A stretch of 64,000 nucleotides of DNA from Cannabis sativa (taxonomy: Eukaryota; Streptophyta; Magnoliopsida; Rosales; Cannabaceae): contig NC_083603.1 in the NCBI RefSeq assembly GCF_029168945.1, forward strand, positions 47,254,406-47,318,405. Direction: 5' to 3'. Below, piece by piece: positions 1 to 64,000 of the stretch. The notes beneath the pieces were generated by a model that had not been told where the DNA came from, did not search any database, and saw only the letters and a list, made by a program, of their open reading frames with translations. A program made the position numbers and the translations under genes. Within the stretch, counting starts at the first letter, position 1. Every line of letters begins with the position of its first letter.

Positions 1-490
1 TAAGGACACTTTCACTGAAACAAAACTTAAAACTAGATATCCTAACCGAGTAAAGATATGAATTTCTGACAAGTAAGAACCCCGAATTAGGGGAAGGTTT
101 CCTCAAATAAAATATGGCTAATCAAATTATCTTTCTAACGGTTTTAGAATCGCTGGAAAACAATAGATTTCGAGAGAGATGTCGCACTTTTACTGAGGCA
201 ATATTGGAAGGAAATCTAAAAAAAACTGTAACTCGACAGCCAGCATGAAAACATGAATTTATGACACTGAAATAATTAGAATTAGGGAAAAGGCTCTTCA
301 TACAAAATGTAGATCATTAAATTATCTTTAAAACGGTACTGAGATCACTAAAAACGGATATACGAGCAGAGAGATACAATTGTTTTACAAAACACTCTTT
401 CTCTGAAAACGAAAAAAAATCATACTTCAAGAAAATTACACAAGAAGGAAAAGTTGCATACCTTAGAAATCGAATACTGTGAAAGGCTTC
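1..490 (-). repeat. Left LTR of Ty3/gypsy chromovirus, part 1
   Basis: This stretch aligns with 26251-26746 inside the right-hand LTR (25042-27352), so it is an internal piece of the same LTR family. It is the element's downstream (3') LTR because the coding remnants read on the minus strand. About 1.2 kb of this LTR lies beyond the left edge. It stops at 490, where a copia element is inserted after the 5-bp target site GCTTC (486-490), and resumes at 11442 with the same five bases. No coding function is seen; the short open frame here is incidental. Confidence 0.88.
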
Positions 491-771
491 TGTTAATTCC
501 ATTTTTGGCATATTTAATTGACAAAAATATTTTATTATTTAATGTGTATTTCGGCTGGTATACATTAATATGGTTTCCTATTTGGTGTATTCAAACTTGA
601 AAGGAAAGTTGTCTAGCTTTCCTATTTTTGGAAAAAAAAGGTAAAAATGGTAAGTTTGGTTACCCATTTCGTTTTTATCTAACCAGCTGTGTAATCTGAT
701 CTTGTGTTGAGTTTCCCATTTTCTTAGATCAGGTTTCTTGAAGAGAAAACCGGAGCTAGACTTTCCTTTTC

Positions 772-929
772 TATAAAAGGAAAGTTGCGAGCATCGCCCA
801 CGATTCCGTAGGTACGAAACGGAAATTCCCGGATCGATTGAAGAATTATTTTAGGGAAGTTTCTAGTGGGTTGAGGTCTTGTTCAGACCGAATGTAAGCT
901 GTCTATGAGATGTATATTCATTATAAATA
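772..929 (+). promoter_or_regulatory. LTR promoter candidates (two TATA boxes)
   Basis: TATAAAAG at 772-779 and TATAAATA at 922-929 are the two good TATA matches in the 5' LTR; both recur in the 3' LTR. The second is followed by a pyrimidine-rich stretch around 950-965, a plausible start region. Which one drives the genomic RNA cannot be decided from sequence. The start site sets whether the hairpin array downstream lies in the transcript; with either box it would. Confidence 0.5.
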
Positions 930-1156
930 CATCTTATAGTAGCTAGGTTTTGTATCTCTTTCACACACTTAGAATTATATTCATATCTTAAGGAAAGAGT
1001 GTCTTTGTTATGTTAACTCTTTTATTCACTTTCATATCATAAGAAAAGAGTGTCTTTGATTTGTAGAGAAGAGTTGTTCTACTCTTACTCTGTTTATTTG
1101 TTGTTTGTATTGTCTTGAGTCTGTATTCAAGTCTACAACGAAGAAGAACATCAGTG

Positions 1157-1304
1157 CACCTTCGGGAGAAGGGTATTTACAAGCTTTCGGGAGATTGCTT
1201 TTGAAGTCTTGCATCGGGAGGATACAAGCACACAACCTTCGGGAGATGGTTGTATAGGCTTTCGGGAGATAGCCTTTAAGCCTTGAATCGGAAGGATTCA
1301 AGCA
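1157..1304 (+). repeat. Array of six CGGGAG-loop hairpins in the LTR
   Basis: Six short units centred on TTCGGGAGA or ATCGGGAGGAT follow one another at roughly 20-30 bp spacing. Each core is flanked by its own inverted repeat: for example CAACC and GGTTG around one core, AGGC and GCCT around another, TTGAATC and GATTCAA around the last. The stems differ while the loop stays constant, so this looks like repeated structures and not a simple tandem copy. The same array is in the 3' LTR at about 10901-11048. The last loop reads CGGAAG here and CGGGAG there. Confidence 0.75.
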
Positions 1305-1698
1305 CTCTTCAAGGTGATCGAAGGGAGTTCGAGCACTTGGAGTTTTATCAAGATTCGGTTAGTAGGTGGAATACATCAAGCTTGCGGCATACAATAAGAG
1401 GGAGTCTATTTATGCATAAGTCAATTACTTTGTATTTTTGATACCAATCTAATGAATCTTATCTCTGGGCGTGGCCCCGTGGACTAGTAACAATCTGAAA
1501 GGATTGTTGAAACCACGTACAAAAATCTTGTGTGTTTTTACTTTTATGCAATCGTTTGTTTTTCCGGGTTTCTCCGGAGTTACAGAGTTGCATTCGTAAC
1601 TACGTAAAATCGTTTTCGCACCAGTTTTATTATTCCGCATTTAATTAATCATTTAATTAAATAATCAAACTGGGAATATTAAAATACGAAATTTCAAT

Positions 1699-1710
1699 TG
1701 GTATCAGAGC
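1699..1710 (+). other. Primer binding site (initiator Met tRNA type)
   Basis: TGGTATCAGAGC lies two bases after the LTR end. It is the usual plant copia primer site, complementary to the 3' end of initiator methionine tRNA, where minus-strand DNA synthesis begins. Confidence 0.93.
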
Positions 1711-1769
1711 AAGTCACTAAATTCTTAGTGAGATCTTGAGGTTATTCCGTTTAACTTGTTTTGTGTGAG

Positions 1770-3303
1770 ATGTCTTTGTTTGCAGAAGGAAGTTCCATCT
1801 CTAGACATCCTCTATTGAATGAGTCGAATTATCCTTATTGGAAGGTCAGGATGAGAGCTTTCATCAAATCGCAAGATGAGAAAGCATGGAGAGCTATTCT
1901 TACAGGTTGGTCTCAACCTACTGAAAATGATGAAAAAGGTAATACTCAGGTAAAATCAACTCGGTTGGACCACTGAAGATGAAAAACTGTCTGGTTATAA
2001 TAATAAGGCTTTACATGCTATTTTTAATGGTGTTGGTGAAGGTTTTATTAAATTAATCTCATCTTGTGAATCTGCAAAAGAAGCATGGGAAATCCTTCAA
2101 ATTCAATTTGAAGGTACCGCTGATGTAAAGAGATCACGATTTACCATGCTTCAAACTAGATTTGATGAATTGAGAATGTCAGATACTGAAACTTTAAATG
2201 ATTTCTATGAAAGATTATCTGATATTTCTAATGAGTTTTTTGCCTTGGGAGAAAAACTAGATGAATCTGTCTTGGTTCGAAAAATTGTTCGAGTTCTTCC
2301 TGACAGGTTTGATACAAAATTGCTTGCAATGGAAGAGGCAAAAGATTTTGGCAAAATAAAGGTTGAGGAACTCATGGGATCTTTAAGAACCTTTGAGTTG
2401 AATCAACAAATCAAGAAAAAGAGTAAGAAAAATCTCTCGAATGAGAAAAGCAAAGGTATTGCCTTTAATGCTTCTGAAAATATTGTTTCTGATGATGAAA
2501 ATAATGATGAAATGGTTCTATTGGCAAAAAATTTCCAAAAATTCATGAAATCTGGTGGAAATAAAAAGTTCTTTTCAAAGAACCCAAAAGGTAACATTTC
2601 TGGTAACATTCCTTCTAAACCTTTTCCATCTAACAATAAAAAGGGTATTAAATGCAGAGAATGTGAAGGTTTTGGTCACACTCAATCCGAATGTGCTAAT
2701 ACCTTAAAGAAAAATAAAAAGGGATTGAATGTTACTTGGAGTGATGATTCTGAGAGTAGTGAGGATGAAAAAGAAAAAGTTGTCCTAACAAGTGTTTTGT
2801 CAAGAAATTTGCAGGAAAAAGGAAAAAGCATTTGCTTGAACAATATCCTGATCAATGACAACAAGGAAGAATCCAGATCCGAATCATATGAGTCAGAAAT
2901 TGATGAGGATTCCATGATTGAATCCTACAAGGTAATGTTTGGTAAGTGGTTGGAAACTAGTGCTGAAAATCGCTCCCTGGTTAAAGATAATAAAATTTTG
3001 TGTAACAACATTAATGAGTTGGAAGATAAACTCAAATGTTGTGAATCTGAATTGTCTTTAAAAGAATCAAAAATTATTTCTTTAACCAAGGAAATTGATA
3101 ACATTAAAAAGAATGTTAAAATGTTAAATCCAGGTTCCACCATCTTTGAAAAAATTCAAAAATCTGGCCAAACCAATCATGCTGGGCTAGGTTATGTTCC
3201 AAATCAACCTGTGTCTAATACCACTAATAGTTTTGTTTCTGGAAGAACTGTTTCTACCTCGCATTTTTCGTCTCGACAAAGAAAGCACTCTGTTGCTACG
3301 TAA
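1770..3303 (+). pseudogene. gag: gag of the Sirevirus-type element (one frameshift, one terminal stop)
   Basis: Gag forms the particle and binds the RNA. The ATG at 1770 is the first after the primer site and opens an N-terminal region with the NYPYWKVRM motif typical of copia Gag. This frame closes at 1974-1976. The same protein continues one frame over from about 1966, through a UBN2-like domain (QTRFDELRMSDTETLNDFY region near 2150-2200) to a CCHC zinc knuckle at 2653-2694 (spacing CX2CX4HX4C), then an acidic and coiled C-terminal part. The frame then meets TAA at 3301-3303, in the same frame as pol. The frameshift is near CGG at 1962-1964. No other break is visible, so the damage is small and may be recent or a sequencing error. 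Confidence 0.9.
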
Positions 3304-6300
3304 AAGAAGCAGCACGGTAAGTTTGACAATTTCAAAGGGAAAGGAAGACGTTTCATTCCTATTTGCCATTTTTGTGGAGTAAAAGGTCACATTCGACCTA
3401 AATGCATAACCATGCATAACATGTTTAAATCTAATTACATTGGAAATAAACATGTTTTACAAAAACAAAAATGGGTTGTCAAAAACAAATGCTTGGTAGG
3501 TTCTACTTATTTTAAAACTGTTGCTTCTAACATGTGGTATTTTGATAGTGGTTGTTCCAAACACATGACAGGTGAAAAAGAATTTCTTGTGAACATAAGA
3601 CCAATGCACTGTGGAGAAGTTACATTTGGTAACGGTCTTACTGGTAAAGTCATAGGAATGGGAACTCTCAAGTTCGAAGGGCTTCCTAAACTAAAGAATG
3701 TCATGTTGGTTGAAGGACTAAAAGCTAATCTACTTAGCATTAGTCAGATTTGTGATCAGGGTTATACTGTGAGCTTTGATAGCAATCATTGCTATGTATA
3801 TAATATTCTTGATGAAATTGTGTTACAAGGGCTGCGATCTAGTGATAATTGTTATACTCTCACTACGCATGCCACTTGTCATTCTGTCATTGAAAATGTT
3901 ACTGACCTATGGCATGAAAAACTTGGGCACATTCACTTTAAAAATCTGAAAAAATTATCTGTTTCAGGGATTGTTCGAGGATTACCTAAATTAGGTAAAG
4001 AGTCATTGGGAAAATGTGGTCCATGCCAGTTAGGTAAGCAACTGAAAATTTCTCACAAGAGTGTCCCAGATGTGAATACTTCTAGAGTTCTCGAACTCTT
4101 GCACATGGACTTAATGGGTCCAATCCAGGTAGAAAGCTTAAATGGTAAAAGGTATATTTTTGTTTGTGTTGATGATTTTTCTCGATTCTCATGGGTGGAT
4201 TTTTTGAGAGAAAAATCTGATACTTTTGAAGCTTTCCAATCTCTGTGTTTGAAATTACGAGTTGAAAAAGATTGTAACATTGGCAAAATTGTTAGGATTA
4301 GGAGTGATCATGGTAAGGAATTTGAAAATACCGTATATGATGAATTTTGTAAAGCTAACGGTATTTCTCATGAATTTTCTGCTCCTAAAACTCCTCCACA
4401 AAATGGAGTGGTTGAAAGAAAGAATCGTACTCTAACAGAAATGGCTAGAGTAATGTTGAATAGCAAGAAGCTCACAAAGCGCCTTTGGGCCGAAGCCATT
4501 AACACTGCTTGCTATACCATCAACAAAGTATTCTTGCGTCCAGGTACTCACAAAACACCATATGAAATCTGGAAAGGTAAGAAACCAAATGTAAGTCACT
4601 TTCATGTGTTCGGATGTAAGTGTTATATTTTACGAGATCGTGATTACATTGGTAAATTTGATTCTAAAAGTGATGAAGGTGTTTTCTTAGGATATTCCAC
4701 AAATAGTAGGGCATATCGTGTGTATAACATGAGAACCCAAACTATTATGGAATCTGCTAATGTTGTTGTTGATGATCTAAAAGATTTTTCTGAGTTTTCC
4801 ACAGAAGAACAGATTGAAGATTTGCTTGAAAAGCTTGCTGCTGAGGAAAAGGAACCTGACGAAGCTTCAGAAGCAGTCGTCGAGGTTACTATGCAGGAAT
4901 CTGTTGCTACAGAAAATCCAAAAACAAAAGAATTTGAGTATCCTTTAAATTCAATCACTGATCCAATACAGAGGGAACCATCCTCCAGGGTTAAAAAGAA
5001 TCATCCTTCAGATCTCATCCTTGGAAACTTGGATGAGAGCATGGTTACAAGAAGAAAATATGCCAATATAATTCAATTTTTATGTTTTATTTCTTCTTTA
5101 GAACCTAAATCTGTAAAAGAAGCTTTAATGGATGAAGATTGGTTTTTAGCTATGCAGGATGAGCTTCATCAGTTTGTTCGAAACAAAGTCTGGAAAATGA
5201 TTCCAAGACCATCGTTTGTGAACATCATTGGAACCAAGTGGATCTTCAAAAATAAGAGTGATGAGTTTGGCACTATCATTCGAAACAAGGCAAGGTTGGT
5301 TGCCCAAGGATACACTCAAGTTGAGGGTGTTGACTTTGATGAAACATTTGCTCCAGTAGCTAGACTGGAATCGATCAGGTTACTTCTTTCCATAGCCTGC
5401 ATTCTTGGTATTAAATTGTATCAAATGGATGTCAAATCCGCTTTTTTGAATGGGCTGTTAAAAGAAGAAGTGTATGTGGAACAACCTAAAGGGTTTGAGG
5501 ATCCACATTTTCCTGATCATGTTTATAAGTTAGACAAAGCATTGTATGGTCTAAAACAAGCACCACGTGCTTGGTATGAGCGTCTAACTGAATTCTTGCT
5601 TTCTCATGATTACAAGAGAGGAAATGTTGATAAAACACTTTTCATTAAAAACATTAATTCTGATGTGATTGTTGCTCAAATATATGTTGATGATATTGTG
5701 TTTGGCTCTACCTCTAACTTTGAAGTGCAGGTTTTTGTTTCCCAAATGCAAAAGGAGTTCGAAATGAGTATGGTAGGTGAACTCACTTATTTTCTCGGTC
5801 TTCAAGTGCAGCAATCAGATGAGGGAACTTTTGTCACTCAAAGCAAGTATGCAAAGAATTTGGTGAAAAAGTTTGGCCTTGAGAAAGCCAAACATACCAA
5901 CACTCCCATGAGCACAACTTTGAAATTAAGCAAAGATGATCAAGGAGTAAAGGTAGATCAAACTTTGTATCGAAGTATGATAGGAAGTTTGCTTTATCTT
6001 ACTGCTAGTCGTCCTGACATTTGCTATAGTGTTGGTGTTTGTGCACGTTATCAAGCTAATCCCATGGAATCCCATCTTTCTGCCGTGAAAAAAATCATTC
6101 GCTATGTAAATAGCACTATTGATTTTGGGATTTGGTTTTCAAAAGACACTAATTCTAACCTTGTTTGCTTTAGTGATGCTGATTGGGCAGGTAATGCTGA
6201 TGATAGAAAAAGTACTAGTGGTGGATGTTTCTATCTTGGAAACAATTTGGTTTCTTGGCATAGCAAGAAGCAAAACTCAATCTCTCTGTCCACAGCAGAG

Positions 6301-6624
6301 GCTGAGTACATTGCTGCGGGTAGTTGTTGTACCCAATTGTTATGGATGAAACAAATGATGGCAGATTATGGGTTTGATTTGAAAACTTTAACCATATTTT
6401 GTGATAACACTAGTGCTATAAATATTTCTAAGAATCCTGTTCAACACTCTCGCACTAAGCACATAGACATTCGTCATCACTTTATTAGAGAGCTTGTGGA
6501 AAATAAAATTCTTGTCTTAGAATATGTTGAAACTAACAAACAAATTGCAGATATTTTTACTAAAGCTCTTGACTCGGTCCGATTTATTTCTCTAAGGAAA
6601 TCCTTAGGGGTTTGTACTGTTTAA
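3304..6624 (+). CDS. pol: pol polyprotein: protease, integrase, RT, RNase H
   Basis: A single open frame of 1107 codons in the gag frame, separated from gag only by the TAA at 3301. The first ATG (3412) lies after a second CCHC knuckle (3364-3405), so translation from that ATG is unlikely to be the natural start; a gag-pol fusion is expected. Domains in order: protease with DSGCS (3544-3558); pre-integrase knuckle with LWHEKLGHIH; integrase with D at 4108, D at 4306 and E at 4414, the last two 35 residues apart as in DD35E; RT with YVDD at 5683-5694; RNase H with SDADW around 6172-6186 and the AEAEY motif. All catalytic residues are present and the frame is uninterrupted to TAA at 6622-6624, so this part looks functional. 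Confidence 0.95.
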   Translation, partial: KKQHGKFDNFKGKGRRFIPICHFCGVKGHIRPKCITMHNMFKSNYIGNKHVLQKQKWVVKNKCLVGSTYFKTVASNMWYFDSGCSKHMTGEKEFLVNIRPMHCGEVTFGNGLTGKVIGMGTLKFEGLPKLKNVMLVEGLKANLLSISQICDQGYTVSFDSNHCYVYNILDEIVLQGLRSSDNCYTLTTHATCHSVIENVTDLWHEKLGHIHFKNLKKLSVSGIVRGLPKLGKESLGKCGPCQLGKQLKISHKSVPDVNTSRVLELLHMDLMGPIQVESLNGKRYIFVCVDDFSRFSWVDFLREKSDTFEAFQSLCLKLRVEKDCNIGKIVRIRSDHGKEFENTVYDEFCKANGISHEFSAPKTPPQNGVVERKNRTLTEMARVMLNSKKLTKRLWAEAINTACYTINKVFLRPGTHKTPYEIWKGKKPNVSHFHVFGCKCYILRDRDYIGKFDSKSDEGVFLGYSTNSRAYRVYNMRTQTIMESANVVVDDLKDFSEFSTEEQIEDLLEKLAAEEKEPDEASEAVVEVTMQESVATENPKTKEFEYPLNSITDPIQREPSSRVKKNHPSDLILGNLDESMVTRRKYANIIQFLCFISSLEPKSVKEALMDEDWFLAMQDELHQFVRNKVWKMIPRPSFVNIIGTKWIFKNKSDEFGTIIRNKARLVAQGYTQVEGVDFDETFAPVARLESIRLLLSIACILGIKLYQMDVKSAFLNGLLKEEVYVEQPKGFEDPHFPDHVYKLDKALYGLKQAPRAWYERLTEFLLSHDYKRGNVDKTLFIKNINSDVIVAQIYVDDIVFGSTSNFEVQVFVSQMQKEFEMSMVGELTYFLGLQVQQSDEGTFVTQSKYAKNLVKKFGLEKAKHTNTPMSTTLKLSKDDQGVKVDQTLYRSMIGSLLYLTASRPDICYSVGVCARYQANPMESHLSAVKKIIRYVNSTIDFGIWFSKDTNSNLVCFSDADWAGNADDRKSTSGGCFYLGNNLVSWHSKKQNSISLSTAEAEYIAAGSCCTQLLWMKQMMADYGFDLKTLTIFCDNTSAINISKNPVQHSRTKHIDIRHHFIRELVENKILVLEYVETNKQIADIFTKALDSVRFISLRKSLGVCTV

Positions 6625-8106
6625 TGCTTTTATTTTTCCATAGTCCTTGATATTTGAGTTGTCTTAGAGTTCATAATGTCTTGTCTTTGTCCTAGAAGAA
6701 AATTTCAACCTTATAAGAATTTCAGTCATTATTTTATTGCTAATGTTGTAATATTATGATGTCATACAGGTTTGCCAGGAAAATTGTCCACTCCTCACAG
6801 GAATATTCAGGTTCATCAAACAGTGTTATGTAAGCTACCATTTTCGAATGATGTTGTTAAAAAAAAAACTGTGTGTTCAAGCTCCATTGGATGAATAGAG
6901 CTACCTATCTCAATGTGTGAAAGCCATCTCTGAGTAAGTTGGAACTATGTAATTAGGAGTTATGTAGAAGATACGCTACCATTGAAAAGGGCTACCACTG
7001 AGGTAGTGTGACAGCGTCTCCAATGGGTACAATTTATCAGAAAAAGTCTTTTTGACAAATTGGGCAATGTTCCCAGCTTACACTTTCACACACTAATGCT
7101 TGACACAGTTTGTGGTAAAATTTGTTTATTCTCGAAAATGGTGTTATAAAGCTATTACATACTGTTTGATGTACTTTAATATTCTTGGTGATGGAGTCAA
7201 TTTTTCCTGTGAACCTGTATGACCTCATTCTATTACTTCATTAGTTTGATAAAATAATTTCTGATTATTCTTATGAGTTTAATTTTTTCATCAGGGACAA
7301 AGACAAATGGACATTGTGAATTCTAGTTGCAAAAATATCAAGGTTATTTTATTTTTTCTGTCTTTTAATAAAAAAAAAAAGAAAAAAAGAAGGTTCGTGA
7401 TCGAGTAGTCAAGTGAGCTTTGTTAAAAATTTTGTTATTTTTTTGTTATGTTTCCTTATGTTCTTAGACACAATTTTTGCTCTTAAGTGGTGATTAGTGC
7501 TTTTGTGTCTTGGTGTGTTCTCTTGTTCCTTATTTGCAATTTTTTCTTTGGGGGGCATTTTCTTAAAAAATAAAAGAAAAAGGGGGGCACATTTTTTTTT
7601 CGAATTCATTTTCGAATCGTTGTAAATATTTTTCCTTTTATTTTTTTTTATTTTATGGAAACATGTTTTAATTGCATTTATTTATTTAGAATGTTTACCT
7701 TATTTGTGGAGATTTGGTCTCTTTGGTGTATATAGGAAACTTGTTCTTAAATAATTAATTTTATTTTTGGTTTCCTTGTTGGTGGCATTTTCGAATTTGG
7801 TGGGGTTATTATTTCATAAATTTTGTGGGAATAATTGGTTTCCTTTTTCCATTTAAGGAAACATTGACTATGTTTGAAAATCTTTTTTGGTTTCCTCTTT
7901 TTCTCTCCACACGTGGGTCAAAAGTAAGGAAGTTACCTTCCTTTTCAGTTTTTTTAAATTTGGGCATTTAAAATTGGAAGTTATATATTCTCAACTTCCC
8001 ATTATCCCACGATCACTTCTCTCTCTTCTCTTTTTATTGTTTTTTTCTCAAAGGTCTAACATTGTTCAAAGAAAGAGGGTTTGTGTTCTAGGGTTTCAAA
8101 GAAAAA
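6625..8106 (+). other. Spacer between pol and third ORF
   Basis: About 1.5 kb, AT-rich, with poly-T and poly-A tracts (7359-7390, 7560-7600). I see no conserved protein in either strand; the small open frames are short and of low complexity. A short hairpin (CTACC/GGTAG) is at about 6990-7005. The last 200 bases look like a plant promoter and leader and are listed separately. Confidence 0.7.
7905..8106 (+). promoter_or_regulatory. Possible internal promoter and 5' leader of the third ORF
   Basis: The region just upstream of the third ORF has a CACGTG core (7909-7914), a TATATATT stretch near 7982 flanked by the inverted repeat GGAAGTT/AACTTCC, a CT-rich tract at about 8010-8050 and a TAGGGTTTC leader motif just before the ATG at 8107. 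This combination is common at plant gene 5' ends and unusual inside a retroelement. Function is inferred from motifs only; splicing from the genomic RNA is the alternative way to express this ORF. Confidence 0.4.
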
Positions 8107-9794
8107 ATGGCCAAAACTAAGAATGCCCAACCATCCAAGAAGCCCACTCGTGGATCTGCTTCTGCTTCTCCGGTGACTCCGCCTGCGCCGCATGCTCCAG
8201 CAATCGGAGCTTCTGGTTCGTCTTCTGCTCCGACGAAGTCTGCCAAGAAATCGAAGACCCAAGCTCGAAAATCAGTGGCAAAATTCTCATCTCCTCTTGT
8301 TGGTGCCTCTCCTATTGTTTCTCCAACACCTGGGTTGGGTGATCATGATGAATCCCATTCATCCGATCACACATTGTCAAAGTCCTCTTCTTCGAATGGT
8401 GCTCCTAATGTCGACCAAGCTTTGGTGACCTTGCCCACGGTGAGTTCTCGAACAAGGTCCAAGGTTTCCACTCCTTCAAAGCCTGAAGTGGTTAAACCTA
8501 AAATTGCATCCAAAGGGAAAAAGGTGGTTTCTTCATCTTCAAAGGCCAAAAATCTCAAGGAGAATCCCCCTTCGGTCTCTTCCTCGGATTCTGAACCAGA
8601 AGAAAGTGAGGAGGATCATGATTCAGAGGGCTTGTCCGATTCAAGTGAAGAATTTGTGCCCAAAGATCTTCCTGTTGTTGATGATTCTGGATCCGAGAGT
8701 GAAGAACCGTAACCGAGCCCGTCACTACTGTAATGCCGCTCCCGGTGCCTCCTGCTGTTCCAAAGAAGGACAAAGGAAAAAGGCCCATTGTCTCTAATCA
8801 TGTTCTTCCACAGAAAAGAAAGAGGCCCTCTGGTATTTCTCTTGATAACTTCAAGCCTCACTCTCATTATTTTTGTTATAATGATCATGCTAGAGATATG
8901 AAATTCTATGAGAATAGGAATTTTACTGTGGAGAAAAATTTTAATGTTATTGCTCATAAGCCTTTTGGAGTGTATAACATGTTGAAAGAAAGAAAATGGG
9001 TAGATACCTTGATCGGTTTTGATGGGTATGTGGATAGAATTGTGAAGGAATTTTATGCTAACATCACTGATGAGTTTCTCGATGAGGACTCTTTCATGTT
9101 TGGCAAAGTTTTTGTCAAAGGACACTGGTATTCCTTTACTGTGAAGGATGTTGCTGAGGCTCTCAATTTGCCTATGGGAATTGAGCCAACTGATGTGGAG
9201 TTTGATCGTCAAAAGGTGTTCGGTTATCTCTCTGGTGATAATGAAATTGAACTCTCCGACACCATGCATATGTCTCAACTCACCTATCAACATGCTGCTC
9301 TCATGAGGTTTGCCCTATCCAATTGGTTTCCTTGCTCCAATCCGGTAAATGTTTCAAATGAACTTGCTTTCTTTCTATATAAAGTTTCAATTGGTGCTAA
9401 AATTGATTTGGCTGACATGATTTGGGAGCAAATTGTCTCTCTTCGAAAGGGTAAGAAACCTAGGCTCAATCTCATTTTTCCTCACTTAATCTATAAAATT
9501 TTATCTGATCAAGAGGAATTGATTCTTGAGAATGAATCAATTGAGATGCCTGCTGTTGGAACCACTTTCAAAATTCCTGAGAAGCCTCCTCAAGGAAAAG
9601 CTGCTCAAAGAAAGGCTCGGTACGCTTCCCCGGTCTTACAAATGATCCCCGCCGTCGGATCTGCTTCCACTTCTGCTCCTACAGAAATGGTAGAATTCAA
9701 CTTGCGTTTGGGAAGAATGGAGACAAGTCAGGCCCAGCTTCTTAGGAAGATGGACAGCATCATGAAATACTTCCGACCCAATGATGATGAATAA
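8107..9794 (+). pseudogene. Third ORF (env-position), plant transposon-protein domain, one frameshift
   Basis: ATG at 8107 opens a 201-codon frame that stops at 8710-8712. The same protein resumes one frame over, open from about 8703, and ends at TAA 9792-9794, giving about 560 residues. The first part is Ser/Pro/Lys-rich and ends in an acidic serine-rich stretch; I see no signal peptide or membrane helix. The second part (about 8870-9500) resembles the domain known as putative plant transposon protein (Pfam PF20167), with the YVDRIVKEFYANIT and VFVKGHWYSF signatures. This domain is found next to many plant retroelements and has no proven function. Position matches the env-like gene of Sireviruses, but nothing here shows a fusion protein. 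The frameshift lies near a CG at 8708-8709. Confidence 0.78.
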
Positions 9795-9891
9795 GTGGTT
9801 CAATCCTTTACCTTTTGCTTTTTATTAATGTTTATTTGAACTTATGACTTTGTCCTTGTTTGTTTTTGTTATCTTTGGCTCCTTGATAGAC

Positions 9892-10233
9892 AAAAAGGGG
9901 GAGTAGTATTATTTTTTTGGATTCATTGAACTCTTTGTTACAACTCTGGACCCTTGGTTTTAGGGGGAGTTGCTTGTTTGTGGTTTAACACTTTTCCGTT
10001 TAAAAAGTTGTTTGTGGTTTAACACTTTTCCATTTAAAAAGTTGTGTTCTTCGGTTTGCAAGCTTTTCCGTCCAAAAAAAGTTATATGTTTTATGTGTTA
10101 GAGAGCTTTCACGCAGGGGGAGTATTTTCTATACTCTTGTATCTTTAAAAAGCTATTTGCTTTGGTTTCTAACACTTGATGCAGGTTTTCTCATAATAAA
10201 ATGTTTTGTCAATCAAAGTGCCAAAGGGGGAGA
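9892..10233 (+). other. Four polypurine-tract copies and a 34-bp tandem repeat
   Basis: AGGGGGAG cores occur at 9895-9903 region, 9962-9969, 10115-10122 and 10225-10232; only the last abuts the 3' LTR and is the expected plus-strand primer. Several tract copies upstream of the 3' LTR are described as a Sirevirus hallmark. Between them, a 34-bp unit is repeated at 9976-10009 and 10010-10043 with one change, and a degenerate third copy follows at about 10051-10083. Confidence 0.85.
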
Positions 10234-10234
10234 T

Positions 10235-11441
10235 TGTTAATTCCATTTTTGGCATATTTAATTGACAAAAATATTTTATTATTTAATGTGTATTTCGGCT
10301 GGTATACATTAATATGGTTTCCTATTTGGTGTATTCAAACTTGAAAGGAAAGTTGTCTAGCTTTCCTATTTTTGGAAAAAAAGGTAAAAATGGTAAGTTT
10401 GGTTACCCATTTCGTTTTTATCTAACGAGCTGTGTAATCTGATCTTGTGTTGAGTTTCCCATTTTCTTAGATCAGGTTTCTTGAAGAAAAAACCGGAGCT
10501 AGACTTTCCTTTTCTATAAAAGGAAAGTTGCAGTTACTGCCCACGATTCTGTAGGTACAGAAACGGAAATTCCTGGACTGATTGAAGAATTATTTTAGGG
10601 AAGTTTCTAGTGGGTTGAGGTCTTGTTCAGACCGAATGTAAGCTGTCTATGAGATGTATATTCATTATAAATACATCTTATAGTAGCTAGGTTTTGTATC
10701 TCTTTCACACACTTAGAATTATATTCATATCTTAAGGAAAGAGTGTCTTTGTTATGTTAACTCTTTTATTCACTTTCATATCATAAGAAAAGAGTGTCTT
10801 TGATTTGTAGAGAAGAGTTGTTCTACTCTTACTCTGTTTATTTGTTGTTTGTATTGTCTTGAGTCTGTATTCAAGTCTACAACGAAGAAGAACATCAGTG
10901 CACCTTCGGGAGAAGGGTATTTACAAGCTTTCGGGAGATTGCTTTTGAAGTCTTGCATCGGGAGGATACAAGCACACAACCTTCGGGAGATGGTTGTATA
11001 GGCTTTCGGGAGATAGCCTTTAAGCCTTGAATCGGGAGGATTCAAGCACTCTTCAAGGTGATCGAAGGGAGTTCGAGCACTTGGAGTTTTATCAAGATTC
11101 GGTTAGTAGGTGGAATACATCAAGCTTGCGGCATACAATAAGAGGGAGTCTATTTATGCATAAGTCAATTACTTTGTATTTTTGATACCGATCTAATGAA
11201 TCTTATCTCTGGGCGTGGCCCCGTGGACTAGTAACAATCTGAAAGGATTGTTGAAACCATGTACAAAAATCTTGTGTGTTTTTACTTCTATGCACTGTTT
11301 GTTTTTCTGGATTTCTCTGGAGTTACAGAGTTGCATTCTGTAACTACAGAAAACTGTTTTCAGTACCAGTTTTATTATTCCGCATTTAATTAATCATTTA
11401 ATTAAATAATCAAACTGGGAATATTAAAATACGGAATTTCA
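10235..11441 (+). repeat. 3' LTR of the Sirevirus-type element
   Basis: It begins TGTTAATTCC directly after the polypurine tract and ends GGAATTTCA. It has the same TATA boxes and hairpin array as the 5' LTR. Where the 5' LTR reads CG in two clusters, this copy reads CTG or CAG (10531-10580 and 11295-11363). It is followed by GCTTC, the target duplication. Confidence 0.95.
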
Positions 11442-12048
11442 GCTTCCAATCAACAAACTTGAGTCTCTCAAAACCTCAATTGTTGCTTTACTTTTAACCC
11501 TTTTTTTATTGAAAATTTTCTTAGGTATCAAGAAATAAGAAGAAGCAACTATGATAGTTGAGACCAAGGATATGAGGCTTCAGATGAGGGTCTAGAGAGT
11601 ATAGGATAATAGATTGGTACGTGATCTCAAAATATGAACTAATATTTAGTTAATGTATTAGAAAAGTTAATTAAATATTAATAGAAATCAAATTTGAAAA
11701 AAAAAACTATCATATCTTTTCTCAATTTGGTTACATATAAATTTGCTATCAAATTTTATAAATTTTTGTATAACCACACGTGGACCACTCCACCAATGCA
11801 TTTATGCATTTTAATTAATTTTTAATAATAAGTTCTATTAGTGAACAAACCTATACAAGCACTATAATCACCTATACTATTAGCACACTATCAAAACTTA
11901 ATAACTACTATTAGGCAATAAAATATAAACGATATACTTTTTTATAATTTTTAAAAAAATTATTTACACCAAGATAGCCCAAATACTATTTATTATTCAT
12001 ACATATTTATACATATATATTAATGAAGATTAATTGTGAGGTATTACA
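11442..12048 (-). repeat. Left LTR of Ty3/gypsy chromovirus, part 2
   Basis: Resumes the sequence broken at 490 and aligns with 26741-27352 of the right LTR. It ends GAGGTATTACA, so the LTR on the minus strand starts TGTAATACCTC. The second copy has many small differences, showing that this element is older than its copia insert. Confidence 0.9.
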
Positions 12049-12066
12049 TTTTACTCCCCTTAAAGA
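12049..12066 (-). other. Polypurine tract of the chromovirus
   Basis: On the minus strand AAGGGGAGTAAAA directly precedes the LTR start TGTAATACC. This is the expected plus-strand primer next to the 3' LTR and confirms the element's orientation. Confidence 0.8.
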
Positions 12067-12077
12067 AAATTTTGTTC

Positions 12078-13270
12078 TCGAAATTAGATTTACCAAAAAA
12101 TTCGGGGTATTATGCTTTCATGTCTTCCTCCATTCCCACGTCGCCTCCCTTTCTAAACATTTGCTCCACAGAACTTTTACTAGAAGAATACTTTTGGACT
12201 TTAACTCCTTTGTTTCCCTCTCTATAATGTGAACTGGTCGCACTTCATAACTCAAGTCCTGCTTTAGCTCCATTCTTTCATAGGTCAGCATGTGTGATGG
12301 ATCCGACACGTGTTTTCGTAGCATAGAAACGTGAAACACATTATGCGTCTCAGCTAATAGTACTGGTAATGCCAGTCGATAAGCTACCTGTTCCACTCTG
12401 TCCAATATCTCAAAAAGACCTATAAATCTTGGACTTTGCTTTCCCCGCTTTCCAAAATGCATAACCCCTTTCATGGGTGACACTCGAAGGAATACTTTAT
12501 CACCCACTACAAATTCCACAATCCTTCGCTTTGCGTCGGCATAACTTTTCTGGCGGCTTTGTGCAGTAACCATTCTATTTTGAATCTTTTCTACCGCTTC
12601 AGTGGCCTCTTTTACTAGGTATGGGTCTAAGTATCGCTCTTCGCCAACCTCATCCCAGTGTAGTGGTGATCGACACTTCTTCCCGTACAACATTTCATAG
12701 GGTGCCATCCCTATTGTAGATTGATAACTATTGTTGTATGAGAACTCCATTAGTGGCAAATAGTTAATCTAGTTACCTGGGAAATCCAACGCGCAAGCTC
12801 GTAACATGTCTTCTAGTATTTGAATAGTTTGTTATGATTGTCCATCAGTTTGAGGATAGAATGTTGTACTCAACTTCAGTTTTGTGCCCAAAGCACTTTG
12901 CACACTTTCCCAAAACATAGATTTAAAAATTGAACCTCTATCAGATAAAATGGTCTTTGGGACTCTATGTAACCTTACACTTTCTCTTACATACAGTTCA
13001 GCGTATTCTTCTGTTTTGTAGTTAGTGCACACTGGCAGAAAATGTGCTGATTTAGTGAGTCTGTCAATAATCACCCAGACAAAATCTTGTTGTTTACTAT
13101 TCTTCGGTAACCCCATCACAAAATCCATAGCAATGTCTTCCAATTTCCACTTAGGAACATCAAGAGATTGCAACAGCCCTGTAGGTCTTTAGTGTTCGGC
13201 CTTAACTTGTTGGCAGATAAGGCATTTTGCTACAAATTCTGCTATATCATTTTTCATACCCGGCCACCAA
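12078..13270 (-). pseudogene. Chromovirus integrase with C-terminal chromodomain (decayed)
   Basis: Inserts retroelement DNA; the chromodomain would guide it to chromatin. The frame at 13173-12835 holds the integrase core with MDFVMGLP (first Asp) and LSDRGSIF (second Asp), then PQTDGQS followed by TAA (12832-12834) in the place where the catalytic Glu normally stands. A second frame (12759-12118) continues with a GPY/F-like region and a chromodomain (VLWSKCLEREATWEW). Sequence style fits the Tekay/Del chromovirus group. Upstream, 13173-13270 is the damaged zinc-binding region. The stop at the Glu codon and further stops make this inactive. Confidence 0.88.
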
Positions 13271-13273
13271 TAC

Positions 13274-14441
13274 CTACTTTTTCATATCATTGTACATTTT
13301 GGTTGACCCTGGGTGTAAAGAATAGGGTGTAGTGTGCGTCTCTTGTAAGATTTTTGATTGCAACTCAGCTTTATTAGGTACACACACCCTTGCCTTGTAT
13401 TGTAGAATGCCCTCTTCATCAACTGAGAAGTCCCCGACTTTCTCATTTTGTAGTTCGACCCGCTTCTTGATTAAAAACTCATCTTGGGCTTGTTCTTCTT
13501 TGATCTTCTCTAACAAATTTGATTCGATTGTGAGATTAGCTAGCTTTTCTGTTACTAACTCTATCTCGAATCTCTTGATTTCATGTTGCAACGACACTTC
13601 TAATGCCCTTAACATCGACAAGCTTGCATAGTTGCATCTGCTAAGTGCATCTGCCACTACATTACCCTTTCCAAGATGGTACAGTATCTCACAATCGTAA
13701 TATTTTACCAGTTCCAACCACTGCCTTTGCCTCATGTTGAGCCCTTTCTGCGTAAAGAAGTACTTTAGGCTTTTGTGATCTATGTATATTTCACACTTCT
13801 CTCCATAGAGGTAATGCAAAGACCACTGCTGCCAACTTTAAGTCATGAGTCGGATACCTTGTCTCATACTCCTTTAGTTGTCTAGAGGCATAGGCTACCA
13901 CCTTCTCATTTTGCATCAACACGCAACTGAGCCCTTGCTTTAATGCGTCGCAATATACTACAAATTTGTCTTTGTTGGTTGGAACGCACAGGACGGGTGC
14001 TGTTATGAGTTTATCTTTCAATGTCTGAAAGCTTTCCTCACATTTATCTATCCATGCAAACTTTTGTTGCTTTCGAGTCAAATTCGTCAATGATGTGGCT
14101 ATTTTCGAGAATCCCTCAACGAGTCCCTTATAGTACCCAGCTAGAACGAGGAAACTCCAAACCTCACTTGCAGTTTTTGGTTTTTACCAGCTGTTCACCG
14201 CTTCAATTTTTGCAGGGTCCACATCTACCCCATCTTTGGACACTATATGGCTTAGAAACACCACTTTCTCTAACCAGAAATCACACTTCTTGAATTTAGC
14301 GTACAATTGGTGCTCTTTGAGTCTGCTTAGAGTTAGCCTTAAGTGCTCCTCGTGCTCTTCTATTATCCTTGAATAAATGAGTATGTCATCAATGAACATC
14401 ACCACAAACTTGTCAAGGTACTACTTGAATACTCTATTCAT
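13274..14441 (-). pseudogene. Chromovirus RT C-terminal half and RNase H (decayed)
   Basis: Starting from 14441 on the minus strand, the RT resumes after a transposon insertion: a short Met-Asn-Arg-Val-Phe-Lys stretch, then the catalytic FIDDILIYS motif near 14380-14400, then palm and thumb sequence to 14184. The frame shifts; 14090-13791 carries the RT-RNase H connection and the RNase H start (FVVYCDA). 13819-13274 carries the rest of RNase H (ADALSR near 13640) and the start of the integrase zinc region. At least two frameshifts separate these blocks, so no full enzyme can be made. Confidence 0.88.
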
Positions 14442-15021
14442 TAATGATACGTTTACTAAATTGTAATTAGAAACAGAATAAATGAATAGGAGAAATCAAA
14501 AGGAATAAAAAATTTAACAATCGGAATCATTATTTTATTATGTTGTTTACTAAATTGACTAGAAAAGGAATCAGAATCATTTAATTTTGTTTACATAACT
14601 AGAAAAAGTAATCGGAATACTTTAACTTGACTAAATTACCCTTCATAGTAAATATTTATTATAAAATTAACTAAATAAATTCATAAATAAATACATACTA
14701 TAATTAATATTTATTTTTTAATTAATAATATTTCAATTGCCAACGTTAAATATAACTAAAAAAATATTTATTAAAGATTTAATAAATTTTATAAACAAAC
14801 ATAATATTACTCAAGAAAAAAAAAACTATAAACATTTTATTAGAATAAAAAATATAACTAAATATCAAAATAAACTCCTTACAAAAAAAAATATTGATGT
14901 TCTAATATGTTCAACAAAAATACAAATATCTAATGATTATATGATTATGCATCGTTTTGCAATAATAAATTCATAATATATTGCATATTTATCTCATATG
15001 ATATTGCATAAAATACTCGCA

Positions 15022-15989
15022 TCAATGCAGGTTCTTTAACCAGTTGGTTGCTCGAATACACTGCATATTAGTAAGACTTTCGATCTTGCTTATTTTTGTG
15101 TATAAATTGTCTTGCATCTCAGTTACATTCTTATCTGATAATACATCTGTCAATCCTTGAAGCTTCGGGATAATTTTAGATACAGATTCTGCCAATGCAC
15201 CAATATTTGTGGAAATACTATCGATAATCTTAGATTTTTTATTCTTACCAGACGTTTGATTATTGGTAGTACTCTCAGTCGATCTACGTCGACGCATATT
15301 AGTTGGTTGTTGAGTATTTGAGATACCATCAAACTCATCTATTTCTTCATCATCTCCACCATCATTTATGTTATCATCAACTTTAAATTCCACACCAGTT
15401 GCATCATCATGGCGTATTTTTTTTTCATCATCATCTGCATTACCAACATTTGTCCTAGTAGCACGATCTCGTCCATATATTTTTGCTAGCTTGTGGTAAT
15501 AAGGGAATGATTTTCTATATAAACCACTTGCATCTTTTCGTTTCTGGACATTCACAAATTAAAGCATATTAAGTCTATGTTCTCATAAATAAGCAATATT
15601 CACATATTTACATATATATAATCATAGTATATATTTACCTTCACGTACTCATCAAATACACTTTTCTCACACACTAACGTACTATGTGCTTCATCCCAAT
15701 TGAAACCACTTAATAATAACAATTCTGCTAAATAAGAATACTTTCCCTTCAAAGTCTTAATACGTGATTTAATATGAGGTGATGCCTTCAAGTTAGAACC
15801 TGGTAATTTTGCCTCTAGCATACTCTCCATTTGTTGTAAATAACCATTTTTAAATCCACAATCAGCTCGCCATGTAGGATTTCAACTCAACTCTAGAAGG
15901 CAGTCGATCAATGCATTATCTTGTTCTAGGGTCCAATAATATTTATTCTTACCTCTTCCTCTTTGATCAACATTAGAGTTTGAGCTCAT
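15022..15989 (-). pseudogene. Harbinger Myb/SANT-like protein gene
   Basis: The second gene of PIF/Harbinger elements, which binds DNA and helps the transposase enter the nucleus. ATG at 15987-15989. Exon 1 (15989-15639) carries the Myb/SANT-like domain: YYWTLEQDNALIDCLLEL near the start, HIKSRIKTLKGKY and GFNWDEA later. An intron of 95 bp (15638-15544) with GT-AG ends joins Val-Lys to exon 2 (15543-15022), an acidic and basic linker, then a hydrophobic helix near the end (AESVSKIIPKLQGL) and TGA at 15022-15024. One in-frame TGA (15882-15884) breaks exon 1. Length and layout fit the family. Confidence 0.82.
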
Positions 15990-16213
15990 CCTGTATATTC
16001 ATTTAAAATTTCTCATTATAAAAATAAAATCATAAATTTATCTATGCATAAGCACATCAAAGCATAAATTTGAAGATTTAAAATACTTATAAATTAATAT
16101 TAAAAAATAAAAAAAAAATTACTAAAGCAAACACATAAGTATATGTCTTTCATACATCAAATCATAATTAAAATTGTTAAAATATAAATACTAGTATTCT
16201 AATCATCTATTTT

Positions 16214-17579
16214 CTAGCCACGTATTCCACATTTTTCTGCCAAATTTTGTCTCTAAGTAGTCCATAAATCTGAGGAGTCGATATGATTAATATAATTATT
16301 ATCTGTTGTGGGATGATTTCCTAATACATTGTTCATCTCATTCTCCACTAGATCAATGCTCATTTCTCTTTGAATAAAATTATGCAGCATACAACAAAAA
16401 GAAATTATACGTCGTTGTGTTTTCATGTCATAAAAGGATGGACTTCTGAGAATAGCTCATCGCATTTTCAATAATCCAAAACAACGCTCAATTACATTCC
16501 TAGCACTTGAGTGCTTCATATTAAAAAACTCTTCTGTTGTGTTTGGAAGGTGTCCATCATTCCAATCATTAAGATGATATCGTGTCCTTCTAAAAGGTGC
16601 AAGAAAACCTTGACCATTGGTGTACCCAGCATCAACTAAATAATAATAACCTATCAACAACATAAAATGAATTATGTTATTTACTCAAAAACTGTATAAT
16701 ATTTTTAGTTTGATGAGATCAAATTTCTATAAATTTTCTATAATTAATTTTACCATTAGGGACTTTTAAACCACTTCTTCTAGATAAAGCATCTCTCAGT
16801 ACACGTCCATCGTGTTCTGAGCCTTCCCAACCCGGTAGGACATATATAAATTGCATGTCCTGTGAACAAACTTCTAAAACGTTGGTTGCAATCTCTCTTT
16901 TTCTTGTTCTATACCTTGGCTTATCTGCTTCGGGTACCCGAACTTTTACATAGGTTCCATCTAATGCTCCCAAGCAATTCTACATTACATTTATTGCACT
17001 AATTAGAAATTATTAAATTTAACAATCAACAACTATAATTTTGAATCTATAATTCTTACCTCAAACCACTTCCACCTTGGATCGATTGAGGTCTCTAATA
17101 TTGGCTCAGGTGTTTTCCAAAATTCTTTTTGGCAACGAATCATTGCATTTAAACATTCATGAAAATATTTGCTAACAGTTTTTTCTGATCTTTTGAAACT
17201 ATAACCAAACAACTCGATTCTTATGGTGGTGTGCTAGAATGTATAGGAACATTGCTACCATCTCCTCGACAGAGACGTTTCTTGTTTTTCTTAAATTTTC
17301 CCTAGTGCTAAGTTTGTTACATAACCTTTGAAATGTTTCTCTATCCATTCTCAATTGTGACACAAAATTGACATCACTTGCATATACTAAATCATGCAAG
17401 TTTTCTAATTATTTGTAGACTCTCATTATGGATAATGGTTGATTGAGGCGTCTTCTAAAACTTATCCATGCATAAGCACTCACAATAGTACATATAGTTA
17501 AAATAACTTTTAAAATCACAATTAAATTATGCACCACAATAATTAACTTTTGCTTTCTTGCTAAACTTAAACGAGCCAT
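16214..17579 (-). pseudogene. Harbinger DDE transposase gene (decayed)
   Basis: DDE_Tnp_4 family transposase. ATG at 17577-17579 begins MARLSLARKQ. A helical N-terminal part (DLVYASDVNFVSQLRMDR) follows, then ALDGTYVKVRVPEADKPRYR with the first Asp (about 16960), YYYLVDAGYTNGQGFLAPF with the second (about 16630), and NVIERCFGLLKMR with the Glu (about 16480). Two introns are likely between these blocks (about 16980-17060 and 16660-16755). Lesions: stop near 17409, frameshift near 17215, TGA after KMR near 16455, TAG at 16253-16255. The triad is present but the gene cannot make protein. Confidence 0.88.
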
Positions 17580-19202
17580 TTTATCTACAAAAAATAAATA
17601 ATAAAAAAAATTATATGACAATATCAACATATATACATAAAACACACATAAATATGTACAACATATAAAGTAATATGTAAAATTTCTTAGAAAAAAATAA
17701 TATGTGTAAACAAGTAACTAACAAATATATTAACCAAAAAAATTAAATAACAAACACAATATATATAATATATATATAAAAAAAATTAATTGACAATACA
17801 GTAATACAATATAGTTTTTATTCATGTACTCATAATGAATAAATATATATGTAGAAATTTAAATTTCTCTTTTATTATTCACCAATAGATCAAAATCTAA
17901 TGCCTTAATATTTTTAAAATTAATATTTATTGTTAAATTTATTTAGTACCCATCAATGGGTAGTACCCATTAAAAAGTATTCCATGTATATATATATATA
18001 TTTTTTAAACAATAAATTTTATCAATTTCTCTATTTTAAAAACGAAACATATATATTTTATCAATTTTTAATTTTAATTGAATAAAATTTAAATGTTCTT
18101 TAAAAAAATAAAAAAGAATAAAACTCAATGCCCAGCTCATAGTATAACAATACAGTTTAATAAAAAAAAACTTGATTCAAAAAATATATATATAGTTTTT
18201 TTAAAGGATGAAATAAATGTATATTATCACTATATATAAATATATATTTATAAACTAAAAATTAGGGGGCCATGCAAAGATGGTACCGACCCTGTCCCCT
18301 GCCCCAACCATTGACATATGTATATATATAGAGATCGAATAAAAAATCGAATGAAAAAAAAGTCTAACCTAATAAAATTATATACGTTCGTATGTAATTA
18401 TAATATATAATCAATATAGAGAATATATTTTGTTTGATAGAAAAATAGTTGCAATATATAAAAATTTATAGACTATTATAATAATAAGAATCTTCATAAG
18501 CTATGAAAGAAAACAATTAGTGACAAAATTTCATATAGATTATGAAGCCAATAAATTTATATTTATCAATACAATTTTTACAGGTACAAATTAGCACCCT
18601 GAATCACGAAAATCTAAAAACAATGGATAGAAAACTCAATCATTACTACTTGTATTTTACATACATGTAAATCACCACATAAATAAATATTTTTCAAAGC
18701 ATTTTATCCACAACTTAAATAAAACAAAATTATATCATCGCATCAAAGAAGTTTAGGTTGAGTAATATTATAAATAAAAATATTAATTATATATATTAGA
18801 AAAAATAATAGAAAACTTACTTGATATGTTGTTGAGAGATATTGAGGTTGTTTTGAAAAAAAAAAAAAGAGAAACAATTGAGAATAGAGAAACGATAGAG
18901 AATAGGGATGCGACAGTCAAGCTTTAAAAAAATGAATTATTAAGGTTTAGGGTAGATGGTTTTATATGTTGGCAATGTTGTCATTTAATTTTTAATAATA
19001 AAAAATAAAATAAATTTTTAATAATAAAATCCTCATTACGCGTAATGGCATACCTGAACAAAATAAGAGGAAAACTATTCTCTTAATTTCTCCTAAATTT
19101 ATGTTAACCCATAAAGCATTCTTATTATTAAATAAAAGTAAACAAAAGAAAAGGAATTATTACCCTACATCACATTCACAATCCTGATAAGTAAACATGC
19201 CA
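17580..19202. other. Harbinger 5' flank, AT-rich non-coding
   Basis: About 1.6 kb with long AT runs and TATATA stretches, between the transposase ATG and the right terminal repeat. No protein or RNA gene seen. It would hold the promoter of the minus-strand transposase gene. Confidence 0.6.
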
Positions 19203-19205
19203 TAA

Positions 19206-19760
19206 ATCCATAAAGGTTGTTGAGGTATTGGTTAACCTAAATGACATCACTAGAAATTTATAATGCACATCCTGTGTTCGAAATGCCTTCTTTGCTATAT
19301 CTTCCTCTCGCACATTGGCGGTACCTAGATCTCAAGTCAATCTTTAAAAAGACGATTGCCCCTTGTAATTGATCAAACAAGTCATCAATGCTAGGCAAGG
19401 GATATTTGTTCTTTATAGTCACTTTGTTCAACTCTCGGTAGTTTATACACATCCGCATACTACCGTCCTTCTTCTTGACGAACAATACTGGCGCACCCCA
19501 AGGTGAGTAACTTGGTCTGATGAACCCCTTGTCTATAAGATCTTGTAGTTGAGCCTTCAATTCCTTCGATTCATTAGGAGCCATACGGTATGGAGCCCTT
19601 GAGATTGGTGTTGTGCCTGGCGCCAACTTAATCACAAATTCTATCTCTCTATCTAGGAGTAGCCCTAGTAGGTCTTTCGGAAAAACTTCTTGGAATTAAC
19701 ATACTATGTGGACATTCTCTGGCTTGAGGGGGGTTTCTCTTGACTTGTCTACTATGCTAG
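19206..19760 (-). pseudogene. Chromovirus RT N-terminal half
   Basis: The frame at 19635-19258 encodes the start of reverse transcriptase: [17 protein letters not shown], the [20 protein letters not shown] motif, [17 protein letters not shown] and [20 protein letters not shown]. It stops just before the Harbinger insertion at 19202. The rest of RT resumes at 14441. A stop (TAA near 19698) separates it from the protease block. Confidence 0.9.
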
Positions 19761-19761
19761 C

Positions 19762-20110
19762 CTAGTATGCTTGACATCCTGCACGTATCATCCTTTGTGC
19801 CTTCAGGGTTGTAACTAGCGGTAGGCTTGACTTGACTTTGACTCCTTCAAATATGAATGCCTCTCCAAATTTAGGGGTGAAAGTCACTGTCCTCTTTCGG
19901 CAATCAATTATTGCTCCATGTCGTGATGGCCAATCCATACCTAAGATAAGATCGTAATCCCTCATCTCCAGCTCTATCAGATCTCCACTAAGTTCCTTGC
20001 TTGCAATATTTATTGGCGCTTCCCACACTCCTCTAGAAGATATCATAACCTCGCTCGAGGGTAGCGTAAGTTCTCAAGCTTTGCTACTTTTTTCATTTCA
20101 AATCCTCCAC
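19762..20110 (-). pseudogene. Chromovirus protease remnant, active-site part missing
   Basis: The frame 20046-19762 holds the C-terminal half of a retropepsin-like domain, with DLIELEMRDYDLILGMDW and HGAIIDC. The usual DSGATHS active-site block should lie just upstream but the sequence passes directly from the gag tail into this half, so the catalytic Asp has been deleted. Inactive. Confidence 0.82.
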
Positions 20111-21441
20111 TACTATTTCTATCACTACTCAAAACCACATTAGATAAGAAAGACAAGTGTTTCATAGTACTAAGTTGTTGGGGAAACTCAGCCTCCCCTC
20201 TGGTTAATGCAAATACTCGAGCTGAGACAAGTTTGTCATCCTTGAGTTGATCACCCTTTTGCGGACAGTTCTTCTTATAGTGGTCTGGTTGTCTGCACTT
20301 GTAACTAGTCTTGCCTTTCAGTCAACATTCTCCCGGATGCTTACGACTACATGTTGGGCATAGGGGGTACTCCACATATGGCTTCTTCCCTTTATAGATA
20401 TTGGACCCTATCTTGTTTCCTGTCGGCTTCGTTGTGTTGGTTACTTAGAGGTTTCCTTTTGTTATCATTACCTCCATTACCGGCCTTTTGGCCTCCCATC
20501 TAACCGTATTGTCTTTTTGTATACAACTTTCACACAACTCGGCTTCTAGGGTTTCCAGTACCTCAGCATACGTGGTTGCCCTTACCCCTGACATCGCCAT
20601 GTCCCGACTTATTCGAGAGTCAAGCCCTTCAGTAAAGCGATGAATTCTCATAAACTCAGTAGGAACAATATCTGCGACAAACTTTGCTAATCTGTCAAAT
20701 TGGCGAGCATACTCTGTAATTGTAGACTTACCCTACCTCAGGTTCATGAACTCATTAACTCTAGTTGAGCGTATTGCTTCACTGTAGTATTTTTTGCTAA
20801 AAACTTGCACAAAGTCAGCCCAGGTCATTACGGCCACATTGTGTTTGTTTAATAATGTCCCACCAGATGCGGGCATACTTCTTCAATAAACTAGCAACAC
20901 AAGCTACACTATCTCTGTTATCGAGCCGTATGTACTCGACAATACCTTCCATTGTTCTTAACCAGTCCTCAGCTTCCATTTGAGCCCCCTTCAAAATTTG
21001 GTGGGTGTTGCTTGTGGAACCTTTCATATATTGGTTCCCACCAACCCTCTGGCACTGGCATGTATTGTACCGGCAAAAATCAATGTTGTCCTTGATTGGT
21101 TATTTGCGGCGATTGTGAAGTTCTTCATCTCACTTCCTAAGTTCCTCCCTGAGACGAGCAACTTTTTGCACCAAATCTTGTTGTGGTGGCACCACTACAG
21201 GGGCGTTTTGTTGTTCTTGAGCAACTACCTCAGCAGGGACTTCGTGGTTGCCCCCACCTTGACCTGGTTGTTGTCCATTTACAGGGGCATTTTCATTCTC
21301 GTGGATCACTGCCTCGGCAGGGACGTATTGGTTTCCCCTACCTCAATCGCGAGCACCTCCTTGCCCCCGACCTCCAGCTCGGTCTCTTACAACAACTCTT
21401 TCATTCAACCAGGTTAATCTTCTAGGTTCACTGTTTTCCAT
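20111..21441 (-). pseudogene. Chromovirus gag (many stops)
   Basis: ATG at 21439-21441 (MENSEPRRLTW). An N-terminal Gln/Pro/Ala-rich region carries a duplicated segment of about 66 bp (21197-21262 and 21281-21346). Then comes a retrotransposon-gag domain (21027-20445 in several frames: WLRTMEGIVEYIRLD, FTEGLDSRISRDMAMSGV) and a damaged zinc knuckle near 20300 (YKCRQPDHYKKNC, first Cys of the set lost). Several early stops are TGA or TAA where Arg (CGA) or Gln (CAA) codons would fit. Confidence 0.82.
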
Positions 21442-21759
21442 CAAATCCTTCGTCTTGTTCTTCAAAAGAAAGGAGATGGTAGAAGTAAGAAAATAACCAA
21501 AGATGTATCCCGCACAAAAAGGAAATATCTATACACTAAAATTATATAAACTTTAAAAACGTAAATCATCAAGCAATAATTCACCATGTAAAAATAATCT
21601 TCATTCATTTATAAAAAAATAACAATAATAAGAAAATTATTTGAGTTATATTAAAACTCTAACTCCGAAGAATCAATTAATTGTTTTAAATAACCATACC
21701 TTAAACTTCTAGCTAACTAAAATAAAATCTAAAGCTAAAGACTAATCCAAGCAAAACGT
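21442..21759. other. Short non-coding gap before gag
   Basis: AT-rich spacer between the small acidic ORF and gag of the chromovirus. No feature seen. Confidence 0.6.
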
Positions 21760-22179
21760 CTATTCGTCCTCTTCTTCTGGATCCTCTTCTGACTCTTCTT
21801 CTAGATTGTCTTCAAGATTTACTGGTAGTTGTATTTCTTCTTCAGGCTCATCTGAATCTTCCACATCAGAACCATCCTCCAAGATGTCTATTGAAATTGG
21901 CTCATAATCAAAAAATTTTGCATCCTTGTAAATGCAAACTGTTGTCTCTAGGATGTTGGCAATGTAGTAGTCATGATATTTTGTCCCCAGTTTATGGTTG
22001 AGCAAGGTTTTCACACCTTACTCATTAATTCGTACATCCATGACAAAGAAAGTGTTGAGGAATCTCTCAATTGACTCTTTATCCTTGTTATGTTCTGAAA
22101 TATAACCAATTTCGTTCACTTGTCTCCATATTCGATCTAGGTGAGCTCTTGCTTCCTCAGACCTAAGTGAGTGTGACAT
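21760..22179 (-). pseudogene. Small acidic ORF upstream of chromovirus gag
   Basis: ATG at 22177-22179 (MSHSLRSEEARAHLDRIWRQ) opens 139 codons to TAG at 21760-21762, with one in-frame TAA at codon 54 (22018-22020). The C-terminal third is very acidic (EEESEEDPEEEDE). It lies between the primer site and gag, about 320 bases before the gag ATG. I do not recognise the protein. Both sides of the single stop stay in frame over the full length, which argues for a once-real ORF and not chance. A solo LTR is inserted 12 bases upstream of its ATG. Confidence 0.55.
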
Positions 22180-22191
22180 AACTATATATTT

Positions 22192-24101
22192 TGTTGGGTT
22201 TTATGCCCTAAATAAAACTCATTTCAATATAATCAGATTTACTTATTAATATAGATCAGAAATAACATTTAATGTTGCACGGTTCACATGATTTATTTCA
22301 TGATTATATGTACATAATGTATAAATTCATCTGAAACCCTTTTCACATACTTGATCCTGTTTATTGTGCCGTCAACACATTGGAAAGTAAACATGACTAT
22401 GTGAATAAAGTTTCCTAGATTTATCAGACATAGGGTTTTACTGATATGATAATCTACAACAAGAGTTTACTTGCATTTGGAGAAGTGCTATGTTCTTTCC
22501 AGAGCATTGGTTAAAGTAAAGCTCAGGTTGGATGCATGGAGTATGCATCGGAAGGGACCGATATTGAACTTTGACTTAGATTTAATTAAACTTACCGTAA
22601 AATATATTCAAGTCAATATCGCCTAGTTGATCCTAGATCAAATGAATTTAATCCTGATATGATTAGGCTCAATCTTGAAAGGCTATTCGCGTTCTTTGAT
22701 TTGTTAGTTAAGCCTACTTTTAGGTCAGGGTGAAACGTACATTTTGAGAACACGGTAGTGCAATTGAGTGGGAGCGCTATCATAAACATGGAATCTATAG
22801 CTTCTATCTGGCGAATAGTAAGCAAAGGATGATCTCCTTCGAGCTTGACCAAATGAACATAAATGGTGGAGTACTCATTTCACATAAGCTGAAATATCAT
22901 TTATACAGGGTCAAGTGTTTTAAGGATAAAATACATAGTAGGGTGTTACGGTAATTTAATCCCTTTACAGTGTAGATCATTCATATAGAGGATCAGTGAT
23001 CAAATTAGGATTATAACAATGGATAACTAATGATGTGTCTATATGGTGGAACATATAGAGCATTCTATATACTGAGAGTGCAATTCTAAGTTCTATGCGT
23101 GGATTCAACGAAGAATTAATAAGTCAGTGAATTTAGGTTATAAATTCTTGATCTGCTTATTGAAAGCTCGGTTATATAGACTCATGGTCCCCGCACTAGT
23201 TGAGATAATATTACTTGTAAGACTCATATAATTGGTTTTGATTAATCAATTATAATTCTCAAATTAGACTATGTCTATTTGTGAAATTTTCACTAAGTAA
23301 GGGCGAAATTGTAAAGAAAGAGTTTATAGGGGCATATTTGTTAATTATGATACTTTGTATGGTTCAATTAATAAATATGATAAATGACAATATTATTTAA
23401 TAATTATTTATAGTTATTAAATAGTTAGAATTGGCATTTAAATGGTTGAATTAGAAAATTGGCGTTTTTGAGAAAATCAGATGCAGAAAAGGTAAAACTG
23501 CAAAATTGCAAAAAGTGAGGCCCAAATCCACTAGTATAGGGCCTGCCACTTTTGTAGGAAATTTAAACTGATATTTTCATTATTTTAATGCCAAATAATT
23601 CAAACCTAACCCTAGTGGAATGCTATAAATAGATAGTGAAGGCTTCAGGAAAATTACACTAAAATTTCTACACTTTTTCCTGACACTTTCTGAATCACAA
23701 AAACCTGAGCCTTCTCTCTCCCTATCTGGCTGACCACTCCCTCTCTTCTTTTCTTCTTCAATATTTCGAAATCCTTAGTGTATGAGTAGTGCCCACACAC
23801 AGCAAGTGATACCTCAATCATAGTGAGGAAGATCGTGAAGAAAGACATCAGCAAGAAGGAGTTTCAGCATCAAAGATTCAGAGAAAGAGATCCATGTTCA
23901 GATATTGATAATGCTCTGCTACAGAAAGGAATCAAGGGCTAGATATCTGAACGGAAGGAGTCATTATATTCCGCTGCACCCAATGTAAGGTTTCTTAACT
24001 TTATATGTGTTTAATTTCATCGTTTTAGAAAGTTCATATTTAGGGTGTTAATAAACATACTTGTGAGTAGATCTAAGATCCTGGTAAAATAAATTCCAAC
24101 A
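22192..24101 (+). mobile_element. Copia solo LTR
   Basis: 1910 bp, from TGTTGGGTTTTATGCCC to TAAATTCCAACA, flanked by TATTT on both sides (22187-22191 and 24102-24106). No internal region remains, so it arose by LTR-LTR recombination. It is related to the LTRs at 44909, 57618 and (reverse) 29008 and 51952. A TATA box CTATAAATAG is at 23623-23632, followed by a pyrimidine-rich leader. Confidence 0.93.
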
Positions 24102-24433
24102 TATTTCTCGTGTGCCATTAACAACACACGCTCTCTTCTCATAATTCCCCCCATGCCTTGATTAATTTTATCCATATTCTCTACTATTCACCTAAGTTTA
24201 CTTCTCTCATTAGATGCCAACAAACGTCTCAAGCCCTTAATTGTCTTAACTACGTTTTGATTCATTATTAACTCTGCACAACCCAAAATAAATACTAGAT
24301 TGAAATTAATCAAACTTAACATATAAGACATAACACAAATAAAACATACTTACTTGATTACAAGTTGATCCTTTGCAGGGATGGTGTGTATGTCGTGTGA
24401 ATTCAAGATCAATGTAATTGTGGCTTTGATACC
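24102..24433 (-). other. Chromovirus 5' leader with broken primer site
   Basis: Non-coding leader between the acidic ORF and the LTR. At 24420-24433 the minus strand reads GGTATCAAAGCCA, nearly the initiator-Met primer site. It lies 596 bp from the LTR because a MITE is inserted within the site; the other edge, TGGTAGCAC on the minus strand, lies at 25030-25038, three bases from the LTR. Confidence 0.75.
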
Positions 24434-25029
24434 TAGGGGTGTGCATAAATCGATCCAATCCAATGAGAACCGACCGATCCAATTACAATCGACCGCCAAA
24501 CATTGGATATCCAATTGTGATCGGATCGGATTGGATGTTATTTTTAAATATCCAATTGGATCGGATCGGATGGTGGATGTGGTGTCTAAAAATTCAATAC
24601 ATCCAACATCCAATCGAACTAATTAGTATTTTCATTTAGTTTGGATGAGTAATTAGATTTTATATTGTTATATGTCAAATCTATATGTATATATGAAAAT
24701 TAACATTAAAGTTTTACTTTTCTTTTCTTGGATTGGATGGATCCAGTCCAATCCAATACATACTGGATCTAAAATATTGGATGGATCCGATCCGATCCAA
24801 AAAATACTAGGTCTAAAATATTAGATAAATCCAAATTAAACAAATAAATATATATCAAATACATCCAATGGATAGAACCGATCCAATCTAACATCCAATG
24901 GATGTTGGGTCGATTGGATGACGAAATTAATTGGATCGGATCGGATGGTAAAATCTAACATCTAATATATGATTGGATCGGATCTGGATAGGCCTAAAAA
25001 CATTGGATGTGATCCAATGAACACCCCTA
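24434..25029. mobile_element. hAT-like MITE
   Basis: 596 bp with terminal inverted repeats TAGGGGTGTGCAT and (complement) TAGGGGTGTTCAT. The 8-bp flanks are TTGATACC and GTGCTACC, six of eight matching, which fits a decayed hAT target duplication. The interior is a degenerate array of GGATCGGAT and ATCCAAT motifs on both strands and can fold back on itself. No transposase; mobilised in trans if at all. Confidence 0.78.
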
Positions 25030-25041
25030 GTGCTACCATTT

Positions 25042-27352
25042 TGTAACGCCCTTATTTAATAAAATAAAATATCATAAATAAACTAGCGTCAATGTACTAA
25101 TGTTGCCTTTATTTAAAAATAACAATTTTCAAAATATGGGTACCCAGTTGAAAACAAAGTGTCCCTATTTAAGTAAATTTAATAGAAAACTAAACGACAA
25201 CATCCCCAATATGTTTTATAAATTTAAAAGTGACTTTCAGCGGAAGATGGCCAAGACCACACGCAGTTACATGATCTCACGAGATACACCGCATGCTGTC
25301 CAGATTCAACTTGCCACCGAAAGTTTACCTGCTTACTTATCTGCACATGGGGAGTAAATAAGGGGTGAGCTGCAAAGCCCAGTAAGGAAAAAAAAATACC
25401 ATGTACAAGCACTCACACATCATAGCACAATCATATACATCAACCATACAACAAATCTATCATGTTTTTAAATAAAGGCAGCCACACTAATACAAAAATA
25501 TCACACACTCACACTCCAGCTTCCTTACAAGTCTGGAGTGTCTTACGTTCTTAACTTGAACCAGTACAAATAGTCAGTGCACCGTTACGTTCACTGCCCC
25601 ACTTACCACATCACCACACATGTGTGGTTTCCAACCACGTCCAAGTACTTGGAACGTGATTAAACAGCCATATACAATCCATCGACAAAACACTATTTCA
25701 TCGAAACTATCATATTCCACAGTTTCAAGACAATTTATTCAACCAGTCTCACTAAGTACTCAAACTATATAAAATGTACAAGTATAAAGTATAACTATTT
25801 TTTCTTACCTCAACTCCGCTGTAATTAACTATTACAATATCTTCTAGGCCCTATCAACAATTAGCGAACCCTTACACCCCCGATAAACTCTATATTTATA
25901 ATTCTTAATATAAAGTAAGTTTAGCTCAAAATTTGACTCATAAAATATTTGAATTAGAAATCTTATTGTTCACAAAGTTTTTAGATAATCGAAAAACCTT
26001 TCTAACTGTATAAAGATCATCAAAATCGGAGTTATAACCTAGGATTTATGGATATTTTGTTAAAACAGTTTCTTTAAAATCCTTGATCATGCCGATTTCT
26101 GGATACAACCCCAAAATAATAATTTTAAAAATAGTTACACCCCGATCCAAACAACACTTCATAAAAAAATGTAGCTCTTTGCTTAAGCTTTAAAATGAGA
26201 TAAATATCTTTCAAAATGAATCAAAATTTAGAGAGATATTGAGTTTTTACTAAAGTCACTTTTTCTGAAACAAAACTTAAAATGAGATATCCTAACCGAG
26301 TAAAGATATCGATTTTTGACAAGTAAGAACCCCAAATTAGGGAAAGGTTTCTTCAAAAAATATCGATTATCGAATTATCTTTCTAACGATGTCAAAATCG
26401 CTGGAAAAGAATAGATATTGAGAGATATCACACTTTTACTGAGGCAACATCAGAAGAAAATCTGAAAAAAAAAAAAACTGTAACTCGACAGCCAGTATGA
26501 AAACATGAATTTTTGACACCGAAATAATTAGAATTAGGGAAAAGGCTCTGCACAAAAAATGTAAATCATTAAATTATCTTTAAAATGGTACCTAGATCAC
26601 TAAAAATAGACATACAAGCAGAGAGATACGATTGTTTTACAAAACACTATTTCTCTGAAAACGAAAAAGAAATCATACTTGACGAAAATTTCACAACAAG
26701 GAACAGTTTCATACCTTAGAAATTGAATACTGTGACAAAGGCTTCCAATCAACAAATTTGAGTCCCTCAAAATCTCAATTGCTGGTTTACTTTTAACCTT
26801 TTATTTTATTGAAAATTTTCTTAAGTATCAAGAAAAAAAAAAGCAACTATGATAGTTGAGAGCAAGGATATGAGGCTTCAGAAGAGGGTCTAGAGAGTAA
26901 AGGATAATAGATTGGTACGTGATCTCAAAATATGAACTAATATTTACTTAATGTATCAGAAAAGTTAATTAGATATTAACAAAAATCAAATTTGAAAAAA
27001 AAAAAAAAAACTATCCTATCTTTTCTCTATTTGGTTACATATAAATTTGTTATCAATTTTTGTAAATTTTTGTATAACCACAAGTGGACCACTCCACCAA
27101 TGCATCTATGCATTTTAATTAATTTCTAATAATAAACCCTATCAGTGAACAAACCAATACAAGCACTATAATCACCTATACCATTAGCACACTATCAAAA
27201 CTCAATAACCACTATTAGCCAATAAAATATAAAGGATATACTTTTTTTATAATTATTAAGAAAATTATTTACACCAAAATAATTCAAATACCATTTATGT
27301 ATTCATATATAATTACATATATATTAATGAAGATTAAGTGTGAGGTATTACA
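25042..27352 (-). repeat. Right (5') LTR of the Ty3/gypsy chromovirus
   Basis: 2311 bp from TGTAACGCCC to GAGGTATTACA; on the minus strand TGTAATACC...GGGCGTTACA. Its second half aligns with 1-490 and 11442-12048. The flank to the right begins GAAGT; the partner flank lies outside the window, so the target duplication cannot be tested. Short open frames inside are chance. Confidence 0.9.
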
Positions 27353-28085
27353 GAAGTTTTTCGTTCAGGTCAGCTAACTCACTTGAATTCGAAAATGAGA
27401 TAACACTAGCATAGAACGTATTATATATGCATGTTGTGTTTGTGATTGTATGTGTTTTGGGTGATTTCATAGCGGTACAACCATTGTGTGAGTTCGGCAT
27501 TACATGCACTGTATTGGTTAAGAGGGATATTCACCCCAGAAAGTATTGATTGGCGCTATCATTGCGACATAACTATTGTATCGGTTCAGCAGTACAGGCA
27601 TCGTACTGGTTAAGAGTGATATAATGGCCAATTATACTTTCAGGTGCTATTGATGTTATCATAGCGACACGAACATAGTGATGATCCCACAGTGCGATCA
27701 TAGTGCTGGTAGTTGGTGATATCATGGTCAGTAGCACCAACTGTTAAAAACGTTCTTAATCATTTGGTAAGCCTTGTCGATAGGTGTATGGGCCCCTAGA
27801 CACAAGTCGAGTATATATGATTTGTTGTATACTTTTCTTACTGAGTCTTTTGGCTCACAGATTCTACTTTTATGTGTAGGTAAAAGAAAGGCAGATACTG
27901 AATAGGAGTGAGTTCCGAGCTCAGATGATGATTGTACATGTCGGGATGGCGCGACTTGGAGTGTTCGATTTCGGGACATCTTGGATAGTATTTTGTAGTC
28001 GCTGTGCAACTTGTATTTAAAAGTATTTTGAAAACATTTGTAAAAGTTTAACTCGGGATCCCAATTGTGTAAATATATATTGATT
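27353..28085 (+). repeat. Gypsy-type LTR fragment with internal repeats
   Basis: The block from 27760 to 28060 (GTAAGCCTTGTCGATAGGTG, then TTTTGGCTCACAGATTC, then TGTGTAGGTAAAAG) is of a style common in plant gypsy LTRs of the Tekay group. Upstream, about 27465-27735, three imperfect units of about 80-90 bp share the motifs ATAGCG(GTA/ACA), a CGG/GTGCAT middle and TGGTTAAGAGNGATAT. Neither LTR end is clear, so it is a fragment. No coding capacity. Confidence 0.5.
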
Positions 28086-28089
28086 TCAT

Positions 28090-29007
28090 CATCTAAGCCA
28101 TAACGAGATGGTTTTGTGGAAACTCTTCCACTACAATGAGGAGCCGTGATCTTCTAAACAGGAACTTGTGGTAAATTTCTCGATTGTATCAACTTGCAAA
28201 GGTTCAACTGAGGGAGTGAGATTAACCTCTACTTAAGTAGAAGAGGATGGAACATTAGAAGGAGTTATATCTGAAAGCATTTCCTCCAATACTACTTTAC
28301 TTTGAGGCTTGAAATTCTTAATATAGTCATCTTCAAGGAAAGTGGCGTTTGTGGAAACGAACACTTTATCATCCTTGTGACTATAAAATAGTCCACCCCT
28401 AGTCTCCTTAGAATTTCCAACCAACATGCAAACCTCAGTTCGCTTTTCTAGTTTGCCATCTTTCTTTCTTAAGACATGAGCAGGGCACCCCTAAATTATG
28501 TAATGGCGTAAACTAGGTATACGACCATCCATAATTCTAAAGGTGTCTTAGAGACTGATTTAGATAAAACAACATTTAAAATATCAGTTGCCATCTGAAT
28601 AGCATATCCCCAGAAGGACGTAGGTAGAGTTGAGTAGCTAAGGATGGACCTAACAATTTCTAAAAGCGTGCAATTTCTTCTTTCTGCAACTCCATTTTGC
28701 TGTGGAGTGCTAGGGGCAGTCAACTGGGATTCAATTCTAAGTTCAATTAAATGATCTTTGAATTGCATATCCATATATTCTCCACCCCTATCAGTTCGCA
28801 AGATCTTTAAAGTTTTACCCAATTTGTTTTGAGCCAATGCTAGACATTCCTGAAAAATTTTCAAACGTTTCAAATTTCTTATGCATAAGGTAAATATGAC
28901 CATATCTAGAGTAATCGTCGATGAAATTGACAAAGTACTCATAATTACCTCTAGCTTTGACATTCAGTGGTCCACAAAGATCTGAATGTACTATGCCTAG
29001 TGGTTCA
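28090..29007 (-). pseudogene. Outer copia element: integrase and linker remnant
   Basis: Part of a minus-strand copia pol. 28963-28496 carries integrase: the second catalytic Asp lies in RTDRGGEYMD (Asp codon complement at 28790-28792) and the Glu in PQQNGVAERRN. Just upstream (toward 29007) lie the first Asp region (HSDLCGP) and DYSRYG. 28427-28233 carries the downstream LVGNSKETRGGLFYSHKDD stretch. Past about 28090 the homology ends at a gypsy LTR fragment, so RT, RNase H and the 3' LTR are lost. Upstream, the pol continues at 47318, after a nested element that interrupts it at the TSD GTTCA. Confidence 0.88.
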
Positions 29008-30863
29008 TGTTGGAATTATTTTACCAGGATCTATATTTACTACCAAGTATGTTTGATTAACACCCTAATATGAATTCTAAAACAATGAAATAAACACATA
29101 AGAGTTTAAGAAAACCTTACATTGGGTGCAGCGGAATATTATGACTCATTCCGTTCAGATCTCTAGCCCTTGATTCCTTTCTGTAGCAGAGCATTACTAA
29201 AATCTGAACCTGGATCTCTTTCTCTCCTTCTTTGATGCTTATTTTCCATAGTCTTACATACTATGATTGAGCTACCACTTGATGTGTGTGGGCACTACTC
29301 ATCACTCAAAGGAATTTTGAAAAACGGAGAAGAAAGAGAGGGAAAGTGGCGGCTTCAGAGTGTTTGAGAGTGAAAGAAAATAATACAGTCATGTGTGTGT
29401 AAAACTTGAAGCCTTTACCTTCTATTTATAGAATACCACATAGGGTTAAGGTTGAATTACTTAGCATTTAAAAATGAAAAATAAAATGAGAAATAGGAAG
29501 CATAGTGGCCGGCCATGGAATAAGGAAACAAGCCTCTCACTTTTGCAACTTTCCTATTTTATCATTTTTAGTTTCCGATTCTCCAAAATTGCCAATTTTC
29601 TCATTCAATTACATAAATGTCAAATCTAATTATTTAATAACTATAATTAATTATTAAATAATTGTCATTTATTTTATTTATTAATAAAAACTAATCAAAG
29701 TTTTCCAATTAATAAATATACCCTTTAAACTCTCTATTTACTGTTTTACCCTTGCTTAGTGAAAATTCATAAAGTAGACATAGTCTAACTTTTAGAATTA
29801 TAATTGATTAATTAAAATCAATTAACTGAGTCCTACAAGCAGTATGGTCTCAACTATTATGGGGACCATGAGTCTATATAACTGAGATTCCACTAAGTCG
29901 AACCGAATTTACCAAGTAAATTCCCTAACTTATTAATTCCTTATTAAATCCACTCTTAGAACTTGGAATTGCACTCTCAGTCATATAGAACGCTCTATAT
30001 GTTCCATGATATAGACACGTCATTAGTTATCAATTGTTATAATCTTAATGTGATCAATGACCCTCTAATAGATTATCTACATTGAAAAGGCACTAAGTTA
30101 CCGTTACACCTTCAATGTATTTTATCCTTAAAACACTTAGCTCCGTATAAATGATATTTCAACAAAGTGAAATGAGATCTCCACCATTTATCTCTGTTTA
30201 GCCAAGCTCGAAGGATATCATTGTTTCACTTCTAAATTCCTATAGAAGTTATAGATTCCATATTTATGGTAGCGCTCCCACTCAATTGTACTATCATGTT
30301 CCCAAAATGTACGTATCACCCTGACCCAAAAGTAGGTTTAACTAACAAACCAAAGAACATGTATAGTACTCTTGAGATCGAACCTAACCATATCAGGATT
30401 AAGATCATTTGATCTAGGATCAACATGTGATATTGAATTGAATAGATATTACGGTAAGTTTTAATATATATAATCAAAGTTCAATATCGGTCCCTTCCAA
30501 TGTATACTCCATACATCCGATACTGGTAAACTTTGCCAATGTCCTGAAAATGACAAAACACTTTTCCAAGGTGTAAGAATACCTATCGCTGATTATACCA
30601 TGTCAGTCTAAATCCAGTGTTCTAACAAATCAGGGAATAAACTTTCGAACACATAATTAAGATTATATTCCACTGTGCTGACAACACTATAATCTTTAAC
30701 AAATTCATATGTTCTAGACTTAAAAAGAATTCTTACATTATATACATATAATCATGAAATAAATCATGTGAACCATGCAACATAAAATGTTATTTCTGAT
30801 CTTTATTAATAAGTAAATCTGATTATATTGAAATGGGTTTTATTTAGGACACAAAACCCAACA
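29008..30863 (-). repeat. Inner copia 3' LTR
   Basis: 1856 bp; on the minus strand TGTTGGGTTTTGTG...AATAATTCCAACA. The TATA box on the minus strand is the complement of CTATTTATAG (29422-29431), with GGCCGGCC (29507-29514) about 76 bp upstream of it. Very similar to 43575-44908 plus 46789-47317. Confidence 0.93.
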
Positions 30864-33641
30864 AACTCCCACTTGCACTAATATAAAACAAAATGTGCAT
30901 TTCAAATAATCATTAACACCTTGATATACAAATCAAGTGTAGTAGTAGTAAACTCCTCGTAATAGGATCTGACAGGTTGAATTAACAACAACCTTTTCTC
31001 CACCATTACTTTCCCTTAGTCACAAAATCCTTGATATTGTGAAATTCCTCTCTATATGTCTACTCTTTTGGGATACTAGATTCTATACCTTTGGCAACTA
31101 CTTTTGGTTATTCAGGAAATAATACTAGCAGTTAAGACAGGTTAGAACGGTGCCACAATTGTATAGAACTTTCCTTAGAATGAATAAGTATCTTTCCTGC
31201 AACTTTAACATTTAGTCTCTCTCTGGTAAACTAAGAGATTTCAAATAGGTTTTTACACTTCTCCAAAATCACTACTCCACCCCTAGAGTAATCACCATTT
31301 TATCAGCAGACTTTCTAGCACAAAGGCAAGTCTTGAAATCTGATGTGGTGTAGTCTAAGAGTTTTAAACACGCCCTTATTGACTAACATATAGTTCCTCT
31401 TCTTAATCTTAAGATTTACTTGATTGTCTTCCAATGTTCCTCTCCTAGATTAGTCTGATACCTACTCATTACTCCCACTCAACAGCAAGTGTCTGGTCTA
31501 AGGCATACAAAAGCATATCTGAGACCTCTCACTGTTGATTTAAGAAATTCTTTCATGGCTTTATCTTTTCTGGAATAGTTGAGACTTTTCCTTAGATAAA
31601 TAAAATCTATGCCTAGAAGTTGTGAAGCTTCTATAGATTGCCATTGGAAAGAAAATGCTCCAGCATCTTACTAAAGTAAGTTGCTTGCATTAGAGTAAGT
31701 AATTACCAGGTATACAACAAGTCATAGGTTTAGATAAGCTCAAACCTATAACACTAGGAACAGGAAGTTTTGTTAAGTCCATTGAATAGACTTATTAACG
31801 AAAATTTCCTTTTATGTCCTTGTAATAGAAAACTTTAGGTTACTCCATGTGAATGGATTAAACCATAGTTCTCTTGGCTTTCTTCTTAGTTTCTTATCTT
31901 GACAATCCATTACTTGTTTAAACTCACAATGGATTTTGATCACTAGTGTCTTCCAAGTCATAAGAAGGTAAAGTTCCTTGAAACTCTCCCACTACGACAA
32001 GGTACCGTGAATTATGTCTAAGAAAACTAAATGGTATTGACCTCTTCGGTTGTGTTAAGACAACAGAGGTAGTGCGATCATCTTGTAACGAATAAGATGA
32101 TAGAACATTTATGGAATCAAGAAAAAATATCTCCTTTATTTGCTACTTTATTTTCAGACTTAGTCATTTTCTTCAAAAAGTAGTATTTGCTTAAACAAAC
32201 ACTTTCTTATCTAATGACTATGGGATGATCCACCCCTAATCACTTAGAATAGCTAACAAACATGCAAACCAGGGTTAGCAGTTCTAGCTTTTCTTAAGAT
32301 TTCGATTAGGTCATCCATGAATCTAGTAATAATTTACATTAAGTATACAATCATGGCATCATTCTGAAATTATATTACCATAGAAGAATTTAGGCAACGA
32401 CTAGTAACTGATTATCAATATGCAAATTGAATTTATGGGGAAGTAAGTTTGGATATAATTCAAAAATCAAATTAATGATCTTTGAACTGCATATCTACTA
32501 ACTTTTTCTCCACCCCTATCAGTTCGCAAGATCTTTAACCACTTACCATTGCTAGAAATTTATGAAATTTTTCAAACATTTCAAATTTCTTTTTGCATAA
32601 GGTAAAATCTAAAGTGATCGTTTTAAGAATACAACGAAAACTCATATCCACCCCTGAATGTACATCCATCTGCGAATGAGATGAACTTAATTTCAGTGGA
32701 TATAGGCATATTAACTCTTTGCAGAGAATGATCTTGTCAAAACCACTATGAACAAGATACAAATGCCATAGATTTATAAAATATGCGGTTGTATCTTTTG
32801 ATGACTTAAGTTTAGTTACATCAAAGAGTTCTTAGAATAGTGCAAGTGGATTCTGGTCACAGAATACTAAACTCATACAGTTTGAATGCATTGAAAGAAA
32901 ATGGTTATTAAACACTTGTGAAAGTGTAACTGTATAATTAGTAATTCTTTCTTGGATCACCACTACTAATCTAACTCTATGATTTGCCTATACAAGTAAG
33001 AGATTTCTAAGATTGAGGATTTATATCATTTTGGGATAGAATTCCGGGAATATAATCATATGCGTCATTTAATATAGAATGACATAAAATGATTTATAGA
33101 CCATTCATCCAATGATATATTATTAAGCTGATTCGAGATGAATAAGCTAAGAGGAATTAGGATAATTTTGTTTTAAATAAGAATCAAACGATGCTCCGAT
33201 TAGCGAGAGTCAAAGTAATCTTATTTATACAATCTTCTTGTTTCATATTGTAAAATACTAGTCTAAGGTGTCATCAATTGATGAATAGCTAGATGTTGCA
33301 TATACAATATTTATCTTTCGAGATCTAACACTATTATGTTAGTCTAATGGTGAAAATCCATTAGGGATTTATCTCATTAGAAAAACAAATCAAGTTAGAC
33401 CAACAATGAAGATTCGAAATTAAACTACAATTTAATAACAGAAAATAGCATGGTTCAACATAAATTCATACACAATTCAGAAATTATTAATCACATAGCA
33501 AGTAGGAATGATAAGTGAAAATACTAAAACATACAATCCTAAATAATTTCCAAGGTCTTCAACAAACTGATATCAGTATCTCGTTTAGGCGAGAGTCAGT
33601 GATACCATCCATTGAATAGAGTTGTCAGCTCATCTAAAATG
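30864..33641 (-). pseudogene. Inner copia: shrunken pol relics
   Basis: About 2.8 kb without open frames. The polypurine tract (minus AAGTGGGAGTT, about 30864-30876) abuts the LTR. Further in, short islands still match copia pol: complement of the RTDRGGE-coding block at about 32500-32530 and complements of AGGGGTGGA at 31275, 32228 and 32640. Between these the sequence is unrecognisable. Leader modules with GCGAGAGTC appear at 33203 and 33589. No protein can be made. Confidence 0.65.
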
Positions 33642-33646
33642 ATAAT

Positions 33647-35171
33647 TGATTAGTGGTTAAAAATACACTTTTATTTATTTTAAATGATAAAATAAATTGA
33701 GTTTTAATTGATATTTTCACGAAATTATTGTAATATATTTTATAAATGAAAATATTTGATTTTGATTCAATTTATGTCTTTCTTGTAGGAATTAAAGTGT
33801 ATTTTTGTTGAAAGAAAGAGGAAGGAGCAAAGTTGAAAAGAAATGAAGAAAAAAAATGGCATTTTTGTTGAAGTCCAAAGCAACCCTACTCAAAAAGGTT
33901 AAGCCTAGCCCATGAAGCTCATCATCAATTTTGTCTCTTCCAAAGCATGTGATGCAATGATGATAAGTCTAGGTCATCATCAACCCTATTTTCCTCTTCC
34001 ACACTCAACCTTCATCCAAAGAGTAGAAGTCAAAATCACAATGATAACAAAAATAATATTAATTTTATTTTTGATTTGAAATGTCAAATTTAATCTTAAT
34101 ATTTATTTTATAATCCCAAATTTTTATTTATTTATTTTTAGTCCTTTTATGGCTCTATAAATAGGAGCTCATTTTAGTAATTTTTGGAGTGTAATTTTTA
34201 GTGTAGAAAAACTATAGCAAAATTCTCTCAACTTTTCTTCTCATCTTTTCTCTTTAGAAATTTTATGAGAATGATTAGCATAATGGCCTAATCTTCCTTG
34301 GAAGGTTAGGGATGATTCCATATGCAAAGTGAGGTTATTTTGTATCTTTGATTCACTTTTTGTTGTAATGTTTATTTGAGTAATGCAAGTTCATATTCCA
34401 CTTTTATTTTTATGTTCTTCTTCCATCTATACTATCTATGCTATTATACCAAATATATATATAGACTTAGTCATGCTCTTTCTATATATTTTTATTTAGT
34501 GATTATAGTAATGGTAGTATTGCTCATTTCTATCTTTTATGTTCATTTTTATTTACTTTTTGTTAAATGATATATAGGTTTAGTCATGCTCTCCCTATGT
34601 GTCTAAAAATTAATAAAAGTAATATTAATGTTCATTTCCTTCACTATCACCTCCATCTCCATCTCTATCTCTTTGTCATTATTTTTACTAAAAATATATA
34701 GTGCTCTTTCTATGTGTTACTATTTAGTAAAAATAATATTGATGTTTAGTTTTATATTTAATCTTTTATTGCATTATTGCTTGATGTATAATGTCATTTC
34801 TAGGTTCTACATAAGATTAAATTATTTCTTTTATTTTTAAGAACTTGTATATTCAAAATATAATGAACTTTAATGTTACATCATTTGTGTCAACTTAGTG
34901 AATCAAAGGTACAAAATAGCTAAACAAGCATATGGATGATTCTTGAAGCCTTTCTCTCTTTTACTATTGATTACACATCTATTTGCTTTCTTTTAATATT
35001 TATTATCAAATTAAAAATCACAAAATCATTGGTTACTATTATCACTTATTATTAACCTTTTGTTTTTATTTTTCTACTAACGCTTTTGTCCATAATCACC
35101 TTCCTGTGGAATCGACCGCCCGATCTATACTACAACCACCGCTAGTGGAAGTCACATTTGGGCGTTAAACA
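33647..35171 (+). repeat. Athila-like 5' LTR
   Basis: 1525 bp, TGATTAGTGG...GGCGTTAAACA, directly followed by a 5-nt gap and the primer site. A TATA-like CTATAAATAG lies near 34154, followed by a CT-rich stretch. The inverted copy is at 38707-40238. Confidence 0.92.
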
Positions 35172-35176
35172 AATTT

Positions 35177-35194
35177 TGGCGCCGTTGCCGGGGA
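35177..35194 (+). other. Primer binding site (Asp tRNA type)
   Basis: TGGCGCCGTTGCCGGGGA, 18 nt, five bases after the LTR. This sequence is the known primer site of Athila-type and related plant gypsy elements, complementary to the 3' end of an Asp tRNA. Confidence 0.9.
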
Positions 35195-35956
35195 GGTAAT
35201 TTTTTAAAAAAAGCTTAGCGAAATCTACAATCAAGAGGTTAGTAATTTTTTTTGTTACATTTTATTTTCCTGTGAATATTAGCTTATATTGTGTAAATAT
35301 TTGTGAAGAAAAGAAAAAAAAAATATCAAGTAATTCAAAGTATGCTCTAAGGTTGCGGTTTTATCCGATCTTCCTTATCAGAAATGATTTCTTGATTAAA
35401 AAAAACACATATATATTTATATAATTTTTTTTATTTTCTTTTCCTAAAAAAAAAATTATTATTTAATTTTATAATAGCTATTGTTTAGTATTTTTATTTT
35501 TTTACTTTAGTACTTGTTATAGTGTGATAGTTTATATTATTTTTTGCTTTTTTGTTTATTATTATTATTTTTTTAGTTTAAAATTTCTTTTTCTTTATTT
35601 TAGATCTAGATTTTAGCAACTCTAAAAAAAAAAATCATAAAATACAAAAAACATATAAAAATCATAAAACACTTAGTATTTCTTACAACAATGTAATAAT
35701 ATATATGACACAAACCGAGTTTGTTCTGTCTAAGAAAAATTGGTTTTTAAATAAGATTTGCGTTAGTGTACCCTCCACTTTACCTGGGAACTTCGGTTCT
35801 GTCTAGGCAAGGTCGGGACGAAGCGGTACCTTGGCAACCTTTCCAATCGGCCTGGGAGCATTCTTGTGTTAGTCTTTGTAATATTGCATTTTTGTACCTT
35901 ATACTAAAAAAAAAATTAAAAAAAAAAAAAGAAACTATGAATAAAATAAAAGAGAA
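35195..35956 (+). other. Athila-like 5' leader
   Basis: AT-rich leader with poly-A tracts. A more GC-rich island at about 35765-35870 (TTTACCTGGGAACTTCGG and CCTTGGCAACC region) stands out and may be structured. No coding seen. Confidence 0.6.
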
Positions 35957-36814
35957 ATGAACGAAGAAGAGAAGCAACGTTTTGAGTTTTATTTTCCAAC
36001 ATACTATGCTTCATGTAGAAACTTTACAAATTATAGTACTACTGATGGTACCAATAATTTTAATGGTGCATTTCAACTTAGCGAAAGAGAAAAACTTCAA
36101 GCTCAAGTAAATTTATTAACTAGAAAATTAGATGTTTTGAAAGCTAAGTATGATGATACATATGAAGTTTATGAAGAACCTTATTTTGACTATGAAGTAG
36201 TTGATAATAAGAATGATAATCATAACTGGAAAAATTTTATTGACTATAGTTGGAAGTCTGAGTACAACTACAATGCACCAATTGATTTAGATTTTGCCGA
36301 GAAAGCTTATACGTTTTGTCATTCATCTCAATTTACCAATAGCAAATCTCTAGAGGAAAATAGTTCAACATTCTTTTCTAGTCTAGAGAATGAAAGAAAG
36401 ATGAATGAAAACCAAAGTGCTTTGCTCACTCAATTAGTAGAGGAAAATATGGAATTCAATGAACAAATTTCAAACAATGTTCTTCCTCCACAAATTGAGA
36501 TAATACCATCACCCTCTACCCTAATCTCTTGCAAACTCGATGGGGATGATGCTATTACTATTTGGAGTGACAATATTTCTTATCCTGAAATTCTTTCTAC
36601 CCTTCCAAATATCATTCCAAATGAAAACAAGTGTTATCATATTGATGTGATAGACACAGTTGTGGAGGAAATTTGTAAAATTTTCTCAAACAACCAAGCA
36701 TACCATTTCCTCCATGATTTTGAGAACAAATACTTTCTTTATCCTGAAAATTTCACCAATGCATCAATTCTTGAGACGAAGGATAAAAGAAAGTTCATTT
36801 TTGATACTGGATAG
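35957..36814 (+). CDS. ORF of unknown function in the Athila-like element
   Basis: 285 codons, ATG 35957, TAG at 36812-36814. The protein is acidic, rich in Asn, Glu, Phe and Tyr, with a probable coiled coil near residues 44-62 (SEREKLQAQVNLLTRKLDVL). I find no CCHC knuckle, no RT or integrase motif, and no membrane segment. The start follows a poly-A/T-rich leader and the frame is uninterrupted, unlike most of the region. It sits where gag would be. It could be a reduced Gag or a private protein of this non-autonomous family. The final residues FDTG resemble a protease start only by chance. I do not recognise it. Confidence 0.6.
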   Translation: MNEEEKQRFEFYFPTYYASCRNFTNYSTTDGTNNFNGAFQLSEREKLQAQVNLLTRKLDVLKAKYDDTYEVYEEPYFDYEVVDNKNDNHNWKNFIDYSWKSEYNYNAPIDLDFAEKAYTFCHSSQFTNSKSLEENSSTFFSSLENERKMNENQSALLTQLVEENMEFNEQISNNVLPPQIEIIPSPSTLISCKLDGDDAITIWSDNISYPEILSTLPNIIPNENKCYHIDVIDTVVEEICKIFSNNQAYHFLHDFENKYFLYPENFTNASILETKDKRKFIFDTG

Positions 36815-38339
36815 TACAATCATATAGTTGGTAGACTTACCTGAGGAGATCACTTCTGTCTACCAATGACTAATCAGGTTTTATCTTTATGTTTTTAGTA
36901 AGTTTATTTAAGTTATTTTATCTTTTTTATTTTCTATGTTTGTTTTGGGTTACTGTTATCAGGTTATCTCCACTCTCACTCCGTGCATATTATCGTCAAT
37001 CAAGTGTACGTTTTTCCCTATCTTTTTTCATTTCATATTTTTTGTGACATTGAGGACACTGTCTAATTTTGAGTTGGGGTGGTGAGCTCTGGTGAGCGTT
37101 CATTTGGAAAATTATAATTGTCTTGTTGAATTTTTAAGTCAAATTTTTCAAAATTATCTGAGCATGATAGTAAAATTACAGTTTGAGTCAATATTTGCTA
37201 TATTTTGTTACCAAGTTGTGATTTTCAGAGTTCTTTTGTGCACTTTCCAAACATGTGGTAAAATGGTTGTAAACACATATAGTTAAGAAAAATTTTGAGT
37301 GTAAAGTTTTTCATTTTTGGTGAGTTGTGAGAGTTGAGAAAACAACTTTTTGAACTTTCATTGATCATTTGAGTTGGTAAAGTTAAACTTTTGGAATTTC
37401 AAACATGACATTTACTAGAGGGATTAATTTATTGTCAAAAGAGTCTTTGTGTTTATTTCTTTGTAACTTTATTGTATTTCTTTATATCTTTATTTTTATA
37501 TGTTGTCTCTTGTCAAAAAAAAAAGGAGAAGAAGAAAAAAAAAAAAAGATCATCAAATAAAAAAAAAAAAATCATCAAAAAAAATATATATAATGAAAAA
37601 AAAAGAACAAGAGCAACATCATTTTATTTGGATTTTCAAGAAGTCTCCATCTTTTTTTTTTTTTGAGAAGAAAAAAAATAAAAATAGCAAAAGTAATATC
37701 ATTTTATTTCTATTTTCCTACATTCTTTCCATATTTAAAAAAAAAAAAATCATGTTAGTTTATTTTATTAAAAAAAAAAAAAAAGAAAGAGAAGCATCAC
37801 ATGTCTCTCTAAAGAAAATAAAAATTGTTATTATATTTCTTTATTTATTAGTTAGTTAGTTGGCTCTTTATTTTGTGAGTTTTTCATGTAAATCCCAAAG
37901 GTTGTTTGTCATTTGAATTCTATTGGTTTGATATGTCTATCTTGTGATCAATATTTGTTCAAACTGTTTGTCCTAAAAAGTTTATCCTCTCTCATTTGTG
38001 CGTTAATTGTTACATTTCCAACTCCAAAGAGTGTCACCCTTCCAATATAAATACTTTCAATACCCGTGAAAAAAAAAATTGGAGTTGAGACCTTTACACT
38101 TTTGAGATTTTTTGATACTATTTGTGTTAAGACTTGAAATAAAATAAATACAGTTTGGTGCACACACACACAACTCTATTGTTACAACTGAAATAACATT
38201 GATAGCAATCTTTAACTCTCTACTAATATTTTGAAAATGCTTGGATATTTTTGCGTGATTTGACTTGTTTATTCAACTCGATTATTCTTTTTCTTCGCTT
38301 GAATTGCTAGGGACTAGCAATAAGCTAGTTGGGGGTTGT
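36815..38339 (+). other. Athila-like 3' non-coding region and polypurine tract
   Basis: No ORF supported. GACATTGAGGACACTGTCTA (37048-37067) followed by GTTGGGGTGGTGAG is a motif that often marks the end of the coding region in this group. Poly-A runs at 37515-37570 and 37735-37790 are simple sequence. The polypurine tract is AGTTGGGGGTTG (about 38328-38339), directly before the LTR start TGATTAGTGG. Confidence 0.7.
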
Positions 38340-38686
38340 GATTAGTGGTTAAAAATACACTTTTATTTATTTTAAATGATAAAATAAATTGAGTTTTAAT
38401 TGATATTTTCACGAAATTATTGTAATATATTTTATAAATGAAAATATTTGATTTTGATTCAATTTATGTCTTTCTTGTAGGAATTAAAGTGTATTTTTGT
38501 TGAAAGAAAGAGGAAGGAGCAAAGTTGAAAAGAAATGAAGAAAAAAAATGGCATTTTTGTTGAAGTCCAAAGCAACCCTACTCAAAAAGGTTAAGCCTAG
38601 CCCATGAAGCTCATCATCAATTTTGTCTCTTCCAAAGCATGTGATGCAATGATGATAAGTCTAGGTCATCATCAACCCTATTTTCC
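38340..38686 (+). repeat. Truncated forward 3' LTR of the Athila-like element
   Basis: Matches the first 348 bp of the 5' LTR and stops at TTTTCC, where it meets the inverted primer site with the shared bases TCC (38684-38686). Confidence 0.92.
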
Positions 38687-40238
38687 CCGGCAACGGCGCC
38701 AAAATTTGTTTAACGCCCAAATGTGACTTCCACTAGCGGTGGTTGTAGTATAGATCGGGCGGTCGATTCCACAGGGAGGTGATTATGGACAAAAGCGTTA
38801 GTAGAAAAATAAAAACAAAAGGTTAATAATAAGTGATAGTAGTAACAAATGATTTTGTGGTTTTTGTTTTGGTAATAAATATTAAAGGAAAGCAAATAAA
38901 GGTGTAATCAATAATAAAAGAGAGAAAGGCTTCAAGAATCATCCATATGCTTGTTTAGCTATTTTGTACCTTTGATTCACTAAGTTGACACAATGATGTA
39001 ACATTAAAGTTCATTATAATTTGAGTATACAAGTTCTTAAAAATGAAAGAAATAATTTAATCTTATGTAGAACCTAGAAATGACATTATACATCAAGCAA
39101 TAATGCAATAAAAGATTAAATATAAAACTAAACATCAATATTATTTTTACTAAATAGTAACACATAGAAAGAGCATGACTAATCCTATATATTTTTAGTA
39201 AAAATAATGACAAAGAGATAGAGATGGAGATGGAGGTGATAGTGAAGGAAATGAACATTAATATTACTTTTATTAATTTTTAGACACATAGGGAGAGCAT
39301 GACTAAACCTATATATCATTTAACAAAAAGTAAATAAAAATGAACATAAAAGATAGAAATGAGCAATACTACCATTACTATAATCACTAAATAAAAATAT
39401 ATAGAAAGAGCATGACTAAGTCTATATATATTTGGTATAATAGCATAGATAGTATAGATGGAAGAAGAACATAAAAATAAAAGTGGAATATGAACTTGCA
39501 TTACTCAAATAAACATTACAACAAAAAGTGAATCAAAGATACAAAATAACCTCACTTTGCATATGGAATCATCCCTAACCTTCCAAGGAAGATTAGGCCA
39601 TTATGCTAATCATTCTCATAAAATTTCTAAAGAGAAAAGATGAGAAGAAAAGATGAGAGAATTTTTGCTATAGTTTTTCTACACTAAAAATTACACTCCA
39701 AAAATTATTAAAATGAGCTCCTATTTATAGAGCCATAAAAGGACTAAAAATAAATAAATAAAAATTTGGGATTATAAAATAAATATTAAGATTAAATTTG
39801 ACATTTCAAATCAAAAATAAAATTAATATTATTTTTGTTATCATTGTGATTTTGACTTCTACTCTTTGGATGAAGGTTGAGTGTGGAAGAGGAAAATAGG
39901 GTTGATGATGACCTAGACTTATCATCATTGCATCACATGCTTTGGAAGAGACAAAATTGATGATGAGCTTCATGGGCTAGGCTTAACCTTTTTGAGTAGG
40001 GTTGCTTTGGACTTCAACAAAAATGCCATTTTTTTTCTTCATTTCTTTTCAACTTTGCTCCTTCCTCTTTCTTTCAACAAAAATATACTTTAATTCCTAC
40101 AAGAAAGACATAAATTGAATCAAAATCAAATATTTTCATTTATAAAATATATTACAATAATTTCGTGAAAATATCAATTAAAACTCAATTTATTTTATCA
40201 TTTAAAATAAATAAAAGTGTATTTTTAACCACTAATCA
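38684..40238 (-). repeat. Inverted PBS and LTR at the right end of the Athila-like element
   Basis: Read on the minus strand: a full LTR from TGATTAG (ending at 40238) to TTAAACA (38707), a 5-nt gap, then exactly the 18-nt primer site ending at 38684. This is the content of a plus-strand strong-stop DNA. It is the inverted partner of 33647-35194, with scattered substitutions. Confidence 0.9.
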
Positions 40239-43200
40239 ATAATCATTCTAGCAACCTTTTATTCGATCAAGATTGGAATCCAGTGTTGTCCCGTTTAGGC
40301 GAGAGTCAAGGCTATTCTATCTTATGAGCTTCCACCATTGTTTCATATTTTGTAAGTCAAAAATAGTCATCACCATTAGGGTGATCAATACCATATAAAA
40401 CACTTACAAATATACTTATCTTTCGAGATTAAACGGTGCTAACTTGCTGATGAACGTTCCTCCATTAGGGAGGATTACTCACTAAAACAAAAGCTATGTA
40501 AAACCAACAATGGAGATCGAATGTCCTAATAATAAAGCTCATTATTTAATGAAGGTTGTATTTTCTCCTAATATTTATTTTAATCAATTTATTTTAAATA
40601 TATATTTATTTAATTAAATTTTCAATTTAGAATTAAAAATTCTAAATATAAATTTTAATGTAATATTTATAAATTATACTTAGATGGATATGAAAATAAC
40701 TTGAATTATTTCCATCTTAGTAATAATTTCCATAAATATATAGAAACTTATTCAATTTAAGTTGTTTCAAAATTAATTTAAATTAATTTACAACTCAAAT
40801 TTAATTTTCTATAAATATATATTGCATTTCGAAAAATAAAGTGTATAAGAATACTACTTTCGAAAATGCTTTAAATAAAATAAAAATAAATCCTGGAAAA
40901 TTGCTCTAATTTTATGTTGGCCCAAAATTAATTAATAAAAATTAATTTTCAACAAAAACTATAAATTTCCTATTTAATTAAATATCTAAGAAAAATTTCA
41001 AATATTTAAGTATCATGATTAAAAATCAACTTAAATATTAATTTTCTATTTAATTAAATACACTAGAAAAATACTTCAAGCAAAACAGATAATAACTATC
41101 TAGACTTTCATTGAATAATTAATTCAATTTCTAATTATAATATATTTTAGTTCATTTATTTTAATTAATCATTAAATGAAAAAATTATTGATTTAAGTTG
41201 GTCCAAAATTAAAATAAATAATTTTCAACTTTAATCTATTTTTCAAATAAAATTCGAAATTTCTGCATTAAAGAAATGCAATTTCGAAATTTTGGGAAAA
41301 AGATTAATAAAATAAAATAAAATATATTTTGAAAATTATTCAGATTTAAGTTATTCTGAAATAAGATTCCAAGCTTAAGATAATTTTCAACTTTAATTAA
41401 ATAACATAACAATATTTAAGTATCATGATGAAAATCAACTTAGATATTGAAATTTTTAATTTAATTAAATGTATTAAATTCAAGAGATAAATAATTAAGT
41501 AGAGAGGGAACTTAATTATTAATTCTAGTTTAATACTAGGAAAATATTCTAAACTTAGATTGTACCAAAATTAATTATTAAACAATTAATTTCACAATCA
41601 ATGATATTTTCCTATTTTATATTAGAAATAATAATTAGTATAGAAATAACTATCTAGAATATATATCATTAACTAAGTGTTTTTCTAAAATTAACTTTAA
41701 AATATTAAAATGAAAAATAAATTTCATATATTTTAAAAGTTAATTATGTTGCTAATTCAATTTTAATTAGGTTAGACTAATATAATTAACCTAATACAAT
41801 TATTTAAATAAGGCAAATGGGCCTTCATAATTGGGGTAGTTCATGTGAGGGGGAGCTGGGTTCAGTATGTCGTACCCACTTCTATTGGCTCCCAACTCTC
41901 ACACAAGGCCCAAAAGAGAGGAATTTAACCTTTAAATAAACAATTGTTATTCATTGAATAAACCCAAATCTAATTGGGCCTAAATAAAATTACTTATGTC
42001 AAATTTTATTTTAACAACCTAGTCCATTTACTTAGTAAAACTTAAATGGGCTTCCTATATGCATCTAAGCCCAATAGCAAACATATAGGCTCACACAGGT
42101 CAAATGATTTGGATGGACCCTATCATGTTACTAGGTTTACACAGATGAAAGAAGTACAAAATTTACCTGTTACAAATTATTTATAAGATCTATTGACAAT
42201 TGGACTATGATTAAAATCAGATTATTGGATCTGTCAACAAGTTAATCATAGCAATTTAGATCAAATAAATAATAGGTTTGTTAAAAAATTTTGAATAAAC
42301 AATATAAAAATAAACAAACATTGTCCATGTAACAGATGTGAAAATAAGATATTAATATAATTAAATTATTATTCTTAAACTAACCAACTAAATTTTTGAA
42401 AATTTAAACCTTAAAATCTCAAAAAATAAAGGAAACTAATTTTAAAATATCTAGGTTTATTTGAATCAAATTAAATTAAATATCTAATAAGATCAATGAT
42501 TTGAAAGAAAAAATCTTCAATATCACTTTCAAATCTTATAATTTAATAAAATAAACCAATTTCAAAATAGATTTGGTTAGATAATTCGAATAATAATTAC
42601 CATAATTATATGTCAAAATATCTCAAATCAAGCAATATTTAAATTTCTACAAAAATATCTAAGTTATTTAAATATTTAAGATATGATTTATAAATTTGCA
42701 ATAAGAAAAAAATGATATATATAGAAAAATATCATTTTTAAACTTATAATTTATAAATAATTAAATATTTAACAAAATAACAAATTTTTAATTTGAAAAT
42801 ATTATGGTAAGTGTATCTATAAAAATATCTATGTTAATTTCAAATTTATTAATTATTTAATTTGTCATATAAGATAATTTTAATATAATATTTTAAATAA
42901 AAAGACAAAGTTATCTTTTAATTTAAAATATGTTAAATATTAAAATATATAATCTTATAATTAAATAATAAATAAATATTAAAGAAGTTAACAAATTTTT
43001 AAATCTGACCATAACAAAAAATATTTAAAATTGGAAATATTCCAAAAAAGAAATATTTAAAATTGGAAATATTTCAATTTAGAAATATTTAAAATTGGAA
43101 AAAAGAATTTTGGGAAACAATCCCATGAAAAAATTGGATTTTTGGTGAAAAAACCCCAAAAATTGCAATTTTTGGGTATTTGCCCAAGAGGGGCTGCATG

Positions 43201-43574
43201 CAGCAGCCCAGGAGGCTGCTAGCAGCTGGTTACATGCGCGGACGAGGGAGGAGCGCCGAGGGTCTGGTGCGCATGAGAACCACCCTCGACAGCCTTGAAT
43301 CTCGTTTTTCCAAAAAACATAACTTTCTCAATTTTTATCGGAATCAAGTTTCGTAAAAAAAAAAATTGCTTAATTTTTCACAAGGAATCCAAATAAAATA
43401 TTTTCAAAAATAGAAAAAATATTTTTCATGAAAAAAGGTACTGTACAACATATACATTCATCACATAAGCACATAAACCAACATGAAACCATCCAAATCA
43501 ACACAAAATATATAAAACATCGTTTTAATTCATATTACATGAAAGTAAATCATTACCATGGCTCTGGTGCCAGT
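40239..43574 (-). other. Inner copia long leader
   Basis: About 3.3 kb between the PBS (minus TGGCACCAGAGCC at about 43559-43573) and the pol relics, with no ORF. It contains a GCGAGAGTC module (40299-40307), several palindromic units around TTTAAGTTG (40756 onward), a conserved foldable island (41819-41911), a second small one (42048-42088) and a GC-rich patch (about 43182-43300) in a very AT-rich setting. Large parts align with the leader of the outer element at 48561-51951. Confidence 0.72.
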
Positions 43575-44908
43575 TGTTGGAATTATTTTACCAGGAACTA
43601 GATTTACTACCAAGTATGTTTGATTAACACCCTAATATGAATTCTAAAACAATGAAATAAACACATAAGAGTTTAAGAAAACCTTACATTGGGTGCAGCG
43701 GAATATTATGACTCATTCCGTTCAGATCTCTAGCCCTTGATTCCTTTCTGTAGCAGAGCATTACCAAAATCTGAACCTGGATCTCTTTCTCTCCTTCTTT
43801 GATGCTGATTTTTCATAGTCTTACATACTATGATTGAGGTACCACTTGATGTGTGTGGGCACTACTCATCACTCAAAGGAATTTCAAAAAACGGAGAAGA
43901 AAGAGAGGGAAAGTGGCGGCTTCAGAGTGTTTGAGAGTGAAAGAAAATAATACAGTCATGTGTGTAAAACCTGAAGCCTTTACCTTCTATTTATAGAATA
44001 CCACATAGGGTTAAGGTTGAATTACTTGGCATTTAAAAATGAAAAATAAAATGAGAAATAGGAAGCATAGTGGCCGGCCATGGAATAAGGAAACAAGCCT
44101 CTCACTTTTGCAACTTTCCTATTTTATCATTCCTAGTTTCCAATTCTCCAAAATTGCCAATTTTCTCATTCAATTACATAAATGTCAAATCTAATTATTT
44201 AATAACTATAATTAATTATTAAATAATATATTGTCATTTATTTTATTTATTAATAAAAACTAATCAAAGTTTCCCAATTAATAAATATACTCTTTAAACT
44301 CTCTATTTACTGTTTTACCCTTGCTTAGTGAAAATTCATAAAGTAGACATAGTCTAACTTTTAGAATTATAATTGATTAATTAAAATCAATTAACTGAGT
44401 CTTACAAGTAGTATGGTCTCAACTAGTATGGGGACCATGGGACTATATAACCGAGCTTCCAATAAGTCGAACTGAATTTACCAAGTAAATTCCCTAACTT
44501 ATTAATTCCTTATTGAATCCACTCTTAGAACTTGGAATTGCACTCTCAGTCATATAGAACGCTCTATATGTTCCATGATATAGACACGTCATTAGTTATC
44601 CATTGTTATAATCCTAATGTGATCAATGACCCTCTAATAGATGATCTACATTGAAAAGGCACTAAGTTACCGTTACACCTTTAATGTATTTTATCCTTAA
44701 AACACTAAGCTCCGTATAAATGATATTTCAACAAAGTGAAATGAGATCTCCACCATTTATCTCTGTTTAGCCAAGCTCGAAGGATATCATCGTTTCACTT
44801 CTAAATTCCTATAGAAGTTATAGATTCCATATTTATGGTAGCGCTCCTACTCAATTATACTATCATGTTCCCAAAATGTACGTATCACCCTGATCCAAAA
44901 GTAGGCTT
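43575..44908 (-). repeat. Inner copia 5' LTR, part 1
   Basis: Starts (plus strand) TGTTGGAATTATTTTACC, directly after the primer site, and matches 29008 onward. Broken at 44908 by a solo LTR with target site GGCTT; continues at 46789. Confidence 0.93.
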
Positions 44909-46788
44909 TGTTGGGTTTTATGCCCTAAATAAAACTCTATTTCATTGTAATCCAGATTATTCAATATCAATAAAGTAACATAAGTATTTTTCATTCATTT
45001 GTGTATGTTTTGGTTCATTTAATCAATTGTTTGTCTATTTGATTTATAAATTCATCCAAACCCTTTTTCACATACTTGATCATGTTTATTGTGTTGTCAA
45101 CACAGTGGAAAGTAAACATGACTATGTGAATAAAGTATTTCTAGATTTATCAGAACACTGGGTTTTACTGATATGACAATCTACAACAGAGTTTACTTGC
45201 ATTCGGAGAAATGTTATGTTCTTTCCAGAACATAGGTTAAAGTAAAGCTCAGGTTGGATGCATGGAGTATGCATTGGAATGGACCGATATTGAACTTTGA
45301 ATTAGATTTTTGAAACTTACCGTAAATATCTATTCAATTCAATATCATAAGTTGATCCTAGATCACATGATCGTAATCCTGATATGGTTAGGCTCAATTT
45401 CAAGAGTGTTATTCGTGTTCTTTGATTTGTTAGTTAAGCCTAATTTTTGGTCAGGGCAATACATACATTTTGGGAACACGGTAGTGCGATTGAGTGGGAG
45501 CGCTAACATAAATATGGAATCTATAGCTTCTATCTGGCGAATAGTAAGCAAAGGGTGATTTCCTTCGAGCTTAACCAAACGAGATAAATGATTGAGTACT
45601 CATTTCACTTAGTTGAAATATCATTTATACAGGGTTAAGTGTTTTGAGGATAAAATACATTGTAGGGTGTTACCGTAATTTAGTCCCTTTACAGTGTAAA
45701 TCATCCATATAGAGGATCATTGATCACATTAGGATTATAACAATGGATAACTAATGATGTATCTATATGGTGGAACATATAGAGCATTCTATATACTGAG
45801 AGTGTAATTCTGAGTTCTATGTGTGGATTCAACGAAGAATTAATAAGTCACTGAATTTAAGTGGTAAATTCTAGATCTGCTTATTGGAAGCTCGGATATA
45901 TAGACCCATGGTCCCCCCACTAGTTGAGATAATATTACTTGTAAGACTCATTTAATTGATTTTAATTAATCAATTAAAATTCTCAAGATAGACTGTGTCT
46001 ATTTGAGAATTTATCACTTATTAAGGACAAAACAGTAAATAGAGATTTTGAAGGGCATATTTATTAATTAGGAAACTTTAATTAGTTTTATTATTAATAA
46101 AATAAATGACAATATATTATTTGATAATTAATTTTAATTATTAAATAATTAGATTTGACATTTATGTGGTTGAACAAAGGAATTGGCAGTTTTTGACAAA
46201 ACAGGAAACTATCAGTATAGGAAAAGGAAAGTTGGAAAAGTGGCAAGCCTTGTTTCCACAATGCCTAGGCCGGCCACTTAAGTTCCCTTTTCCCTTTGAT
46301 TTTTTCAATATTAAATGTCAATTAATTCAATCATAGCCCTGGGTGGTCTTCTATAAATAGAAGGCAAAGGCTTCAGTATTCAACACAACTGATACACAAC
46401 ATTATTCTGACAGAATTTTCTCTCTGAAAATTCTCTCTGAGCCCCCACCCTCTCTCTCTCTATTCCTTCACTGTTTCGAAATCTATAAGTGCTAGAGTAG
46501 TGCCCACACACATCAAGTAATACCTCAATCATAGTGAGGAAGGCTGTGTAGAATTCAGAAACAACAAAGAAGGACTATCGGGCTCAGATCTTGATTATAC
46601 TCTGCTACAGAAAGGAATCAAGGGTTAGAGATCTGAGTGTGAGGAGACATATATTCCGCTGCACCCAATGTAAGATTTCTGACACTCTTATGTGTTAAAT
46701 TTTCTATCGTTTTAGAAGTTCAATATTAGGTTGTTAAATCAACATACTTGTGAGTAGATCTAAGTTCCTGGTAAAATAACTTCCAACA
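44909..46788 (+). mobile_element. Copia solo LTR
   Basis: 1880 bp, TGTTGGGTTTTATGCCC...AACTTCCAACA, flanked by GGCTT (44904-44908 and 46789-46793). TATA box CTATAAATAG at 46351-46360; GGCCGGCC at 46268-46275, 83 bp upstream. Related to the solo LTR at 22192 but clearly another copy. No internal part remains. Confidence 0.94.
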
Positions 46789-47317
46789 GGCTTAACTAAC
46801 AAATCAAAGAACATGTATAGTACTCTTGAGATCGAACCTAACAATATCAGGATTAAGATCATATGATCTAGGACAAACAGGTGATATTGAATTGAATAGA
46901 TATTACGGTAAGTTTTAATATATCTAATCAAAGTTCAATATCGGTCCCTTTCGATGTATACTCCATACATCTGATACTGGTAAACTTTGTCAATGTCCTG
47001 GAAAGGACATAACACTTTTCCAAGGTGTAAGAATACCTATCGCTGATTATACCATGTCAGTCTAAATCCAGTGTTCTGACAAATCAGGGAATAAACTTTC
47101 GAACATATAATTAAGATTATATTCCACTGTGCTGACAACACTATAATCTTTAACAAATTCATATGTTCTGGACTTAAAAAGAATTCATACATTATATACA
47201 TATAATCATGAAATAAATCATGTGAACCATGCAACATAAAATGTTATTTCTGATCTTTATTAATAAGTAAATCTGATCATATTGAAATGAGTTTTATTTA
47301 GGGCACCAAACCCAACA
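46789..47317 (-). repeat. Inner copia 5' LTR, part 2
   Basis: Continues the LTR broken at 44908 and ends CCCAACA at 47317, followed by the target duplication GTTCA. Confidence 0.92.
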
Positions 47318-48560
47318 GTTCAGAATTGGTAAAAGAGGAATTCTGAAAATATCTGAATGTACTATGCAAAGGCAAAATGTACTATTTACCTTACCATTGG
47401 TTCCTTGGCACACTCTCCCTTTGCAGAGAAAGAACATTTTGTCATTTTGCCTTCTAGGCAAGATTCACAAACCGGTAATTCACCTAAGGTGACATTTTTC
47501 GATGGACCACCTTTGGTTAACCTGTGAAGTCTATCATAGCCTATATGACCAAGACGTAAGTGCCATAGATATGTTTCGTCTTCATTATCGATCTTTTGCT
47601 TTTTGTGGTTTCTAGGTTTAGCTACCTTAAACAGTTCGTTATTAATCAGAAATGGTTCATCTGGTCTAAGAACATAAAGCCCCTGTTCTATAGATGCAAC
47701 ACAAATTTGAATGTCATTTCGAGAAGTGATAGAACAGAATTCGAAAAATTCAATTTGTATTGTTGCAACAGTAAACATGAAACAGAAATCAAGTTACTAC
47801 TGAAACTTGGAATAAATAAGACATTGTCTAAATCCAAAATTGTATTCTAAAACTTGAGTTTGGCTTTTCCTCTAGCTCTAACTGATACCATTTTGCATTA
47901 CCAACTTTAAGTTTCAACTCTTCGAATTTTAAATAATTCAGTTTTCAAGCAATTGCAATGAACAACAGACATGGTTAGTAGATCTAGAATAAAAAATCTA
48001 AATGGATTTGTCATTCTCTAAAACACATGATTTAAAAACTAAAGCATTGGAATCACTGCATAACTGTTTTTGGATTGTTCTTAATGCTGGTTCAATCTGT
48101 TGTGAAAGATAATCTGAGTAAGTGGAATCACTTTCTCTATCTTTTTCAACTGAGCCTGAAGTAGTAGGATTGTCGGAGGAATTATTCTCAATATCTTCAA
48201 CTTTCCTTTTGCCCTTATCTGCATTACTGGAGAAGGATCTCCATGCAAGTGACAATGTCCGTTCATAAGCACGCAATTCAGCGTCCAGCTTGTCTAGTCG
48301 GACGAGTTCCAATTGTTGATCACAAATTGGTTAAACTCAGGTGATAAGCTTTTGAGAATAAAATGAACTCTTTACTCTCCAGATAAAGCAATTCCTAGCA
48401 TAGCTGCTTTCTGGAATTTCATGTTCATCATGAGCAAGTGTGAAGTGATACTCTGACCAGGAGTCATCTTCACACTTTGAAGTTCATTCCTAAAGGCATA
48501 CTCTAGATGAGGATTGGGGTGTGGGTTGTACATTTTGATACTACAAATATCAATAAACAG
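47318..48560 (-). pseudogene. Outer copia element: gag and pre-integrase remnant
   Basis: Continues the pol at 29007 on the minus strand. 47778-47386 carries the pre-integrase region with DETYLWHLRLGHIGYDRLHRL and the zinc ligands CESCLEGKMTKCSF. 48312-47998 and the region up to about 48545 carry gag: EYAFRNELQSVKMTPGQ, FVINNW, then a Lys/Ser-rich tail. Frameshifts and stops are frequent; the protease region between gag and pre-integrase is not recognisable. Next to the nested element's edge a short stretch (GCATAGTACATTCAGAT on the minus strand) occurs on both sides, a small older duplication. Confidence 0.82.
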
Positions 48561-49442
48561 AAATAAATTATTGGTTCAATAAATTCATACACAAGTTCAG
48601 AAAATAACCAGTAAAGCAAATATGTTTGCAAAAATATCAAAACAAAACATATTAATTATATTTCAAGGTTTCCAACATAATGAAATACAGTGTCTCGGTA
48701 GGCGAGAGTCAAAGATAACAGTAGTTGAATAGAGTAGTTAGCTCATCTAAAATAGACACCATTTTAGCAACCTTTTATTTGATCAAAATGAGAATCCAAC
48801 GTTGTCCTGGTACGCGAGAGTCAAGGTTATTCTCATTTTATGAGCTTCCACCATTGTTTCATATTCTGTAAGTTTATTTCTAAGTAGTCACCGTGGGGGA
48901 GAGTCTAATAGAAACGAAAACTTACAAAATACTTATCATATGAGATCTTACGGTGGTAAGTGCTTTCAACGAATAACCATCCATACAGGGGACGAAGTCT
49001 AGCGTCTCGAGGTTATATTGAAAATATTTAACCATTGTAAGACCGACAATGGAGATCGAATATCTCTTTTATTACAGCTCATTATTTAAAATAATGTATT
49101 TTTAATTAATCATTTATTTTAATATATATATTTTAATAATGAAAATTACTTAATTTAAGTTGATCCAAAATTAATTAAAAAAATTAATTTTCAAACAATA
49201 ATTTCGAAAATCCATTTATAAATAATTATAAAATTTCAAAATTATATAAAATATAATAAAATAAATTTCTGGAAAATATCTAATTTAAGTTGTTCTAAAA
49301 TAACAAAATTTTGAACTTAAATAATTTTCCAAAATTTAATTAAATATCAAATTAAGTATCTTGAACTAATACCTTAATTTGAAAAATATTCCTATTTAAG
49401 TTGATCCAAAATTAATAAATTTTCAACTTAAAAATATTTTAA

Positions 49443-49846
49443 AGAAGGCTAATTAGCAATTTTTCCCCCGAACTTTGACATGTACTAAATCATGCCTCCT
49501 GAACTTTTTTGGTCGTTAAAAATTCCTCCTGAACTATTAAGATTGTTAGATTTAAGGACTTTTGTCTAATTTTAGTAAAAAAAAAATCTAATATGGATGA
49601 AAATTCAGGGGACATGATTTAGTACATATCAAAGTTTGAGGGGCATGATTTAGTAGGTATCAAAGTCTGGGGAGCATGGTTTAGTACATAAACAATCACT
49701 GAAACATTAAAATTGAATGAAATTAGACAAAAGTCCTTAAATCTAACAATCTCAATAGTTTAGGGAGAATTTTTAACGGTAAAAAAAAGTTCAGGGGGCA
49801 TGATTTGGTATATGTCAAAGTTCGGGAGAAAAATTGCTAATTAGCC
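49443..49846. mobile_element. Foldback MITE
   Basis: 404 bp with long inverted repeats: AGGCTAATTAGCAATTTTT at the left, its complement at the right, extending inward over the GAACTTTGACAT and AAGTCCTTAAATCTAACAAT blocks. TTAA lies on both sides (49439-49442 and 49847-49850). The centre has two to three imperfect repeats of a 30-36 bp unit with GCATGATTTAGTA. No ORF. It splits one of the host's palindromic units. Confidence 0.8.
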
Positions 49847-51337
49847 TTAAGTTGATCCAAAATTAATTTGAAAAAATAATTTTCAACTTAAATATATTTT
49901 CTACGAAAATTCAAATAATTAAGTATCCGTAAGAATCTAATTAGTTATAACTTCTTTTATTTAATTAAATACAGAAAAATGCATCTGGTTAATCTTGAAA
50001 AAAGTTTCATTAAACTAAGTGTGTTTTTCTTAACTTAATTTCAAAATAGTCTGATGAAAAATTAATTTCATATATTTTGAAATTAATTATGTTGCTAATC
50101 AATTTTATTAGGTTAAACTAGTTTAATTAACCTATTACAGTTATTTAAATCAGGCAAATGGGCTTTCACAATTGGGGTTGTTCATGTGAGGGAGGGCTGA
50201 GTTCAGTAAGTCGTACCCACTACTAATGACCCCTAACTCTCACACAAGGCCCAAAGGAGAGGAATTTAACCTTAATTTAAACAATAGGCCCAATACTAAT
50301 TGGGCCTAAATAAAATCTATCAAAAGTGACAATTTTAGTTAGCAACCTAGTCCATTTCAATTACAAAAATTAAATGGGCTCCTTATATGCATCTAAGTCT
50401 AAAGCAAACATATAGGCTCTCACAGGCACACTGATTTGGATGGATCCTATCATGTTACTAGGTTTATACACAGATGAAAAAAGATTGCAAAATTTACCTA
50501 TTACAAATTATTTATTTGACCTATTGACAATTGAACCATTGGTTAAAATCAGATTATTGGATCTGTCAACAAGTTAACCACGACAATTTAGATCAAACAA
50601 TAATATGTTTTATAAAACAAGTTTTAAAAACAATATAAAACACACACATGCAACAAATTGGATAGTTGGATATAAGATTTATTTAATTTAAATTAATTTA
50701 ATAATTAAATAATTTTCAAAAAATCTAAACAATAAATTATTATTTTCGAAAATAATAAAATTAAATTAAATAATTAATTTCAAAATTAAACCTATAAATT
50801 TGAAAAATTAAGTTTTCAACAAACCTAAATATCTATTCAAAAATATGCTAACAACTTTTCAAATTTTATGTTATTTAAAAATAAAATTAAATATCCAATA
50901 AAATAAAATGATAAATAAATATCATTTATCTAATTTTATAATTAATTTAAATAAAATAATAAAAATTTGAAAGTTAGCAAAATATCTGGTTACATTTAAA
51001 ATTTTCTAGTTAAAATAATCTTATTTTAAATTTCAAATAATGTCATTTTATAAAATTAATTAAATAATATAAAATATCTGACCTTAAATTTAAAAATAAG
51101 ATAAAATAATCAAATTTAAAAAATAAAGGTAACCAATTAAGCAAAATATCAAATTTTATCCTTTTTCAATTCAAAGCTACTAATATCTAAAATTAATTAA
51201 AAAAGAAAAATTAATTTTATTCTGATAATTAGATTTGAAATTTGAAAAATAAAAATCAATATATAAAATTACACAAAAAAATTTGAAATTAATTCCATGA
51301 AAAGCATGAAAAAATGAAGAAAAAAAATTGCATTTGG

Positions 51338-51560
51338 TCCGGATGGTATGCAATGCATACCTTGCATACCATCCGCACAGGCACGAGGCGGATGTACCCG
51401 TGAAAACACGCACACGGACCTTGCATTGCAAGATCTCCACGCGCGCAGGGAGGCTTCATACAGCACATGGGCGAGCTCCTTTGGACAGGCCCCTGTCTGA
51501 ACACAGGTGACACCCGTGTGTCACGTGCATCCGCGCGCGCATAAAGGTGTCACACCTCCT
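51338..51560. repeat. GC-rich patch with a perfect 13-bp inverted repeat
   Basis: In surroundings of about 80 percent AT, this patch is GC-rich with CpGs. GGATGGTATGCAA (51341-51353) and its exact complement (51362-51374) flank an 8-base loop. Further inverted motifs follow (GTGTCAC family near 51508-51555). The inner element has a different GC-rich patch at the same place (43182-43300). Confidence 0.7.
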
Positions 51561-51632
51561 AATTTTTTTTTTTCGATTTTCAAAAATTCATAACTAAATC
51601 AAATAAAATCGAAATTAAGTTCTGTAAAAAAA

Positions 51633-51866
51633 TGAATTGCTTAATTTTTTTATACTATCCAATAAAATAATTCCATAACGAAAATCTAATTATTTTACGT
51701 AAAAAGTTTCCAAACATCAATCAATTATCAATAAACACATTGATCAAAAAGTGAATTGCTTAATTTTTTTATACTATCCAATAAAATAATTCCATAACGA
51801 AAATCCAATTATTTTACGTAAAAAGTTTGTAAACATCAATCAATTATCAATAAACACATTGATCAA
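51633..51866. repeat. 119-bp tandem duplication
   Basis: The unit from TGAATTGCTTAATTT to ACACATTGATCAA occurs at 51633-51751 and again at 51752-51866, nearly identical, so it is a recent duplication in the leader close to the primer site. Confidence 0.92.
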
Positions 51867-51951
51867 CATGAATCACATTCAAATCACACACACATCATTT
51901 TAAATCCATATTTCTTGAAAGTAAATCAATTACCATAGCTCTGAGGCCAGT

Positions 51952-53816
51952 TGTTGGATTATGTTTTACCAGGATCTAGATTTACTAACAAGTATGTTTT
52001 TAATATCCTAAATATAAATTTCTAAAACGATGAAAATAAACACATAAAAGGTATGAGAAACCTTACATTGGTTGCAGCAGAATTAAATGACTCATTCCGC
52101 TCAGATCTCTAACCCTTGTATCCTTTCTGTCGTAGAGTATCACCAAGATCTAAGCTTGAAACTTCTTCTGTTGTTTGGATTCTTAACAGTCTTACACAGT
52201 ATGATTGAGGACTCACTTGCTATGTGTGGGCATGCACTCAATCACTGAAGGCTCGAATTTAGTTTGTGAAGAAGGCTATAAGATTTCAAAATTAGAAGAA
52301 GAAAGGAAGAAGATGAAGTCTCATAAACCTAGTTGTCAAAGAGAAAGAAACTAGGTTTTAGCTTTTGAAGCATTAGTTGGATAATGAGACTTTCTTTTCT
52401 TTTTTATACTACTTCTCTTAGGGTTAGGGTTGATTTATTTAGAATAAAAAATGATAAAAATGGACCAAAAATAGCACTAAGTGGTTGGCCATTAGTGGGC
52501 CCAACACTAGTTAGATTTTTGCTATTTTTTTCAACCATTTATCTAATTTTCACAAATACCACTTTTTGCAATTTCAATCCTATAAATGTCAAAACTATTT
52601 ATTTAATAATTAAATTAATTATCAAACAAAATTGTCATTTATAATATTTATTAATTAGACTCCATAATGTCTCTCAATTAATAAATTAACCATAAAATCC
52701 TATTTCTTCACAATCAAGCCATAACATAGTGAAAATTCATAAACTAGACATAGTCTAATTTTAGAATTATAATTGATTAACTAAAATCAATTAACTGAGT
52801 CTTACAAGCAGTTTGTCTTAACTAGTATGGGGACCATGGGCCTATATAACCGAGCTCCCAATAAGCAGATCGAGAATTTACCAAGTAAATTCTCTAACTT
52901 ATTAATTCTTCCTTGCACCACTATAGAATTTGGAATTGCACTCTCAGTTATATAGAACGCTCTATATGTTCGAAGATATAGATACGATATTAATTATCCA
53001 TTGTTACAATCCAATAAACAATGATCCTCTATAGATGATTTACATTGCATAGGGATTAATTTACCGTTACACCCTTCAATGTATTTTATCTTTAAAACGC
53101 TTAGTAACCTATAAATGATATTTTAGTGAACTAACATAATCACTAAAATGAGTGCTCTATCATTTATCTCTATTTAGCCAAGCTCGAAGGAAATCATCAT
53201 TTCACTTCTATGTCCGGATAGAAGCTTCCCACTCAATTGAACTACCATGTTCTTAACCTATACGTCACGGGAAGAACCATTTGGTTGACTTTAACTAATA
53301 GGTTAAAGAACACAAATAATGTAACTGAACTAGAACCTAACCATCTCAAGATTGAGATCATTTGATCTAGGATCAACTAGGTGATATTGAATTGAATAGA
53401 TATTACTGTAAGTTTATCATATCTAATCCAAGTTCAATATCGGTCCCTTCCGAGGCATACTCCATACATCCAACCCAAGCTTACTTTAACCAATGCCCTG
53501 GAAAGGACATAACACTTATCCAAGTAAACTACATTGTAGATCATCATACCAGTTAAACCTTGTGTACTGATAAATCATAGGAATACATTTAATCACACAA
53601 TCTTGATTATTTTCCACTATATTGACAACACAATAAACAAGAATATCAGTGTGATAAGGATTTGGATGAATTTATTAATCAAATAAGTGAATAAATGATC
53701 ACATGAACTAAATAACACATTAAACAAGTAATGAAATTAAATCTGTTTCTTTATTGATAATTGAAAAGAAAAGATTACATTGAAATAGAGTTTTATTTAA
53801 GGCACAAAGCCCAACA
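51952..53816 (-). repeat. Outer copia 5' LTR
   Basis: 1865 bp, plus-strand TGTTGGATTATGTTTTACC to AAGCCCAACA. The primer site lies just outside its left end, so this is the 5' LTR of a minus-strand element. The partner 3' LTR is missing at the left (truncation near 28090). Its insertion cut a Harbinger transposase that continues at 53817. Confidence 0.92.
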
Positions 53817-54540
53817 AATACAACTCAAAATGTAATGTGTATATGTTCATATGACATGAAGTTTACATATGTTGTTGCTGGATGGGAAATATCGGCTAAT
53901 GATGCACAAATTCTTTCAAAATGTGCCACAAACCCAGATTATGAATTCCTAGCTCTACCCCATGGTAGGTGTTATCAAACTTATTATGTTTATTGATATT
54001 ATTTTGTATTAATATTTATATGGAAAGACTAATATCAATTAACACTGTTTAGGAAAAATATAATCTGGTTGATTCTGGATATACAAACATGCTTGGTTTT
54101 CTTTCCCCATATCAAGGAAAAATATATTACTTGAGTTAATATGCAGATTGTAATCCTTCAGGAAAAAGGGAGTTGTTCAATTATCGACATTCGTCTTAGA
54201 GAAATGTCATCGAGCGATACTTTGGGGTATTGAAGACTTATTTTTCCATTTTAAAGCAAATGCCTTCGTATGATCTGAAAATACAAAAATATATTGTGAT
54301 TGCCTGTTGTGAAATTCACAATTTTATAAGGATAAATGCAGAAAAATACATATATTTTGATGGAGATGAAGACATTTTTTAAGGATAAGATACTACTATA
54401 CAAAGCACCCACGAAACTTTGAATGATAGTGCTGAGTTTAACATTTCAAGAAATTAAATTCGTGAAATGGTTAATGTTCGTGAGAAAATTAATGATCATA
54501 TATAGAGAGCCAATTGACGATGAAGATAATGAGTGAAACT
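53817..54540 (+). pseudogene. Second Harbinger transposase remnant
   Basis: Plus-strand DDE_Tnp_4 relic. NVMCICSYDMKFTYVVAGWE (from about 53833), then a probable intron, VDSGYTNMLGFLSPYQGK with the second Asp (about 54079), RNVIERYFGVLKTYF with the Glu (about 54204), and ACCEIHNFIRINAEKY near 54305. Two stops lie in the relic near 54140 and 54198. The N-terminus and first Asp are cut off by the copia LTR at 53816. It differs in sequence from the copy at 16214-17579. Confidence 0.83.
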
Positions 54541-54930
54541 TATTAACAATTAGAACCTTTTAAATATTTTTTTTAAGATTGGATAATTATTAGTTCTTAT
54601 TTTATTATGATTTTGTCAGTTTTGTGTTATAGATAATGAGTTTTGTAATTTCAAATTACTTGAATTTTTTTAAGATGTTAATAAGTATTTTTATTTGATT
54701 TTTTTTTTATAATTTTTATACATTTATTTGAAAATAAAAATAAATAATATTCATATTTTTTATTTAAAAAAGAAAAAAAATCAAAATTTATGTTTTTTTA
54801 AATTAAAAAATAAAAATAGTTACAGAACATACTTTTATTTTATATTTTTAAAATTATAAAATAAAAATGATTACAAAACACACTTTTATTTTTTATTTTT
54901 AAAATTAAAAAATAAAAATAATTATAGAAT
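54541..54930. other. AT-rich non-coding gap
   Basis: Runs of A and T with a repeated motif TTACANAACA(C/T)ACTTTTATTTT (two copies near 54820 and 54870). No gene seen; probably the tail of the Harbinger remnant. Confidence 0.6.
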
Positions 54931-55157
54931 TGTTATAAAATAATATAAAGTAGATGAAAAGAAAGAAGAAGAAGATGAAGAGAGAAAGAGAAAGTGAATG
55001 AGAATTTCTGAGTTGTTTATTCCAATGGGGTGAACCCCTATTTATACAAATACAAGAATGAAATATTAAGAAACTAAGAAAAAGAGGAATGTTGATTACA
55101 ATTAATGGTAATAAATAAAAGATTTGGACATCCACATAATTATTAATATTTATAACA
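54931..55157 (-). repeat. Short copia LTR (227 bp)
   Basis: Plus-strand TGTTATAAAATAA...ATATTTATAACA. To its right, CTCCCCCTTGGATGTCC is a polypurine tract on the minus strand, so this is the 3' LTR of a minus-strand element. A TATA-like box and a Ser/Leu-coding CT-rich tract (54960-54995) lie within. No partner LTR found up to 57617. Confidence 0.82.
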
Positions 55158-55249
55158 CTCCCCCTTGGATGTCCATAATAACTGGCTTATTAAAAATTTT
55201 GCTGAAAACTTCATCAAAGGAAAAAGAGTATAGTGTAAACTAACTCCTC

Positions 55250-55560
55250 CTAATTTAGGCATTTGTGAAGATCTTCTAATCTACGAATTTTGATCTTATC
55301 TGCCGTCTTCTCAAATGTTGATGTTGGTAATAACTTTGTGAATAAGTTTGCAAGATTGACACTTGATTGAATATGTTGAACACCAATATGCATTTTCTTG
55401 AAGCGTATAAAGAAGAATTTCGTGAAATGTGTTCTAACTCTATCTCCTTCAATGTACCTCTTTTTAGTTGAGCGATGCAAGCAGTATTATCCATAGAGAA
55501 TTGCTTGGGTTGATACTTCTTTATTGAGTGCAATCCATATGTTTCCCGAATATGCTATGT
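55250..55560 (-). pseudogene. Copia RNase H C-terminal remnant
   Basis: On the minus strand: FSMDNTACIAQLKRG, then after a frameshift HIGVQHIQSSVNLANLFTKL and LPTSTFEKTADKI, the standard end of copia RNase H. It ends about 95 bp before the short LTR, so it belongs to that element. Upstream pol is not recognisable. Confidence 0.85.
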
Positions 55561-55630
55561 CAATGATCTCACTCACACACATTCTCTACTTGCTTCATAA
55601 AATGCAAGTTTGTTAACACGATTTATAGTT

Positions 55631-55803
55631 GCCTCGTTAAAAACCTTGCCAGAAAAACCCAGTGGGACAAAATCTGAGCTAAGGAAAAGAGTACAATATA
55701 TATTTCATATTCATAATTATTTGCAAGTTGCCTCGTTAAAAACCTTGCCAGGAAAACCCAGTGGGACAAAACCTGAACTAAGGGAAAAAGAGTGCAACAT
55801 AAA
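55631..55803. repeat. Tandem copy of a widespread plant repeat
   Basis: A unit of about 70 bp is present at 55631-55701 and 55730-55800, period 99. It contains TTGCCTCGTTAAAAACCTTG, a GAAAACCCAGTGGGACAAAA stretch and a purine-rich end. The same motif is common in many plants near copia 3' regions. The 116-codon frame over it is probably incidental. Confidence 0.75.
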
Positions 55804-57617
55804 TATGTCTCCCCCTCATGCACATATGATCCATAATTCTTTTGGTGATAATAGATCTCATAAGATTATTGTTATCACTTTTAAAATATCACCATATATG
55901 ATCTTTGATCATATATTTTCTATAACTCTTCCAGAGTATGTATGGACTTCTAAATTATAGATGAGGGGTTCGTGGAACATTAGTCTTTATCCAACTAATT
56001 GTATCATTCATGTGTGTACACAACTTTGTTCATACGAAAATTTAAAATTTCAAGTAGATATGAACATAACACATTAATGGTACTATAAATTTTCATTTGT
56101 GATACTGATGGTACTCCAAGACTATATATTTGTACCATTCTTGTTGTATGATCTTAATTTCCATATCAAATGATCATATATTTATAATTCTTGATACATA
56201 TGAAGTACTTCAGAACTTCAATAATAATGAACAAACTTTATACATTTAATATTTCTCGATATACAAAAGAAATAAAAGTTTGTTCTTCAATTAATCAAAA
56301 ACTCTTCAAGAGTCTATCACAACGTATAATTTACGAATTTATACTGCATAGACAACCAGAGGTGTTTTTCAAACAATAATTTACTTACATGTCTTTATTT
56401 CATACAAAGATCTTTGTCATATAGTGCGCGCGACTTAAAATTTATATCACTTAAGATATGTATTAAATTCTTCTAGAATTTTTAGAGTAGGCTTATTTCA
56501 AATTCTCACTATATTAGGAGCTCCAAATGAATAACTTTTGTTGCAACATTTATGTGACGCTTATAAATCCTCATAAAATATATTCCAGGCTATAATCAAA
56601 TCATGATTATATTTTCTCAATATTTAAGCCTTACTTCAATCAATCTCATGTCTATGCAAACTTTGTACAATAATTCATTGTGTACAAATACATATATGCA
56701 AATTTCTCATTATAAATATTTATTTGCACACCCTACAGGTCTTACTTCACTTTATGTGAGTAAATTTGCCTGGACTGCGTCATAATATTTTGGCCAAAAA
56801 TAAAAAGTATGTTGATTTGATAATTCTCGACAAATCTAATACCATGATCCTTGCTATCTCATGTTAGTTTATTGCATATGCACACATTCAATATTTATTA
56901 TCGACAAAAATTTCAATAAATGATAATTTCCTCCCATATTGACATAACTTATAGAGATCTGTTTAAATTACATATTTTTCAAATATATTTATCATTTATA
57001 GGTACCTATATAGAATCAATTTAGGGATTCAATTATGATCAAATGTGTTATGTCTAACTTCTCTTGGGAGTCTCTTCAAGTACCGTCTTCATCACGGTTA
57101 TCATTTTAATCATCAATACTTTATAACATTAAGGTATCTTTATGGGTACCTCTATATTTAACAACTTCAGGATAAATCAAATGAACATTTATTAATAATT
57201 TCTATATTGTTCATTTACGCTTCAGGCGTTTTCAACTCATTCTAACTCAACTTTGAATAATATTGATTTGCAGTTGGTACATATCATTTTGAACTATATT
57301 GTTCTTATATACTTTGTGCAAGGATCATTTTTTAAAAATTATCATCGATCCCAACTACTTCTCTCCCCCTGATCGAGAGAATTTTTAAAAATTGTGATAT
57401 CTAATAATATTAATATACCTGTAGGGATTTCAATATATCACAATGAATCAATATTTATTTAAACTCATATATATTATATGACATTGAACTTCAGGTTCAA
57501 TAAACTTCAGTTTCAAGTTCAATCCTTATGAACTTAATTCATTTCTAAGAATGAGTCATACGTGTATAATTAGAAATACATAAATTTACACATTTTGTAA
57601 ATGCATGATCATATAAT
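55804..57617. other. Non-coding interior of the short-LTR copia element
   Basis: 1.8 kb, AT-rich, no ORF with recognisable motifs. CTCCCCCT occurs at 55803-55810 and 57362-57369, resembling polypurine tracts on the minus strand. The rest holds no gene I can support. Confidence 0.55.
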
Positions 57618-59040
57618 TGTTGGGTTTTGTGCCCTAAATAAAACCCTTCACAATCTGATTAGTTATCAATATCAGAAATTTGAAGTAATTTATGTTTGCA
57701 TGAATTTTACATGCTAATGGTTTAATATGTTTATTACATTTACACACAAAATCAGTTAAGTCCAGATCATATGTTTATTCACAATTACAGTATCGTCAAC
57801 ACAGTGGAATGTGATTGTGATCATATGAATTAAAAGACTAAGTCCCTGTTTCATCAGTGTTTTGGATTTACACTAATGTGATAATTAGTGATGATGTGTA
57901 CTTACACTTGGAGTAAGTGGTATGTTCTTTCCAGGACATTAGTAAAGTATACTAGTTTCGAATGTATGGAGTATACATTGGACTGGACCGATATTGCAAC
58001 TTAGTTAAGATATTATAAACTTACCGCTATATCTTTCCAAGTCAATATCAGTAGTTGATCTTAAGATTAAAAGAATCTAAATCCTGATATGCTTAGGCTC
58101 AACTCAGGAGTGCTATTCATGTTCTTTGATTTATTAGTTAAGCCTACTTTTGGGTCAGGGTGATACGTATATTTTGGGAACATGATAGTATGATTGAGTG
58201 GGAGTGCTGAACATAAATATGGAATCTATAGCTTCTACTGGTGTATAGAAGTCAAGTGATGATTCCCTTCGAGCTTAGCTAAATAGAAGTAAATGGATGA
58301 GCTCTTATTTAAGTGACTAATTCTTAGATCACTAAACATCATTTACAAGTAGCTAAGTGTTTTAAGGGGCAAAATATATTGAGGGGTGAGAACGGTAAAA
58401 TTATCCCATCTCGATGTAAATCATCTATATAGAGGATCTTTGATCACAATAAGATTATAACAATGGTTAAATGAGATAGCATATCTATATCGTGGAACAT
58501 ATAATATGCTCTATATAAGTCTGAGAGTGCAATTCTAAGTTCTAAGAGTGGATTCAACGAAGAATTAATAAGTAAGAATTTACTTAGTAAATTCGGTTCA
58601 CTTATTGGAAGCTCAGCATATAGATCCATGGTCCCCATTCTAGTTGAGACTATACTGCTTGTAAGACTTAATAATTGATTTGTGATTAATCAATTATAAT
58701 TCTAAAGTTAGACTATGTCTGATTTGTGAATTTTCACTAAGGAGGGGCAAAATTGTAAAGAAAAGAGATTCTAAGTTTATTTATTTATTAATAGACTTTA
58801 TATGTCTAATTAATAATTAAATTAAATGAAAATATTGTTTAATAATCTATTTTAGTTATTAAATAATTAGTTTTGGCATTTAAATGGTTAGAATTGGAAA
58901 ATTGGCATTTTTGAGAAAATAGAAATAAAATTTGTGAAAACTGCAAAAACCAAGTGGGGCCCATTACACACCATGGTCGGCCACTTAAAGTGGTTTTTCA
59001 AATTGATATTTTCATTATTTTAATGCCAGATAATTCCTAA
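57618..59040 (+). repeat. LTR 1, 3'-truncated
   Basis: Starts TGTTGGGTTTTGTGCCC; matches 61926-63342. At about 59035-59041 it passes directly into gag sequence, so the TATA box, leader and end of the LTR are deleted. It holds TGGGGCCC near 58955. Confidence 0.9.
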
Positions 59041-59811
59041 CGAAAAATCAGAAGTGCCGTCTCCAGAAGTGCCGGGGGACAATGCATCCAAAGCTGTGAA
59101 AGAAAAGTATGAGCGTTGGCAGAAAGCAAATGACAAAGCTCTATACTTTATGCTTTCCAGCATGGTTGACACCCTTAAAACTCAATTTTCTAAAACCGAA
59201 AAGGCTGCTGAAGTAATGACGAAGTTAACTGAGCTATTCGGTAGGGCATCTCTTCAGTCTCGCTTTGACGCGACTAAGAAATATATCAATGCACGAATGG
59301 AACCCCATCAAAACGTGCGTGATCATGTTCTCCTCATGGCAAGTTATTTTCAAGAAGCCCAGGATCATGGTGCTGAAATGGATCATACTACTCAAGTAAG
59401 CCTTATCTTGAATAGTCTGACTCCAGCATTTCTGCCCTATACATCAAATTATGTCATGAATAAAAAGGACATAGACTTTCATGAGTTAGTCAATGACCTT
59501 CAGACATATGAAAATTTGATTGGAGGACCCAAGAAGAAAGGGAGTAAGCCTCAAAATTCTGGGAATGGTAATGGGACGGTCAAACCTGAAGCAAATGTTG
59601 CCTCTGCTTCTAAACCCAAATCAAAGAAGAAGTGGAAAAACACCAAGAAGCGTGCTAAAGCCATGAAAAACAAAAAGACTGCTGCTTCTGGTGATACACT
59701 CAAAGGAAAGTGTTTCTACTGCAATGAGAAAGGTCATTGGAAACCCCAATGTCCTAAACTTCTTGCAAAGAAACAAGGTATTTCTTTCTATAAACTTTAA
59801 GAGTTTTAGTG
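59036..59811 (+). pseudogene. gag: Copia gag, N-terminus deleted
   Basis: An open frame of about 255 codons to TAA near 59800, entered without an ATG because of the deletion at about 59040; the GTG at 59054 is not a start. It carries a UBN2-like domain (KLTELFGRASLQSRFDATKK, then SLILNSLTPAFLPYTSNYVM), a Lys-rich linker and a CCHC knuckle at 59711-59752 (CFYCNEKGHWKPQC). It is otherwise clean. After the knuckle, AAACAAG/GTATTT is a good splice donor. Confidence 0.88.
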
Positions 59812-59877
59812 AATTATTATCCAATTGGATTATTGATTCTGGACTAACTTTGTTTATTTGTTTCTTCTTCTTGTAGG
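59776..59877 (+). other. Possible intron after gag
   Basis: GTATTTCTTT follows CAAG, and TTCTTCTTGTAG ends the stretch at 59877 with a polypyrimidine tract. The stretch contains the protease start (NWIIDSG, about 59818-59838). About 210 bp downstream AATAAAG (about 60084) could end a short transcript. Such a spliced gag-only RNA is known for some plant copia elements; here it is an inference from splice-like sequence. Confidence 0.35.
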
Positions 59878-61925
59878 CCAAGCTACTTGAACTCAGATGC
59901 TATCTTCATGAGTTGGATCGAATAGTTGGATCAAGGGTGAAGATCGTCCAAGATGAAGATGAAGCTCATTTATCTATTTTGAATTAATTGTTTTAGTTTA
60001 AAGACAATTTGGATTTCGAATTTTAGTTAGGGATTTTTATCCCTGTTTTTCTCATATTGTCGCAATACATTTTTTTTTATTATTAATAAAGTTTATTTTA
60101 CTTTCTATTCAAACAAATTGCAATTTATGAGATTAAACTTCATTTACTTTATCTTAATCAATAATTACCACATTATATTTATATGTTTGTATGTGTAAGT
60201 GTTTTTATTATTGATGCAAATTCTATAATATTTACAACTCTTCATAGAGTTATATTAAATAAACACTAGAAATTAATTCTATGTTTATTAATAATTGTTA
60301 ATTCTAATACAATTATTAAGAATTTGTTTAATAAAAGGATCTTTTGATCTGATAGGGGTGGAGAAAAGTTAAGAAAACTATGAGCATGTTTGGTATTGTT
60401 TTTTGTTTTTTGTTTTCAAAAAATTGTTTTTAAAAATGAGAACAAAAAATAGTTTTTGAAGTTTAAAAAACAAGTCATGTTTGGTTAGTGTTTTTTAAAA
60501 ATAATATTGACTAAAAGTGAATTGGTTTTTAAAACAGAAAACAACATTTTGTTGTTTTCAAAATTCTTGGTTTTTGTAACTTTGTTTTCTGAAAACTGTT
60601 TTCAAAAAATAAGGCCAAACACGCCAAATTGTTTTCAAAAAATAATTTTCTGTTTTTAAAAACAAAAAATATTTTTTTAGTTATGATGCCAAACATGCAC
60701 TATGCAGTTCAACGATCTTTTATATCTAATGAACTCTAGATTGTATTCAACTCCACATAATCTCTATCACACTTAGAGAATCATGATCTTTACAACCTTT
60801 AGGGGTGGATCATAATCTCTATAAACTTAGGGGTGGAGTTTACTCCACAATACCCTATGTAACACATATTTTCTTTAAACATGGAAGTAATATAATGAAT
60901 TAACTATTATCAATATAAATCCTTGATCTTGATTGTATGTTCCAATTTAGTTTTACTGTTGTAGTAAAAATTGATACCTATAAAAGTTCTTTGATAATGT
61001 TTCACACTACCTTAATTGAGTGGGAGAATTTTAAAATTCTTTACCCATCTTCATTAGGTTGACACTTGTGATAGGAACTTAAGAACACTACTGAAAAGTA
61101 AATCTAACCATTCATGTGGATAGATATAACTTATTAGAATTATGAGAATAAGATAAAAGAATTCTAGTTCAGTCTATTCGAATGACTTGAACCAAGAATT
61201 CTTAATCCTCATAAAATTTTATGGTATCTTAATTTTGATTACTTAATCTCTGGCATGTATTTTTCACTTCAAATACTAGTCTGCTATGTTGATGATTTAG
61301 TCTTAAAAGAAACTTATAGTTTCTGACTAATACAATAAGTCACAACTAGATAACTCTCCAAACAATAAGAGGTTAAAAGTATTTTTTAACCAGACATCTG
61401 CTATTGAGTGGGAGCTATCTGAGATGTAATCAAATAAGGAACATTAAAAGATATTCAAGAAAGATTTATGAAAGTGATCTATATGTTAGATATTAAGGAA
61501 CTGTATATCATTTATCCTTGTATCTTCCCAACTCATTCAAAATTATGAGATGGTGGTTACTTTTGGGGTGGAGGAGTTATTCTATAATAATTCAAGCTCT
61601 ACTAGAGAAGACTTATAACTTTGTAAATTCGAAATTACCAGAAAGTTATATTACTGAAGAAAAGTCTACGCTGTATTATCTCAATTCCATATTTTAAAAT
61701 ATGAGAGATATGTCTTCTGTTTATTCAGATGTACTTTAAAACAGTAAGGATTTCAGTATCCCTTGATGAGTAAAGCATATATAGTAAAGGATGTTTCATA
61801 AATGTATTTATGAACTAGTTTCCAGAAGTTTGGGTGGATTCAAATATACTACACTTGATCTGAAGATCAAGACATCAGATTGACTTATTTGCACACTTTG
61901 TTTTATGTTAGTGCAAGTGGGAGTT
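59878..61925 (+). pseudogene. Shrunken pol relics
   Basis: Two kilobases without a long frame. Recognisable islands in pol order: TCTGATAGGGGTGGAGAAAA (60338-60366 region, integrase DRGGE), AGGGGTGGA near 60801 and 60831, and TATGTTGATGAT at 61285-61296 (RT YVDD). The polypurine tract abuts LTR 2. A MITE lies at 60383-60698. The layout parallels the interior of the inner element at 30864-33641. Confidence 0.68.
60383..60698. mobile_element. Foldback MITE with GCATGTTTGG ends
   Basis: 316 bp, with AGCATGTTTGGTAT at the left and the complement of GCATGTTTGGCAT at the right, and long inverted runs of GTTTTCAAAAA-type sequence inside. ACTATG flanks both sides (60377-60382 and 60699-60704). The ends resemble hAT-type MITEs, whose duplication would be 8 bp, so the class is uncertain. 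No ORF. Confidence 0.72.
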
Positions 61926-63342
61926 TATTGGGTTTTGTGCCCTCAATAAAACCCTTCACAATCTGATTAGTTATCAATATAAGAAATTTGAAGTAATTTA
62001 TGTTTGCATGAATTTTACATGCTAATGGTTTAATATGTTTATTACATTTACACACAAAATCAGTTAAGTCCAGATCATATGTTTATTCACAATTACAGTA
62101 TCGTCAACACAGTGGAATGTGATTGTGATCATATGAATCAAAAGACTAAGTCCCTGTTTCATCAATGTTTTGGATTTACACTAATGTGATAATTAGCGAT
62201 GATGTGTACTTACACTTGGAGTAAGTGTTATGTTCTTTCCAGGACATTAGTAAAGTATACTAGTTTCGAATGTATGGAGTATACATTGGACTGGACCGAT
62301 ATTGCAACTTAGTTAAGATATTATAAACTTACCGTTATATCTTTCCGAGTCAATATCAGTAGTTGATCTTAAGATTAAAAGAATCTAAATCCTGATATGC
62401 TTAGGCTAAACTCAGGAGTGTTATTCATGTTCTTTGATTTATTAGTTAAGCCTACTTTTGGGTCAGGCTGATACGTATATTTTGGGAACATGATAGCATG
62501 ATTGAGTGAGAGTGCTGAACATAAATATGGAATCTATAGCTTCTACTGGTGTATAGAAGTCAAGTGATGATTCCCTTCGAGCTTAGCTAAATAGAAGAAA
62601 ATGGATGAGCTCTTATTTAAGTGACTAATTCTTAGATCACTAAACATCATTTACAGATAGCTAAGTGTTTTAAGGGACAAAATACATTGAGGGGTGAGAA
62701 CGGTAAAATTATTCCATCTCGATGTAAATAATCTATATAGAGGATCTTTGATCACAATAAAATTATAACAATGGTTAAATGAGATAGCATATCTATATCG
62801 TGGAACATATAATATGCTCTATATAAGTCTGAGAGTGCAATTCTAAGTTCTAAGAGTGGATTTAACTGAAGAATTAATAAGTAGGAATTTATTTAGTAAA
62901 TTCGGTTCACTTATTGGAAGCTCAGCATATAGATTCATGGTCTCCATTCTAGTTGAGACTATACTGCTTGTAAGACTCAATAATTGATTTGTGATTAATC
63001 AATTATAATTCTAAAGTTAGACTATGTCTGATTTGTGAATTTTCACTAAGCAGGGGCAAAATTGTAAAGAAAAAAAATCTAGATTTATTTATTTATTAAT
63101 AGACTTTATATGTCTAATTAATAAATAAATTAAATGACAATATTATTTAATAATCTATTTTAGTTATTAAATAATTAGTTTTGGCATTTAAATTGTTAGA
63201 ATTGGAAAATTGGCGTTTTTGAGAAAATAGAAATAAAATTTGTGAAAACTACAAAAACCAAGTGGGGCCCATTACACACCATAGCCGGCCACTTAAAGTG
63301 ATTTTTCAAATTTATATTTTCATTATTTTAATGCCAGATAAT
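61926..63342 (+). repeat. LTR 2, interrupted
   Basis: Starts TATTGGGTTTTGTGCCC (one change from TGTTGGG) right after the polypurine tract. It is nearly identical to LTR 1. At 63343 another LTR is inserted and the rest is beyond the window. Confidence 0.9.
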
Positions 63343-64000
63343 TGTTGGGAATTATTTTACCAGGATCTTAGATCTACTCACAAGTATGTTGTTTAAACAT
63401 CCTAAATATGAACTTTCTAAAACGATAAAATAAACACATATAAAGTTAAGAAAACCTTACATTGATGCAGCGGAATTAATGTCTCCTTCCACTCAGATCT
63501 CTAACCCTTGATTCCTTTCTGTAGCAGAGTATAATCAAGATCTGAGCCTGAATCTCCTTCTTCTTCAAGCTTTGATCCTTCACAGTCTTCCAATCTATGA
63601 TTGAGTTACTGCTTGCTGTGTGTGGGCACTTACTCTTTCACTAGGGTCACGAAAAAGATGAAGGGAAAAGAGAGAGAGGTATTTCGGCCCAGGATAGAAA
63701 GTGGGGAAGGCTCAGTTTTCTGAAGAGAGAAATTTCTGTCAGAAAGCTAATGAAAACTTGTGATTTGACTGAGCCATCACTTTCTATTTATAGGCAACTA
63801 CTAGGTCTAGGTTTAGAATTATTTGGCATTAAAATAATGAAAATAATAATTTGAAAAATCATCATTAAGTGGCCGGCCATATGGTGTTATTGGGCCTTAC
63901 TTAATTTTGCAATTTTATCAAATTTTATCTCTATTTTCTCAAAAACGCCAATTTTCCAATTCTAACCTTTTAAATGCCAAAACTAATTATTTAATAACTA
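63343..64000 (-). mobile_element. Copia LTR running off the right edge
   Basis: Begins TGTTGGGAATTATTTTACC, the complement of a copia LTR end, as at 29008 and 43575, so it is minus-strand. The minus-strand TATA is the complement of CTATTTATAG (63783-63792) and GGCCGGCC is at 63872-63879. Whether it is a solo LTR or a full element cannot be told. Confidence 0.87.

What the first reader, a model, noticed from the sequence alone, without database searches (positions are those of the whole stretch)
33642..40243. Retroelement insertion with two facing U3 ends, explained by a misprimed plus-strand strong-stop DNA
Seen: ATAAT on both sides; a forward LTR at the left and a reversed LTR at the right, so both outer ends are the same LTR start (TGATTAG). 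The reversed arm consists of LTR, the 5-nt gap and exactly the 18-nt primer site, ending at 38684. It is joined to a forward 3' LTR cut after 347 bp, and the two share TCC (38684-38686). Known: plus-strand strong-stop DNA contains exactly LTR plus an 18-nt copy of the tRNA. Inference: its 3' end GGA annealed to TCC in the LTR of the plus strand instead of to the minus-strand primer site, and was extended, giving a DNA with identical ends that integrase then inserted normally. I do not know a description of such a product in plants.
Basis: partly seen in the sequence, partly recalled or inferred. Interest (0 to 1): 0.86.

Follow-up and report, generated by a model that had tools for sequence, protein, structure and literature searches.

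The report
Jumping gene with two mirrored ends
A young plant retrotransposon (probably hemp or a near relative) inserted itself as a malformed DNA whose two outer ends are the same end facing opposite ways, and its inner joint stops where a normal half-finished copying intermediate would stop, so it looks like a fossil of two copying intermediates fused before insertion.

Summary
ATAAT flanks a complete forward LTR (33647-35171), an internal region, a forward LTR cut after 345-348 bp, then inverted PBS (18 nt), gap and complete LTR (38684-40238). A diverged copy of the target repeat in the window aligns across the insertion point, so this was one integration of one DNA. It missed one thing: the two complete LTRs differ by 3 substitutions in the first 1055 bp but 14 in the last 470 (roughly U5), so the strong-stop DNA and the main cDNA probably came from different templates. 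Best model: two plus strands from co-packaged RNAs met 3' end to 3' end (TCC/GGA), primed each other, and gave a DNA with two U3 ends that integrase accepted. Which 3' end primed, and with which polymerase, is undetermined. Single copy; no reads seen; own-genome search did not complete. A new variant of known template-switch insertions.

The parts
33642..33646 (.). left target-site duplication ATAAT
33647..35171 (+). LTR_A, complete forward LTR (1525 bp, TGATTAG...TTAAACA); TATA-like CTATAAATA at LTR position 509, AATAAA at 966
   Evidence: R and U5 limits are inferred from these motifs
35172..35176 (+). 5-nt gap AATTT between LTR and PBS
35177..35194 (+). primer binding site, 18 nt (tRNA-Asp type, name recalled)
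   Evidence: L001 and L002, found by this very pattern, leave the window's sequence at base 20 and base 19
35195..38338 (+). internal region without recognised gag-pol; PPT-like GTTGGGGGTTG just before 38339
   Evidence: (L001 shares the PPT/LTR-start segment, 44 of 53 identical)
35957..36814 (+). ORF of 285 aa; all 4 hits at E <= 0.001 are Cannabis sativa (best 86% identity over 100%)
   Evidence: no Pfam family above its cut-off
38339..38686 (+). LTR_C, forward 3' LTR cut after 345-348 bp, 348/348 identical to LTR_A
38684..38686 (.). TCC shared by LTR_C and the inverted arm: the junction microhomology
38684..38706 (-). inverted 18-nt PBS (38684-38701) plus 5-nt gap (38702-38706)
38707..40238 (-). 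LTR_B, complete inverted LTR (1532 bp); 3 substitutions from LTR_A over positions 1-1055, 14 after
40239..40243 (.). right target-site duplication ATAAT
48540..49226 (+). diverged, uninterrupted paralogue of the target repeat (stand-in for an empty site)
   Evidence: (joined flanks, 574 nt, align over their whole length as one match at 71.5% over 611 columns, crossing the join; 1-nt gaps lie beside the join)

Best explanation
Two plus-strand DNAs of one retrotransposon family, made in one particle from two different RNAs, met 3' end to 3' end. One was a plus-strand strong-stop DNA (LTR_B + gap + 18 nt, 3' end ...GGGGA). The other was an elongating plus strand (LTR_A - internal - LTR_C) that had reached about position 348 of its 3' LTR (...TTTTCC). 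Three bases (TCC/GGA) paired and DNA synthesis completed both strands. Both 5' ends of the joined molecule are plus-strand starts laid down by the PPT primer, so the product has a U3 end at each side. Integrase joined both ends to a target with a 5-bp duplication. Shown by sequence: anatomy, TSD, continuity of the target repeat, 3-nt overlap, end at PBS base 18 (15-18), uneven divergence of the two complete LTRs. Inferred: two templates, co-packaging, which 3' end primed, which polymerase, and strand transfer by integrase with two U3 ends.
For: Identical 5-bp TSD with exact LTR starts at both outer borders, and a paralogue that runs through the target site, place the joint before integration. 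The arm is LTR + gap + 18 nt and its longest reading stops with the PBS. Two other plant-like contigs with this PBS leave the window's sequence at base 19 (L002) and base 20 (L001); they were found by a pattern ending at base 18, so they show only that the shared stretch is not longer. LTR_C = LTR_A 348/348, while LTR_B has 1 difference there. LTR_A against LTR_B: 3 substitutions in the first 1055 bp, 14 in the last 470 (p = 1.7e-5; free change point reached by 0 of 2000 shuffles). [quoted passage not shown] The forward break is one of 19 of 1505 LTR positions with 3 or more terminal matches to the arm start; as a priming site it ties for ranks 4-7 of 1515 LTR positions. Precedent: recombinant LTRs in ONSEN extrachromosomal DNA (PMC5668417); strong-stop transfer between co-packaged genomes proposed for HIV-1 asymmetric LTRs (PMC9278108).
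Against: Single copy; no reads seen; own-genome search did not complete. Three bases is little pairing: three LTR positions pair better (-3.9 to -4.2 against -2.4 kcal/mol), and in the internal region all 8 listed of 3134 positions are as good or better (list cut at 8). The uneven divergence could come from later gene conversion or uneven mutation. The split at 1055 was chosen after seeing the data (the change point was free). The paralogue is only 71.5% alike. (12 of 103 papers listed) had no occurrence of 'two U3 ends' or 'U3-U3' in those listed, so I have no precedent for such an integration.
Confidence: 0.6

Rival explanations
1. One reading: the strong-stop DNA's 3' GGA misprimed on the LTR of a longer plus strand of the same cDNA and was extended; the overhanging rest of the 3' LTR was later removed.
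For: Same anatomy; GGGGA can pair with TCCTC at LTR 346-350 (three normal pairs, a G-T and a further G-C), the only TCC[CT]C among 17 TCC in LTR_A.
Against: The same-cDNA form does not predict the uneven divergence of the two complete LTRs. It also needs removal of about 1.2 kb of 3' flap. By energy the site only ties for ranks 4-7 of 1515.
Confidence: 0.16
2. Host microhomology end joining of two cDNA ends (a broken or unfinished main cDNA and a cDNA ended at PBS base 18) before integration.
For: A short overlap is usual for such joining; random pairs of breaks give 3 or more in 9%.
Against: A cDNA whose strong-stop DNA is still on its minus strand would carry its internal region beyond LTR_B; here the molecule stops exactly at the LTR_B start, so only the strong-stop strand seems to have been used.
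Confidence: 0.16
3. Two neighbouring elements in opposite orientation fused by deletion or inversion after insertion.
For: Facing LTR pairs from separate insertions are expected in plant genomes; two U5 types would fit two elements.
Against: Both borders carry the same 5-bp repeat (chance about 0.003) and the joined flanks match one uninterrupted repeat; two independent insertions would have different TSDs, as argued in PMC1950507.
Confidence: 0.04
4. Assembly artefact from a fold-back read or collapsed repeat.
For: No reads available here.
Against: A fold-back copies LTR_A nearly letter for letter and mirrors the flank; LTR_B differs from LTR_A by 17 substitutions and 4 indels, and the right flank is different sequence that continues the target repeat.
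Confidence: 0.04

Closest known systems
Template-switch complex LTR retrotransposons (Sabot and Schulman 2007, PMC1950507, whole text read)
   Same: Aberrant reverse transcription joins two copies before integration; 5-bp TSD round the whole; outer LTRs alike
   Different: Those have a third, internal LTR between two complete core sequences, one orientation being given for each complex, with a switch between R regions; here one LTR is inverted, there is one internal region, and the joint is at the PBS end
HIV-1 proviruses with asymmetric LTRs (Joseph et al. 2022, PMC9278108, passages and part of the discussion)
   Same: Intact 5' LTR with a shortened 3' LTR; strong-stop DNA of one RNA copy proposed to act on the other; a few proviruses with inversions are also counted
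   Different: Their 3' LTR deletions start upstream of the 3' LTR; no inverted LTR arm is described in the passages I read
Autointegration products with an inverted segment (Shoemaker et al. 1980; title seen in reference lists only)
   Same: Inverted retroviral segment formed without chromosomal integration
   Different: As I recall, the joint is an LTR terminus made by integrase; here the joint is the PBS end to an internal LTR base
LTR pairs in opposite directions mentioned in cucumber (PMC4600303) and grape (PMC7166211), one passage each
   Same: Opposed LTRs of one family close together
   Different: Structure, TSDs and joints are not described in those passages; they may be separate insertions

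Membership tests
LTR retrotransposon insertion (tRNA-primed, non-autonomous) | LTR with TG...CA ends, PBS after it, PPT before the 3' LTR | tested here: met
   the PPT is a G-rich GTTGGGGGTTG, shared in part by L001
LTR retrotransposon insertion (tRNA-primed, non-autonomous) | 5-bp target-site duplication | tested here: met
LTR retrotransposon insertion (tRNA-primed, non-autonomous) | two complete LTRs in direct orientation | tested here: not met
   one forward complete, one forward cut, one inverted complete
LTR retrotransposon insertion (tRNA-primed, non-autonomous) | gag-pol in the internal region (autonomous members) | tested here: not met
   two ORFs of 80 aa or more lie in the element; the 285-aa one has no Pfam match above cut-off; the other (119 aa, low-complexity) was not scanned
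Athila lineage of Ty3/gypsy | reverse transcriptase phylogeny | not testable with these tools
   no pol recognised in the element; the tRNA-Asp PBS is a recalled resemblance only
Template-switch complex (PMC1950507) | flanking TSD round the whole complex | tested here: met
Template-switch complex (PMC1950507) | outer LTRs highly similar, from one cycle of reverse transcription | tested here: inconclusive
   first 1055 bp near identical, last 470 bp not
Template-switch complex (PMC1950507) | third internal LTR and two complete core sequences | tested here: not met
Recombinant complex of two adjacent insertions | no matching TSD | tested here: not met
Autointegration product | inner joint at an LTR terminus (recalled) | tested here: not met
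   joint at the PBS end
[quoted passage not shown]
   the 3-nt overlap leaves 15-18 open

The most novel reading that the evidence does not exclude
Two-U3-ended cDNAs, made when a plus-strand strong-stop DNA of one co-packaged RNA and an elongating plus strand of the other prime each other at their 3' ends, are a regular by-product of plant retrotransposition. Integrase inserts them as ordinary substrates, and tools that demand direct LTRs pass over them. Each such insertion fixes the strong-stop end and the stalling point of the second plus strand almost to the base.
Probability: 0.35. Interest if true: 0.7.

Novelty: new variant of a known kind. Interest (0 to 1): 0.5.

Why it matters
If right, this is a genomic record of a plus-strand strong-stop DNA in a plant, with its 3' end readable to within three bases. 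It shows an apparently normal integration from two identical U3 ends, and two cDNAs interacting in one replication cycle. It also gives a simple search (inverted LTR arms ending at PBS base 18) by which strong-stop intermediates, co-packaging and integrase end requirements could be studied from assembled genomes.

Tried and rejected
Scans for the LTR start (22 nt) and PBS (21 nt) in viral contigs: 0 and 0 stretches, near relatives of the window's genome possibly left out by the tool. PBS in genome contigs: 2 stretches, both 36.5% GC contigs in bacterial assemblies and probably plant contamination; ARAGORN found no tRNA gene in either. Other copies of the LTR in the window: none beyond the three described, at E <= 1e-5 and 60 or more columns.

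Rejected: two adjacent insertions joined later (same TSD, target repeat continuous in a paralogue); autointegration (joint is not an LTR terminus); fold-back assembly error (LTR_B is not a copy of LTR_A and the flanks differ). The idea that the joint lies at the best priming site of the LTR was tested and is only partly true: it ties for ranks 4-7 of 1515. The first impression that it is the only TCC[CT]C in LTR_A overstated it.

Literature: ten searches of an open-licence PMC library. Several listings were cut (for example 20 of 49, 10 of 8,151, 20 of 129, 12 of 103), and I saw titles and starts of abstracts. None of those told of an inverted LTR arm ending at the PBS. Most subscription papers, where older work on aberrant retroviral DNA would be, are not held.

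Changed on checking: the PBS control from L001 and L002 is weaker than I first wrote (pattern-selected; L001 shares one base more), so confidence went from 0.62 to 0.60 and the first two rivals from 0.15 to 0.16 each.
Full report
What is there. The stretch 33642-40243 is one LTR retrotransposon insertion of unusual build. From left to right: TSD ATAAT; LTR_A (33647-35171, forward, complete); gap AATTT; an 18-nt PBS; 3.1 kb of internal region; a G-rich PPT-like stretch; LTR_C (38339-38686, forward, identical to the first 348 bp of LTR_A); then, sharing TCC with it, the inverted PBS (38684-38701), inverted gap, and inverted complete LTR_B (38707-40238); TSD ATAAT. Both outer borders are LTR starts (TGATTAG).

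One integration. Besides the matching TSD (chance 0.0028 at local composition), the host sequence itself testifies. The two flanks, joined with one ATAAT, align over their whole 574 nt as one match (71.5% over 611 columns) to a diverged copy of the same repeat at 48572-49161 (48540-49226). The match crosses the join; only 1-nt gaps lie beside it, and the copy does not itself read ATAAT there. At that resolution nothing but the element and the duplicated bases separates the flanks.

The arm's end. The longest reading of the inverted arm stops at PBS base 18; with the 3-nt overlap the true end could be base 15 to 18. Two plant-like contigs found in bacterial assemblies (L001, L002) carry the same PBS. 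They were found by a pattern ending at base 18, so sharing it is by construction; what they add is that the likeness goes no further: after base 18 the window reads ggtaatt, L001 gcgccat (one more base shared), L002 ctattaa. That the primer is tRNA-Asp, and that copying of the tRNA stops at the methylated A58 leaving 18 nt, is recalled knowledge. L001 also shares the segment round the PPT and LTR start (44 of 53 identical), which supports the LTR start at 38339.

Two templates. In ordinary reverse transcription the LTRs of one cDNA derive from one minus-strand LTR and are identical at birth (established knowledge). LTR_A and LTR_B differ by 17 substitutions and 4 indels. Three substitutions lie in positions 1-1055 and 14 in 1056-1525 (p = 1.7e-5 for an even spread; this split was chosen after seeing the data). 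With a free change point the best break is after position 1185, and 0 of 2000 shuffles of the 17 positions do as well. A TATA-like motif at 509 and AATAAA at 966 put R at roughly 540-990 and U5 after it (inference). The divergent part thus lies in U5, copied only from the 5' end of an RNA, while U3 and R are nearly the same: what two minus-strand starts on two related RNAs would give. LTR_C agrees with LTR_A at the one site in its reach where A and B differ (position 153). Later gene conversion of one U5 is the main alternative and cannot be excluded without family members.

Mechanism. The simplest scheme that makes both outer ends LTR starts is a meeting of two plus strands by their 3' ends, because the 5' end of a plus strand is the PPT-defined LTR start. 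The strong-stop DNA ends in GGGGA-3'; a plus strand that had reached position 348 of its 3' LTR ends in TTTTCC-3'. TCC pairs with GGA at both extreme 3' ends; filling in both gives the observed molecule, with two U3 ends. Priming from the strong-stop DNA alone, or a jump of the nascent plus strand onto it, give the same sequence. The forward break is one of 19 of 1505 LTR positions with a terminal match of 3 or more. As a priming site it ties for ranks 4-7 of 1515 LTR positions; three are clearly better, and the 8 listed of 3134 internal positions are as good or better. Host end joining is less economical, because a cDNA still carrying its strong-stop DNA would bring its internal region beyond LTR_B, and none is there. 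The final step, a 5-bp TSD with both ends exact, looks like an ordinary concerted integration with two U3 ends.

Host and family. The internal ORF (285 aa) has four hits at E <= 0.001 among 292 candidates, all Cannabis sativa, best 86% identical over its whole length, so the window is from Cannabis or a near relative (inference). No Pfam family passed its cut-off in that ORF, so the copy looks non-autonomous. The few differences in U3-R suggest a young insertion; no date was computed.

What is known. Sabot and Schulman (PMC1950507, whole text) describe four template-switch complexes with TSDs, each with a third internal LTR and two core sequences; none is described as inverted inside. Joseph et al. 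(PMC9278108; passages and the first of two parts of the discussion) found 26 of 88 HIV-1 proviruses with unequal LTRs and propose that strong-stop DNA of one RNA copy acts on the other. Sanchez et al. (PMC5668417; abstract and one section) show pairwise recombination of ONSEN members, with recombinant LTRs in extrachromosomal DNA. A cucumber study (PMC4600303, one passage) removed two candidates with LTRs in opposite directions during curation, and a grape study (PMC7166211, one passage) suspects opposed LTRs side by side; either may be separate insertions. Other papers were seen only as passages (PMC12789967, PMC2857682, PMC3187697, PMC10069891, PMC2151762). Nothing seen in the ten search listings told of an inverted LTR arm ending at the PBS; several of those listings were cut.

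Limits. One copy, one assembly, no reads, no other family members: the own-genome search did not complete.

Noticed in passing
491-11441: Probable copia-type element: direct repeats 491-1696 and 10235-11441 (97.4%), ORFs 2146-3303 and 3412-6624; its flanks match a paralogue at 26251-27352 with a 5-nt overlap. The copia label is by eye from the ORF, not from a family search.
   Followed up: no
43575-47317: An LTR-like repeat (96.9% and 95.7% to 29008-30339 and 30334-30863) is split by a related repeat unit 44907-46788, apparently a solo LTR inserted in a relative.
   Followed up: no
57617-59035 and 61925-63343: Two direct repeats 96.8% identical with a gag-like ORF (by eye) at 59054-59800 between them: another probable LTR element.
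   Followed up: no
L001 1-3922 and L002 1-5605: Contigs in Streptomyces clavifer and Blastococcus endophyticus assemblies with 36.5% GC and a plant-type LTR retrotransposon PBS (L001 also with a PPT/LTR start like the window's): probable plant contamination.
   Followed up: partly
34455-34720 and 39131-39462: Short degenerate repeated units (containing TTAGTCATGCTCT) inside the LTR; the 9-nt indel between LTR_A and LTR_B lies at one of them.
   Followed up: no
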